Assembly: GCA_009602725.1 (NCBI GenBank)
Contig: WELB01000364.1
Span: forward strand, 8,281 to 71,043
Source of the DNA: Spirogloea muscicola
Taxonomy: Eukaryota > Streptophyta > Zygnematophyceae > Spirogloeales > Spirogloeaceae
Direction: 5' to 3'
Length of the DNA: 62,763 nt
Below, piece after piece: positions 1-62,763 of this stretch; position 1 is the stretch's first letter; every line of letters begins with the position of its first letter. The position numbers and the translations under genes are program-made. Below the pieces are notes generated by a model that was not told where the DNA came from, made no database searches, and saw only the letters and a program-made list of their open reading frames with translations.

Positions 1-93
1 CTCCCCCCCCCCCCCCCCCTCCCCTCTCCCTCCTGTCACAAATGCAGTTGCGGTCAAGAGCTCACTTGTGAGCATACCTGAGCAACTCCGCAG
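1..93 (+). other. Intron of BCKDHA with poly-C run
   Basis: A C homopolymer broken by a few T (about positions 3-30) runs into ordinary intron sequence that ends in a CAG acceptor at 91-93. I see no exon here; upstream BCKDHA exons lie outside the window. Confidence 0.6.
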
Positions 94-1568
94 GGCGACT
101 TTCACGGCGCAATAAACTTTGCGGCGGTGCTTGGTGCGCCTGTGCTCTTCCTGTGCCGCAACAATGGGTGGGCCATCTCCACGCCCGCACGCGAGCAGTT
201 CAGAGGTCAGGCCCCAGACCTAAACATCACGTTGAGCATTAACAATTTTCCCAAGCCATAAAGTTTGCTCATCATCAGATAATCTCCTCGATAATTTACT
301 CAATCATCGGCCCAACATCTTGCCCGACAGCTTATGAGCCAGAGAGTGCAGGAATTACAGCCATTACCATAACACATTTCGAGATCAAAGCTTGCGAGTC
401 TTAGTTGCATTTGTAGAGGCCTCACTATGAGCATTACCATAACACATTTCGGTACTAAAGCTCGCAAGTTTTCGTTGCATTTTTGGAGGCCTCACTTTGA
501 ACTCTCAAACAAATGACTATCTTCATGTGCACGACAGTCATGTGGGTTGCTCCAGCACTTAGTCGTTCTCAGAAGTGCCCGTGAACGTCCTCGCAGGCGA
601 CGGAATTGCTGGTCGGGGCCAGGGGTATGGCGTGCGGGCAATCCGCGTAGACGGCAACGATGCGCTGGCCATGTACAAGGCCGTCAAGGAGGCGCGCCGC
701 GTTGCGGTCACTGAGTGCCGGCCCGTCTTGATTGAGGTGCATGCTGTAGTCTCTCGTGCCACACCCACAAATTAAATCATTGCTGGCATCATTATAGAGG
801 AAGAGGTGGGGTGCTGCTCAAGTCGAGACTTCAGCTCAGTGATAGGACGTATCACAGATTGTATTTAATTTTTGGGTACGTTGTTGCTATCACAGAAAGA
901 GAACCAATCAGGTCATACTTTTCCAACTCGTTTGTTATGGCAATGGCTTGTGAGCATTCAGAAAGTGTGTCTTGGAAGCAGTTCGTTTTTAGAGCCAATT
1001 GAGTATTTTGATTGAAGGTAAAAGATTGACTAACAGCAGAGCCAATGCGCAGGCACTGACGTACCGCTTGGGGCATCACTCGACCTCCGACGACTCGTCA
1101 CGGTATCGGGCGGCGGCCGAGCTCGACCAGTGGCGGCAGCAGGGCGACCCTGTCAAGCGCTTCCAGAAGCACCTCCTGCACAACGGGTGGTGGGATGAAA
1201 CGGCCGAGAAAGCGCTGCACGCCGATGCGAGACAAAATGTGCGGATGTGCCAACAGAAAGAACAGGAAGCTCTGGGCTTCTTGCATATCTCAGCTTGCTT
1301 CAATTATTGCGTCAATTATCGCGTCCTATCATTCATCTATAAATGGACTTGCAGGTCCTCAACTTCGTCTCTGTGTTTAATGCCTATCTCTGTTCAACAG
1401 GTTTTGACGGCCCTGGAAGAAGCCGAGCAAAAGCTGAAGCCCAACCTGTCAGAGATGTTCCTTGACGTCCTCGACAAAGTTCCAGAGAACCTGGTAGAGC
1501 AAGAACGTGACATTCAGGAAAGCGTGAGGCGGCACCCCAATGCTTATCCCTCTGAGGTTCCACTATGA
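94..1568 (+). CDS. BCKDHA: Branched-chain 2-oxoacid dehydrogenase E1 alpha, C-terminal part
   Basis: E1 alpha subunit of the mitochondrial branched-chain 2-oxoacid dehydrogenase complex, which decarboxylates the 2-oxoacids of Leu, Ile and Val with thiamine diphosphate. Four exons join in phase: 94-205, 597-736, 1053-1238, 1401-1568 (TGA), all with GT-AG introns. They encode about 201 residues matching the family C-terminal half. Visible motifs are [16 protein letters not shown] (TPP/Mg region), [42 protein letters not shown], and [16 protein letters not shown], the loop carrying the regulatory phosphoserine in animals. It ends with the usual GWWDE and helical tail. The 5' half is cut off by the window edge. 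The next clear gene downstream is over 12 kb away, behind transposon debris. Identification is firm; exact exon ends come from splice consensus and phase. Confidence 0.93.
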
Positions 1569-1708
1569 GATTGAAATCGACAAGAGCAATCATCAGTGCT
1601 GCCATCGCCGATGATGTACAGTGACCCTCACGTGCTTAATTTTGCCTTCTGTCTTTTAGGCTCATGTGTCCTTGACAAACAATTCGTACCTGCAAGCATT
1701 TGTATCAA

Positions 1709-1713
1709 TGTAA
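1709..1713 (+). promoter_or_regulatory. Candidate poly(A) signal TGTAA of BCKDHA
   Basis: TGTAA lies 141 nt after the BCKDHA stop. TGTAA is the usual poly(A) signal in chlorophyte algae. The rest of 1569-2050 shows no gene. Confidence 0.4.
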
Positions 1714-2049
1714 ATTACGTCATCTCAAGGTTACCCTGCACAGAAAAATTCTTCACTTTGACAAGGTGACCTGGTCCGACTTTTGCCTCCACATCGCAAA
1801 TTGCACACAGAATATTCCTCATTCTCAACATCTTCTCTCACGTCTTTTAAGCACCTGGCATGTGGTTGCTCCACGTGTTTGACATTCATTATAACCGTGT
1901 TCCAGTCGAACAGGGAACATTGAGTTGCACGGTCAAATCTCTCTGCAGGTTCAATTGTTGGACTCATGCATTCCAACTTGATGTCGGTGATACTGCTACA
2001 CAGATAACACTTGGTGTAGCTGGCCTGCATTGACAACTCCAAATATCTG

Positions 2050-3240
2050 GGTGTGATTTATGTTGTGAGGTTCTGCAACTGCGCAAGTCATGTTAGTGTG
2101 TACCTTTGGTCTACCACCTGTCTACCTGCCCAGCCAGCGGCGCTGCAATTGGCCTGCTCGCCCAGCCTGCGGGACACAGCGCAATGCGCAAGCCGGGTCA
2201 ACAGCTCTAGCTGCAAGTCGCTCCGACTTGCAGCTGCTAACTCGGGTTTACCGAGTTCCGAATAACGGCCCATTCTTTTGGGCTGGCCTCTCACAGCCAC
2301 CAGTCAATTTGGAAGCGCTGTTCTTCTTGTCACAGCTTTGTGCATTCCTTTGGGCTGGCTTCGTCAGCCATTGCCTTACATTGGAGCTGTTTCTAAGCTC
2401 CCACTCGCTGTAGTCTTTTGCATGGCTGCGTGATTTTGGCGACTTTCGGCCCTTTGGACCTTGTTCATTTTATCTGGGCTGGCTTTTCACAGCCCCCACT
2501 TTTATTGAAAGAGCTCACTTTTCGTCACTGAAACCTGAAAGCCCTGTGCACATCGATGGCCAGTGAAACAAACTCGTCCTTAGGAGGGGAGAAACAGCTC
2601 TTCCAACCTATGGCAGCGGCTGTGAGAGGCCAGCCCAAAGTAATATACAATCAACAGCTTTTCCATTCTAAGGCGGGGCAAAACAACAGCTTTTCCAGAA
2701 GAAGGCAGGGGCTGTAAACAGCCAGCCCAGAAAGAAAGGACAATGTCCAAAGGGTCGGAAGGCGCCAAAATAGAAACAGCTCTTAGCAGTGACAACCGTG
2801 CCTAAAGGAAGCGCGTCCAAGTTGAGAGCAGTGGCTGTGAGAGGCCAGCCTAAAGAACGGACAAGGTCTGAAAGGGCTGGATGGTGCAAGAAGCAAGATA
2901 CCAAACGCAAAGATGTCAGCAAGTAGGTTCTTAGTGACCTTGTCACCTTGTCACCTTGTCAGTAATGGAGGTCGGAATAGCTAGACGGCGGAAAGACGTC
3001 GCCCTGCCTACACCACAGCTATGCAAAAGACTACAAGGTCTGAAGGGCTTAGGAAACAGAAGAAACAGCTCTTCCAAATTGACATCAGTGGCTGTGAGAG
3101 GCCAGCGCAAAGGAATGGATAAGGTATCAAAGAGATTAGTGGCGCTCCCAATGGGGGCAAGGGCTGTGAGAAGCCAGACCGAAAAGATTGACAAGTTTCG
3201 AAGGGGCCGAAGTACGAACGGGTCAAAAGGGCTAGATATG
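2050..3240. repeat. Cluster of short hairpin repeats and LINE tail scraps
   Basis: Several roughly 75-120 bp units carry the hairpin GGGCTGG-loop-CCAGCCC or variants. Forward units sit near 2275, 2350 and 2465; reverse units near 2620, 2700, 2840, 3090 and 3165. Typical flanks are GGACAA, (A/T)5 and 'CTCTTCCA' or its complement. Around 2110-2215 a minus-strand scrap of the LINE C-terminal region is recognisable. No host gene is visible. Confidence 0.6.
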
Positions 3241-3490
3241 AATTGATGTACATTCGAACTACTCAATAAGTACGAGTGAGGAGCCTCAAATCCGACAGAG
3301 TAGCTGCCGCAAATCAATCCCCCTTACGAAAGCCAGAGGCTGCAGCGAGAGCACGGCCAGCACACAGGTGCAAGGCGTGGGCCATGTCCCGCTGTGGAGA
3401 AATCGATAATCGCATGCGCTCGACTTGGGCTAGCGAGCCAGCGGCGTTGAAGTCAGCCTGCTCACCTTGCCAGCGGGACACAGAGCGCCG
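3240..3490 (-). mobile_element. LINE 3' end, degraded
   Basis: Read on the minus strand, this encodes the C-terminal signature seen at all LINE tails here: QRDMAHALHLCAGRALAAAS, an internal stop, then a degraded SDLRLLTR terminal motif. The sense order is protein tail, stop, then hairpin repeats. Upstream of 3490 the copy is lost. It is non-functional. Confidence 0.65.
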
Positions 3491-3799
3491 CGCAAGCCTG
3501 GGCAAGCAGGTGGAGCAGGAAGTGCTCGCCCATAAAGAAGAAGAAAGTGCTCGCCCATTGAGAATAGGGGTTGGAAAAGCCTGCCCCAAAAAGATTGAAC
3601 AGAGTACGAGAAGGGGGCTAGGGAAAGCGCTAAGAAAAACAAGCACACAGAGAAACAAAGCAGCTACGAATCGCTCAGTAACCTCTGCTAAGCAGCCGCA
3701 GGTCGGAGATGCTGAAGAAGAGGGGCTGGCAAAGCCAGCCCAGCCACTGAGACTACAGCGTCTATAAAGGTCAAGGCAAGAGAAGACGACAAGCACAAC

Positions 3800-3950
3800 T
3801 GCAGGAAGAAGTGGCTCTCCCAATGGCCTTGCATCTGCGTGCTGGCCGTGCTCTAGCTGCGGCCTCCGGCTTTCGTCAAGGGGGATAGTTTCCCGGCAGC
3901 TACTGTGTCGGATTCGTGGCTCCTCCCTCGTAAGTACTGAGGGCCTGTTT
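3800..3950 (+). mobile_element. LINE 3' end fragment
   Basis: The plus strand encodes ALHLRAGRALAAASGFRQGG and then a stop. This is a short, diverged copy of the LINE C-terminal motif, opposite in orientation to the copy at 3240-3490. Confidence 0.55.
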
Positions 3951-3954
3951 ACAC

Positions 3955-4560
3955 TTGGTCGCGCGTCTCCCAAGCCACGACGGATTGGCTGCCCGGCGCG
4001 CTAGGGCAGCAGCTTGTTGGCGCTGGTTGAGGTGTCACTGGCGACGAGGCAATGTTGCCGCTGTCGCAGACTACAGGCGGTTTGTCAGGTGCTGCCATGG
4101 CAGCCACCAGCTGCAGCTGCCCTGCCGACTGCGGGACTGCGCGGCCTTGGCGATCAGGATGGCGCTATGAAGAAGAAAGCGGCTGCTGATATGCTATGAC
4201 AGCGCTGGAGGCCAGAGCTGCCGGGAGGGTGGGCGGGAGAGGAGCTGGGGCGGGGGACTCTCGTATTTGGAAATCCGTGTATTTTGGACGGAAGGGGGTG
4301 CCAGCTGTCTCAATTCGGGCAGGCCGTTTGGGAGGAGGGCCCAGTTCCGGCCGCCCTCGTGGCAAACGCGCGCGTTTTCTCCTCAACGCCGCCCAAAATG
4401 AGTCCTCGTCAGCGTCCGATGTGGCGCCTCCGTGGCGAGTGACCGTGACCCGGCCCGCAAGGCTGTAAAGACGGTTGGTCCATGCACCGCGCGACACGTA
4501 CCCCTCGACGCAATCCGGCGACCAACTGTGAACAGGCCCCGAGTGGTCCATCCTCCCCCC
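3955..4560. other. No recognisable gene
   Basis: GC-rich unique sequence containing only small open frames. None shows a domain, splice structure or start context that I recognise. It may be the 5' side of the adjoining retroelement debris. Confidence 0.4.
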
Positions 4561-4569
4561 CGTACTGCG

Positions 4570-5625
4570 ATAAGAGAAGGTGCTCGCCCATTGAGAAGAG
4601 GGGCTGGCAAAGCCAACCCAAAAAGAATGGACAATGTTCAAAGCCAAAGAAAGAGGTGCTGAAAAAGGAAAGGGCTCGCCCATTGAGGATAGGGGCTGGA
4701 CAAGCCAGCCCAAAAAAGAATGAACAAAGAACGAGAAGGGGGCCAGAGGAAGCCAGAGGAAGCGCTAAGAAACCAAAGCAGACAAAGAAAGAAAGCAGCT
4801 ACAAATCACTCAGTAACCCCTGCTAAGCAGCCGCAAATCAGAGAGGCTAGGGTCCTGGAAGTGGGTCCCCTGAAAAAGGACTACACTACAAAGTGCAAGA
4901 TGGTGCAGAGGGAGATGCAGATGGCTGCTCAGTATCCACGTGTGAGCAACAGCAGATCAGAGTAACTCGGAGCAGGAGAAGCGGCACTTTGCCGAGACCC
5001 GGAAGCAGCAGCCATAGCACGGCCAGCCCGCGCGTGGACCGCATGAGCCAAAGAGCGCTGCAGCGAGACCGCCAGCCTCATCCAAAAGACCTGCGAGAGG
5101 GAGCCGGCAGCATTGAAGCCTGGCGAACCCTGCCGCCGCTCGATGGCCTCCCGGGCAAGCCGCTGGAGGAGATCCAACCAGCCACTGCCAAATGCCCCGT
5201 GTACGTCAATGGCCAGTGCCGCGAAGGCATCGCCTGGAGGGTGGTCAGAGTACTTGCGCTCCTTACTCCGAGCCGCCAGAGCGACCGCGTGCCCGACGAG
5301 CGTCGCGGACCTCGCGGGGTTGGCCGAATCAACGCAATCGGCAGTTACCACATCAGCGATGATGCGCGGACCTCCTCCGGGCGGGATGGCAACGAGGTCC
5401 GCGCGGCGGGTGTGAAGCTGTCCATCGGCGCCCCGCAGGATGGGCATTATCGTGGAGTTCTCCACTGCCACCTTGTAGCCGGCCTCCAGGAACACACCCT
5501 GCATGGCGTCTCGCAGGAGGTCGTGCGAACCTGTCCGCTCGCCCCCGTGTGCACAGCGGAGCATGTGGGCCGCCAACGCCGCAGGGTCATCGTGGCGGGC
5601 ACCGCCAACATACTGCGATAGCTTC
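4570..5625 (-). mobile_element. LINE 3' part with restriction-like endonuclease domain
   Basis: The minus strand carries an uninterrupted 215-codon frame (5576-4929) covering the end of a non-LTR retrotransposon ORF. It contains a zinc-finger remnant (AAHMLRC), RRADLVAIPPGGGPR, IIADVVTADC and ARSKERKYSDH. These match the spacing of a PD-(D/E)xK restriction-like endonuclease as in R2-type LINEs. It ends with HARAGRAMAAASGS and SYSDLLLLTRGY, then stop. The 3' UTR (about 4928-4570) holds hairpin repeats. The reverse transcriptase is missing, so the copy is 5'-truncated and cannot move by itself. The family assignment comes from motif pattern only. It is one of the best-preserved C-termini in the window. 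Confidence 0.72.
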
Positions 5626-5929
5626 TTCAGGCCCCTTCGAAGCTGCTAAACCCTATTCTCAATGGGCGAGCACTTTCTTCTGCTAAGCGTTATTGGCCCC
5701 TTCGAAGCTTTGTCTACCCTTTTCGGGCTGGCTTTTCACTTTCCCCAAGTTAGCTTGTTGGATTTGTTTGTGCTCACCCGTGGGCACTGATGTCACCTTA
5801 GGTACCTTGGTTTCGGTTTCCGTGTTGTGTAGCCCTGTTTGTGTGCCCTAGACTCTGCCTGAACAATGTATCGGCTTGAATTGGCCTCCATTTCATTTCA
5901 TGCGCCCCGCGCGCCTTCTCTCTTTTGAA

Positions 5930-6030
5930 GAAAGTGCTCGCCCATTGAGAATAGGGGCTGGAACAACCAGCCCGAAAAAGAATGAACAGAGTACGAGAAG
6001 GGGGCCAGGGGAAGCGCTAAGTAACAGTAA
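5930..6030 (-). repeat. LINE 3' UTR hairpin unit
   Basis: This is the reverse orientation of the unit found after LINE stops near 8220 and 9050. It includes the GGGCTGG hairpin and the 'GCGCTTCCCCTGGCCCCCTT' block (here complemented). Confidence 0.6.
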
Positions 6031-6225
6031 GCTTTTGAAGGCTGCCTCCGGCCCGGGCATCTGCTCCGAGTTGACACTCCACAGGCAATATGACCCCGGC
6101 CCGACCCGTGACCCCGGCCCGACCCGCGGGGAGGCTGAGCTGGTCGTGGGTCGGGCCGGGGTCATATCGTCTGTGCAGTGTCATCTCGGAGGAGATGCCC
6201 GGGCCAGAGGCAGCCGTCAAAAAAG
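6031..6225. repeat. Foldback (long inverted repeat) element
   Basis: Two arms of about 75 bp (6040-6115 and 6140-6215) are near-perfect reverse complements. Both read GGCTGCCTC(C/T)GGCCCGGG at the outer end and TATGACCCCGGCCCGACCC at the inner end. Outer flanks (CTTTTGAA versus CTTTTTTGAC) extend the pairing. The transcript would form a hairpin of about 180 nt. No coding capacity. Confidence 0.7.
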
Positions 6226-6264
6226 AAAGTGCTCGCCGTCAAAGCTCGCCAGGAATGAAAATGC

Positions 6265-6345
6265 GTGTATATTAAGAGATGGGGAGGCCATGTGTGGCCA
6301 AGTACAAAGGCAAGCACATTGGACAAATGTACGTCACCTGCTGCA
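6265..6345 (-). mobile_element. LINE tail terminus, second subfamily
   Basis: The complement of this stretch matches about 42700-42775 closely: GTGACGTACATTTGT, a tract around CCTTTGTACTTGGCCACACA, and GGCC(A/T)CCATCTCTTAATA. At 42.7 kb it directly follows a LINE C-terminus, so here it is an isolated 3' terminus in the opposite orientation. Confidence 0.55.
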
Positions 6346-6379
6346 ATGGGAGGAGCGGGACGCTGCGGTCTTGGCGCAC

Positions 6380-6600
6380 CTGGACTACCAGTACCATCTG
6401 ACGCAAGTCTTGCCGACTGCAAGCGGTGCGCAAGATCGGAGGGCGCTGGTGGGCCAGGAGCAGGCTGAGAAGAGTGTGGTGACCAAGGACAAGGTCATCT
6501 GGCGTTGCTGTAGACAGCCTGGCCATCGAATGGCGCAGTGTCCTCTGCGTTTGGCGGTGCAGCGGTCAGGGAAGCAGCGGCAAACAGGGGACGCAGGAGT
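6380..6600 (+). mobile_element. ORF1/gag-like fragment with broken zinc knuckle
   Basis: A plus-strand frame contains WRCCRQPGHRMAQC, the spacing of a CCHC zinc knuckle. The first cysteine position is occupied by Trp. Retroelement nucleocapsid or ORF1 proteins use such knuckles, and the LINE that starts at 6640 lies directly downstream. Assignment is tentative. Confidence 0.4.
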
Positions 6601-6639
6601 CAGGTAGTACTGCACTGGCGATCTATCATGCTGAAGCGC

Positions 6640-8300
6640 TGTGGTGCGCCGTCCTTCTTGCAGGGGCAGCTGTGAGCCGCCTTGCGGAGCATCTTCAGCC
6701 TGCGGCCCGGCTTCCCGAGCTGGACGATATGCAGCTGTCGTTGGCCATGTTGACCAAGGCCATTGGGCAGCGGCCCCAGTACTTGACGTGGGCCACTCCG
6801 CCGTCCCCAGGGGCGTTGGCGGCGTACGCGGATTATGATGCAGGCATGGTGGCGAGCTTGGCGGCCCTGGTCCGCCACCAGAGCTTCCTCCAGTTGCCAG
6901 CCGCTATTTACAAGGCGGCGCTACCCCTCAGCCACGGTGGTCTCGGCCTGCGCCCGCTCGCCCGTTCTTGCCGGGCTGCATACCTCGGCAGCTGGGCGCA
7001 GACTGCCGCCTCCGTGGCCCAGCGCTTCATGGTCCACGGCCGGCGTGCACTGGAGCAGGCGGTGGTGGAGGTCGACATGGGCGCGCTGCCGTTCCAGGTG
7101 TCGCGTTGCTCCACCCACCAGGAGCTGCTCGCGGTGCACCCGGACCTGGCAGGCCAGGCGGTCTCCTTTGCGCACCTCGCACACACCGCTGACTTGCGCG
7201 TCCAATCGCGCTTCGCGGCCGTGGTCGACAAGGCCGCCTACATCACCGCCGTGCTGCAGCTCCCCGAGGCCGACTTGCGCGGGCAAGCGAGACTCCAATC
7301 GGCCTCCTCCCCGTGGGCAGCAGCGTGGCTTCAGGCCCTCCCCATCAACGACGCCCTCACTCTCCCCGATGAGGTATTTCCGCACTGCCGTCCACCGGCT
7401 CCTGGGGCTGCCGCCTCCATATCTCCAGGTGTGCGTTAGTGTGTATGCGACGAGCGAGGGGCCGAGTCTGAGGAGCTGGCCGCTCATGATCTGCGCTGCG
7501 CCCACGGTGGCAAGCGGACAGCGGCCCACGACCGCCTCCGCTATGCGATGCATGGCATCCTGGTGGAGGCTGGCTTCTCTGGGCAGCAGAGCGCTCCGGC
7601 GTCATGCCGCTCCAGGAAAGGGCCGACGGTCTCCACGCCCGTTGCGTAGACCTGGTGGCCACCCCACAGGCCGGCGGGCCACGTCTTCTCCTGGACGTGG
7701 TGACCACCGACGCATACGACCGCTCACACCCAGCCCAATGTGCCCACCAAGGTTGGGTATGTGGTCGCCTGCGCCGCTCGTGCTGAAGAGCTCAAGTACG
7801 CCGACCATCCGCGGGAAGACGAGTTCTTCCCGTTGACAATCGGCAATCTGGCCGCGCTTCTTTTTAATTGACACCCATGGGGCGCTGGGCGCACGGTGGC
7901 TCGAGCTGCTCACCCAGCTCGCCCGCCACGCCATCGCCCGTCGCTTCCATCGGGAGCCGGCAGACTTTCCTGCAGTCGGGTCGCTGGCGCAAGTTGTATC
8001 CTATGCGCCTCGCCGTCTCGCTGCAGAGGTCTATGGCCCGGGCGCTGCACCTTCGTGCTGGCAGAGCCCTCGCTGCTGCCTCTGGCTCTGGCCAGGGGAC
8101 TCACTTCCAGGAGCCTAGCATCTCTGATCTGCGGCTGCTTAGCAGGGGTTACTGAGTGATTCGTAGCTGCTTTGTTTCTTCGTGTGCTTGGTTTTCTTAG
8201 CGCTTCCCCTGGCCCCCTTCTCGTACTCTGTTCGTTCTTTTTTGGGCTGGCTTTTCCAGCCCCTATCCTCAATGGCCGAGCACTTTCTTCTTTGTCACTA
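6640..8300 (+). mobile_element. LINE 3' half (RT thumb to endonuclease), degraded
   Basis: Frame 6672-7439 encodes the region after the reverse transcriptase palm: LPLSHGGLGLRPLARSCRAA, then GSWAQTAASVAQRF, then LQALPINDALTLPDEVF. The frame then breaks. Later pieces show RYAMHGILVEAG, an endonuclease core (VDLVATPQAGGPR, LLLDVVTTDAYDRS, ARAEELKYADHP), and the conserved tail RAGRALAAASGSGQGTHF with SDLRLLSRGY ending at 8155. The zinc-finger segment and endonuclease are frameshifted, so the copy is dead. The 3' UTR with hairpin follows to about 8300. Confidence 0.75.
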
Positions 8301-8314
8301 CTTTTCGGGCTGGC

Positions 8315-9260
8315 TTCTCACATGGCCATTGATACCCATGGGGCGCTGGGCGCTCGGTGGCTCGAGCTGCTCACCCAGCTCGCCCGCCACACCATCGCCC
8401 GGCGCTTCCATGGGGAGCCGGTCGACTTTCCTGCAGTCGGGTCGCTGGCGCAAGTGCATCGAATGCGCCTGGCCGTCTCGCTGCAGCGGTCTATGGCCCG
8501 GGCGTTGCACCTTCGTGCCGACAGAGCCCTCGCTGCTGCCTCTGGCTCTGGCCAGGGGACCCACTTCGAGCCTAGCATCTCCGACCTGCGGCTGCTTAGC
8601 AGAGGTTACTGAGTGATTCTCCTGTAGCTCTTCGGATTTTGTCCATTCTTTTGTGGCTGGCTTCTGCCAGCCCCTCTCTTCTATGGGCGAGCCCTTCTCT
8701 TTTCACAGCCCTTGCCCCCCATTGGGAGTGCCACTTCTCTTTGCTAGCCCCTCTTCTTCAATGGGCGAGCCATTTCTTCTTACAGGTAACGAGCCGCTGA
8801 GACTGAGCACGTAGATACGAATTACTGAGTAGAAGGTGCTCGCTCATTGAGAAGAGGGGCTGGCAAAGCCAACCCAAAAAGAATGGACAATGTTCAAAGC
8901 CAAAGAAAGAGGTGCTGAAAAAGGACTACACTACAAAGTGCAGGATGGTGCAGAGGGAGATGCAGAACTCAGTAACGCTGCTTTCTTTCTTCGTGTGCTT
9001 GTTTTTCTTTCTGTTACTTAGCGCTTCCCCTGGCCCCCTTCTCGTACTCTGTTCATTCTTTTTCGGGCTGGTTGTTCCAGCCCCTATTCTCAATGGGCGA
9101 GCACTTTCTTCTTTTCTTAGCGCTTCCCCTGGCCCCCTTCTCGTACTCTGTTCATTCTCTATTGGGCTGGCTTTTTCAGCCCCTATCCTCAATGGCCGAA
9201 GCACTTTTTCCTTTTCTGGCTGGCTTCTGCCAGCCCCTCTCTTCTCAGGGCGAGCTCATC
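8315..9260 (+). mobile_element. Second LINE tail plus tandem 3' UTR units
   Basis: Frame 8318-8612 repeats the preceding copy's end: DTHGALGARWLELLTQLARH, then RAGRAL-like RADRALAAASGSGQGTHF, then SDLRLLSRGY and stop. It follows the first copy head to tail. Downstream (8620-9260) several 3' UTR units recur, each with the GGGCTGG hairpin and 'GGCGAGC' motifs. A reverse unit sits at about 8830-8960. This suggests repeated insertion at the same tail. Confidence 0.7.
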
Positions 9261-9269
9261 CCTCGCTTA

Positions 9270-9560
9270 CAGGTAGCCCCTGTTTTACCATTGCATCCTC
9301 AGGCCCCTTTGTAGCTGCTCACCGCTCTTAGGCCCCTCTGAACCTTTGTGAATTCTTTTTGGGCTGGCTTTTCGCAGCCCTTGCCCCCATTGGGAGTGCC
9401 ACTTCTTCTCGTAGCGAGCCGCAAAGAAGACATGCGGCTGCGACACTGAGCACGCAGATAAAGGAAAAGCGCGGCCGAATTGACTGGTGGCTGGGAGGAG
9501 CCAGCCCAAAAGGAATGGACAATGTCAAAAGGAGCCGAATGGCACAAAAAGCAGAAGACT
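9270..9560. repeat. Hairpin repeat units
   Basis: Forward unit at 9340-9400 (GGGCTGGCTTTTCGCAGCCC) and a reverse unit at about 9485-9545 (GGCTGGGAGGAGCCAGCCC). They resemble the LINE tail units without adjoining protein sequence. Confidence 0.5.
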
Positions 9561-9599
9561 AAGTGCTAAGACGACAAGGAGGCTCTCAGTAACCTCGAG

Positions 9600-10133
9600 T
9601 CAGCAAGTGNCTGTGTCTCTCTCGGGCGTTGGTCGGACTGAGGGGTCCGGCCAAGGCCCACGACTTATAGCGTTTCTCCTGCCACCCTTCCACTGAGGGT
9701 GTGACGAGGATTGTCCCAGGGCTCTCCCCAGGAGGGACGGGCGGGACAAAGGGGGCAGACTCGTCACACAGGGCCAGTGGCCTTTAGCACGAGTCCAAGG
9801 GACTAGCGCCAAGGAGGTGGCGCGCCAGGCCAATAGCCTGGCTCACGGGGTCGAGGGACTGAGGCCATGCAGCCATGAGGACTGGAGAGCTGGTCGCTCC
9901 GGTCGGCCCGCGGGGCGCCGGCCTGAGGGAGAGCTGACCCACCCGGCCGGCCTGCAGGGCGTGAGCCCGAGGCGTGCCGACAGGGTACGGAGCCCGGGAC
10001 CCTCGAACCGTACTTAGCTACACGGAGTGCAGCCAAGCTACCTGCACCGTTTGGGACTCCAAACGGTAGATACGTTACGCTCATGTAAGCTTATCGCGCG
10101 CCGTTGGCACCTTCAAACGGCGGAAACGTTACA
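9600..10133 (-). mobile_element. LTR A, solo or truncated
   Basis: Read on the minus strand it starts TGTAACGTTTCCGCCGTTTG at 10133. It continues through CTACCGTTTGG, GTGTAGCTAAGTACGG and a GACGAGG/CCTCGTC pyrimidine block, then a TATA-like CGCTATAAG near 9670, and ends near 9610 at GAGAGAGACACAG. The same order is found in copies B and C, so this is one LTR family. No internal protein domains lie between copies. Position 9610 is an N. Confidence 0.55.
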
Positions 10134-10664
10134 CCTCCCCTGAGGGTGTGACGAGGGTCGCCCCCAGGGCCCTCCCCCGGAGGGGCGGGCCTGACAAGGG
10201 GACACGACAAATACAACAGGCTGGCACACGGGGCCAGAGGCCTGTAGCGCGAGTCCAAGGGACTAGCGCCAAGAGGCCGGCGCGCGAGTCCAAGGGACTG
10301 GCACGCTGCACAGCATGAGTCCAAGGGACTAGCGCCAAGAGGCCGGCGCGTGAGTCCAAGGGACTGAGGCCATGCGGACACAGCACCGAGGCCATGCAGC
10401 CATGAGGCCGAGAGAGCTGGTCAATCCGGTCGGCCCGCGGGGCGCCATCCTGAAGGAGAGCTGACCCAGCCGGCCGGCCTGCAGGGCGTGAGCCCGAGGC
10501 GTGCCGACAGGGTACGTAGCCCGGGACCCTCGAACCATACTTAGTTAGCTACACGGAGTGCAGCCAAGCTACCCGCACCGTTTGGGACTCCAAACGGTAA
10601 ATACGCTACGCTCATGTAAGATTATCGCGCGCCGTTGGCACCTTCAAACGGCGGAAACGTTACA
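10134..10664 (-). mobile_element. LTR B, truncated, abutting LTR A
   Basis: Same orientation and sequence as LTR A, starting TGTAACGTTTCCGCCGTTTG at 10664. It is cut off after its CACACCCTCAGG block exactly where LTR A begins. It has a local expansion of the 'AGTCCAAGGGACT(A/G)GCGCC' segment (four copies at about 10250-10360). Confidence 0.55.
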
Positions 10665-10665
10665 G

Positions 10666-10745
10666 ATGAGGTGTCTAGTTTCCAGGCATTTGTCAAGCCA
10701 TTCCTGCTGCATTGACATTTCAGTCCTGTAAACATCGTCTCACGT
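10666..10745 (+). repeat. Dispersed repeat shared with 45980-46060
   Basis: GTGTCTAGT-TCCAGGCAT, CAAGCCATT and GCATTGACATT occur here and again near 45980-46050. Both copies lie in retroelement-rich sequence. Confidence 0.45.
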
Positions 10746-11000
10746 GCACTGCGTGAGCCTGGAAACGTTGGAAGGAGATGGACTGCTGCAAGAGGATACC
10801 TGGGCAAGCAAACCGGCGGCATTGCAGCCAGGCAGCTCTGCTCCCTCCCCTCACGAACCTCCTCCGACGCCATGCATGGCATCCTACTTGAAACCGGCTT
10901 CTCGGTGGCCTCGGAGAATTTCTCGTATGTGCCGCTCCAGCCGAATGATGCGGCTGCCGATATTGAAAGAGCGGCTGTAATAACCAGCCAGGTGCATACG
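10745..11000 (+). mobile_element. LINE fragment
   Basis: One plus frame reads AMHGILLETGFSVASENF. This is close to the segment before the endonuclease in the other LINE copies (AMHGILVEAG, AMQGVFLEAG). Both sides are lost. Confidence 0.45.
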
Positions 11001-11082
11001 AAAGGTATTCATAACGGAGCGACAGGCTAGGCAGACAGGACGCTCTGAGTACCCCCGTGTCAGCAGTAGAAAGTCAGATGAT

Positions 11083-11620
11083 GTAACGTTCCCTCCGTTT
11101 GAGACTGCCAACGGTGCCGGTAACCTTACATGATCGTATCGTATCTACCGTTTGGAAGTCCCAACCGGTACTGGTAGCTTGGCTCCACTATGTGTAGCTA
11201 AGTACGGTCCGAGGCCCCGGGCTCCGTACCGCACGTGCTCAGGAGGCGCCGCTTTGCGCCTCCTTGCAGCCGCCCAAGTCGCCGCTCTCCGTATCCCCTT
11301 CGTCCGGCCCGCCCCTTCGGGGGAGGGCCTTGGGGGCGACCCTCGTCACACCCTCGGGGGAGGTATAGCAGATGGTACGCTTTATAAGTAGTAGACCTTG
11401 GCCAGGCTCCCCAGTCTGACCAACGCCGAGAGAGACACAGCCCTGCTGCTGCCTAGCCAGCTCCGCTGCTGCCTGCTGCCGCCGCAGCCGCCACAGGTCT
11501 GCTGCTGCCGCCTGCTGCCCAGCCCCTCGCCGCACCTCGTCACTACGGGCCCCGCCGGCTCTCAGTAAGTCTATGGTAGAGTCACCGCCCTAGGGCGGTG
11601 CCTCAGGATAAGACTGCTGC
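11083..11620 (+). mobile_element. LTR C and leader
   Basis: It begins TGTAACGTTCCCTCCGTTTG and follows the same order as LTRs A and B on the opposite strand, including CTACCGTTTGG, GTGTAGCTAAGTACGG and CCCTCGTCACACCC. A TATA-like TTTATAAG lies at about 11388, followed by GAGAGAGACACAG. Past that is a (CTG)-rich leader and the 18-bp palindrome at 11583-11600. No gag/pol was found downstream. Confidence 0.5.
11583..11600. repeat. Perfect 18-bp palindrome
   Basis: CACCGCCCTAGGGCGGTG is its own reverse complement. It sits just after LTR C. Confidence 0.75.
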
Positions 11621-12124
11621 ACTCTATGCGTGTATGTGCGTTGGCGTTCTCCTGTGTGAGGATTGTCTCCTAAACACCCTATGCTCGCATTCAAACCAGG
11701 ACATTCTGACCCTACCTGTGTGATTAGGGACAGGGATGCTACGTGCCGCCTGGGGCCAAGACGCCACCAAGCTTGTCGGGGCCGAGCATGACGGAAGCAT
11801 GCGAGGCCACCCGTACAAGCCTGGACGGAACGACGACAGCACGAGTGCCCGGGCCGTTCGTTCCGTCCAGCACGGGGCTAACGGCCATAAGACCTGAGTA
11901 AGTTCTGGGGAACTTGCCCACAACTGTCCGAACACCATTTAAGCATTAACAGCACTGTTTGGCGCTCACAAGATGGGAACGTTGTACACACGCGGTAGCA
12001 GGACACAGTACCCAAAGGTATCGAAAGTCCAGGAAGTGCTGCACTTAGTTCGTGGCACCGCTGGTCAGCTTGAAAGTTCAGCAGCAGAAGCAACGAGGAC
12101 CACCAACCCCGTAACACCCGTAGT

Positions 12125-12420
12125 TTTCCATGGCCAGAGTAAAAGTAATTGCCAGCATGCTGGTCCTTGTACTTATGTCACTTCTTTCCTTCGGCCACCT
12201 TCGCAGCATAGCCGGTCTCAGAATCAATGAGGCCCTTCTTCCGGAAGCTGTTGGTGAGGACCACGTCCATGAGGAGCCGCCTGCCACCTCTCAAGGGGAC
12301 CCCCACTTGATCGACACACCCAAATCCGCCAGCTAGAGGTTGACGGTCTCCACGCCAGGCGGGTCGACCTGCTGGCCACTCCACTGGCTGGCGGACCGCG
12401 GACCTATTCCTAGATGCGGT
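12125..12420. mobile_element. Two LINE endonuclease scraps in opposite orientation
   Basis: Minus strand (about 12300-12180): LLMDVVLTNSF and AAKVAEGKK, the second half of the endonuclease core. Plus strand (about 12335-12410): RRVDLLATPLAGGPR, the first half. They meet near 12335 and cannot belong to one reading unit. Confidence 0.5.
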
Positions 12421-12745
12421 GTGTAACGTCCCCCCATTTTGAAAGAGCCAAACGGTCCAGTAAGCGGCTTCACGCGCGCCACGCGTTAGTCACGCGCGGC
12501 ACGCGCCAGTCCCTGGACTTGTGTCCCATTTCGTCAGGCTCGCGCCATGCGCAGCCCGCAGTACGCATGGGACGCGCCCCGCATCCTCATTGTGCGGGTC
12601 CGCCATTCCGGGGGCCGGACTTGGGGGCGACCCGCGCCAGTCCTATTCCCATTGTGCGGGTCCGCCCCTCCGGGGGCCGGACCTTGGGGCTACCCTCGTC
12701 ACACCCTCGGGGGTGTAGGAGCTGGATCGCCAGCCAGGCACCGGC
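12421..12745 (+). mobile_element. LTR D, diverged
   Basis: Starts TGTAACGTCCCCCCATTTTG, comparable to LTR C. It ends with the same GGGGCCGGAC, CCTCGTCACACCCTCGGGGG block. The middle has diverged. Confidence 0.4.
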
Positions 12746-13009
12746 CTTTGGTGAGGTAAAGGAGGAGACCCACCAACACAGGCTCAGGCAACCTGAAAAC
12801 CCAATCTAGTGCTCTGTGGGATCGGAGGAGATGGGGGGGGTGGTTGAGGTGGCATGTCTAACACCAGTGTGCTTTATCACATAGACGCGATGCTAGAGGG
12901 CTGCTTAATCCCATACTGGGACAGCTCAGGGCAGTTTTATCCCATATGGTGCGCTGCTTGCTCCCGTTCGATTCCTTCGCTGCGCCCTCGCCAAGTCTCC
13001 CCCTCCCAT

Positions 13010-13330
13010 TGACGTTCACGCAGCTTTTGGCACTCGGTAGCTCGAACTCGTCCGGTTCGCGCGCGGCGCTGGAACCCGCCGTTACCACGGGGAGCAGGCT
13101 GACTTCAACGCAGCAGGCTCTCTCGCGCAGGTGTATCGCATGCGTGTGTCGGCCTCGCTGCAGCGAGTCAATGGCACGCGCGTTGCATCTGCGTGCCGGC
13201 CGAGCTTTGGCTGCAGCCTCTGGCTCTGGCCAGGGGACCCGCTACCTGGAGACTAGTTTGTCCAACCTGCGGCTGCTCAACAGAGCTTTTCAAGTGCTTC
13301 ATGCTACCTGAAATTGTGTGCTTCGGAATT
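13010..13330 (+). mobile_element. LINE tail fragment
   Basis: The plus strand shows MARALHLRAGRALAAASGSG, GQGTRY and SNLRLLNRAF, a diverged C-terminal motif. Upstream in other frames is YHGEQADFNAAGSLAQVYRM. A hairpin unit follows at about 13355-13400. Confidence 0.6.
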
Positions 13331-13399
13331 TGATCTGGCCCCTTCGTTCTTTTCCCTGGGCTGGCCTCTCACACCCACCGCCCTTCACTGGAAGCGTCT

Positions 13400-14302
13400 C
13401 TTCTGTCGTGGTGGACGGGTGGCGGACGAGGTCGGCCGTCAGAGGCGCAGGCATTCCGGCACTCCCACTCTGAAAAGGAGTAGCAGCTACTCCAGAGGCT
13501 ACTTTGGAGAAGTAGCTGCTTCGAGATGTTGCTCAGTCGATTCTGACGACTCCCTCTGTCGCAATTATTGGCTGCATCCAAGAGCTACCATTTGCCGGCC
13601 TTCTCCATTCCTGCCCTCAGCTGCACAGTTGCCCATCTTCGTAGAACCAGCACATCGCCCCGACATATCGTGTGTTTTCCAGGTCAGCTCATGGTGGCAT
13701 ACACAGATCACACCAACACAGGAAGATAGTTACTCTCTTAAAGGGGGTCAAGTGCTGTGAATGCCCAACCCGAACAGACAAGACAGGCACCACCCACACC
13801 GAGACTGGGTGGCAGCCATAGCTAGCACGCAAGGCAGTTGCCTCGATCAAGGAGAAGCTCGGAGTACTGGGCCACCCCCTCTCATAGTGGAGCGCTCCTA
13901 CAGCCCACTTGGCAAGCTGAATGAGTTTCCCAGCCCCGTCGTTGTTCACCAGATTCCACGTCTAATTCAAGAAGCATGGATTAATGTGTATTGGCATCGT
14001 AGCGTCCTTGAAAGTAAGTATCGGCTCATTGAGCTGTTTGTCAGTGCTACATGCGGAGCATTACTTATTTCCACCCTGTGAGTGCAACACCAGCTGCCAC
14101 CGCACGAGAGCCTGAGCGGTGGCTTTGCCGGATGCCTCGAGTACATTGGCACGGGCTTATTAATCTGCTACAGAAGAGCAGGATAGAAGCAGCAGCAGTG
14201 GCGGTGATTGGCGCCACGCTGACCGGCAGAGGCGGGAGCCTAGTCATGCGAGCAGCACAGGCAGCGGCAGCGGCAGCATGCCGTGCACAGGGCACCGCGT
14301 CA
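13400..14302. other. No recognisable gene
   Basis: Intergenic DNA on the 3' side of the minus-strand mosaic gene. Open frames are short and carry no domain that I recognise. Confidence 0.4.
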
Positions 14303-16235
14303 TTAGGTGGCCATGCAGCCGGCAATGCACAGAGTAAAGTAGGTGATGCCATTCAAGTCTCCAGTCGTGCCCCAGCAGCAGGCAGCGCAGTAATTGATAT
14401 CCCTGTACTTAGGATATGGGCAGTACGGGTATGTTTTGCAGTAGCGAAAACCTGGATCAGGGAAACCTCCAAAGCACTTGCCGCGGCACGCATACACGCA
14501 TGCTGCAGGGTGAGGATGAGAGACAATTGTCAGTATGTAGTGGCCTGTTACTGGCACATGTGGTAGTGTGCTGAACTGGAAATGTGGCCAACTGAGGGAG
14601 AGAAGCAGAAAGGGGAGAGGGAGAATTATAATAGGGAGAATATAGGAGAGACAGAGGGAGAGAGAGAGAGGGCGGGGCAAGAGAGGAGGGAAGAGAGGGA
14701 GAGAGAGGGCGAGGCGGCCTGGAGAAAAAGAGGGTGATAGGCGAGAGAGACAGGAGAGGGAGAGGGAGAGGGCGAGAGAGAGGGAAGAGGGGGGGGGGGT
14801 TGGGGAGACAAAGATTAGAGAGAGTACTGAAGAGCTCAAACAGGCGGCACACAAGAGGATGGACGAAGGGGGAGGAGGGGAGGAGGCGGAGGCAGCACTC
14901 ACAGTCACAGCGGCCGTAGTACCAGGGGTCAGCGTGGTTACAAGTGACCTGGCAAGCGGAACTGTATGTCACGCCGTTGGCTGCACACAAGAACGAGTCT
15001 AACGGGCCCGGCTGGCATGTCGCGCAGTTGATGCCCTGCGGAGCTGCCAAATATACCAGCGCACAACTCTCAGCAGCCATCATGATCGTGGCAGCCTGCC
15101 AACCAACATAAGCAGAAATATTGGCAGCAGTTATGCTTCACAATGGCCGATATGAGGAGGACAAGGCAGAGAGCTGGGGAGGCCCCAGAAAAGGTGGGGA
15201 GGTCTGGGAGGAGGGAGAAGGGGTGGGGAGGAAGGAAAGGGGGGGCTTACACCGGCAGGGTATAAGGAGCACAGAGCCAGGCAGAAGCAAGGTGGGATTA
15301 AAGATATCATTGAGGTAAAGAATTGCAGCGGCCGTGACAGCTGTGCCACACTGCGCCACATACTGCTGCACCACGCCCGAAAGCGTGTCCCCTGCTGTCA
15401 CGTAGTATGGCGTGAAGCCGCTGCATAGGCAGGACTAGTAGTGTCAGAGTGCAGCTCGGCCATGCGTCATCAGCGCAGCGGAGCCACCAGCCCTGCAGCC
15501 CACCTTTCGGTGACAGCCTCGGGGTACTGGAGGCAGATCTCCTGGCCGCTTGCGATGAGGTTGCACAGCTTTCCAGGGTTGAGCAGTCGGAAGTCGAGCA
15601 GTGTCAGGTTGTTGGACACCAGGAGGGTGTGGCACGTGTCGCCGTCCTCAACCATGTACTTACCGGACTCCGGGCACTGCAGGCCGTCACCATCCGTCGC
15701 CGTTGTTGGCTGCACACAAACCTGCACCGCGGCCACACACATCGCCTCGGCGGGCACCTCGTAAGTGTGGTTGGCCAGCAATCAGCTTTCGTGAGAGGCA
15801 CAATCAGCGTCAGCAAGCTGCTCACGGTCAAAGTGCGGAGCTCACTACAGTGTCGTGACCTGACCAGACATCGAGGCAAGGCCCTATCTTGTTTGTGTCA
15901 AATCTGTATGCAACAATTATCAGGCTTCCTACTTCCTGAATGTGAACAGGCAAAGCATTGGACAATGAAGGACTCCTGACATGCTGAGTTCTGTGGGTCC
16001 CATATAAAAATCTGATAATCTGTCTTCCATAGAGCTGCCTGCTGTGCATCTCTACAGCGAGCGGGCGGGCAGCAGCAAACCGTGGTGTTGGAGGGCAGGG
16101 GCTGCGAGCAGTTCGTGAGGGGGTTGAGAGTGGTGAATGAGCTCAGTGGAATTGGAAACCGTGCAACAACAGATGCACACGATGTGCCAACCTGGGGATC
16201 AGACCCGACCAGGTAGTATCGCGCACACGGGTTTT
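14303..16235 (-). other. Three LysM domains and two Kazal-like modules
   Basis: LysM 1 (16235 down): CARYYLVGSDPQVGTSCASV, then LNPLTNCSQPLPSNTTVCC. LysM 2 (about 15675-15510): GKYMVEDGDTCHTLL, then LLNPGKLCNLIASGQEICL. LysM 3 (15420-15251): YYVTAGDTLSGVV, then YLNDIFNPTLLLPGSVLLIP. These show the GDT and NP...GQ hallmarks, and the first two have the Cys pattern of eukaryotic LysM. Kazal-like 1: FLCAANGVTYSSACQVTC. Kazal-like 2: GDLNGITYFTLCIAGC at the very C-terminus. The splice phases between LysM 2, LysM 3 and both Kazal exons agree; only the LysM 1 to LysM 2 join is unresolved. Confidence 0.75.
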
Positions 16236-19200
16236 CTGGTGGCCCACGCCAGCACATTGTCAGTACACTAAAGGAAGTGAAGTACTTCCGAGGTCAATGC
16301 ACTTCAACACAACCCGCATCCAAGAGGATGACTGTACAAAGCTGGTATAGCCAAGGAACACGGTCAGCTGTCTTAAGTGAGGTCGAGGTCTGTCGACTTC
16401 TGCGCAATTAAGCATTGGGACCCAGATTATTTGGTGGTGGGAGAAGGTAGTGGCTGTGCTGAGGAGGTAGTGAGCAGAAGAAGTGTGAGCTGTCCACTCA
16501 CCAGTCTGGCAAGATGCTCTGCCTGTCACAGGCGATGGAACGCTGGTGTAGCCCGTTGGGCAGCGGCAGTCCATGCCGCCAAAGCCGTTCGACTCACACA
16601 TGCCGCCGGCACCACATGGGTTGGTCTTACACAGACATGGGTTGCTTGGACACGAAAGGAGCACACACGTTGGGAGGCCCGTGACAGTGTTGTTGGTAGT
16701 CGAGATGTAGCCCGGCGGACACGCACAGCTGTAACCAAGTGTGCCATTGGCCGTGCAATTACCACGGCCGCAGGGATTGGGACGGCAGGGGTTTGCAATG
16801 CCGCCAGGCATGAGCACCGGGTAGATGGGCGTGCTACGCATCATGCCACAAAGGCCGGTACCGGCCACCATGGGCAGGCGAATGTAGCCGCCCTCGCCCC
16901 AGGTGGCACCCCACGAGTTGCGCACGAATCACACGGGCACCGCAAGAGTTGTATCATAGCCCACTACCACGACGGCGTGATTGAGGTCCTCGCCACATAC
17001 GCCTGAGAACGTGCCCTGTGGTTCAAGCAGAAAAGGTAGGGACAATGATTTGGTGCAGTGACAAGAGTCAGATAGGGGAAAAGCCAGGCACATGAAATTG
17101 AGACGTGAGGAGGAGAGGGGGGGAAGGGAGAGGGTGTGCTCGACGGCAACAAATTCGCACTTACATACGTCAAGAGCTACCAAATAATTGAACCAACATA
17201 ATGCCTGTTAATTGTGGACTACTGAGCTGAGAGGGACTGGCGGCCAGAGGTTGGAGGGGGAAGGTAAGGAGCAGAGGCTGACATTGATGTAGGCCTGAAT
17301 GTCATTTTGATCGGCCTGTATGGCAACAATGATGGGCTGCATGCTGACCGCCTGCATGAGCGAGAAGGCGTCCTCCGCAGGCACAGACTCCCAGCCGGCC
17401 ACGCGCGCTGTCTGCTTGATGCCTGCTCCCTGCATGAGTTGCTGGAATCGACATGTCATTGCAAAGGAGAAGACTGTCTACAAGGTGGGCACCCAAGAAA
17501 GAGCAAAGTTGCCTCAAGTAATGTCATGTAAAACTAGGGGCCAGGGCTCAGGCTTGCAATAATCGGGCCAGGTAAGAAGAAATAGAGGTTGGGGGGCGCG
17601 CTTTGGAGGAGGTTAGAATCATCATCAACCAATCATCATCAACCATCAACCATTGACAAACATGTCTATAAGACTTGACGAGTGACTAACAATTCTCGGA
17701 GAAAGTAAACGTGGAGAACTGCAACATGGGGGCCAAGACAAGTACGGTGGGCAGCAGGCAGGTCTCATTGCGGCCATCATAGGGGTACTGGTCTTCTGTT
17801 GCAATGCTATTATTCGCGATGTAGTCGATGGCGCTCGCTGGCCATCCGCCTGTGCACCCTGCCTTGTTGACCTGGCGCATAATATAGGGCACAATCCGGG
17901 GTGTCAGGGGAGGGGAGCAAGAGCTGGTCAAGGTAAAGGTCCAGACAAGGGGTTGCAGTACTCAACGCGCCAGCCAGGTGGTTCATAGCGATGGCCGCCA
18001 AGATGAACTAGGATGGTCCATGAACCTCTTAGAGTACGTTTCAGAGCACCATGTGTGACCTTACGTATTTGTGACAATATATATTACAATCAGTGCATGC
18101 GACTAGAAATTACCGTGCAGTCAAGGAGCTGCTGCTCGGAGAGATCAGGCAGGACGCCAGTAGCTATAGCGACAAGCGACGACACAGCAGCTGTTGCAGA
18201 AAACGCCCAGCAGCTGTCTGCACAATCAGGCAGAAAGGCGAAGAGAAGGTCAGAGAAAATAACCAATGGTTGCAAAAAGAAGCTGAAGGAAAGGGCAGTC
18301 TTTTCCACAGCATCTCATTCACTACCAGTCAGCAGCATTCCTCGTCGACTCTACCAACATAAGAAAGTGACAGTATTGCAACCTTTGGTTCTGTAGATAT
18401 AATTTAGTCACAGTAATTAGTTCCAAACTGTCCTCCCAATTGTCACTCTGCTTATCGTGAAGAGTGAGAGCTACTCTGACTCTGCCGGCTTACCACAGCT
18501 GTCCAGCTGATTCTTGATCGGCGGCACAGTAGGCGGCTGCGCTCTGCGGTGATCCATCCTGGGCGGCGGAAGCACAGAGCCATACCGGTAGTTGAAGGAC
18601 GCCGTCTCAGATGCCTGATCGAGTCCCCGTAGACCGAGGCGGTTCGGATACGTCACTGCACCAACGGATGGCGAGAGGAAGGAGACCATGCATGGATGAA
18701 GAATGTTGAGAGGATTAGGTGCGAGGGCAGGACACTGAGACTTACACTATGAACATACGCCCTGAAGGAAGAGGAGCACTTGGCTTGAGAAAGGAAGAGG
18801 GGGAAGGGGAGAGGGACAACGGAGTTGCATGTGAAAATAATCTGATAATGAGACTGGGAGGGGGAGTTAACAGGTAGGGAGCAAAGAGCGAGCCAAGATG
18901 ACAGGAAGAGCGGGAGCAAAGGTGAATAGAATCATGCATATGAAGAGAGATGCTATAAAGATGTGGGTTATGGGAGAGTGGTGACTGATGGAGTGGGCAA
19001 CAAGAGAGAGGGAGAACAGGGTGATAGGAAGTGCTCACGGATAGGCTCAGCGACGCCCTTCTGGTGCTCTTGGCACTCCTCAAGAGACCGCTGGCCGGCC
19101 ACAAATGTCGCGCTTGCATTGGACCCTTTGATGACCGTCGCGTTTGTAAAGCAGTTGTGATTGAAATCGGCATAGGAGATACCAGGTGCAAATATCCTAT

Positions 19201-22200
19201 TTACGGGGTAGGAAGCATTGAAGAAATTGTACGAGATGTCTATGTACGACAGCGCTTGCGGCAGCACGTAGCTAACAATCTTTATTGGGAATGGCCCCGT
19301 GAATGAGTTGTATGAAAGGTCCCTGCACGCAACACCAGCTACATGCTCGTTTGTCAATCCTGACCGAGCATCAGCAGCGACTTGACCATCTTCTGAAGGC
19401 TGCTCATTGCGGCTCCTGGACTACTTCTGTCGGCACTGGAGGAGATTGAGGCCAAAGTGCCAGAAGCAGGCCAATACACTGCATCGGAAGCTTGATACTA
19501 TCCTGCAACTGCGACTGTCCAAGGATAGCTCGAAGCACCAACATATAATCAGGAACATTGGGTGTTCCTGGACCTCCATTGCGTTTTCCTAGCCTTGCAA
19601 ATACCTGTTGGATTAGCAGGCTTCCTGTTCTTACACAAGAGTCTCAGGCTTGGCTTTCGCAGAAGGCTAGCTTCAGCTGCTGATCGAGCGAGAGGGAGGG
19701 AGGGGGCCTCACAGCGTCTTGATGTGGTTGTTGAGCTTCCCAAGCCCTGGAATAATGGACCCCGAGAAGTTGTTGTTGTTGAGCCGCCTGCCCACCCACC
19801 CGCATGGCATGCTCAGAGGAGCATGGTCAAGTATCTGGTGTAGGCCTGTTGTGCCTTCTGCCTAGACCCAATCTAGGCTCAGCATGCACTTCGACTTTAA
19901 CCGTCAACTTTGTGCGGTGAGAAGGTGCAGAGGCGAACTCACAGGAAGCGCATGTCAGTGAAGTTGGTGAAGGAGTCTGGGATGGGCCCTAACATGCTGT
20001 TGTCATTCAGGTACCTGGCCGCACTCGCGCACCAGCTTCAATACTGGGTGTGAACGCACGGGTGACAGGAAGAAGAAAGACAGGAGGGCTGACAGGAGGG
20101 CTAAAACAAGGAGGGGTCCTGGGAGCTCACAAGGCCGTGAGACTGGGGAAGCGACCAAATTGATCAGGGATGCGCCCAGTGAACAAGTTGTTGTGCAGCC
20201 GACTGTTGGTGGGCCACAATGAGCGCGAGTCAGGCAGAATATAGTTGCCCAGTCCAGGGGAGGACTGAGGTGCAACAACAAAGTGGTGCACCTTCGAAAC
20301 AGAATGGGATGGAGAGTACAGACTCCATAAAGTTGAACAGTGTCCACACTTCGTCGTCAGAGAAGTGCAATCCTGAACTCTAGCAGCGATGGACTACGTT
20401 CTCACAGAAATTTGAGCGCAGGCGGTATCGTGGTGCCGCCTATGACATTTATCGGGCCGGAGATGCTGTTAAAGGATAGGTCCCTGCAAGCTCCCGACGG
20501 CCACCTCGTAGTCAGCAGCCGCAGCAAGTGGCGCATGCACAGCGACGGGGCAGGGGCAAGCACGGCTGCTCGCCTTGGTGAGACCAGTAAGAGATAGGAA
20601 GCACTTACACATCTCGCAGATTCGTGTAATTGAGCCAGTCATTCGTTAGGCGCCCAATAAATCTGTTGTTGTTCAGGTAGAGGCTGCACCAAGAATAATA
20701 CAAAAAGCACTGAAGGGAGGATGAGTTCTGGAAGGCCCTTGCTTCCTTCCTCGTGTCTCAGGTTGCTCCATACTCCTTCCTCCACCCTTACCCCTCCCCT
20801 ATCCTTCCCTGCACTCAGATTCTCACTCCCCATACTCCCCAAACCCTCCCCTTCCCTCCCTCCCTTTCCATCAAACCTCCCTCCCTTCCTTCTCTCTTCT
20901 CCCCCGATTCCCCACCAACCCAGCCCCATTGGGCTCCCCTTTCCCATTACTTGCCCCTGCTCCCTCACCAAGTACACCTATCCTTTAAGATCTCACCCTC
21001 TCACCAAACCCTCTCTCATCTCTGCTTGCTTGTGACATCCTCCATGCTGCTATGTAAGCTCAGCAGGCGAATGAATGGCCCAATGCCCTGGCCTAATGCA
21101 CAGCCTCCGATATACATCCACAACATTGTCGACTGTTGACAGTTGAAAGCAGTAGCCCATGCGCTCTAAAAAGCTTATTTAGACTACCATGCTAACCCAT
21201 AACCCCCCATTGATTGACTGCAATAATGAATTTGGCAATCGTAGGTCGGCCTTAGAGCTCACTTTACAATGGCAGGGTTGAACGGTGGAATAGTTCCAGT
21301 GAGATTGTTCCCCGCCAGGTCTCTGCAACAGAGGCCGGTGCTCGCCGTGTCAGGGTGCTGACGGCCTCTTGGGCGCGAGCCCAAGGAACGGGGTGTTTAT
21401 CATGTGGATTGTTTGATGAAAACTCACATAGTGGTGAGCGGGAGCGTCTTCAAGTTGGTCGGAATGGGCCCAACATACTGGTTATATGACAAGTCCCTGT
21501 GAACCTGCACTGAGCGTACTTTAGGAGGACAGCGGAGGAAGGAGGTTGCCTTGACCGGTGCACGCTGAGGCGCATCATTTACGACGTGGCAGAGCGAAAG
21601 AAGGGAAGGGAGGGCGTGTCAACCAGCCAAGCATGAGACCAGAGGGGGGACAGAGAGAGGAATGGACGAGAGGCAAGTGGTGAGCACAAAGAGGACAAGG
21701 ATGGCGAGATGAAGGAGGAAGACTGAAGGCAAGAGAGAAAGGGCAAGGGGGAGGAGTGGGGGACTGAAGATGACCATGAGACGGGCTAGGCTATCAGTAA
21801 GAAGGCACAAAAGAGGAAGCAAGTCAGGGCGAAGAGGGGCCAACAAGTAGTAGAGGCCGTAGAAGTTGGAGTAGTTGAGCGTAGAAGGGATGCGACTACC
21901 AGTTGCACCAAGGTAGTTATATCCCATGGTCCTGTGAAGGGGTCAGGCAGCGACAGACATCAGAACACAAGCACAGAGAGGGCGAATCAGGCCATAGCAT
22001 GGTGGAAAGACTGAGTGACAGCGTCTGTGTTCCTCTTCAGTGCAACTTGAGGATTGCTGAAGCGCTGTGCAAGATCACGTCAACAATAAGAAGTGAGGGA
22101 CATGGGCTGCGCACAGCTTCTGCAGATTTGGGTATGCCTTCCCAACGCTGTCAGATAAATATGTCAGCTGGTTGTAAGCTCCGTTCCTGGGTCCTCGTGA

Positions 22201-23885
22201 GAAGAGAGGACCAAGCAATCTAAGTGGAATGGTCAACGATAGGTCAACGATTTTGATTCATCCCAACACGATATGATACACTCTCAAAAGGACAATATGA
22301 AGCTGCCACTCAGATTTGGTTGTTGGAAAGATCAGAAAGGAGGTAGGGCAAGGCCGGTGGCTCACAAAATGGTGAGGTTGGTGAAGGCAAGCCACTCGTC
22401 AGGGTAGGGACCTGTTAGCGCCTGGCAGCAGATGTGCCTGCAGCAGGGGCGGGCGCAAGCGAGTGGCACAGTGCACTGTCAGCTACTAGAAGCCCCTTAT
22501 ACCTCCTTACCCCGACCTCTCTCCGTTCTGGCCATCTTCCTCCCTCTGCTTAAATGTCCCTCTCCCCTTCCTTCCCCTTCCTTCCCTCAGCTTGACCCTT
22601 TCCCCTTGTCTTCCTCTTGGCTCTCCTTCCTCCCCGTCTCTTGCCCTCGCTCCCTTCCCTTCCCTCCTTCATCCCTCTTTCATCAACTGTTCCTTTGTTT
22701 ATGCCTCCCCTCCGCCTGCCCCCCCCTCTCCAATGCCTGCCTTCTTCGTGCAGCTGCAGCAGGAATGCCAAGCTGCCAGCACCCAATCTGCCGCTTCAGG
22801 TGCACCAGCCACAGTAGAGCAAAATGGAGTATGGCTGGACACTCACAGGAGGACCATTTGGGTGCATTTGGCGAATGACAGCGGCAGCGGGCCTGTGAGG
22901 TTGTTGTAGTCCACGTTCCTGGGGGAGAGGGGAAATCATGCGCCCTGCCTGTGTTAGCTGCGGAGGAAGGCGCTTAGTGGCAAACCGGAGACGAAAAAGT
23001 GGGGGGAGGCCAGGCGGGAGAGGGGAAGGTGAGCAATCACACAGTTCAATGAGACCCGCAAGGTTGCCAAGAGAGTCAGGGATGCTGCCACCGAGGGGGT
23101 TGTTGCGCAGCCACCTGCAACGTGCGAGAGATGCAGTAAGCAAGGGGGTGATTAAGGAAGCTGGAGTAGTAGGAGGATGGGAAGGAAGAAGGGCGTGCAG
23201 AAGTAATAAGGGAGTACTCTAGAAGTAGCAAACTTCAGAAGGACATTGTGCAGAAGAAGGTGGAGGGAGGGTGCAGACACGAGAGTGAAAGGGCAGGCGC
23301 GAAATGGTGTCTGCTCCTTGCAGGAGACAGAGGAGGGAAGAAGAGGTGCTAGGATGCAAGAAGGGGATGGGGGGTCTTGACGGTGAGGATGAGAAGTAAG
23401 GAGGGGCTTTAAGAGAGGGGAAGCAAGGGACGGTGAAGGGAAGGGGGAATAGAACGGAGCGTGTCATTGCAAGGCAGCGATGTGCTCACAGGAACTGCAG
23501 GTTTGGAAGGTCGCCGAGGCATGTGGGGATGGGTCCTGTCAAGTTGTTTGATGACAGATATCTGTACCACCGCCAGCAAACACGCGTCCGGGCAGACAAG
23601 CACGTGGATCAGTCGTTTCACCGTGGCACCTTTGCTGCAGCCACCCCACCACCTCTGGCAGCCTCCTACCATCCTACCACTCACCCCTTCCATCCTACCT
23701 GTTATGATGCCTGCCCTCTCCATGATCACATCCCCTCCTCCCATGTGTCAGCACATGATAGGAACGAAGGTAAGGGGGAGGGACACTGCTAACTTAGGGC
23801 AGTTTAAGCTCACATGTTGATCAGGCCCTTCATGTTGCAAATCCACAAGGGGATTGGTCCTGTAAGATTGTTGTAGTCGAGGAAT
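14303..23885 (-). CDS. LRR-papain-EGF-LysM-Kazal mosaic protein (5' end unresolved)
   Basis: One minus-strand gene appears to span this region. Order in the protein: about 15 leucine-rich-repeat exons (23885 to 19039), a papain-type C1 peptidase, EGF-like modules, three LysM domains and two Kazal-like modules, TAA at 14303-14305. Key join: LRR cap exon 19322-19039 ends in phase 1 and fits the protease exon starting at 18655. Protease exons are 18655-18494, 18217-18114, 17871-17746, about 17441-17283 and 17015-16502. Later exons are 16235 onward (LysM 1, donor unresolved), LysM 2 ending 15504, LysM 3 15420-15251, Kazal 15043-14903 and 14502-14303. LRR and LysM bind peptides or chitin/peptidoglycan, so a secreted or surface role is inferred. 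Oddity: an in-frame TGA at 16931-16929. No signal-peptide exon was found upstream of 23885. Two adjacent genes, or a pseudogene, remain possible. Confidence 0.7.
14600..14810. repeat. GA-rich low-complexity tract
   Basis: Nearly pure purine on the plus strand (GAGAGG repeats). It lies inside the intron between the two Kazal exons (14902-14503) of the minus-strand mosaic gene. Confidence 0.8.
16502..18655 (-). other. Papain-family (C1) peptidase domain and EGF-like modules
   Basis: All catalytic elements are visible: oxyanion Gln in IKNQLDSC, nucleophile Cys in CDSCWAFSATAAV (Gly of the usual CGSCWAF replaced by Asp), LSEQQLLDC, GCTGGWPASAIDYI, ATEDQYPY, His in CGEDLNHAVVVVGYD, and Asn in VRNSWGATWGEGGYIRL. 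The exon joins are phase-consistent. Between the His and Asn segments the reading is VPV-stop-FVRNSWG; the family normally has Trp near this point, and TGG to TGA is a single change. After the domain come two or three Cys-rich EGF-like modules (NPCGRGNCTANGTLGYSCAC, then NPCGAGGMCESNGFGGMDCRC). Confidence 0.85.
19039..23885 (-). other. LRR exon array of the mosaic gene
   Basis: Single-repeat exons were read at 23885-23814, 23561-23490, 23114-23043, 22918-22847, 22437-22366, 22186-22115, 21931-21845, 21496-21428, 21322-21263, 20683-20609, 20483-20406, 20202-20131, 20014-19943 and 19787-19713. The cap exon is 19322-19039. Most are exactly 72 nt, one 24-residue plant-type repeat each (for example YLSSNNLTGPIPTCLGDL). 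All introns between them are in phase 2. The cap exon holds about two more repeats, then NHNCFTNAT and a Cys-containing C-cap. A worn repeat (DLSNNQI, then stop) near 22340 is probably a dead exon. Introns are rich in long one-sided purine or pyrimidine tracts (20780-21010, 22500-22740). Confidence 0.8.
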
Positions 23886-24126
23886 CTGCATGGCATCAAG
23901 GGCGAATAACAAAGAGAATACATACTGAGAGGTCGGAAACCAAAGAAAGGGTACAATCAGAAGCAAGAGAATGAGATTGAAAGGGTGAGAGGAGGAAGAG
24001 CTAGGGATGCAAGGAGAAACTGGACGAGGAAGGAGGGTGGAGGGAAGAGGAGAGGGGGGGGGATGGGGGGTGGCTGAGTGGTGGGGCGGATGGAGGACGA
24101 GGTGAATTTGTTGGCATGACACTGAC

Positions 24127-24310
24127 GNCGCGGGGAGCCTTGACGGCGCAGCGCCGAGCCAGTGCCGCGGCCGCGCGAGCAGCCCCGCCGGCGCCGCGGC
24201 GGCGGCCATGGAAGGCGCCAGGTCTAGGGTTTTGAGGTTTAGGGTTTAGGACAAGATCTCACAGCAGCCTTAGGGATTGGAAGTAGGGTTGCGTTTTAGG
24301 GCTTAGGTTC
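24127..24310 (+). repeat. Ambiguous base and degenerate telomere-like repeats
   Basis: An N at 24127 is followed by a GC-rich stretch. After it come TAGGGTTTTGAGG, TTTAGGGTTTAGG (24238-24250), GTAGGGTTGCG and TTTTAGGGCTTAGG (to about 24307). TTTAGGG is the telomere repeat of most green plants and many algae. It may be an interstitial telomere scar or an assembly join. Confidence 0.6.
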
Positions 24311-24339
24311 TCAAGGGCTTCGGGTTCAGGCCTGCTGTG

Positions 24340-24560
24340 AGATTCAGGGTGCCGGCAGAGCCCTCGCTGCTGCCTCTGGCTCTGGCCAGGGGACCCACTT
24401 CCACGAGCCTAGCATCTCCGACCTGCGGCTGCTTAGCAGAGGTTACTGAGTGATTCGTAGCTGCTTTGTTCCAATAGAGGTCGATGGCTGTGATTGGCCA
24501 GCCCAGAAAGAGAATGAAGAAAGCTCGAAGGGGCAGATAAGCGCTAAGCACACAGCGACT
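24340..24560 (+). mobile_element. LINE tail fragment
   Basis: The plus strand encodes the worn sequence AGRALAAASGSGQGTHFHEP, then SDLRLLSRGY and stop at about 24448. A hairpin unit (GGCTGTGATTGGCCAGCCC) follows. It lies next to the telomere-like repeats. Confidence 0.65.
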
Positions 24561-25336
24561 CAAGCGACTCAACTTTTGCTGCCCGCGAGCTCCTTGATCA
24601 AGGATGACTTCCGCCACGGTAATGCTACAACTCGAATATCAGCGGGGCTGGCCGGTCATGCCACTGCCAGATACAGGCTGCTCTGCACCAGCCACTAAGC
24701 ATCGTAAAGCTCATGAACTCGCCCATTTTGCAGGGTGGGCCATAGCAAAAGCTTTGCAAGATCGTCAGGAGTATTTTCAATGATGTAGTTGTGATCAGTG
24801 GTGTTTGTCTCCGCAACTTGCAAAGACTGACCTGTTGCCTCCTATACGAAACGGAGGCAATCAATTGACTCCATCCTGTCATTAAGCTGTCTCCTCTTCA
24901 CTGATGCAGCAAGACTGTTGCTCCTCCTATACATATCTGCCTGAGCTGATTCGCGGGCACGAAGCTGTGGTCAAACGAGTTGGTAAACATGTTGCGACTA
25001 TGAGGCTCTAGTGCAATGAACCAATAAAATCTTTGCAAAGTGAACCCGACCTTCTTCAACAAGGAGGACTCTTTGCACAGATTGCATGTTAGCAACAACG
25101 AGCGCTCCATTCAGCACAAAGGCCTCAAGAGAAGAGGTAAGTAGTAGGTAAGTAAGAGGTACAACTTGTTTTGCAATTCAAGATAAGCTGCAGCCTTGGC
25201 TAAGGGGAAGCATTGACAAAATCATGTCAGACTGCCTCCTAGATCAAGGAGCAAATTTACGTACAACCTTGCAAGCTTATAGCAATCCCTTTTCCTGTCA
25301 AGCTGCTGCAAAGGCGGAGGTGAAGTACACCAATCG
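24560..25336. other. No recognisable gene; 3' flank of COQ6
   Basis: AT-richer unique sequence between a LINE tail and the COQ6 stop. No domains seen. It probably includes the COQ6 3' UTR. Confidence 0.4.
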
Positions 25337-28300
25337 TTACATCCCCATCGCGACTCTCATGAATTGCCGTTTCAGAGGTCCACTAAATTGAACCGCTGCC
25401 AGACCAAGATTTCGAGCTACACTGAAGGGGCCCCACTGCACCTTAAACACTCGGTGAAGACCATCAAGAGCAGCCATCATTGCAACATTGGCCCTCCTTC
25501 GCTCAAAGTCGTACTGTGCCAGAATACTTTGCTGGAAAACAGCAGGCCACGAGTCACAATAGAATCAGTCACTTAAGCGTGTGCCCTGCAATCAAGCACT
25601 TGCTGACCTTGACCTGCTGCATCGGTCTTATTTGCCACAAAACTGCTGAACTGGACAGTGTCATCTTATTTTCGAGGCATGAACTTGAAGGATAATGGAA
25701 CAATAGACTAGAAAAGGCTATGGAAGATATGTGAGGAACAAATTGACATACCTCTCCAATATCACCACCATTCTCACACGCCTTGTACAGACTCTTGACC
25801 AACTGAGATGCATCTCCAAATCCTAGATTTACACCTTGCCCAGCTAAAGGATGAACTGTGTGAGCGGCATCCCCTATGAGGGCTAATCTTGGCTGGACAT
25901 ATGTTGCTGCATGGTTGAGAATGAGCGGGAAGGACATCCTTGGGCTGAAGCTTCCTGTCACCCTAGGAGGTACTTGAAAGTCATCACCGCAAGCCGAGAA
26001 GGAGGCTGCTCGCAGCAACCTCTGAATTAGGTCATCTGTACTAGTTGAGGGGAGAGGAGAGTGATCGTGAACCAAAGCATTGTTGACGGCTTCTGCAAAT
26101 TGGGCATTATTTGCCTCTTGCAGTTGCTTGGCCATCTCTGCAGTTGTAGACCAAACAATATTGGAAAATTTGTTGCCTAGTGGCAGGAGTGCAAGTGGCC
26201 CTGTGGGGAGGAACCTTTGCCAAGCAGTGGCATGTGGTCTGTCAACCTCAACAGTGGAGATAACTGCTCGCTGGCCATACTCCCAGCCAGTGGTCTTCAA
26301 GCCCGCCATTTGACGAACCTTTGATCTCCCACCATCAGCCCCGACCTGCTCATGACAGGAAAGCTTTAAAAGTTTGCGAAAGCAGCACAAAAGCCAGTAC
26401 GCTTTCAAAAGATCATTACTAGCACTCACAAAATTAACTACACAAGAAGGCGTGCTTTTCAGAAAGGGATAGAAGTGTGGCTCTGGTAACCAGCCCCTAC
26501 ATCCTCTGAAGTGGCCAGGCTCACCACTAGCCTTGCTCGGAGCTGTCTACCACTGCCAAGCCTCAAGAGAGCCCAATCTTCAGACGTCACAGTGACCCCC
26601 ACATTGCTGCTTGGAGATGGACCATGATTCGGCCTGTCTTGGCTGGTGGAGCTTGTAGCAGGCCACTCAATATTCTCAACACTATCAGGGCAGATCAGAT
26701 CAACTGAAGCCAAATTCTGTGAGCAAGATCAGAACATGTCACAGACTTGTTTTAACATACGTGCGCATGCGCGCTTGTGTGGGCTGCTTGTGAGATGCAG
26801 TCACTATCCTTGGGAGGCTTGAAACGCCTGCAATGGACAACAGCAGACAGCATGTGAAAGCCTTGGTGGCAAAGTAAATCGGACCTGCAGTCTGTCATAA
26901 AGAGATGAAAGGAGCACCCTATTCTCCACCAAGTACCTGCACCACACAGGCACTCTGTGGCTTGCTTCACCTGTGAAGGACAATTTTCTAATACAAGTAA
27001 TTTAAGTGTGATCAGCCTGCACGAGTCATGATGGAAGCAATATGAGAACGAAAGCACAGGCAGACTTTTAGTAGAGTAATTTGTTGGAGGTGATGCTGAC
27101 TTCAACCACTGGCTATTGATGTACAGAATGAAGCGCATACCCGAGCCGAGGTTGGCCCACATCTGATGCGTGATATCGCACATATCCCTGACCAGCATAA
27201 TCCCACACCTGTAGAAACTTGTCATACTGGCATGAGATATCAGTAGCCACTACAACGTTGACCCAATGTGATGCTTCAATGAGTTCCTGAGACATGCCTA
27301 CATGGAAGCTGAGCTCCCATGTAGATGGTCAGTCAGCTTCTGTGACATCAAGCAGAGTAAGATTCCGTGGAGACCCAGGTTCGTGATCAAGTCAAGTGAA
27401 TCCAAAAAGTTGTCCAATCTTGTTGACAATGGAAACGCCGAAATGAGAAGTAAATACCTGAGCTGCCTACCTGCATGGTGTCGAATGAAGCGTGACGACG
27501 TTCTGTAATAGCTTTCCATGCACCGCATGCTATAGGCACAGTCATTGCAGGAGGAATAATGAGTAGTGGAGTAGTATTGGCAGATCCAGATTGCAACCTG
27601 CTCATCCTGTGGCACTTGAACCCAGTACACTAGATCATGTGCAACACTGGGACAAGCTTGTCCTGCCTTTCAGAAAATTTATGGTTGATGGACTGATTGC
27701 AACAGTCCTTGGATCGGGAACGGATTTCAGCTCTGGATCAGTGACTTTTATCTTGCTGAGCTCTTGAGCGTCCACTATTGTGATCCGCAGATCCTTGGTC
27801 AGTGATGATGTGGCTGCAAATAGTAAACTCCAACAGCAGTGACAATTCAGCATAACTCATACTTGGCGGTGGAAGGTACAAAGCCCCTGCTGCTGAGCAG
27901 TCTTGTACGTAAGCAGGAAATGAAACGTGGAAAGAATAGAAACTTGACGATGTTGATTGTCCTTGCTTAACAGCAAAGGCAGGAGGCATTGACTATAAGG
28001 AGAATAAGATACTCGGGGCCAGAACAAAATCTCGCTAAAACAGGTGAATCACCATCTTTGATTGTGTCATTGTTCCGTCGACCTGATTACCCAGCATTCT
28101 TATGTACCTTGTTGCAGGCATCAAGACTCGTACTAAAGCAGCAGCGTCTTGAAACTTACCTAGACCACAAGCAAATGCAGCGCCAACCATGCCACCTCCA
28201 ACAACTGCCACATCGTAACGGTCTCTGTCTGCACCGGCTGCTTGACATAAGGACCGCGTGAAGGTGGCCTGCAGAGCAATAGGATGTCATCAATGCCGCT

Positions 28301-28858
28301 GGCCAGAAGAATGTCAAATGAACACCTTAATACACACCCTCCCTCTTCGTTGCAGGTCAGCTGCTACACAGTTGGAAAAGACTCCAGAGTACGACTTGCC
28401 AGAGCACGCCACTTGCAGCATGCCATGCTGGCAGTAACAAGTGCAACTCAATGACTTGAGAAATAGAAGCCCGTGAATTGACTCAGGAGAATCTGCAGTG
28501 CACATCAGCAGACTTGTCGTACTCAAGCTACCGACAGCTTCTTCTTGGGCAACCTGACAATGAGGCTGCTTAACGCAAGTGGAGTAAGGTACTGCCATCC
28601 TTTTCACCGCGACTTGAGCTGAGTAGACACGTGCCCATGTTCTGCAATGACTGAGGCTGCATAAGTCGGACACTTTGCCCGGATGAGCTGCATTTATAGC
28701 GATTTATGGCCATATCGAGCGACTTCAATCGATACAAGGCTTCGGATCTTGCATTACTTGCACCCTGGAGCTAGAGACATCCTGGGTAGATAAGATTGTC
28801 AGCCACACTAACGCACATAGAGGCTTGCTGCTCACCGAAGGCAGCTTGTGGCGGCCAT
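25337..28858 (-). CDS. COQ6: COQ6, ubiquinone biosynthesis FAD monooxygenase
   Basis: Flavin-dependent monooxygenase of the mitochondrial coenzyme Q pathway, needed for C5 ring hydroxylation. Ten exons join in phase (descending): 28858-28836, 28641-28608, 28268-28160, 27813-27667, 27529-27471, 27208-27141, 26936-26885, 26716-26525, 26345-25752, 25531-25337. They give about 490 residues, close to the usual 470-480. The start gives MAATSCLR then TWARVYSAQVA, an Arg-rich, acid-free presequence; the first two exons are the least certain. Motifs: VAVVGGGMVGAAFACGL (FAD dinucleotide site, residues 40-56), PDPRTVAISP, MQ-VWDYAGQGYVRYHASD, VGADGGRSKVR (about 229), and LIGDAAHTVHPLAGQGVNLG (second FAD motif, about 384). 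The tail ERRRANVAMMAALDGL fits the family. Intron 4 appears to use a GC donor. CPP1 starts divergently 550 bp upstream. Confidence 0.92.
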
Positions 28859-29193
28859 TGTTCGGCTGTATATATGCGTGTGGCAAGGCTCGGGGGTCAG
28901 CAATGAGGATGACCACGTTGACCCGACTGTCCGAGATGAGGATTATGCCGACTTTGATTGACGTGATCGCCGCGGAGCCTCATGACCAGCTCCTCTGGTC
29001 AGTCGGTCATCGACCAGCGAGAGCTGGCAGAGACTTACGGCTTGGCGGCCAGCGACCGCCGGCGCAGGCCCCGAAACCAGGCCCGTTGCAGACGAGCAGC
29101 AGCCCGTCTGCCGCCGGCTACAGCGCCCCGGCTGACGCAGGGCCGAGGCCTTTGGCAGCTCTCCTCAGAGTCAACCCTCAGGGGGCGCATGTC

Positions 29194-29238
<45 letters not shown>

Positions 29239-29407
29239 ACGGCTCTTTGCGCGTTGACGGTGTGTAACTGCGGCTATGTTGGCTTACCGGCTGACGCTGA
29301 CGGAGCCCCGCCGCTGACGGAACCCTCATAAACCCCGCGCGAAGGGAAACCCCCCAGCCAGCAACCGCGGCCGCTAGNCGCCTGCCACGGTGAGCGCCGG
29401 CGCCGCC
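28859..29407. promoter_or_regulatory. Shared 5' region of COQ6 and CPP1
   Basis: About 550 bp separate the two divergent start codons. A TATATA tract (about 28867-28874) lies just before the COQ6 ATG. A (GCG)n tract occupies about 29193-29237, and an N sits at 29378. Open frames across the GC-rich part look like repeat artefacts. A bidirectional promoter is inferred from layout only. Confidence 0.4.
29193..29237. repeat. (GCG)n trinucleotide repeat
   Basis: About 15 uninterrupted GCG units in the COQ6-CPP1 intergenic region. Confidence 0.85.
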
Positions 29408-31876
29408 ATGGCGGCTCGCTCGCGGCCGTCGCCGTGCTCCGAGCTGGCGTGCGCCGCCGCGCTTTACCGGTCAGGGTTTGGTGGTGGAGGCCACTTGGTG
29501 GAGGCGGCTTGCAGGCCACTTGCAGGCACGCTGTGCGCATGAGAGGAGAGGGAGGCCACGTCAAGCCGCAGGCAGCAGCCCGTGCAAGCATGGGGGCTAC
29601 TTGAAGCAGAAGGGGCCGTTGGGGCTGCGTGAGCCTGGGGGGTCTGGGGTCACAGTGTGGGGGCAGGCTGGCCTGAGACAGGGATGCGATCCAAGTCTAG
29701 GGGTCAGCTTAGCCTTATGTTACAGAGCCGAGGTTTATAGTGCTTCAGTTGGCATCAAGAGCTCTGCTTATGCCCTTTTACATCGACTCGCCTAGTATCT
29801 CCGCAAGCTGTTGCTGCTAGCGCTGGTTGGGCATGGAACCGTTGAAACATACCAAATGGGCTAGAAGGAAAACCCTTGTGCTTCATTGATTTCCAATCTA
29901 TTCCTCTATTCTCTAATGTCCATTTAGCAGTCCTTGCGCTGTTGTTGCCTGAAGGACTGTGCTTGTGCTGCAGCTGGGCGCCGCCGCTCGAGTGCAGCAG
30001 GGGCTGCCGGCGGCAGCTGTGGTCAGATGGGCGCTCAGCGGTGGTGCAGCCGCTCCAGGCCATGGACGCATCCCTCGGAGGAGAGGGCGCAGCTGCGGAC
30101 GAGCCCGACTTTCCCACTGGTATCTAATATACACCACTTGCAAATGTTCAATGTGCTGGATTTCCGTCCACAGTCCAAGATACCTTCAACAATCCAAGAT
30201 ACTGAATCGACAGAGACCAGTGTAGCTGTTTGCAAGCCCACCTTCAAGGATGGGCGTTTTGTCCCTGTCTGTCTCGTCTTGCCAAGCTTGTTGTGGTGTA
30301 AGCAACCAAGTTATGTGGCACCCTCCATTGTCCTCGAACGTTTTTTTTTTAGCTAGTTGACGTTGCCTGACATGAGCCTCATCCGCACGACACTCTCTGC
30401 AAAGTTGCTGCCAAATAATATCTTCCTTAGGCATCACGTTGCCACCATAGCCAGCCCCACTTTGCACCAAGTGTACGTGGTAAAAGCATGGACTGATCAC
30501 TTGGGTAGGGTGTCATGCACACTGACTGCCATTTACATTCAGCTGACAGTCTGCTGAGCCTGTGGCCAGGCCCGGCTCCCGTCTTCCCCAGGTTGGGCGT
30601 CCGGGACCCATACAAGCGGTTGGGCGTGTCCCGTGATGCATCCAACGAGGAAATCCAGGATGCAAGAAATTATCTGGTGGAACAGTACAAAGGCCATGAG
30701 AAGAGCAAGGAGGCAATTGAAAGTGCGCACGACCGCATCATCATGGAGAAGCTCCGGCTCCGCAAGGGCTCCAAGATCAACCTGAAGGTGTGTCACCTGC
30801 TGCTCTTATCTGCAGACTTTTTAGTTGTCCCTTGCTTGATTAGGCTTGCACTAGTGCATGTATCTTTGCTGATAGCAAGTTGACTTGGCGAGCGGCTGAC
30901 TGCAATCATTGTCGTCCATCCTCTTATGTGAATTGGTTGAGCATTTCTTGATCTGGCAGGCCAACCTCAAGAAGAAGGTGGGAGAGTCCCCAGCGTGGGT
31001 GCAGGCTCTGGCCAACCGGATAGAGTCCCCCAAGCCTGCTGTCATTGCACAGCGGGGTGCTCTCTTCCTTGCAATCGGAGCCTGGAGCGTGATCAACTCC
31101 GCTGAGGGAGGCCCCGCATTCCAGGTCTGAGGGTTTGTAATGAGCTTCATGATATTCTTATCCTCAAGTACTGTAGTTTCAGGCATCTTCTTTCTGGCTA
31201 CATCGGTCTTCTGTCGTTTCAAGCTTGCATAAATATAAGGAATGCTCATGGCATCCTCACTGTGGCTTTGCTCTGCTATATCAAGCTCTGAAGCGTCGGA
31301 CTTATGACTTGCTCGCTAAAACTTCTCACATGTTTGTGCTACTTTTTGGGCAGGTTGCGGTTGCTCTAGGTCTGTGCATCTACTTTTTGAACGAGCGAAT
31401 AAAGAGCTTGGGGCGTGCTTTCTTGCTCGGGTATGATGACCTGACATTGCTCGCCAAAGAAGCTTTGCTTTCACTATGTACACGCTCCTCCACATTCTAG
31501 CAAGTGGGACTCAGTATCTGTTGCATGCTTTTACTATGCAAAGCGGTGGCAAGACTAGAAGGCTATTTGCATAGACTAGCTTGGAGCAACATGATTGGCA
31601 GTGTGCATGAGGTGCTTTGTGCATGGGCCCGAGTTGTCTGCAAGCTGTCTGAAGCTGGCCAAGCCTATCCTGACACCTGGATCTTGTTGTGCATCTGGAC
31701 ATAATATGCCCCTCCACCCCACCAGCCTCGGTGCTCTTCTCGTTGGGTGGGTGCTTGGCTCCATCATAGTCCCTCTTGTACCGCCATTCATTCTCCCCCG
31801 ATACTGGTCACTTGAGCTGATTACCTCCCTCATCTCCTATGTATTCCTCTGGTTAGCCACAACCTTCTTGAAGTAG
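29408..31876 (+). CDS. CPP1: CPP1, chaperone-like protein of POR1, chloroplast
   Basis: Plastid membrane protein with a J-like domain; in land plants it stabilises protochlorophyllide oxidoreductase. Six exons join in phase: 29408-29469, 29974-30119, 30570-30787, 30960-31124, 31354-31430, 31726-31876 (TAG). They give 272 residues (family about 250-260). Residues 1 to about 70 look like a transit peptide (MAARSRPSPCSELACAAALY, Arg/Ser/Ala-rich). Then come VFPRLGVRDPYKRLGVSRDA, EEIQDARNYLVEQYKGHE and SAHDRIIMEKLRLRKGSKIN, a J-like region without the HPD triad of true DnaJ proteins. The C-terminal half has three to four hydrophobic segments (AQRGALFLAIGAWSVI, VAVALGLCIYFLNERIKSLG, LGALLVGWVLGSIIVPLVPP, LITSLISYVFLWLATTFL). 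TGTAA at 32281-32285 may be the poly(A) signal. Divergent from COQ6. Confidence 0.92.
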
Positions 31877-32335
31877 ACAGTTGCCAAAACTGTCCTTAGT
31901 GTCACCAAGGTGTGCTTGCAGCAACGTGCTTACTTGTAGTCTATTGGAGATTTGGCCTTGAACGGCCAATCCTAGGTCAAGTAGCAGTCACGTGACCTTT
32001 CTGCTGCCATTGTAGCATTCTATGCTCTGCTCGTAGGCACTCGGGTTTTTGCAGTACATTGGTAGCAGTAGCTCACATTAGCGAGACTTTCTTCTCATGG
32101 GCAAAGCTTGCAAGTATGAATTTGAGCTCGGCCACCTGTTCGTGTGATTGGTGCAAGCTATGCAGACTAACCGAGCACTGGAGCAATGTGCTATGCTCTT
32201 CATGTGCCCCTGAATGTGCACCTTGTCGAGTGTGCTTGAGATTTGCCTTGTCATGTGAACCCACTGTCATGTGAACCCACTGTAATTTGGGCGCATCTTT
32301 AGTCTAGGACGATAACAATGAAGTCGTAGATATGA
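31877..32335. other. 3' flank of CPP1
   Basis: No gene seen. 'CATGTGAACCCACTG' occurs twice in tandem (about 32252-32283), just before TGTAA at 32281-32285. Confidence 0.4.
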
Positions 32336-32339
32336 TGAA

Positions 32340-32437
32340 GTCGGGGACTCGGGACTGGCGCCAAGAGAGTGGCGCATTAGGCCAAGAGCCTGTGTCGAGT
32401 GTGTGAGTTACAACTATTGAAATTCAATAGTTGTAAC
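32340..32437 (-). mobile_element. LTR remnant ending in a 31-bp palindrome
   Basis: The segment GGACTGGCGCCAAGAGAG, GGCCAAGAGCCTG resembles the middle of LTRs A and B. It is followed by a perfect inverted repeat at 32407-32437: GTTACAACTATTGAA, one A, then its exact complement. Confidence 0.5.
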
Positions 32438-33360
32438 ATTGAACTAAAATGTGAACCTCATCCAAAAGATACGCAAATACTGCACCTTTTCAGCGCCGTC
32501 AAAGTCCACCCAGAGATTGTACTTCAGAAAGTTCTTGCCACAACTACCTACTTGCAGGTCTACTCCGGCTTATCGACTCTGGTGACCAGACTGTCACGAG
32601 CCACAAATGACAATGCTGCTTGTCTTCATCAGGACAAAAGAGAAGGTGTGCGAGTGTGCTTGAGATTCTGGAGGCCAAATTGAACCAGTACACTACTTAT
32701 GCAAACGGCATGGGTGAAGCATTGGGGCTTAAAAAAGCTCCACTCTTGTATGGGCTAAGGAAGCAGGGCAAGTGCACGGCTAGAGTGAGAGGGGGCAAGT
32801 ACCCATGCGTGAGCACATTCAAGTAAGACATGCCAACTTGGGGAGGCTGAGCACCGACATGAAAGCAGGTCGTCTTGGCCAGGGTTACTTTGACAAGGTA
32901 GTGAATTGCAGGGGCCTGCAAGCGCTGCAGGCTCAGCAATAGCTGCATCCTGTAGCACGCATGAAGGCCTGCCGTGCACTGATTTGCCCCAAGCTTCCCC
33001 CTCAACAACGGCAGTGGGCGTCGACCTGCTAACCGAGAAAGTGGCCTTTCACAGCCATCGGCCCATCTAGAAGAGAGAGAAAAGAGAAATTTGCCTCCTA
33101 ATGGCGCTTATGACTGTGAAAGGTCAGCCATAAAAAGTACAACAAGGTCCAAAGGAGTTGGAAAGCACAAAGGAGATCGAAAACAAAAACTACGAAGGAA
33201 AAGAAAGAGCTGCTTCTTCTCTGGATAGGGGGGGAAGGCGCGCGTGAAATTGAAAGGGAGGCCAATTCTAGCCTTGCAAATGTCCTTTAAACTGGGTAAT
33301 GAGCTGGCTAAGGGGGACACTAATATCCCCAAGTGAGCACATGCATATCAGACAAGCTAT
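32438..33360. other. Retroelement-flanking sequence with one or two hairpin units
   Basis: From about 33060 onward, fragments typical of the LINE 3' UTR appear in reverse orientation (GTGAAAGGTCAGCC, AAGGTCCAAAGG, GGCGCGCGTGAAATTGAAAG). Nothing recognisable is seen at 32440-33050. Confidence 0.4.
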
Positions 33361-33369
33361 ACTGAGGAA

Positions 33370-35222
33370 CCAAACCACAACCACGGAAGCCACTAGCCTG
33401 GGCTAATGCACGACCAGCACGCCGGTGAATCGCAAGTGCCTGGGAGCGCTGCAGACTCAATGATAGCCGCATTCTATAGCATGCAACGATGGCTGCGGAA
33501 CGTTAGAATGGCCTACGCTACCCGCCCGACTACGTCGGCGGGCATCGACATGCAGTGCCAGGCGATGGAGGAGGGAAGACCACTTCGTTCCGTAGCCGCC
33601 GTACATGTCCATGGCGCACGGGAAGAAGTGGTCACCCCGGTGGTGGTCATTTTAGTGCCTCTCCTTCTTCCACTCCGCATGATGAGTCGCCCTACCTGGC
33701 ACAGTCGGTGTGGGTGCCCCAGATTGGAATGCGTCGATGAGAACGACGTCGAGGAGAAGACGAGGCCCACCACTCCGGGGGGTGGCCACCACATCCAGAC
33801 GCCTGAATTAAGGCCTGCCACGCTTCTGGAGTACCGGCATGATGCCCGGCACCTCCATGGCCGCATGATAACCTGCCTCGCGCACCAAGCCATACAAAGC
33901 GTCTCTGAGAAGATTGTGGGAGGCTTTACGTTCACTTCCAGCAACACATCGAAGCATGTGAGCTGCCAAAGAGATCTCATCCTCCGAACGATGGCCACAT
34001 TCACACTGTCGAATGCTAGCCAAACAAAGTGGAGGGAGGCCGAGATGGTGATGGACAGCCGTCCGGAGGAGGTCGTCGGAGAGCCGGAGGGATTCATAGA
34101 TCGGCAGAGCGTTGAGCCACTCCGACGCCCCCGGAGAGCTGATGGAATGAAGACGAGAGAGCCCACGCCTATCCTCCTTGAGCAGAGCTTGGAGGTGGCT
34201 CATGGCTTGCTCATTGGCTGCGCGTGAAATAGAGCTTTAGCCTTCAGATCAGAGCATCTTGCCCACGCCGCAAAGTCGACCTGATCTGCCGCAAGTGATG
34301 GAAAGGAGCGGAGAAGGTCTCTGCGAACGACAGAGAGGGAGGTTTGGAAGGGCAGGGTCCCATTTGCCACTCCAGCTATTGCTGGTGCCAGTACTGGCTG
34401 ACCCCTTCTAATGAAGCGCGTTGAGACTGTGGAGGCCACTTGCGCCCAGTACTCCAGGTGTGCCGCGCGAGCCGGGTGAGCCAGTGGGCGGCAGCCAAGG
34501 CCGCCCTTGCCTACAGGGAGCGTCAATTGGAAGAGGAGGGCGGCAGGCGATGTATGGAGTGCCGGGTGGTCCAGCAGGCTGATCAAAGCCTGTTGGAGGC
34601 TCTCATCTGCAGCGGCATATATGTTGTCCAGAGCGGTAGTGGGAGGAACTGCCCGCTGCAGGTAGGTTAGGTGGGGCGTTGGGCCACGCACCGGGTTAGG
34701 ATAGCAACAGCCAGCTAGGAGTCATGCAACGCGGGGAGGGCTGGGAGAGTCTTAAACTGTCGCCCGATGGTTGACTGCACCTCCTGCACCACATGAGCTG
34801 CCTCGCCTAGAGGGACTCCAAGCACCACCATGCTAGGGGTGGGGTCTGGCACCCTACCGGAAGCTGAAGGGTGGGAGGGATGCCGACTGGCGACCATGCC
34901 GCACATTTGTCGGGGCGGATTGTGAGGCCGAGAGATTGTAGCTCACACTCCAAGGTGCTGAAGGCTCGGGTGACATCTGCAGGGGGACCCACCAAAATTT
35001 TGTCATCTGCATAGCTAGGCAGAAGTACCTCTGGGTGGGCCGCCGGGTGGTGCGCAGCGCACGTGAATGAGCCAAAGCAAGAAGGAAACCGCCGAGAGGG
35101 TTACCCTGGCGGGTGCCCGTGCATGATGTTAGGACAACCCGCGAGGTGCCCGCTCCCCGTAGTACATGTTCAATCTTGTATACGGTGCCCGGCTCCTTGA
35201 AAGCTTGCCTTGTCCGCATTTG
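33370..35222 (-). mobile_element. Longest LINE copy: RT, zinc finger, endonuclease, tail
   Basis: Read on the minus strand from 35222 down. RT motif B: TRQGNPLGGFLLALAHSRAL. RT motif C: YADDKILVG (about 35020-34990, one frame over). Then LECELQSLGLTIRPDKCAAW. Thumb: PVGKGGLGCRPLAHPARAAH (about 34520-34480). A cysteine/histidine finger follows: QCECGHRSEDEISLAAHMLRC (20 residues from the first Cys; about 34020-33950). Next are the endonuclease core (GGPRLLLDVVLID, about 33780) and the tail QRSQALAIHRRAGRALAQAS (about 33450-33390). Frames break at least four times and stops occur, so it is dead. The 5' side is replaced by a hairpin repeat at 35222. Domain order matches LINEs with a C-terminal restriction-like endonuclease. 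Confidence 0.78.
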
Positions 35223-36120
35223 TGGGCTGGCTTTCACAGCCCTCGCCCTCGAAGAGCTTCTTCTTCATTGGATCCTTACGGCCTATCACAGCTATCGGCC
35301 CTTCTCCTTTGGGCTTGCCTGTCAACAGCCATTGCCCTCCTCACGTCGCTGCAGGAGGGAGGACCACTTCTTCCTGGCGGTGCTGTGAGGGCCCTGTTTG
35401 CCCACCCTGCGGCTCCGCATAGTGTAGATGAGAAGCGGCTTTGTGCAAAGAGAAGCAGCTCTTCCACTGGGGGGCGAGGGCTGTAGAAGGCCAGCTCTTC
35501 AATGCAGATGCACTTGTTGATTTTCTGCATGCACTCGGCTCGCTTTATGAAGCCCCTTTCGGAAGAAGCTGCTTCTTTCACAGCCGCCCTCAATATAATA
35601 ATGGCTCTTCTAAAGTAAGGCAATGGCTGGGAGAGGCCAGCCAAAGAAGATTGTACAAGGTCTGAAAATGGCCGGATGGCGAAAAAAGCACACAACTATT
35701 TTCCGTGACTTTCACGAAGGGGCGCTCAAAGACATCAAGCCAGCAAGTGCAGATCAGAATAGCTAGAGGGCGGAATGAGAGAGAGAGATTGGCTCTTCCA
35801 AAGCGGGCAGGGGCTGTGAACAGCCAGTCCAAATGTACTGACAGTCCGAAGGGGCAGAAAAACATGTCACCCTGGCGAATAGAAAGGCTCTTCCAGTAGA
35901 GGGCATCAACTGATATTGGCCAGCCCAGAAGAAGAATAAATACATCTGAAGGGGCCGGCTTCACTGATCCTGACCGGAATCCCCCGAGTCCGTTCTCAGC
36001 CCTAATTACGGTGCTTCGTGTGCCACCCTCCCCAGGGATCTCTGGAAGAAGAAGGCGCGCGGTGCGCATGAAAGTGAACGAGAGGCCATCTCTAGCCTAT
36101 ACATTCTTCCTTCTAATCTG
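35222..36120. repeat. Hairpin repeat cluster
   Basis: Forward units near 35222, 35320 and 35520 and reverse units near 35480, 35620, 35810 and 35915 carry the GGCTG(T/G)GA...GGCCAGCCC hairpin. Lengths vary. No host gene seen. Confidence 0.55.
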
Positions 36121-36320
36121 GAAAGAAGAAAGTGCTCGCCCATTGAGAATAGGGGCTGGAAAAACCAGCCCGAAAAAGAATGAACAGAGTACGAGAAGGG
36201 GGGCCAGGGGAAGCGCTAAGAAAAATAAACAAAGCAGCTACGAATCACTCGGTAACCTCTGCTAAGCAGCCGCAGGTCGGAGGTTGCTAGGCTCGTGGAA
36301 GTGGGTCCCCTGGCCAGAGC
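36120..36320 (-). mobile_element. LINE tail with 3' UTR
   Basis: The complement gives the end of the C-terminal motif (GSGQGTHFHEPS, about 36320-36290), a worn stop region, then the 'GCGCTTCCCCTGGCCCCC' block and hairpin to 36120. Confidence 0.6.
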
Positions 36321-36439
36321 CAGAGGCAGCAGCGAGGGCTGGAAGGCTCGCTTCTAGGTCGACCTTCGAGAAGGCGGGCCCAACGAGGGGGATACTAGTG
36401 CGAAGGTGGGTACATAACCGGGCCAAGCGGCTGCCCTCT

Positions 36440-36560
36440 GGAAGCTGGCCTTCGAACCTTGTCAATTCTTTTCGGGCTGGCTTTTCACAGCCCTTACTTC
36501 CTTTGGTTTGCACTAGCCTCTGCCTGACCAATGTATTGGTTTGAAGGACCTCCCTTTCAT
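36440..36560 (+). repeat. Hairpin unit plus 3' end of another LINE subfamily
   Basis: GGGCTGGCTTTTCACAGCCC at about 36475, then 'GACCAATGTATTGGTTTGAA' and CATTTCATGCGC. The latter resembles 5860-5905 and 40690-40750. Confidence 0.5.
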
Positions 36561-36639
36561 TTCATGCGCTTCATTTCTTCTCTATGGGCGAGCGCTTTCT
36601 TCTCCGCGCCCTTTTCGCCCGTTTGGGAGAGCCACTTTT

Positions 36640-36845
36640 TCTGGCCAGGGGACCCACTTCCAGAAGCCTAGCGTCTCTGACTTGAGGCTGCTTAGCAGGG
36701 GTTACTGAGTGATCCGGAGCTGCTTTGTTTCTATATGTGCTTGTTTTTCTTAGCGCTTCCCCTGGCCCCCTTCTCGTCCTCTGTTGATTCTTTTTGGCTG
36801 GCTTTACAGCCCCTATTCTCATTGGGCGAGCACTTTCTTTTGCTG
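36640..36845 (+). mobile_element. LINE tail with 3' UTR
   Basis: The plus strand reads GQGTHFQKPSVSDLRLLSRG plus Tyr and stop (about 36708). Then come the CTTGTTTTTCTTAGCGCTTC block, CCCTGGCCCCCTT and a hairpin. Its layout is the same as the tails at 8100-8300 and 50360-50560. Confidence 0.7.
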
Positions 36846-36884
36846 GAAGCGGCGCGCCTGCGAATCACATTGCCGGCAGGCTCG

Positions 36885-36965
36885 TCTCACCGCGCGTCAC
36901 CTCGCGCGTCACCCGCGCGTCACACGAGCGTCATTTGCGCGCGCGTCACTAGCGCGTCATGGGGC
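36885..36965 (+). repeat. Short GCGCGTCAC repeats
   Basis: Six to seven copies of (C)GCGCGTCAC/T spaced 11-15 bp. No coding sense. Confidence 0.6.
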
Positions 36966-37039
36966 GCGGGAGTACAGCTGATACTCGCGCCACCAATATT
37001 ACATCTCAGTGTTAACTCGAGGATAAGCGTCTCGTAACG

Positions 37040-37640
37040 GCGGGGACGCACTTCAACTTCCTCGTATGGACGCGGCTGGCTTTACACAGCCCCTTTTGAA
37101 GTAGATGCTTCTTTCGCAGCCGCCCTTAAGTATAGGTATAGCACTTCCAACGTAATCAACGTAAGGCAATAGCTGTGTGAGGCCAGCCCAAAAGAATGTA
37201 CAAGGTCTGAAAGGGCCGGATGGCGTAAAACGTACGAAATCATTTTCCGTGACTTGTGCGAGTGGGCTCTCTATGACCTCAACTCAGCAATTGCAGATCG
37301 GAATAGCTAGAGGGGCGGAAGAGCGTCGCCCTGGCAAACCCAGAGTCCCTGTGTAAGGCAGGGGCTGTGAAATGCCAGTCCAAAAATAATGAACGAGGTC
37401 CAAAGGGCTGAATGAAATAGCTCTTCCACATTGACAGCAATAGCTGTGAAAGGCCAGCCCATAGAAATGGACAAGGTCTAAAAGGGCGAAACGCGCCAAG
37501 CAGCATGTACAACGCCGCTCTTGGCCTGTGGCCCGCTGTATAGCCATGAACACCCTCTGTATGCACCTACCTGGCTAGCTTTCAAAGCCGCCCTTTAAAA
37601 TATCAGCAGCCGTCAGTTCATAAGTCTTCGTTTTATCCTG
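37040..37640. repeat. Hairpin repeat units
   Basis: Forward unit near 37070 and reverse units near 37165, 37370 and 37445. They are separated by LINE-tail-like remnants (GATCGGAATAGCTAGAGG). Confidence 0.5.
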
Positions 37641-37649
37641 GCACGGATC

Positions 37650-39115
37650 TGCATGGGGCTTTCACGTGGTGGCGTTGCAATGGACCGCGCGGGACCCACT
37701 GCACGCAGTGTCCGCGGTGTGGGCCCGCGGCACAGCCGGCTGAAGTCGGTGGAGGTCAATTCAAGATGCCGATGCCGCTGCTCACGAGCTTACGCCGCCG
37801 AGGGCGGCCACAGGCGGGACCAACTGCACGCAGCGTCCGCGATGTGGGCCCGCGGCACAGCCGGCTGTAGTCGGTGGAGGTCAACCCGAGATGCCGATGC
37901 CGCCGCCCACGAGCTTGCGTCGCCAAGGGCGGCCACAGGCGGGCCCCTCTCTGAACGCAGCATCCGCGGTGTGGGCCCGCGGCACAGTTGCTGAAATAGG
38001 TGGAGGTCGACACGAGATGCCGATGCCGCAGCCCACGAGCTTGCGCTGGCGAGGGCGGCCACAAGCGGTGCAACGCAGTGTCCGCCGTGTGGGCCCGCGG
38101 CACAGCGGCTGAAGTCGCTGGAGGCAACAGGAGATGCCGATACCGCAGCCCACGAGCTAGCGCCGGCGAGGGCGACCACAGGCGGGCCCCACTGCACGCA
38201 GCGTCCGCGGTGTGGGCCCGCGGCACAGTGGCTGAAGTCGGTGGAGGTCATTTCGAGATGCCGAAGCCGCCACCTACGAGCTTGTGCCGCCGAAGGCGGC
38301 CACGGGTGAACCCCACTGCCCGCAGCATCCGCGGTGTGGGCCCGCGGCACAGCGGTTGAAGTCGGTGGAGGTCAACTCGAGATGCCGATGCCGCCGCCCA
38401 AGAGCTTGCAACGCCTAGGGCGGCCACAGGCGGGCCCCACTGCACGCAGCGTCCGCGGTGTGGGCCCGCGGCACAGCGGCTGTAGTCGGTGGAGGTCAAC
38501 GCGGGATGCCGATGCTGCCGCCAACGAGCTTGTGCCGCCGAGAACGACCACAGGCGGGCCCCACTGCACGCAGCGTCCGCGGTGTGGGCCCGCGGCACAG
38601 CGGCTGTAGTTGGTGGAGGTCAACCCGAGATGCCGATGCCGCCGCCCACAAGCTTGCGCCGCCGAGGGCGGCCACAGGCGGGCCCCACTGTACGCAGCGT
38701 CCGCGGTGTGGGCCCGCGGCACGGCGGCTGCAGTCGGTGGAGGTCACCCCGAGATGCCGATGCTGCCGCCCACGAGCTTGTGCCGCCGAGGGCGGCCACA
38801 GGCGGGCCCACTGCACGCAGCGTCCGCGGTGTGGGCCCGCGACACAGCGACTGCGGTCGGTGGAGGTCAATTCGACATGCCGATGCCGACGGCCCTCGAG
38901 CTTGGCCGCCGAGGGCGGCCACAGGCGGGCCCCACTGCACGCACCGTTCGCGGTGTGGGCCCGCGCGCGGCACAGCGGCCGAAGTCGGTGGAGGGCAACC
39001 GGAGATGCCGTTGCCGCAGGCCACGAGCTTGCGCCGGCGAGGGCGGCCACAGGCGGGCCCCATGCACGCAGCGTCTGCGGTGTTGGCCCGCGAAGAGGTT
39101 TACTCTGATGCAACA
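37650..39115 (+). repeat. Minisatellite, 124-bp unit, about 12 copies
   Basis: The marker GTGTGGGCCCGCGG recurs at gggccc positions 37721, 37846, 37973, 38091, 38214, 38338, 38462, 38586, 38710, 38833, 38957 and a worn copy at 39084. The modal spacing is 124 bp. Each unit also has GTCGGTGGAGGTCAA, GATGCCGATGCCGC, CCCACGAGCTTG and GAGGGCGGCCACAGGCGGGC. The six central units are nearly identical; the ends are more diverged. Since 124 is not a multiple of three and the unit lacks stops, long open frames appear in all frames and are not evidence for a gene. Confidence 0.92.
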
Positions 39116-39755
39116 CCCCAAACCCCGGGCCGCCCCTGCCGCCGCCGCCGCGGCTCCCAAGTAGAGCTCATTAGTGCTTGGAGGTTATTAGAGCTTATTA
39201 GTGCTTGTTGATGCTTACTACCTGGCCAGCTTTGGGAAAGAAGACGAAGGACGCTTCCAGGAGACCCGACCCGACCCGACCCGCCCGCGCCCGCGGCGGC
39301 GACTGCGGCGGCGCCATTGCCCCCCGCCGCCACTGCCGAGGCCGCCGCCGCGGCCACTGGCTGGCACGCTCGCACCGCCGCGCTCATGGCCGCGCCAGGC
39401 CCCGGGGCTTCCTCGGGCGCCCCGAAGGCTACGGCCACGCCGGGACCCGGTGCCCCCTCCCGGTGCCCCCTCCCCAGTCTTTCTCCTCAGGCCTTTCTTC
39501 TGCCCCCGACCGTTGTGGCGCCCGCGCACGCCGCCCACGCCGGCGCTGGCGGCGACGGCGGCGGCCCCTGTTCCGCCCGCCGCCACCGCCACCGCTGCCC
39601 CCCAACGGCACGGTTCCCCCGGCATCTTGGCACACGCGGCGGCAGGTCCTGGCTCTTGGGCCACCCAGCCCCCGATGGCCCAATTCTCCCGTCCCTCCTT
39701 ACCTCCCCCGCCATCCCTCCTGCCACAGCTGCTGCCTCCCACTCTTCTAGCAGCT
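39116..39755. other. GC-rich flank between two minisatellites
   Basis: Pro/Ala/Arg-rich open frames on both strands reflect base composition (about 70% GC) and (CCG)-like runs. No start context, splice pattern or domain supports a gene. Confidence 0.4.
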
Positions 39756-40670
39756 CCAGAAGCGGCCGCAGGACGGGTCGTCAAGGCCCCCATCGGCACT
39801 TCTGGCCCGTCCCCCCATCCGCCATCCCTCCTGCCACTGCTGCTGTACCCCCTTAGCGGCTCCAGGAGTGGATGAAGGACAGGTCGTCAAGGCCCTCATC
39901 AACATTTCCGGCCCTCCTCCCCCCCTCCACCATCCGTCCTACCACTGCTGCTGCCCTACTCCTCGAGCCGCTTCAGAACTGGATGAAGGACAGGTCGTCT
40001 AGGCCCTCGGCTTTTCCGGCCCTTCTTCACCCCCCCGCCAACCCTCCTGCCACAGCTGCTGCCTCCCACTCTTCTAGCAGCTCCAGAAGCGGCCGCAGGA
40101 CGGGTCGTCAAGGCCCCCATCGGCACTTCTGGCCCGTCCCCCCATCCGCCATCCCTCCTGCCACTGCTGCTGCTGTACCCCCTCAGCGGCTCCAGGAGTG
40201 GAGGAAGGACAAGACGTCAAGGCGCCTTCACCGGCTTTTCCGGCTCTCCTTCCCCCCTCCGCCATCCCTCCTGCCACTGCTGCTGCCCTACCCCTCTAGC
40301 AGCTCCAGAAGTGGATGATGCACAGGTCGTGAAGGCCCTCATCGGCTATCCCGGCCCTCCACCCCCCCTCCACCCTTCCTGCCACTGCTGCTGCCCTACC
40401 CCTCTAGCGGCTTCAGCAATGGATGAAGGACAGGACGTCAAGGCTCTCACCGGCATGTCCGGCCCTCCTTCCCCCCTCCACCATCCCTCCTGCCACTGCT
40501 GCTGCCCTATTCCTTAAGCAGCTCCAGAAGTGGATAATGGACAGGTCGTCAAGGCCCTCATTGGCTTTTCCGGCCCTCATTTCACCCCTGCCATCCCTCC
40601 TGCCACTGTTGCTGCCCCACTCTTCCCGCAGCTCCAAATTGGTCGTAGGACGGGTCAACAAGGCCCCCTT
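39755..40670 (+). repeat. Minisatellite, about 110-bp unit, about 9 copies
   Basis: The marker GGTCGTCAAGGCC or a variant recurs near 39779, 39886, 39997, 40107, 40216, 40329, 40437, 40548 and 40654. Spacing is 106-113 bp. Each unit carries CCATCCCTCCTGCCACTGCTGCTGCC and CAGCTCCAGAAGTGGATGAAGGAC in variant form. The array ends at 'TGACAATGTGTTGGCTTAAA', a LINE-tail-like sequence also seen at 5860 and 36530, so it may sit inside a retroelement. Confidence 0.85.
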
Positions 40671-40689
40671 TTCTTTGCATCAGTTTTGT

Positions 40690-41190
40690 TCTGACAATGT
40701 GTTGGCTTAAATTGGCCACGCTTTCATCTTAAGCGCACCGCGCGCCTTCTCCCTTCCAGGACAGGGCGGTGGCTGGGAGAGGCCAGGCCAAACAAAGAAA
40801 CCAAAAGAGTTTGAGAAAGCGCTCTTTGGCACCTTCGGACCTCGTCAATTCTTTCGGGCTGGCAAAGCCCTCGCCCCTCTTGGGAAAGCCACTTGCTTTC
40901 TTTTCCATTGCAGCCTATAGCTTTGATACGGGACTGCTCTCCGGCGGCTAGTCTTTCTGACTTGCGGCTACTAACCAGGGGTTTTAAAGTGGATATCTTA
41001 CGTTGTCTTTGTTTATTCAAAAGTCTTCCGCAGAGAGAACAACGCTTTCACGCTAACCGCTCTTTTTGGCCCCTTCGGACCTCGTCATTTGTTTTTCGGG
41101 CTGGCTGTTCACAACCCGCGCGCCATTTGTGCTCTAGCTGCAGCCGCTGGCTTTGGTTAAGCGCTAAAGCTAGCACAGATGGAATCAAGC
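40690..41190. repeat. Hairpin and LINE-tail remnants
   Basis: TGACAATGTGTTGGCTTAAA, GCACCGCGCGCCTTCTCCCT, a reverse hairpin unit at about 40765 and a forward one at about 41095. No gene. Confidence 0.5.
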
Positions 41191-41350
41191 AGCTACCAAA
41201 CATTTAGTAATCCCTGCTAAGCAGCCGCAGGTCGGAGAAACTGGGCTCTTGGTAGCGGGTCCCCTGGCCAGGGCCAGAGGCTGCAGCGAGGGCACGATCG
41301 GCGCGGAGATGCAGCGCGCGAGCCATGGACCTCTGCAACGAGACGAAGTC
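41190..41350 (-). mobile_element. LINE tail
   Basis: The complement encodes MARALHLRADRALAAASGPG, GQGTRYQEP and SDLRLLSRDY, then stop. This is a near-consensus C-terminal motif. Confidence 0.65.
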
Positions 41351-41449
41351 TGGCTTTCGTCAAGGGAATTGCAAGCCAGCAGCTGTCTTCTGAATTGCGG
41401 CTCCTAAGTAGAGGTGACTAAGTGATTATCCTACCGGAAGAGCTTCAGG

Positions 41450-42060
41450 AATGGGAATTGGCTCATTCAAGAGGGGCGCGGGCTGTGAACAACCAGCCCG
41501 AATAGCGCTTTAGGAAAGCGCATTGCAGCCCCTTAGGGCCTGGTTGGCTGGCTGTTCACAGCCCTCGCCCCCTTTGGGACGAGCACTTCTCCTTTGAGAG
41601 AGCCACTTTCTGTGACTGGGAGCCACTTTCTCTCCGGCGGCTAGTCTTTCTGATAACTTGCGGCTGCTGTCTAGAGAATCACTAATCTATTATCCTACAT
41701 CGTCCTTGCATACTTTATATCTATCAGCGCTTTTCGGCCGATATGGGCCTTGTCATTCTTGTAGGGCTGGCTTTCCGCAGCCCTCGCCCCGTTTTGAGAG
41801 AGCCACTTTCTATCTATTTACTGAAGGCGCAGACGGTCAGAACGTGGTCGAAAGCACCAAGGACTCGGACGCTGGACCTACAAAGAGAATGGGGCACTTC
41901 TGAAGGGGACAAGGGCTGTGAGTGGCCAGCCCACAATCGAGCTCCACGGGGCAAAGCACACAAAGAAGAAAGTGCTTGCCCATAGAGAAGAGGGCTGGCA
42001 AAGCCAGTATAATATGAATGGACAATCTTCAAAGCACAAAGCACCTACAAAGCACCTATT
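41450..42060. repeat. Hairpin repeat cluster
   Basis: Units near 41480 (reverse), 41545, 41765 (forward), 41905 and 41990 (reverse), with GGGCTG and CAGCCC arms and TTGGGA/GCCACTT flanks. Confidence 0.5.
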
Positions 42061-42212
42061 GCAAGACCTAATAAACGAGTATGTGAAGATTCGAGCATGG
42101 AGGCGAACTCCTATCTTGACGCATTAGATCTCCTGGAGGCTGGCCGCTCCCAGCCATCGGCCCTTCGGAAAATCAGGTGCTCACTCGCTCTAGCTCTAGA
42201 AGGCAGGTGCAT

Positions 42213-42262
42213 GGCGGCGGCGCCAGCGGCGGCGCCGGCGGCGCCGGCGGCGGCGGCCGAGG
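42213..42262 (+). repeat. GC-rich (GGC)n imperfect repeat
   Basis: Imperfect GGCGGC/GCCGGC repeats. A short frame over it gives an Ala/Pro run of doubtful meaning. Confidence 0.6.
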
Positions 42263-42429
42263 AAACGGCGGCAGTGTAAGTTCCTCAGCGGGGCCAGCAT
42301 TGCAGCACGGTAGGCGGCTGCCTGCAGTCTGCCTCCCTGCTGGAAAAGTGGCGGGGACTCACGCCCGGCACACAATGACCCCAATCCCTCGCCCAAGGCA
42401 ATTGTCACTTTCGGCTGCATGCGTCCTCG

Positions 42430-42780
42430 CTTCCATACCTTACTGGAGAATGTTGCAAGTTTGGGATATGCTCGACGTGAGGATATGCTTCCAGCTCAGA
42501 TGGACATGCCGGCAGCCTACTTGTCATTCTTGCAACGTCGACTGTCAGCTTGTCTGCAGCGGGCTCAGGATCATGCGTTGCATTATAAAGCTGGTCGAGC
42601 CTTAGCTGGTAGCTCAAGAGCTTGTCGATTGCCGTCCGGTATTCGGGCATCAGTAAGCGACTTCTAGGTGCTGACTCGTGGTTACTGAGCGGGTCAGCTT
42701 AGCAGCAGGTGACGTACATTTGTACATGTGGTTGCCTTTGTACTTGGCCACACAGGCCCTCCATCTCTTAATAGAAACTC
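42430..42780 (+). mobile_element. LINE tail of a second subfamily
   Basis: The plus strand encodes YLSFLQRRLSACLQRAQDHA, then HYKAGRALAGSSRACRLPSG and ASVSDF, then stop, near TRGY in the next frame. The 3' terminus is GTGACGTACATTTGT...CTCTTAATA, matching 6265-6345 in reverse. The protein tail is homologous to, but clearly diverged from, the main family. Confidence 0.6.
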
Positions 42781-42854
42781 TTTCCCCCTTTCTTTTAGCA
42801 CTTCCACCTCACACCCTCGCATCCCAAGCCCCCGCCATTGCAGTACCACGAACA

Positions 42855-43992
42855 ATGGCCCACCTCGCTGTCGCCGTCCTGGTCCTTGCCTTCGTGGCTT
42901 CCGCCTTCGCCTGCTACCCCCATCACCGCCGACTATTCTGGGGGTGCCACCTCCGTCTCACCCCTGGAGACCGCGATAGTCGACGACCGGGTGGACTATT
43001 GCGATGCCTATGGCTGCTATACGTCCGTTGGGTGTGTGACAGCTCTGAGCATTTCCGAAAGCCACGGACTGTCTCCATGCTTTGCACTCGGATGTGCCCA
43101 GGCTTGCTCTTGCCGCCAACTCTCGGGCCTGTCTCCTGACTGTCCGCTCGTGGGGCATCTCTTTCATGACCCCGCAGCTCCAGCGCTGGTTACACCGTTC
43201 TCAAAGCCAACACCTATACGATCGCTGCGTCCGACGCTGCCATGACCACCGAACAGGAGTCCGGCCTTGGCTTCTCCAAGCTCACCCTGCCCCAGTGCCT
43301 CCAGTCCTACTCCCTGCTCTACAACGGTGCCACTGCCTTCACCCTGTCTTGCCAGAGCCTGGCCGACCTTTAATCTGACTAATATTCCTCCACCGGCGGC
43401 GGTGCCATCACTTGCCCGTTGCTCGCTCCGACTCCTCCGGTGCCAACTTCATGTTCACCGCATACCTGGACCTGTGCACCGCTGGCGGTGCCCGCCCGTG
43501 GTCCACGAGCAAGGTCGGCGAGAGCGGCATCGCTTGGGGTCCCAAGGTGGTGATCATGTACGGCTGTATCAATGTCACCTCGTACGTGGCCTCCCACCCC
43601 GGAGCGATCGCCTGCATCGGTACCCAAATTGCCACCACTTACGTGACCGGCAACTTGCGCATCGCCGCCACCAACAAGCCCGGCCAGAACACAAGGGCGA
43701 CTCCTGCTCAATAGTCATTCCTGTGGGTCCTCTGCCCGCCGCCACCGCCACCTGGTCCGGAGTCCAGACCATCTACCAGCCCGGCTCTGGTGCCTGCCCC
43801 ATAGCGTCCTCTGTGTACTTCTGGGCCCGCAAGACCTACCCCGCCGGCGGCACCCTCACTAACACTGCCACCAAAATATTCCTCAAATTCTTATATTCCA
43901 CTCTCGGCCAGAGCCTCATTCCTCTTCCCTTTCTCAGGGATCCCACCTACCTCTGCAACCAGAACATCAACGCTGTGGCCACTATCACGTAG
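42855..43992 (+). pseudogene. Secreted protein of unknown family, frame-disrupted
   Basis: Starts at 42855 with a clear signal peptide (MAHLAVAVLVLAFVASAFA). The coding trace then changes frame at a run of five C (about 42921). It continues as ITADYSGGATSV, then DYCDAYGCYTSVG, crosses a plausible intron (43032-43177; GT-AG, phases agree) to SSAGYTVLKANTYTIAASD, then LPQCLQSYSLLYNGATAF. It meets two stops near 43371-43382, then resumes in another frame as ARSDSSGANFMFTAYLDLC and NVTSYVASHPGAIACIGTQ. It shifts again near 43685 to SCSIVIPVGPLPAATATW and ends TAG at 43992. Several even-spaced Cys suggest an extracellular fold. I do not recognise the family. It could be a decaying gene or a real gene with base-call errors. 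Confidence 0.5.
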
Positions 43993-43999
43993 ACCACCC

Positions 44000-44598
44000 T
44001 TGTAGTAGTGCAGGTGCCAGCCGAGCTCGGTGTATGGTATCTAATACAAGAATCCACCACTTGATTGCACCCACACTTGAAACTGCAAAGATCGGCAAAA
44101 TACGCAATATACCGATCATATTTAAAGAACTCTACATGCAAAGAGTATGTATGATGGAATACCATGTGATTATGTATGTTCTTGTCCTTCCGGCAGAGTC
44201 ATCTTTCAAGCTTACTATGACATCTAGCAATCAGACTCTAGGACCCTACAAAGCTGTACAAGTTCTCTTAATACAAGACTCAGTACATTGCAACATTCAT
44301 CTAGTCATCCTGCAGAAATATATATTTCTTACCACCAGTAGTGTCCATGACTAGATCATAGTATATTTGTGTTGAAGACTCACACTACTGCTTGTCTTTA
44401 TAACGACCTACGAATTTCTCTATGCGTCCACATACTGCAACTTTCTAAGTCTGCTGTTTGTGTATGCAAGGTTGCACATCACAGCAGAGAATAGCTCAGC
44501 AGAGAAGAACCTGCACTCTTCCTCGTACATTGCGAAGTACACACCCCTACAACATCTCCTTTACCACCTTGCAGAGATCTTGCCATGACAGTTGCCTT
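44000..44598. other. No recognisable gene
   Basis: AT-rich unique sequence after the disrupted secreted-protein gene. Only short frames without domains. Confidence 0.4.
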
Positions 44599-44599
44599 G

Positions 44600-44627
44600 T
44601 GACATCTACAATTCTGTGTAGATGTCA
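44600..44627. repeat. Perfect 11-bp stem hairpin
   Basis: TGACATCTACA, six-base loop, then its exact complement. It directly precedes the tandem duplication. Confidence 0.7.
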
Positions 44628-44634
44628 ACGACAT

Positions 44635-44990
44635 GATCAGATCCTACACTGTGACAACGTCCTCCTTGCTAATCTCTCTATGAATGCCGCAAAGAACCAA
44701 TTTCCCTTCCTTTTTGTAACAATAATGAGGTGCCCAAGCTTGTCAAGACAACCACCCTTCTTGCTCATAGAAACATCACTTCGCTGGAAACAGGAAAGAC
44801 AGGCAGATCCTGCACAGATCCTGCAATTTGACGACATCCTCCTGACTAATTCCTCTATAAGTGCTGCAGAGAACAATTTCCCCTTTCCTTGTTGTGTACA
44901 ATAATAAGCTGCCTAAAGCTGCCTTGTCAAGACAACCACCCTTCTTGCTCATAGAATCATCACTCTGCTGAAACGAAGAAAATTAGGCAC
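44635..44990 (+). repeat. Imperfect tandem duplication, about 180-bp unit
   Basis: Both halves share CAGATCCT, CGACATCCTCC/CAACGTCCTCC, AATTTCCC, ACAATAAT and the exact block CTTGTCAAGACAACCACCC with TTCTTGCTCATAGAA, at offsets of about 178-184 bp. Confidence 0.75.
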
Positions 44991-46130
44991 ACCTGGCACA
45001 CATCTCCATCAGTCAACCAGCTCTTAAGGCGCCACAGTCACCACTTAAGCATACAATCGAATTTTGCGCTACTTCCAGCCATCACAGATGCCTTAACATG
45101 GTGTGAGCCCTGAGCTAATATCCCGAGCTGATAGCTGCACGGTGGAAATAAGACTCCTAGCAGCTGTGCAAGCGCCTGCAGTGTACGGCAGCTTTGAGGG
45201 CACCCTAGGCATCCGCTCGGCCCTCCAATAGGTACTTCAAATCATCGCAACCCTTCCTTGCTCTGGCATTAGCCGTTTTGAATATGTGGGTCCTTGAACA
45301 TAGTATATGATCTCCACTGTAAAGAATGCTGCCACTTCCCAAGCCCGGCTGCCCATGGAGCAAGACAAACAGCGGAGGCTTTGGGATGGGGCTGCAACGG
45401 TAAATTAAGCAACGGATGCTGCAGGGGCAAGGTCCAGGGGTCCGAGGCTGGGTGAAGAAGTCACCCCCGCCTTCCCGTTTCGCTTTGCAACATGGAGCCC
45501 GACGAACTGCGAGTCTTCCCGCAACCCCACGACACTGGCCCGTGTGGAGTATGTTGGCATGGACGGTTGATCCTTTGGCGACCCGTCCATGACCTGTCGA
45601 GGGGCTATCAACGGTCTACTATTGACACGCTTCCCCGTCGGTCGGCCACCACCGGCCAGACTGACAGTCCCCCGTCAGTGCCCTGTCAATAGCAACTGAC
45701 GGTCTGCTACCAACGGGCTAGCGTGAGCCCTCTAATGTCGACGTCCACAATAACATCAACGACAACTTTTGGTGCTGTTGAGGTTGTTCACACATCTGCT
45801 GCCTCCCATTGCGGCTCCAGCGTCAGCACCACGCTGTCCCGCATTACGACTTCGAAGTGCGCCGTCTGCAGCTCGAGGAAGAAGACCTTCAATTCCAGTA
45901 GTCAGCGTGGTGAAGTTTCCCGTCTCCAGGCATCTGTCAAGCCTTTCCCGTGGAACTGAAATTAAACTTAGAGGCAGCCAGATGACGTGTCTAGTCTCCA
46001 GGCATCTATGAAGCCATTTATCGTTGCATTGACATTCCAGCTATATAAATGTTATTACGTCTACTGCCACCTGACTGCTGCCGCCTTGCTGCTTTTGTGA
46101 CCGGACCAGCCAGCCGTTCTAAGTCGTCTA
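44991..46130. other. No gene; repeat remnants
   Basis: Unique sequence to about 45900, with GACGGTC/ACGGTCTAC motifs repeated at 45560-45720. It then has two copies of a TCTCCAGGCATCT(G/A)T block (about 45925 and 45990), the second shared with 10666-10745. A TATA-like CTATATAAATG lies at about 46043. Possibly an LTR remnant. Confidence 0.35.
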
Positions 46131-46364
46131 GAGTGTGCAGGGTCTCGTACTGGTGATCTCCATGAGCCTGGAGACCATTACATCACCAAAATCACCAGCC
46201 TGGGATCTCTGTCTGCATGCGCAGGAGATGCTTTGCTCCGGTGTCGGTGGCGTACATCCCGTCTTGGGCGCGGGGCCCGTGATCAGGCCGACCAGCCGGC
46301 GGGCGAGACGACCGCGCTCGAGCAGCGAGCCAGCCTCCTCTGGACCTTGCTGCGCTTGTACAAT

Positions 46365-46600
46365 CCTTTGGGCTGGCCTCTTACACCTTTGTCATTGCTT
46401 TTTGGGCTTGCTTCTCACGAGAAGAAAGTGCTCGCCCATAGAGAAGAGGAGCTGGCAAAGCCAGCCCAAAAGAGAATGGACAATGTCCTAAGCCAAAAGA
46501 AGAAGGTGCCGAAAAAGGACTACACTACAAAACACAAGACGATGCAGAGGGAAGCTCAGTACCCGCGAGTGAGTAACATCAAATCACAGTAGCTCGCTGC
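46365..46600 (-). repeat. LINE-tail hairpin units
   Basis: Reverse unit at 46430-46500 (GGGCTGGCTTTGCCAGC in complement) with GGACATTGTCC. A partial forward unit sits at 46370. Confidence 0.5.
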
Positions 46601-47960
46601 AGGAAAAGAGAAGTGCTCGCCCATAGAGAAGAGGAGCTGGCAAAGCCAGCCCTAAAAAGAATGGACAATGTCCAAAGCCAAAGAAAGAGGAGCCGGGAAA
46701 AAGACTACAATACACAACCACAGAGACGATGCAGACGGAAGCTCAGTACACATGAGTGAGCAACATCAGGTCTGAGTAGCTCGCTGCAGGGAAAGAAGCA
46801 CTGCGCCGAGACACAGAGGCGGCGGCCATAGCACGGCCTGCTCGCGTGTGGACGGCGTGGGCAGGGGGCGTTGAAACGATACCGCCAGGCGCATGCGGAA
46901 GACTTGGGCGAGCGAACCCGCGGCATTGAAGCCGGGCATCGCCCCTGGCAGACCCGGCCGCCGGTCAATGGCCTGGCGGGCAAGCGCTGGAGGAGATCCA
47001 GCCAGCGGCTGCCGAAAGCCCCGTATACGTCGATCGCCAGGGCCGCGAATTGATCACCAACCGGGTGATCGGCATATTCTCGTTCCTTGCCCCGGGCCGC
47101 CAAGCCGACGGCGTGCCCTGCAAACGACGCCGACCTGGTGGGATTGGCGGAGTCGAAGCAGTCAGTTGTCACCACATCGGCGATGATGCGGGGACCGCCG
47201 CCGGGCGGGATGGCGACCAGGTCGGCGCGTCGTCTATGGGGCTGGCCGTCCCAGCCGCGCCCAGCTGGATGGGCATCATTGAGGAGTTCTCCACAGCCAC
47301 CTTGAAGCCAGCCTCCGTAAACACCCCCTGCATACCATCTCCAGGAGATCGTGGGAAGCGGTCTGCTCGCCCATGTGCGCGCATCGGAGCACATGCGCAG
47401 CCAGCTCCGCAGGGTCAGCGTGACGGGCACCGCACTCGCACTCTGTGACACCCTCGAGACAGGGAGGGAGGAGGCCCAAGAGCGGTTGGACCGCCGTCCT
47501 TGGACCTCAGCGGGCATGGTAAGCGCCGCGTAGAGTGGGTGCGCTGATCACCACGCCGCCGCCCCTGGGGAAGAGGCTGACAGGAGCCTGGCACGCCCGC
47601 GGAGGTCAGACGGAGGGAGGAGCTCCACCACCTGGTCAGAGGCCGCTTTTTCTACCAACGCCGTGAAGCGTGCCTGGGTACGCAGGTCGGGGGTGTGGGC
47701 GTGGTGAATGAAGGGGACGGCCTGCTCCGACATGTTGGGGTGGACCGCCAGGAGCCCGTCGCGGGCAGAGCGGACGGCGACCTGGAAGGGCAGCTGGCCG
47801 ATCTCCACTTCAACGGCCGCCCGCTCCAGGGCCCGCTGGCCGTGGACGAGGAACCTCTGGCACATGGGGGCTGCAACCTGAGCCCAGCTCCCCATGTAGG
47901 CCGCCTCCATTGCCCGCATTGGGATTGCCACTTCTTCCCCATGTAGGCCGCCTCACAGGC
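46600..47960 (-). mobile_element. LINE 3' half with endonuclease, frameshifted
   Basis: Minus strand. Thumb/connector part (47931-47548): GSWAQVAAPMCQRFLVHGQR, then LPFQVAVRSARDGLLAVHP. Next, with a frame change, is CGARHADPAELAAHVLRC, a finger-like segment. The endonuclease core is ADLVAIPPGGGPR, IIADVVTTDCFDSANP and ARGKEREYADHP, then YGAFGSRWLDLLQRLP. The tail is frame-shifted (the RPCYGRRL region replaces AGRAMAAA). The 3' UTR has a hairpin at 46610-46660. Closest in this window to the copy at 4570-5625. Confidence 0.72.
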
Positions 47961-47999
47961 GCGGCCGACTGAGCGGCACCCCAAGCCGCCGCGGCTGGC

Positions 48000-48200
48000 C
48001 AGCAGAAGCACTAAGAGAAAGAGAAGGGCTCGCCCATTGAGGATAGGGGCTGGGAAAAGCCAGCCCCAAAAAGAATGAACAAAGTACAAGAAGGGACCGG
48101 GGGAAGCCAAGGAAAAACAAGCACAAGAAGAAATTAAGCGACTACGAAGCACTCAGTAAGCCCTGCTAAGAAGCCTCAGGTCAGAGAAACTGGGAGAGCT
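48000..48200 (-). mobile_element. LINE 3' UTR unit
   Basis: The complement shows the terminal SDLR-like codons (TTTCTCTGACCTGAGG), the stop region, CTTGTTTTTCCTTGGCTTCC, and a GGGGCTGGCTTTTCCCAGCC hairpin. Confidence 0.55.
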
Positions 48201-48599
48201 GTTCCCCTCTCCCTTTTTGAAAAAGTGGCACTCGCAATGCGGCAAAAGAAGTGGCACTCCCAAAGGGGGCAACGGCTGTGAAAAGCCAGCCCGAATAGAA
48301 CTGACGAAGGTTCGAGGGCCAAATGACGGAGGGGCCTATGATGAAAGGAGGCCAATATAAGCCAATACATCGTTCAGGCGAAGTCTAGTGCAAAGTAAAC
48401 AAGGCTACATGGTACAAGGCTACATAATACGGAGACCTAAAAAAACGAAGGACAAGGTCGAAACAGCCGAAAAGGGCTGAAGGCTGAAAGTAAAAAAGAC
48501 TCGTTCTTCTATGATTGGCCAAAATCACACAGCTATGCGAGAGACTATAGAGCGCTTAGCAGCTAAGAAGGGTCCTGAAGATGCTATGTCAGAACGGGG

Positions 48600-48935
48600 G
48601 GAGGATGGACCACTCAGTAGTTACAAGTGAGGAGCTTCCAAGCCGCCAGACTAGCTGTCGGAGAACTATCCCCCTGACGTAACCGGAGGCCGCAGCGAGA
48701 GCACGGCTAGCACGCAGATGCAAGGCGTGGGCCACGGACCGCTAAACGGAGACTGACAATTGCATGCGATAGACTTGGGCCCACGAGCCAGCGGCGTTGA
48801 AGTCAGCCGGCTCACCGCTCCTGCGGGACACAGCGCGCCACGCAAGCCTGGCCAGCAGGTCGAGTCACTGGGACCCAGGAGCCCCGTGCACGTCCACAGC
48901 CAGGGGAATGAACTCATCTGCAGCCGTGTGGTCCA
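48600..48935 (-). mobile_element. LINE tail
   Basis: The complement gives ADEFIPLAVDVHGAPGSQ, a stop, LDLLARLAWRAVSRRSGEPA, DFNAAGSWAQVYRMQLS, another stop, and ALHLRASRALAAASGY. It is the same tail as the other copies, inactivated by stops. Confidence 0.6.
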
Positions 48936-49099
48936 AGGAAAGCGCGGCCAGATTGACTGGTGGCTGTGAGAGGTCAGCCCGAAGGAATAGACAAGGTCTG
49001 AAGGAGCCGGAGTGCTAAATACTCCGACAACAGGGGGACTCTCAGTGACCTCGAGTCAGATGCTTCTTAGTAACCTCAAGTCACAAGATGCGAGTCAGA

Positions 49100-49765
49100 A
49101 TAGCTAGCAGGCGGATAGACGTCGCCATAACGGAAGCCGGAGGCCGCAGCCAGAGCGCGGCCTGCGCGCAAGTGAATCGCGAAGGCAAGGGACCCGCTGC
49201 GAAAGGGGAAGGCGCGCGGTGAGCATGAAATTGACGGGGAGGTCAATTCTAGCATTACAAATGTCCTCTAAATCGGGTAACGAGCTGGCTAAGGGCGACA
49301 ATAAATGTCCCCAAGTGAGCACATGCATACCTGACAAGCTATACTGAGGAGCCAAACCACCACCACGGAAGCCATTAGCCTGAGCCAATGCACGACCAGC
49401 ACGCTGGTGTATCGCGAGTGCCTGGGAGCGCTGTAGACTCAATTATAGCCGCATTCTATAGCATGCAACAATGGCGTGCGGGACGTTAGAATGCCCTAAG
49501 CTACCCGCCCAACTTCGTCGGCGGGCATCGACATGCAGTGCCAGACGATGGAGGAGGGAAGACCATTTCGTTCCGTAGCCACCGTACATGTCCATGGCGC
49601 ACGGAAAGAAGTGGTCGCCCGCCCCGGGGGAGTTGGTCATTCTGGTGCCTCTTCTTCTTCCTCTCCGCATGATGTGTCGCCCAACCTGGCACAGGCGGTG
49701 TGGGTGCCCCTGGTTAGAATGCGTCGAGGAGAAGACGAGGCGAAGAGATGCAAAGAGATGGCCAA
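49100..49765 (-). mobile_element. LINE fragment (endonuclease end and tail)
   Basis: The complement: HFFPCAMDMYGGYGTKWSSL, then LHRLALHVDARRR, then QRSQALAIHQRAGRALAQAN and YSLSGMHVLTWG. Same subfamily as the copy at 33370-35222, with stops. Confidence 0.65.
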
Positions 49766-49769
49766 GCGC

Positions 49770-50035
49770 ATCCGGAAGACTTGAGCGAGGGAACCTCGAC
49801 TTTGAAGCCAGGCTGCTCGCGCAGGCTAATGCTTTGCACCAGAAAGCTGGTCGAGCTCTAGTTGGTGGCAGATGGGCTTCGTATCTGCCATCTAGTATTC
49901 AGGCATCAACTAGTGACCTTTATATATTATCCCGTAGTTTCTGAGCGGGTCAATCTGCTGTAACTGATGTACATCTCTAGGTGCGCTTGCCTTCGCCAAA
50001 TTTGTACTTAGCCATTTGGCCTTGGTTTGACTTAC
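49770..50035 (+). mobile_element. LINE tail of the second subfamily
   Basis: The plus strand reads LLAQANALHQKAGRALVGGR, then SSIQASTSDLYILSRSF and stop (49944), then GATGTACATCTC and TTTGTACTTAGCCATTTGG, like the terminus at 42700-42775. It meets the minus-strand LINE at about 49765 head to head. Confidence 0.6.
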
Positions 50036-50139
50036 ACGAACATCTTACTTTTTCTTTTCTTTCTTTTCGGAGGAGCTTTTACTTGATTGATATACTTACG
50101 AAGACCCTCTGGGTTTTCTTCTGTGTATGCATCTGGCTG

Positions 50140-50560
50140 GTTCTTACAGCCCGGGGGCTGCAACTTCGTGCCGGCAGAGCCCTCGCCGCTGCCTCTGGCT
50201 CTGGCCAGGGGACTCACTTCAACGAGCCTAGCATCTCCGACCTGCGGCTGCTTAGCAGAGGTTACTGAGTGATTCTCCTGTAGCTCTTTGGATTTTGTCC
50301 ATTCTTTCTTTGGCTGGCTTCTGCCAGCCCTTTTTTTCCTATGGGCGAGCTGATTCTTCTGACCCACTTCCAGGAGCCTAGCATCTCTGATCTGCGGCTG
50401 CTTAGCAGGGGTTACTGAGTAATTGGTAGCTGCTTCTCTGTGTGCTTGTTTTCCTTAGCGCTTCCCCTGGCCCACTTCTCGTCATTTGTTGATCCTTTTT
50501 TGGGCTGGCTTTTCCAGCCCGTCCTCAATGGGCGAGCACTTTCCTCTTACAGCCGCTCTT
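50140..50560 (+). mobile_element. Two LINE tails in tandem upstream of kinase-PP2C gene
   Basis: First tail: LRAGRALAAASGSGQGTHFN, SDLRLLSRGY, stop at 50268, hairpin at about 50310. Second tail begins in the motif (THFQEPSISDLRLLSRGY, stop about 50418), followed by its 3' UTR and GGGCTGGCTTTTCCAGCCC. It ends about 50560, only 230 bp before the start codon of the next gene. Confidence 0.7.
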
Positions 50561-50789
50561 GCAGTACCAGCAGCCGCAGTCTCCGCGGCCCCCCTCCTCC
50601 TCCCCCTACCGCGCCGCCATTTGCGGCGCGTGCAGCGGCGGCGGCGGCGGCCGCGGCGGCGGCGCCTCGGCCGGCTCGCGTCCGATCTGACCTCTGGGCC
50701 TCGCGTCGAGCGGCGGCCGGCGGGCCGGCGCTCAGATCGGCTTCGGCGAGTGGGCGGCCGCCGCTGCCGCCTCTCCTGGTGCTGGCGCC

Positions 50790-53700
50790 ATGGCGCCGCA
50801 GCTGTTCCCCCTGGCGGCGGCGGGCGGGCCAGCAGCACCCGCGGGCCGCGTCCTCGCCGAGACCCGCTGCGTGCGCGGCTGCTGCCGGAGTGACCGCCTC
50901 CCCCTCGACGTCCCCAAGGACAGCATCAAGACTGGCCGCGAGATTGGGAAGGGTGAGCCCCCGACCTGTGCCCAGCCAACGTCCATGGCCGCACCTGCTG
51001 GCGAGGTGACCCTGCGTGGACTCGAGGCTGAGCCGTTGATTGCTATATAGCAGAATGCGTGTGGCACCGAGGAGCAGCACTGCACTTCAATCAGCCCTCC
51101 CCTCAGTAGGCTGTCAATTGTCATTCGTCTGCTTGACAAATCAATTGCTTGCTACGGCTACAGAGAATGAAAGTTGCTGTGACCGCAAGGTATTGCCATT
51201 CCAAGCCTTTTCACTATTAAGAGAGCCTCAGATCTGGGGGCTTGTGTCACACCATGCAGGGGCGGAAAGCATTGTCTATCAGGGCACTTACGCAGGGTGC
51301 CAGGTGGCCATTAAGCGGCCCAAGCTAACGACGTCCGAGGACATAGACAACCTCCACAAGGAACTTAAACTCATAAGGTATAACCTGTTGCTTTCCCTGG
51401 CCGTTGCCAATCCTGCTTATGTGTGCAAGTACATCTTGCTCGAACGAATGTGCCATCCCAAAGGCTGCCGACTGCATTTTGCAAATGTACTTAAAGAAAG
51501 AGCTTGCCTATAGCAAGAGTAGGATGAGAAGATTACTGACATTCATGAGGAAGGATGTTGAGGAGTGCTTTTAATGGCTCTTCCGTGCTACACCAAGCCT
51601 GTCTACTCAACTGCTGCAATGTCAATGCTCCTGGACAGTCATTTGCAGCATCCCCACATTGCTACTCTTGTGGCTGCCCGTGCCTACCCTCCTGATTACA
51701 GCATCGTATATGAATTATACGAGCATGGCAATCTCTTCAATGCCCTGCACGTGCGGGAGTGGCAGCCAACCGCACAGGACGTCCTCAGGATCTCTTTGGA
51801 AGTTGGTGAGCGCTTCACGTTTCCCGCTAAACGATGCAGGCTTCATTGTCAAGAGCAGTGGGGCTCACTTGTGGCATGGCGGCTGCTCTAAAGCCAGCAG
51901 GAAAGAGCTTGAATGCGTCATTGACACTGGACCAGAATCTGCACATAGAAGCAAGGCAGACGCTGAATGGAACATCAAGTCTCTGAGAAGTTGGCCTTTG
52001 AGAAGCTTAGTGGAGCTCTTGCAGGAGGTGAAATTTCACTGTGAGTTGGTCAAACACTGAAATTTGTCCATTTCTTTGGCAATTGCAGCCTCCGCAATAC
52101 TGTATCTTCACCGGCAGGGCATTGTCCACAGAGACGTCAAGACCGCCAATATTCTGGTCAGAACCCGACTGTGCCAATGAATTCCTGCTTCGTCATGTCA
52201 TGCCGATGCTGGGCATGACATGACATTGATGTCATATCCAGCAGCATATAGAGATGTGCTGGAGATATATCTGGTTGCGAGGCCTTCTGCATTTGTGGAA
52301 TCTAGGGCTTCCTCATGTGCTTGGTTCTGGTAAGATAGTTAGAGCTGTCCAAGAGCCATGCTCGTGGACGCAAACAGCTAATTGAAGGTTCTAATGACAG
52401 CTGGATAAAGACTGGGGAGCACATCTTACGGACTTTGGGCTGGCAGCATACACCAAAATGCTCAGCAAGCACACAGCCCTCAATTGGAAAGGAAGCGGGA
52501 AGCCCACGGGCGGCTTTCACAAGAAGAACATGGTCGGGACACTGATCTACATGCCCACAGAGGTCCTGAAGAAGGAGCTGCACACCACCAAGTCTGATGT
52601 TTACAGCTTTGGCATCCTTGTGAAGTGAGTGAAGATCTTATCCCAACACGGGGTGCTCCTTTATGGGTGTGGTAATCAGAGTGGGACAACATGTGCATCT
52701 TATAGGCCCTCCAGCAGAAGGTTCCTGCATCTTGCCATTCAGAAGCGAGGGATGGAGGATAGGAGAACGCCAACGTAGTGGTAATGTCCTTGTTGACTTG
52801 CGACAATAGGTAAGTGGCCATTGAGCTGATCTGCAAATGTGGCAACCATTGCAGCGAGCTCGCAACAGGCATCGTTCCCTACTCGGACAGGACGACAGCT
52901 GAGCAGGTAAATTATGGAGTCATGGTGAATGCATGCACAACCCATCTGGCACCAAGTTACGTAGAACAGCAGAGAGTGTCCTTTGAAGATGTAGTGCTTA
53001 TGCTTGCGATGATGTGACCTCTTGTGCTATTACGCAGGCCCATACTGTCATCGAGATGAATTACAATGAGCAGTCCTTGACTGCGGCAATCACAGGAGAA
53101 GGCCTGCGGCCTGTGCTTGTAGGCCCCCAGAATTTTGGTCCGCAGATTCTTGAATCTCTTATCAAGAGGTGCTGGCATGCAGATCCAGATAAGAGGCCAG
53201 GCTTTGAGGAGATCATTGATGAGCTCAAGAGAGTTCAGCTCAGTGTGGAAGAGGATATAGCAGATTTTGAGCTGCGTTCAACAGCTGTCGCTGCGGAGAC
53301 AGCTGGGTCTTTGAATGGAGCAGCATATCCAAGTGTGCGTGAAGAGGTTAATTGGTCACACCAAGCTGAAAAACTGCATACTGAAGTTGCCAGTAGCCAC
53401 GGACGTACAAAGACCAGAGAAGCTCACTCTTCCACATTGCAACACCTGTTTGGCAAGGCTGACTACCTGCCAGTGCTATCATCGGACGTGTTTGCAACGC
53501 AAGGAGCCAGGGACACAATGGAGGACCGGAGCTTCGTCTGCGAAATGCTGGGAGGTGTTGACAATCTCCATGTCTTTGGTGTATTTGATGGTCATCGAGG
53601 TGGGTCCTTTTGATGCAATAACACACCCTTGTTTAAAGTTGAGTTCTAGTCTAGAACGTGAACCCCGTCTAGCTTGATGGCTAAGGAAGTGCTACTTGGT

Positions 53701-55597
53701 CACTTGAGATCTTGGATCTCCCTCAGTGTCTATACACAGGACATAATCGAGGGCATATGAAGTCTTGGAGATACTCTTAGTGTCTGTACACAGGACTCCA
53801 GGTGGGCTCAAAGTGAGGTTTTACAGCATCAGGCAGCCTGAAAGTCAGCCGCTATTTCATCCGTGCAACAGGATTTGAGGCAGCAGAGTATGCAGCAGCA
53901 GGCATTCCCTCTCGGCTCCTCCAGAATCTGGCAACCTTGAGGTAAAGCACAGTGGTTTCCTTCCTAACAGGGCATTTCTTTGAGTAGACCCTTTCTTGGC
54001 TATAAGTGGTGCTTGGACTCTCTGCTGTCAGCTTCTGCTGCATCTGATGCGCAGAGCTGTCTGCTTGAAAGACCCCTGCTCTGCTCTTCTGTCTTCTGGA
54101 ACACGGGTCTATGCAGATATTCACTCTCCCATGTTGCAGATTGTACAGCGCAGTTTGACCAGAAAGTTGTGTGTGCGCTTGGCAGCCCCCAGGAAGCTCT
54201 TTGTGCAACTTTCATGGAGACTGATTCCGCGCTCCAAGCAGAAATGGTGGAGCAACGCAAGTTCATGAAAGGTGGGGGCATTACATGGCATCCTGGATGT
54301 ACAGCAGCCACTGTTCTCATTCTTCAGGACCACATTTTTGTCGCCAATGCGGGCGACTGCAGGACGATCCTTTGCCGGGACGGAAAAGCTGTTGCTCTTA
54401 GCCGGGTAAGAGCATGGCCATGCTCATAAATTACTTCACTTAAAACACTTAATTTAGCTCTACAAGCCCAAACACAACACATCCCAAGGTTTTTGGTTGA
54501 AAATGGCAATTTGCCTTCCGACTTTTTGATCGTGGTCTCAAGCAATAGAAGCACAGTGCACATTAGCTTCATTCAGAAGTCGTATATAGATGATCTGGAA
54601 CTCACTGATAGGGGCTTGTTGACCCTTGCAATGTGCTGACAGGATCACACAGCCAGTGACCCTAGAGAGAGGGCTCGTATCGAAAGGGCTGGTGACCGAG
54701 TGACTTGGCGAGTCAATACATGGCGTGTTGGTGATGCTGCCATAGAGGTTGGAACCTTACATATGCTCGTTCCACGGCTGTGGAGCTTATGCCATTGTGC
54801 AATATAGCAGCAATCTGTGCGAGTTTTGTCCTCAACAAGGAGATCAAGGGATGTCATATGATGTTGTACTTGAAGCCTTCTGAATCTGACGTAGCAAGCA
54901 TCCATCATCTGACCTTATTCATACATTGAAGAGATAATCATCGTCTTACAAGGCGTGGTCATGAGTATATTATCTATAGTTGCTGCAGATATGATTCTTG
55001 CTCTCTCGTCAGTACATATCCAGCTCTGCTTGCTCTTTCAGCAGTCATAGCCTTGATGCAAGAAAGATGTGTTCCTGTCTGCTGGCGATGGAGGCCTTCA
55101 GGTCATCAACCAGAATTCAGTGGATGTTTTTGAGCTCATGTGTCAGGTTGCACGTTCGATTGGAGACGACGACTTAAAACCAGCCGTCACGGCAGTGCCA
55201 GAAGTGATGGAGCACTTGCTCACCTCCGCTGACGAGTTCATGGTAAACCTGATAAGCTAGCTATGATCATCACCAGTGGCTTGCAGAGGCCCTTTGGTCA
55301 TCCTTGACAACAGTGACTGTACCTTACAGCTTTTGATATCACAGTGCACCTCCGTAGCAAGTTCATCAAAAGTCAAAAGCCATTCTGATGCTCACCTTGC
55401 AGGTGATGGCAAGTGATGGTCTTTGGGAGACGCTTTCCAATGAAGAGGTCGTCAACTTTGTGTACGACACTGTCAAGGAGCCAGCCATGTGTGGCAAGCG
55501 CTTGGCCACAGAGGCTGTCAACCGGGGGAGCAAAGACAATATCACAGTGATTGTGGTCTACCTCAGGCCCGTCACCACATTTGAGCGGGTCTACTGA
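50790..55597 (+). CDS. Protein kinase and PP2C-like domain fusion protein
   Basis: Homologous to the land-plant protein with an N-terminal kinase and C-terminal PP2C phosphatase (Arabidopsis At2g40860 type). Twelve exons join in phase: 50790-50952, 51260-51377, 51639-51805, 52089-52156, 52401-52624, 52855-52906, 53038-53599, 53872-53941, 54186-54405, 54643-54747, 55147-55242, 55403-55597; 679 residues. Kinase: IGKGAESIVYQG loop, Lys73 (VAIK), HRDVKTAN (Asp165), DFG (Asp183), MPTEVL in place of APE, SDVYSFGIL, RPGF. PP2C: TQGARDTMEDRSF, FGVFDGHRG, TAATVLILQDHIFVANAGDC, ARSIGDDDL, MASDGLWETLSNEE and GSKDNITVIVV, so all metal-binding Asp residues are present. Both halves look active. Substrates are unknown. 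TGTAA lies 23 nt after the stop. Confidence 0.93.
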
Positions 55598-55619
55598 CGT
55601 TGTTAAGGTGCACAAGTAG

Positions 55620-55624
55620 TGTAA
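55620..55624 (+). promoter_or_regulatory. Candidate poly(A) signal TGTAA
   Basis: TGTAA close after the kinase-PP2C stop codon. It fits the green algal signal, but the short distance makes it tentative. Confidence 0.35.
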
Positions 55625-56771
55625 CTTATATTGCATAGTCAAGGCCAACCGACAGTCAGCATGTGTGAGTTGGAGGAGCTTTATCTGGGAGGTGTGTGTT
55701 GTCCCGCATAACTTATTCTGTGCATAGCCAAAGCCAACTGACTTTTAGTGTGTGAGCTTAAGGAGCTCTAGTGGGTATCGTGTGAGTTTGCCCCATTGGC
55801 AGACTTCAATCTTAAGTAGCAATTATGATTCTAAGAAGAGGCAACAGCTGCTTAGCAATTCCTAATTCCACTATGACATGTGATGGAGGCATGTTTGCAT
55901 AGTCCTCGCATTTGGGGGCTATGGTTCGACTAGCAACCCACTCTGGGGCTTCGTGCGCAAGCCACATGCATGCCAGACCACAGCTCCATGTGCAGAATCA
56001 GCTATTACTTGGCACTCAGTCGTCAGCTTCGTGTCATTGAGTGCTGAGTTGTCGCCTCATCTATTTCTTTCCATTATTCATTGTATAGAAAAGAAAGCAC
56101 GGACAGCCTCATCACCTTCCTCTGACGCCCTGCTTGTTGGGCGCTTCATGTTGAGATGGCTCCGTTGACAACAATCCGTCATAAGCAAGACCAGCTCAAG
56201 GCATATTGTGCTTCTTGGAGATCTTCCGGGCCACAATGCAGACACCACCTACAGATATCAAGCAGATAAGGAAGTGCAGCGAAGGAGGCCAGATGAGACT
56301 CTACTTGGGCAGTCTTTGAGGTTATGCAGGGTGTACATCGACTATTGTCAAGGTCTTCAGAGAGGGCAGCTGGACCCAGCCTGTGCCACTTGCACTGGTG
56401 TGCCGCATATTCTTGTAGTGCATGAATGCAAGTATACTACTATTCATGACCTGTCCTCTGACAGGAGGCAAAGGCTAAATTCTGCACTGCTATCCAGTGG
56501 AGTGCCTACTGCCCAATATAATATAACAATCTTCCTCTCTAAGGGAGCCAGATAGCGAAGGCTTTGTCGAGGGGTCAGAGTTGGAAACTTGAAAGCTACA
56601 CTTAAGCAGCTCCAGCTACAGCTACATTTGAATTGGCAGCTGCTGTTCTGAACAAAGATAAGTAAATGGCGAGTGCATGTGCTAGTCATTTATACATTGC
56701 TGCGCTTGCGGTCAGCAACATGGGATCTTCTAAGGTGCTGGGAGTCAGTAAAGGGGGTTTCGTTTCCCTAC
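55625..56771. other. Intergenic, convergent genes
   Basis: Between the 3' ends of the kinase-PP2C and K+ channel genes. Open frames are short and unrecognised. It probably contains both 3' UTRs. Confidence 0.4.
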
Positions 56772-59700
56772 TTAAGCTGCAGCAGGTTGAGAAACCAGTG
56801 GATCTATGCTGCCGCACACGTAGAGGCGGTCCCCATCAAAGATGAGGCCAATTGTGTCAATCTCGCCATTATCGCTGTTCAGGACTCTTGTACGCTCGCC
56901 CCCAAAGTGCTGCGCAGCCAGCTGAAGCAATTCTTGTATGCTCCCGGGCAGAAATACCAGCCTGCACAAATTGAGCACGTCATCAAAGTGTTTGAGCAAT
57001 TACATCAATCAACTTGATATGTCGCGAAGCAGGACTCCTGGAGCAGTCAACTGATGATTGATTGTCGCAGGTGTTCGTTCTGCATGTCAAAGAGTAAGTC
57101 ATTGCTTCTATATCTATGAACATCCAAGCTGGGTCCTAGTCAGTCGGCCTCGGCAAGACGTTTCCATCATGGTAAATATTTCCTAGCTATTGTGATGGTG
57201 CATACAGAGACCCTCGCGGATGTTGTTAGCAGTATTGTCCCTATGACAGTATATTCATGTGGCCATGCTAAGCTGCATAAGCGTGAAAAGTGTCACTTAC
57301 AAGGCGGGCTCACTAAGCTGCAACTGCTGTGGTGTCAGGGTCAACTCAGTCAGTCGCCACGCACCTGCCAGCCTTTCTTTCGGAGGACATTGGGTGGTAA
57401 GGGTAGATCGTTATGCGCTTCCTGGTGGACTCGCCGCTGAGGCGGTTGCTGCCGCGTAGGCCTCCCCGCACGCCGCGTGGTGAACCAGGCACGCTAGGGG
57501 GCCTGGACGAGGTCCTCGTGGGCCCTGCTTCTGGTGTTGCTGTCGTCCTGACCAGTGGGAGCGTCGGGCCTGTCTCTGGACGAGTGAGAGGGCAGGAAGG
57601 GCCCGTCAGTGGCACAGTCCTTGAATCTTAGTTAAGTTCGTCAGCTGACATAATGACCTATCTAACCCGTTCATAGTAATCGTCTTCTGTTGCTGAACAT
57701 GGAGGCTGCAGGCAGGACTAGCAATACGTCAGACGCTTTGAACGTGACAGGAATGAAAGAGGGGCTACGAATGCACAGTCACAAGTCTTTCTCCACAAAG
57801 AAGAAGGTGGTCAACAAATAGTGAGAGCAATTAAGTGTCAGCTGTACCTGATAGAGCTGTCAGCTTGTCTTGTAACTCGCTCACTTCACTTGCATTGCCC
57901 TTGGAGACAGCGGGTGCAACATCTGGCTGCTCACCAAAGAGAAGTCAATAATGTCACGAAGAAGAAGCAGGTTATGGCGAGAGATGCTCCGAGCATCTGA
58001 TGGCCAGGCCGCAAGTCTGCGTGGTTACCTGCTTGTCGAGGCCCTCAATCTCCTGCTCAGTAGCCCCCCGATTACGAAGCACATTCTCAAGCATTTGCAC
58101 AATGGGCTGGCTGCCGCAGGTCCTGGCCTCATCCAGCGGTGTGTGCCCCCATCTGAAAGTGTGAAATGACTCAACCTCAACAATAGTGATCCTGATGCAT
58201 ACCAGAGCAACAAACTGACATGCAAAGAAGTTGGTACAAATCATGGGCTGACTTTCAGACAAACCTGTCGCGAGCAGTCACATCAGCGCCGGAGTTGACT
58301 AAGAGCCGCACCACCAGGAAGAAGCCCTCGGCGGCAGCAATGTGAAGCGGCGTCCGCATGTCATAGTCGGCTGAGTTGGGGTCGACGCCGTTGTCCAGCA
58401 GCCGCTGCAAGTACCCAATGTTGCCGTTGATGACTGCATTGCAGAGGTCAGAGCCGGCCTCCTGCACCAGCATGGTGGCTGAGGCTCAGGTGCCACAGAT
58501 CATGGTTCCAAGGAGCTCGTCCATTCCTGTTGTGCAGTGCACCATCTAACATGTCTGACATACCATCTAAAATGTCTTGACTCCTGACCGTGAGAGACAA
58601 AGTGGCGCCTTTCTCCACAAGCAGGCGGGCAGTGTCGTCGTGGTTGCTGCGCAGAGCCTCGAGTAGCGGCGTTGTACCAAAGTTGTCCTTGGCATTAATG
58701 TCCACGCCCTCCAGGAGCAGGAATGCAACCATGTCCTTGAAGCCCTTGGATGCGGCCAGGTGCTGCAGTGGCACCACAGCCCAAAATGACACTGATCCAC
58801 TCCGTTTGGAAGGATGGAAAAACTGAAGGCAGTCATCATGGCTCTTGTCTGCATTTCAGGCAAGTCGCCAGGTTTTGGCGGCAGGCAACCTCACCAGAGA
58901 CGTCCTGCCGTCATAGTCCTGCTTGGACGGGTCCGCGCCGGCCTTGATGAGCTGCCGCAGCTGCTCAGTGTCGCCTCGGGACGCGCAATTGATCGTCGTC
59001 ATGACCAGCTCTGCCTCTTGCTGGGCCATGGCGGTCTGAATGTCGGATGCCAACGTGGAGAGCTTGCTGGCGTCCCCCTTGACTTTCTGCCAGGTGCAGG
59101 AATGGCGGCTCAGTACCACGAAGTCGGAGCAACCATGACAATTGGCTGGGCGCATTGGCCGGACTTTGGCAGTCGTGTAGCCATACGGCCGCTAGAGGAG
59201 TGGCGCAGCCTGGGAGGGAGCATACATTGAGGAGGTTCTCAACGAGCTGCCGGCCGTCGAGGAAGTACGTGCTGACGACGTTTGTAAGCGACTGCTTGCT
59301 CACGCGCAGCACCTGACACAGCTCCTTGACACGTACAGAGAACGGCTGCGCAGTGCTGGCAACAAAGTTGTCAATCTCAGCAGTGGAGCACCATTCCTGC
59401 AGGGACAAATGTGCCTGTGAGGCTGCTCGCAATGTCAGACCTGCGGCAACTGACAGAGGACGGCGATCTCGCCAATGGTCTGTCCAGCAAACAAGTCAGT
59501 CACGATCTCCTCTGCGCCGTCGCGGGCCGACACCACCTCCAGCACGCCATAGCAGATGATGAAAAGCGAGTGCGGGGCATCACGCTGCTGCACCACCAGC
59601 TCGCCTGGCATGTAATACTCAGCTTCCACTCGCGACACCTGTGAGTCATTGCAATTTGCAGTTCAACCCACATTGAGACAGCCATGCATGCACGTCCAGT

Positions 59701-62107
59701 CAGTCTGAAGCTGAAGAGCATAACAAATGTTGCTTGAGTCCAGCATGCTTGCATCAAATTAGAAGCTGAACCAATAGAAGACTGTATAGATGGAGGAAAC
59801 CTGGTGAGGAGAAGGCGGCGTGATCAGGACATATTGAGCGCACTCACGATCTGGTCAATAAATTCAAAGGAGCAGTTCTGGAAGAGCTGGCATTCGTGGA
59901 CAACGTTCTGGAAGCGCGCATGCGCTATGCGGTGCCGGATGCCTATGGGAAAGTCTTCCACAATGTCGTCGCCCACCTGCATGCACTCAGCAGTGCTTGC
60001 AAACAATCATGACATGACTGTGGCCATTGGAGGATCTTGCAGCAGGCATGAAAGGGGATAACCTAGCAGTGAGGGCGAACAGCCTCACCTGGTTTGTCTC
60101 AAACTGCAGGCGGATATGGTGGCGCATCTGGTGGCGCAGGCCGCGTGGAATGTGGTACCGGTTCATGTACTTGATCAGTGCGCTCATCTTAGTGCGGTAC
60201 CGTTCCGTGTTGGACCCCTTGACAACAAGCGCCGTGATGTTGCCGAGCAGGTATGCACCCAGCACCATGTCGCAGCTAATGAAAATACAGGCAAAGATCA
60301 TCTCACGCGGGTTCACCGGGTGGATGTCCCCATATCCTGCAGTCGAATATCAGTACACATCACTGAGTCAACCAAGATGGACGGGTCTAGAGGACAAGGG
60401 AGAGAGGAGGCGTGAGGGAGGACAAGGGAGGACATAAGAGGTAGGAGGTACGGAGGGAGGCACGGGAGAGGACAGACTACGGAAGGGAGTTCATGAATGT
60501 GGTTATGAAGAAGGGAATGGATTAACGAACCGAGGGTCGCCATGGTGACAACCGCCCAGTAGAGCGACGTAATGTACCGCTTCCACAGATTGATGTCGCG
60601 GAAGCCCGCATAGGAGTTGCCTCCAAGTGTAAGGCTACCAATCCATGTGTCGGTCTCACTGCGTGATGGTATCGTGGTCGCAAGATAATAGAAGAAGCAG
60701 CCCGCGACGTGCGTCGCAAACAGCTCCACTATCAGCAGCTTGACAATGCGCACAACGAAGTAGTTGAAGCGGATGTCCTTCTCAAGCCTGCGTTGCAGGC
60801 TCTGGGGTCATCAGTGCCAGGAACTTGCAATGGAGGTCAGAAGTGGCAGCTGGCCAGCAGGGATCTATACCATCAACAGACATGATGCTTACCCGAGAAA
60901 GAAGACCTCCACCCAGCGCAGACGGTAGAGGCGCAGCCAGATCATCCAGCGCAGGATCTCACCGGCGCCGCCATCTGTCGCCTGCAGGGGCACACCTCGT
61001 TGAAGATAGCCCAGGCAAGTCGCATAATTCAGTGTCGCAAGGGACGCAGTCAAAACTGCAGCGCGCTATTCGAGCAGGCACACCTACTTTGGCTCACCTT
61101 GTACATGTTGTCCCATGGCAGCAGCGCCAGCAGGTCGATGCAGAAGCTCGTGCGCAGGTATCTGCGAGCCGCCTCTGTGAGGTCAGCAAGAAATTTACCT
61201 TTCTAGTACTCTAGAGTACCTTACTTGGGTACCAACCTGTCTGAATGTGACTATTGCAGAAACTCGAGCACGGCCGCCCTCACACGTGCACACGTCAATA
61301 CACAAGTAAGACTATGTATGGACAAGACTCTGAAGCTATTTATGAATACAATCCTGGTGTTACTGTTACAGCCTCTTCTCCCATTCACTTGAGTATCGCT
61401 CTTTGCCCTGGTTGGAAGGTTGACAAGTTTTTCTTTTCTATCTCGTCTACTATGTTTCGTGTGTCCTACAACTTGGTATACATAGTCATACACAGCATAT
61501 ACTGTAGCTGTACAGCAATCGAGGGACCTGATTGTTGAGGAAGGAGCAGGCCCAGACCTGAGCGCTATCTTTTTGCGGTCGTCAACCAGCACATACGTAC
61601 GGCGATCCTTGTATGCGACGAAGAAGTGCAGTACAAGATCGGTGAGGAAGAAGAAGTTGATGCCAATGTCAGTCCAGGACAGCGCGGTGGGAAGACGCCG
61701 CCAGAATGCGAACTCGAAGGGCGTGGCGAGCGATGAGTACAGGGAGAGCAGCAGAATGAGCTGCCGCCAGTAGCCCCAGTACCTACAGCAGACGTTGATG
61801 ACAGCGTCATATGGTCTGTGAGGCCTCAGAATAAGCAGCGCAACCTCTCGCCTGTTGAGAATCACATACACCTGCTGACCGAGGATGTTATAGCCGCTCA
61901 CAGGTCAGTTGGAGCAATGATGCGCGGCCGCAAGCGCACATGGAGCCGACCGTGGCCGAAGCCGCCGCGGACGCTGTCGTCGTTGGACGCCACGGACGTG
62001 ATCGAGTTGCTGCGGGGGGGGAGCCAGCGGCCATTGTCAGAGAATAGGCGAAGGTGGCGTTGCCGCAGCAGCGAGCCACGCAGCGCACGACAGCGCCGGC
62101 TCTTACC
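56772..62107 (-). CDS. AKT-type shaker K+ channel (5' end unresolved)
   Basis: Plant-type voltage-gated K+ channel. Exons (descending): up to 62107, 62009-61902, 61782-61558, 61161-61098, 60981-60893, 60787-60531, 60336-60089, 59976-59848, 59638-59441, 59396-59226, 59086-58895, 58762-58589, 58461-58265, 58152-58029, 57926-57848, 57575-57389, 56961-56772; all phases agree, about 880 residues from 62009 on. Order: S1-S3; S4 ILRWMIWLRLYRLRWVEVFF; LEKDIRFNYF; S5; pore WAVVTMATL-GYGD with the filter split by an intron; S6; C-linker; cyclic-nucleotide-binding-like domain (FAGQTIGEIAVLCQLPQ); ankyrin repeats (DPSKQDYDGRTSL, DINAKDNFGTTPLLEAL, DPNSADYDMRTPLHIAAAEG); C-terminal KHA domain (KRITIYPYHP, then DTIGLIFDGDRLYVC). 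K+ uptake is inferred from family. The N-terminal exon before 62107 encodes AQLKRVLSIILQPRGG, but I could not fix its start. Confidence 0.9.
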
Positions 62108-62589
62108 TCCGATGGAAGCCCTTGAGAGGAGGGCGGCCGCCGCCTACGGCCGGCGTCGTTGGCGTGCTCAGGCCATTAAAGGTGCCACCGCTGTGGTAGC
62201 TGGAGCCGTCCAGCGAGTGCCGCGAGCCATCGCCGCCGCGCGGCTGGAGGATGATGCTGAGCACGCGCTTGAGCTGCGCCACAGCGGCAGGCCGGCGGAC
62301 GGCGCTTGTCAGCTGGCCGTGTGCTGCACCGCAAAGGCCGGCCGCTGCGCAAGAGTCATCACGGCGGCTGGCAGCGCCGACGCAACGCCAAGAGTCAAGC
62401 CGGCGCGGCGGTCGGCTCGGCCAAGCCGCTTGACGCCGCGCGGCTCTCGCCGCCGTGCGACTCTCGCCGCCGTTTTGGTCGGGCCGCCTGCGGGGGTCGC
62501 TCCCACAGCGGCGCGGCGGCTGCAGCGGTCAGGGAAGTGGCGGCAGGAGCTCACTCCGCGCGGGACCTTGAAGGCCGTCGCCGGCTCCG

Positions 62590-62635
62590 CCTCGGGCTCG
62601 CCGCCGCCGCCGCCGCCGCCGCCGGGGCCGCCGGC
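62590..62635. repeat. (GCC)n-type repeat
   Basis: GCCGCC units next to the terminal A run, in the presumed 5' region of the K+ channel gene. Confidence 0.6.
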
Positions 62636-62639
62636 TTCG

Positions 62640-62763
<124 letters not shown>

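Follow-up and report, generated by a model that had tools for sequence, protein, structure and literature searches.

The window, the whole stretch of 62,763 nucleotides of Spirogloea muscicola DNA that was analysed, carries on its minus strand, from 23885 to 14303, the 25 exons of a probable LRR-protease-LysM gene, which keep a single phase throughout. The exons comprise 14 LRR exons with one LRR each, one cap exon, five protease exons and five LysM/Cys-rich exons. AG acceptors were present at all 25 exons and GT donors at all 24 introns. The features of the locus were as follows.

19713 to 23885, minus strand: LRR exons (n = 14) of 60-87 nt, 10 of the 14 being 72 or 75 nt; phase 2 in and out
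19039 to 19322, minus strand: exon with the last LRR and the C-terminal cap (NCF...QRSLEEC), entered in phase 2 and left in phase 1
18656 to 19038, minus strand: linker intron from LRR-cap to protease, containing one TGTAA and, at 18689-18687, an in-frame ATG
18494 to 18655, minus strand: protease exon 1, with the RLGL motif, the pro-region tail and the oxyanion-hole Gln
18114 to 18217, minus strand: protease exon 2, with the catalytic Cys (SCWAFS)
17746 to 17871, minus strand: protease exon 3
17283 to 17429, minus strand: protease exon 4
16502 to 17015, minus strand: protease exon 5, which holds the catalytic His and Asn and runs on into EGF-like modules
16929 to 16931, minus strand: in-frame TGA replacing a conserved Trp; TGG in the sister copy on contig C281
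16081 to 16235, minus strand: LysM-like module 1, 3' border uncertain; without Pfam match
15504 to 15757, minus strand: LysM module 2, 5' border uncertain; 16.9 bits, below cut-off
15251 to 15420, minus strand: LysM module 3; 25.9 bits, above cut-off
14903 to 15043, minus strand: Kazal-like module 1; under the Pfam cut-off in the C281 copy (Kazal_2, E 6e-4); kin on C14 and C16
14303 to 14502, minus strand: terminal Cys-rich exon, stop TAA at 14305-14303; without Pfam match; kin on C14 and C16
24128, no strand: single N, a probable assembly join; homology to C281 ends at 24126

The border between LysM-like module 1 and LysM module 2 was chosen among several options and is the least certain border of the gene model.

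The genome (153 Mb, 471 contigs) was searched for relatives of the gene. A sister copy was found on contig C281, where positions 40880-51969 aligned to window positions 12998-24126 as a single block with 89% identity. The 20 exons from 23885 to 16502 were 96.0% identical between the two copies, and their introns were 88.8% identical. The splice dinucleotides were kept in C281 at all 20 exons compared, and the reading frame was kept except that one LRR exon differed in length by 15 nt, in frame; this agreement goes beyond chance. A third close copy was also sought, and the protein searches of the genome gave close matches on C364 and C281 alone. Eight other copy pairs in the same genome were 86.8-93.8% identical, similar to the window/C281 pair, a pattern consistent with large-scale duplication of the genome; the Spirogloea muscicola genome has been described as triplicated. 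The two copies probably arose from one duplication and thus represent one evolutionary witness. Shorter stretches of the window (4575-4669, 8044-8287, 36125-36839 and others) showed repeated matches to C281 at 20-64 kb; most of these were about 90-220 bases long and are likely dispersed repeats.

The dN/dS ratio between the window and C281 copies was determined by the Nei-Gojobori method with a custom script. The LRR and protease halves were both under purifying selection, with a dN/dS of 0.117 for the LRR part and 0.115 for the C1 part, and the cap exon had 10 synonymous and 0 nonsynonymous changes (dN/dS 0). The EGF part, with only 13 changes (10 nonsynonymous, 3 synonymous), showed no constraint at a dN/dS of 1.1.

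The 5' end of the gene was investigated by comparing the two copies. Homology to C281 ended at window position 24126, beside the single N at 24128, which is a probable assembly join that removed the 5' part of the window gene. C281 contained at least four further LRR exons (53468-53394, 52783-52712, 52628-52551 and 52119-52051), followed by a run of 3,769 N. Position 23885, which the preliminary description gave as the limit, is therefore probably not the 5' limit of the gene; the LRR array continues 5' in C281, and the number of LRRs is at least 14 in the window copy and 18 or more in the C281 copy. No LRR-like exon or LRRNT motif was detected in C281 57404-69999 or in window 24129-34000. No signal peptide was seen, the 5' end lying in the gap in C281 and past the break in the window. 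Single Ns at 9610, 24128 and 29378 may mark assembly joins in the window, and the one at 24128 is where the homology to C281 ends. Upstream of the break, a partial gene resembling FAD-binding monooxygenases (FAD_binding_3, 3.3e-17) was found at window 25569-26546 on the minus strand.

The domains encoded by the gene were then analyzed with Pfam. The C281 exons matched Peptidase_C1 (1.7e-56, 192.2 bits against a cut-off of 20.7) and LRR_1 (6.5e-31, 100.2 bits against 20.6, in 7 stretches), and the three C281 LysM modules together matched LysM in two stretches (8.6e-11, 42 bits against 20.9). In the window reading frames, the three LysM modules initially described were upheld unevenly: module 3 exceeded the cut-off of 20.9 bits (25.9), but module 2 fell below it (16.9) and module 1 gave no Pfam match in its reading frame. 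The EGF match reached 17.3 bits, under the Pfam cut-off of 21.5. Kazal-like module 1 of C281 matched Kazal_2 at E 6e-4 with 20.3 bits, under the cut-off of 22.8; a search with this module plus the last exon found no Pfam family, and no Kazal match was found in the window's own reading frames. The proposed series of exons on one strand was confirmed; LRR, C1 and LysM matched above the Pfam cut-offs, and the EGF and Kazal matches lay below them. The last exon, described earlier as the second Kazal-like module, had no Pfam match. A structure model of this terminal Cys-rich exon, made without an alignment, was uninformative because of its low scores (mean pLDDT 52.6, pTM 0.29). Kazal domains are serine-protease inhibitors, and this, together with the match below cut-off, makes the suggested role of these modules as built-in inhibitors doubtful.

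The catalytic Gln, Cys, His and Asn of the C281 copy aligned with those of ficin (ficin 3, E 1.7e-49). As in papain and ficin (C1A, cathepsin L-like), an NSWG motif was also present. However, the gene differed from papain and ficin in an additional residue that separates Gln from Cys, in its fused LRR and LysM parts and in its pro-region, where no match to the I29 pro-domain was found at E ≤ 1 (Pfam). One stand-alone paralogue likewise gave no I29 match, here at E ≤ 10.

Besides the window/C281 pair, at least 18 loci in the genome showed C1 followed by EGF/LysM similarity. They were located on C10 (two), C52, C144 (four), C280 (two) and C108 (three), with further single loci on C16, C14, C15, C32, C162 and C106. 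A Pfam LysM match was found within 3 kb at no fewer than 13 of the 18, and Kazal-like tails occurred in at least the C14 and C16 paralogues. Where LysM was found, the order C1-EGF-LysM was the same as in the window gene. In contrast to the window gene, the stand-alone loci had a signal peptide of their own (six read) and no same-strand LRR: tblastn searches at 11 of the 18 loci, several of them with runs of N and the C162 locus with little upstream DNA, found no same-strand upstream LRR at E ≤ 0.01 (0/11), and two gave chance-level upstream matches (0.58 and 0.75). The six paralogues opened with Met and a hydrophobic stretch, followed by a short pro-region, an RLGL-like motif and then the protease. 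The protease exon of the window gene starts just before its RLGL motif, so the LRR-cap occupies the place of the signal peptide and pro-region of the paralogues. The preliminary description regarded LRR and protease parts that are always separate genes as evidence against the fusion; half of this picture was found, in that none of the 11 paralogues had an LRR, but C281 keeps the junction. Two paralogues, L035 (C10:951000-958499) and L047, had odd active-site surroundings (CASCSAV and CADCWAV, respectively).

In the window, the C1A and LysM parts lie on the same strand in in-phase exons, with a TGA between them. This TGA is codon 643 of the joined window frame (16931-16929). The protease exons encode all four catalytic residues, as first described, but the Asn lies behind this codon. 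All of the other loci aligned (13/13) had Trp at this site. Among these loci, L005 and L034 represent one gene, several more form close pairs, and two, L007 and L008, encode papain-like proteins but fall outside the LysM group. The dN/dS ratio rose from 0.10 before the TGA to 0.30 after it, with 58 synonymous and 20 nonsynonymous changes upstream against 38 and 37 downstream (Fisher P = 0.003). The higher ratio may reflect decay, or merely faster linkers. If the TGA is real, the product of the window copy would comprise the LRR part and an incomplete protease but lack LysM, and it would be the C281 copy that reads through to the end.

Chances are about even that the copy in the window represents a truncated allele or a pseudogene and that the full protein comes from the C281 copy only. 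The position of the TGA at a conserved Trp, the weaker constraint 3' of it and the 15-nt length difference in one LRR exon all agree with this reading. However, the remainder of the window frame and the splice sites were intact, and downstream of the TGA both LysM module 3 (dN/dS 0.09) and Kazal-like module 1 (0.06) were still constrained. Two copies cannot tell which one changed, and the TGA may be a single-base assembly or sequencing error, which would undercut the pseudogene reading.

We also analyzed the linker between the cap and the protease. The cap exon (19322-19039) and the protease exon (18655-18494) were phase-compatible, as proposed earlier, and the donor and acceptor were kept in C281. 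The linker identity between the two copies (0.892) lay inside the range of the 18 other measured introns (0.837-0.932), which indicates that the linker drifts like an intron. The statement that no new start is evident did not hold, because the region between cap and protease contains an ATG at 18689 that shares the frame of the protease exon and is conserved in C281 (MISFLSPCTA). This ATG is the sole real opening for two adjacent same-strand genes, one for an LRR protein that stops near 19039 and one for a protease whose start is 18689, and stand-alone proteases of the same family do exist in the genome. Nevertheless, we consider two genes unlikely. From the cap start to the protease exon, eight ATG-to-end candidates were common to both copies, and their best hydrophobic ten residues scored 1.25/1.34 (ATG 18689, read-through), in comparison with 2.76-3.05 for the six stand-alone paralogue signal peptides. 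Across this region, the scan thus found no signal-peptide-like start common to both copies, and a start at 18689 without such a stretch would be odd for a Cys-rich EGF/LysM protein. Two genes also fit poorly with the intron-like evolution of the linker and with the conserved, phase-matched cap donor and protease acceptor. On the minus strand, the linker contained no AATAAA. It did contain a TGTAA (18746-18742), which would suit an end of transcription there, but TGTAA was commoner than expected over the whole window on both strands (78 against 62.7 expected; 3/100 shuffles reached 78), and poly(A) words in the linker are uninformative. It is improbable that one gene gives rise to two products, namely a secreted protein with LRRs only, which would end in the linker, and a spliced LRR-protease: the open frame does run past 19039 to 18968, but the read-on tail differs between the copies and C281 stops earlier. 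Conservation, selection and the failure to find another start for a secreted protein all support a single gene for the LRR-cap and the protease, which is the likely reading.

The source of the LRR-cap half was also investigated. Relatives of the cap exon were found by tblastn at C274, C153, C242 and C455 (35-40%), and all four ran into proline-rich sequence, with Cys-rich frames following. At C274 and C455 a phase-1 donor closed the cap exon, the same as in the window, which makes it plausible that the cap exon was shuffled as an internal module; no phase-1 donor was seen at C153 and C242 with the donor pattern used. The LRR-cap genes on C153 and C274 (L061 and L062) that run into proline-rich and Cys-rich frames may form an LRR mosaic family. 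A C1A-EGF gene and an LRR gene are arranged head-to-head in each of two copies, at C144:268500-277499 (L047) and C108:33500-41499 (L048). This neighbouring LRR gene was considered as the fusion donor, but its similarity to the window LRRs was about 27-44% per stretch and made no case for it.

The gene was compared with known systems. In the genome contigs searched outside this genome, one bacterial C1 relative was found at 23%, and no relative was found among the viral contigs searched. The combination of a C1A peptidase with LysM has been reported for non-vascular plant lineages, C1A-lectin combinations are reported as not retained in vascular plants, and in chlorophytes and/or bryophytes other lectins occur together with EGF-like domains (PMC6362431). 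These C1A-LysM proteins share the papain-type peptidase and LysM with the window gene, but the sections of these reports that describe them mention no LRR part (PMC6362431, PMC2474614). Volvox VcPap-11 is described as a pheromone-induced C1A protease outside the mammalian cathepsin groups (PMC2474614). A count of Pfam domain combinations gave 209 exclusive to Zygnematophyceae (PMC11096116), and the LRR-papain-LysM combination may be among them. In the open literature, LRR, papain and LysM in one protein was absent from the titles and abstract starts among the matches listed. The view that no described protein joins LRR, LysM and a cysteine protease is therefore to be narrowed, since the LysM-C1A pair has been published and only the addition of LRR was not found among those matches; the enzyme half belongs to a type already described, and the added LRR half looks new.

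VcPap-11 is said to have been described with chitin-binding modules by Amon et al. in 1998. The LRR half shares the 24-residue plant-type LRRs and phase-2 72-nt exons of plant LRR receptor-like proteins and LRR-extensins, and it has the cap pattern (NC...QRS..EC) of LRX-type proteins. However, the window gene has a protease where those proteins have a kinase, a membrane anchor or an extensin tail.

Taken as a whole, the locus is probably one gene for an extracellular LRR-cap-C1A-EGF-LysM mosaic, which would have arisen by splicing of an LRR-cap onto a secreted C1A-EGF-LysM protease. The predicted order is at least 14 plant-type LRRs, a cap, a C1A peptidase without I29, then EGF-like modules followed by two or three LysM modules, with a Cys-rich tail at the end. 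By exon shuffling, an LRR-cap module with a phase-1 donor would have been spliced onto the protease and would have displaced its own signal peptide and pro-region. The sequence suggests that the gene yields one transcript and a secreted product, and a secreted sensor-protease is a reasonable reading of it. Beyond the anatomy and constraint shown here, the LRRs would most likely bind a protein partner, which would give the protease its specificity, the LysMs would anchor the enzyme on chitin- or peptidoglycan-like glycans, and cleavage would thereby be confined to a surface. More speculatively, and with a low probability, the LRR array may functionally replace the pro-region in a recognition-gated extracellular protease, where LRR and LysM binding would switch on or aim cleavage; if so, the protein would be a receptor with proteolysis, not a kinase, as its output.

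If the gene gives one transcript, an LRR ligand-binding part was added to papain-LysM proteases in an algal relative of land plants, and exon shuffling would have built a surface protein from immune-type recognition modules and an enzyme. The presence of a pair of copies, one of which carries a stop codon, makes the function of this protein testable.
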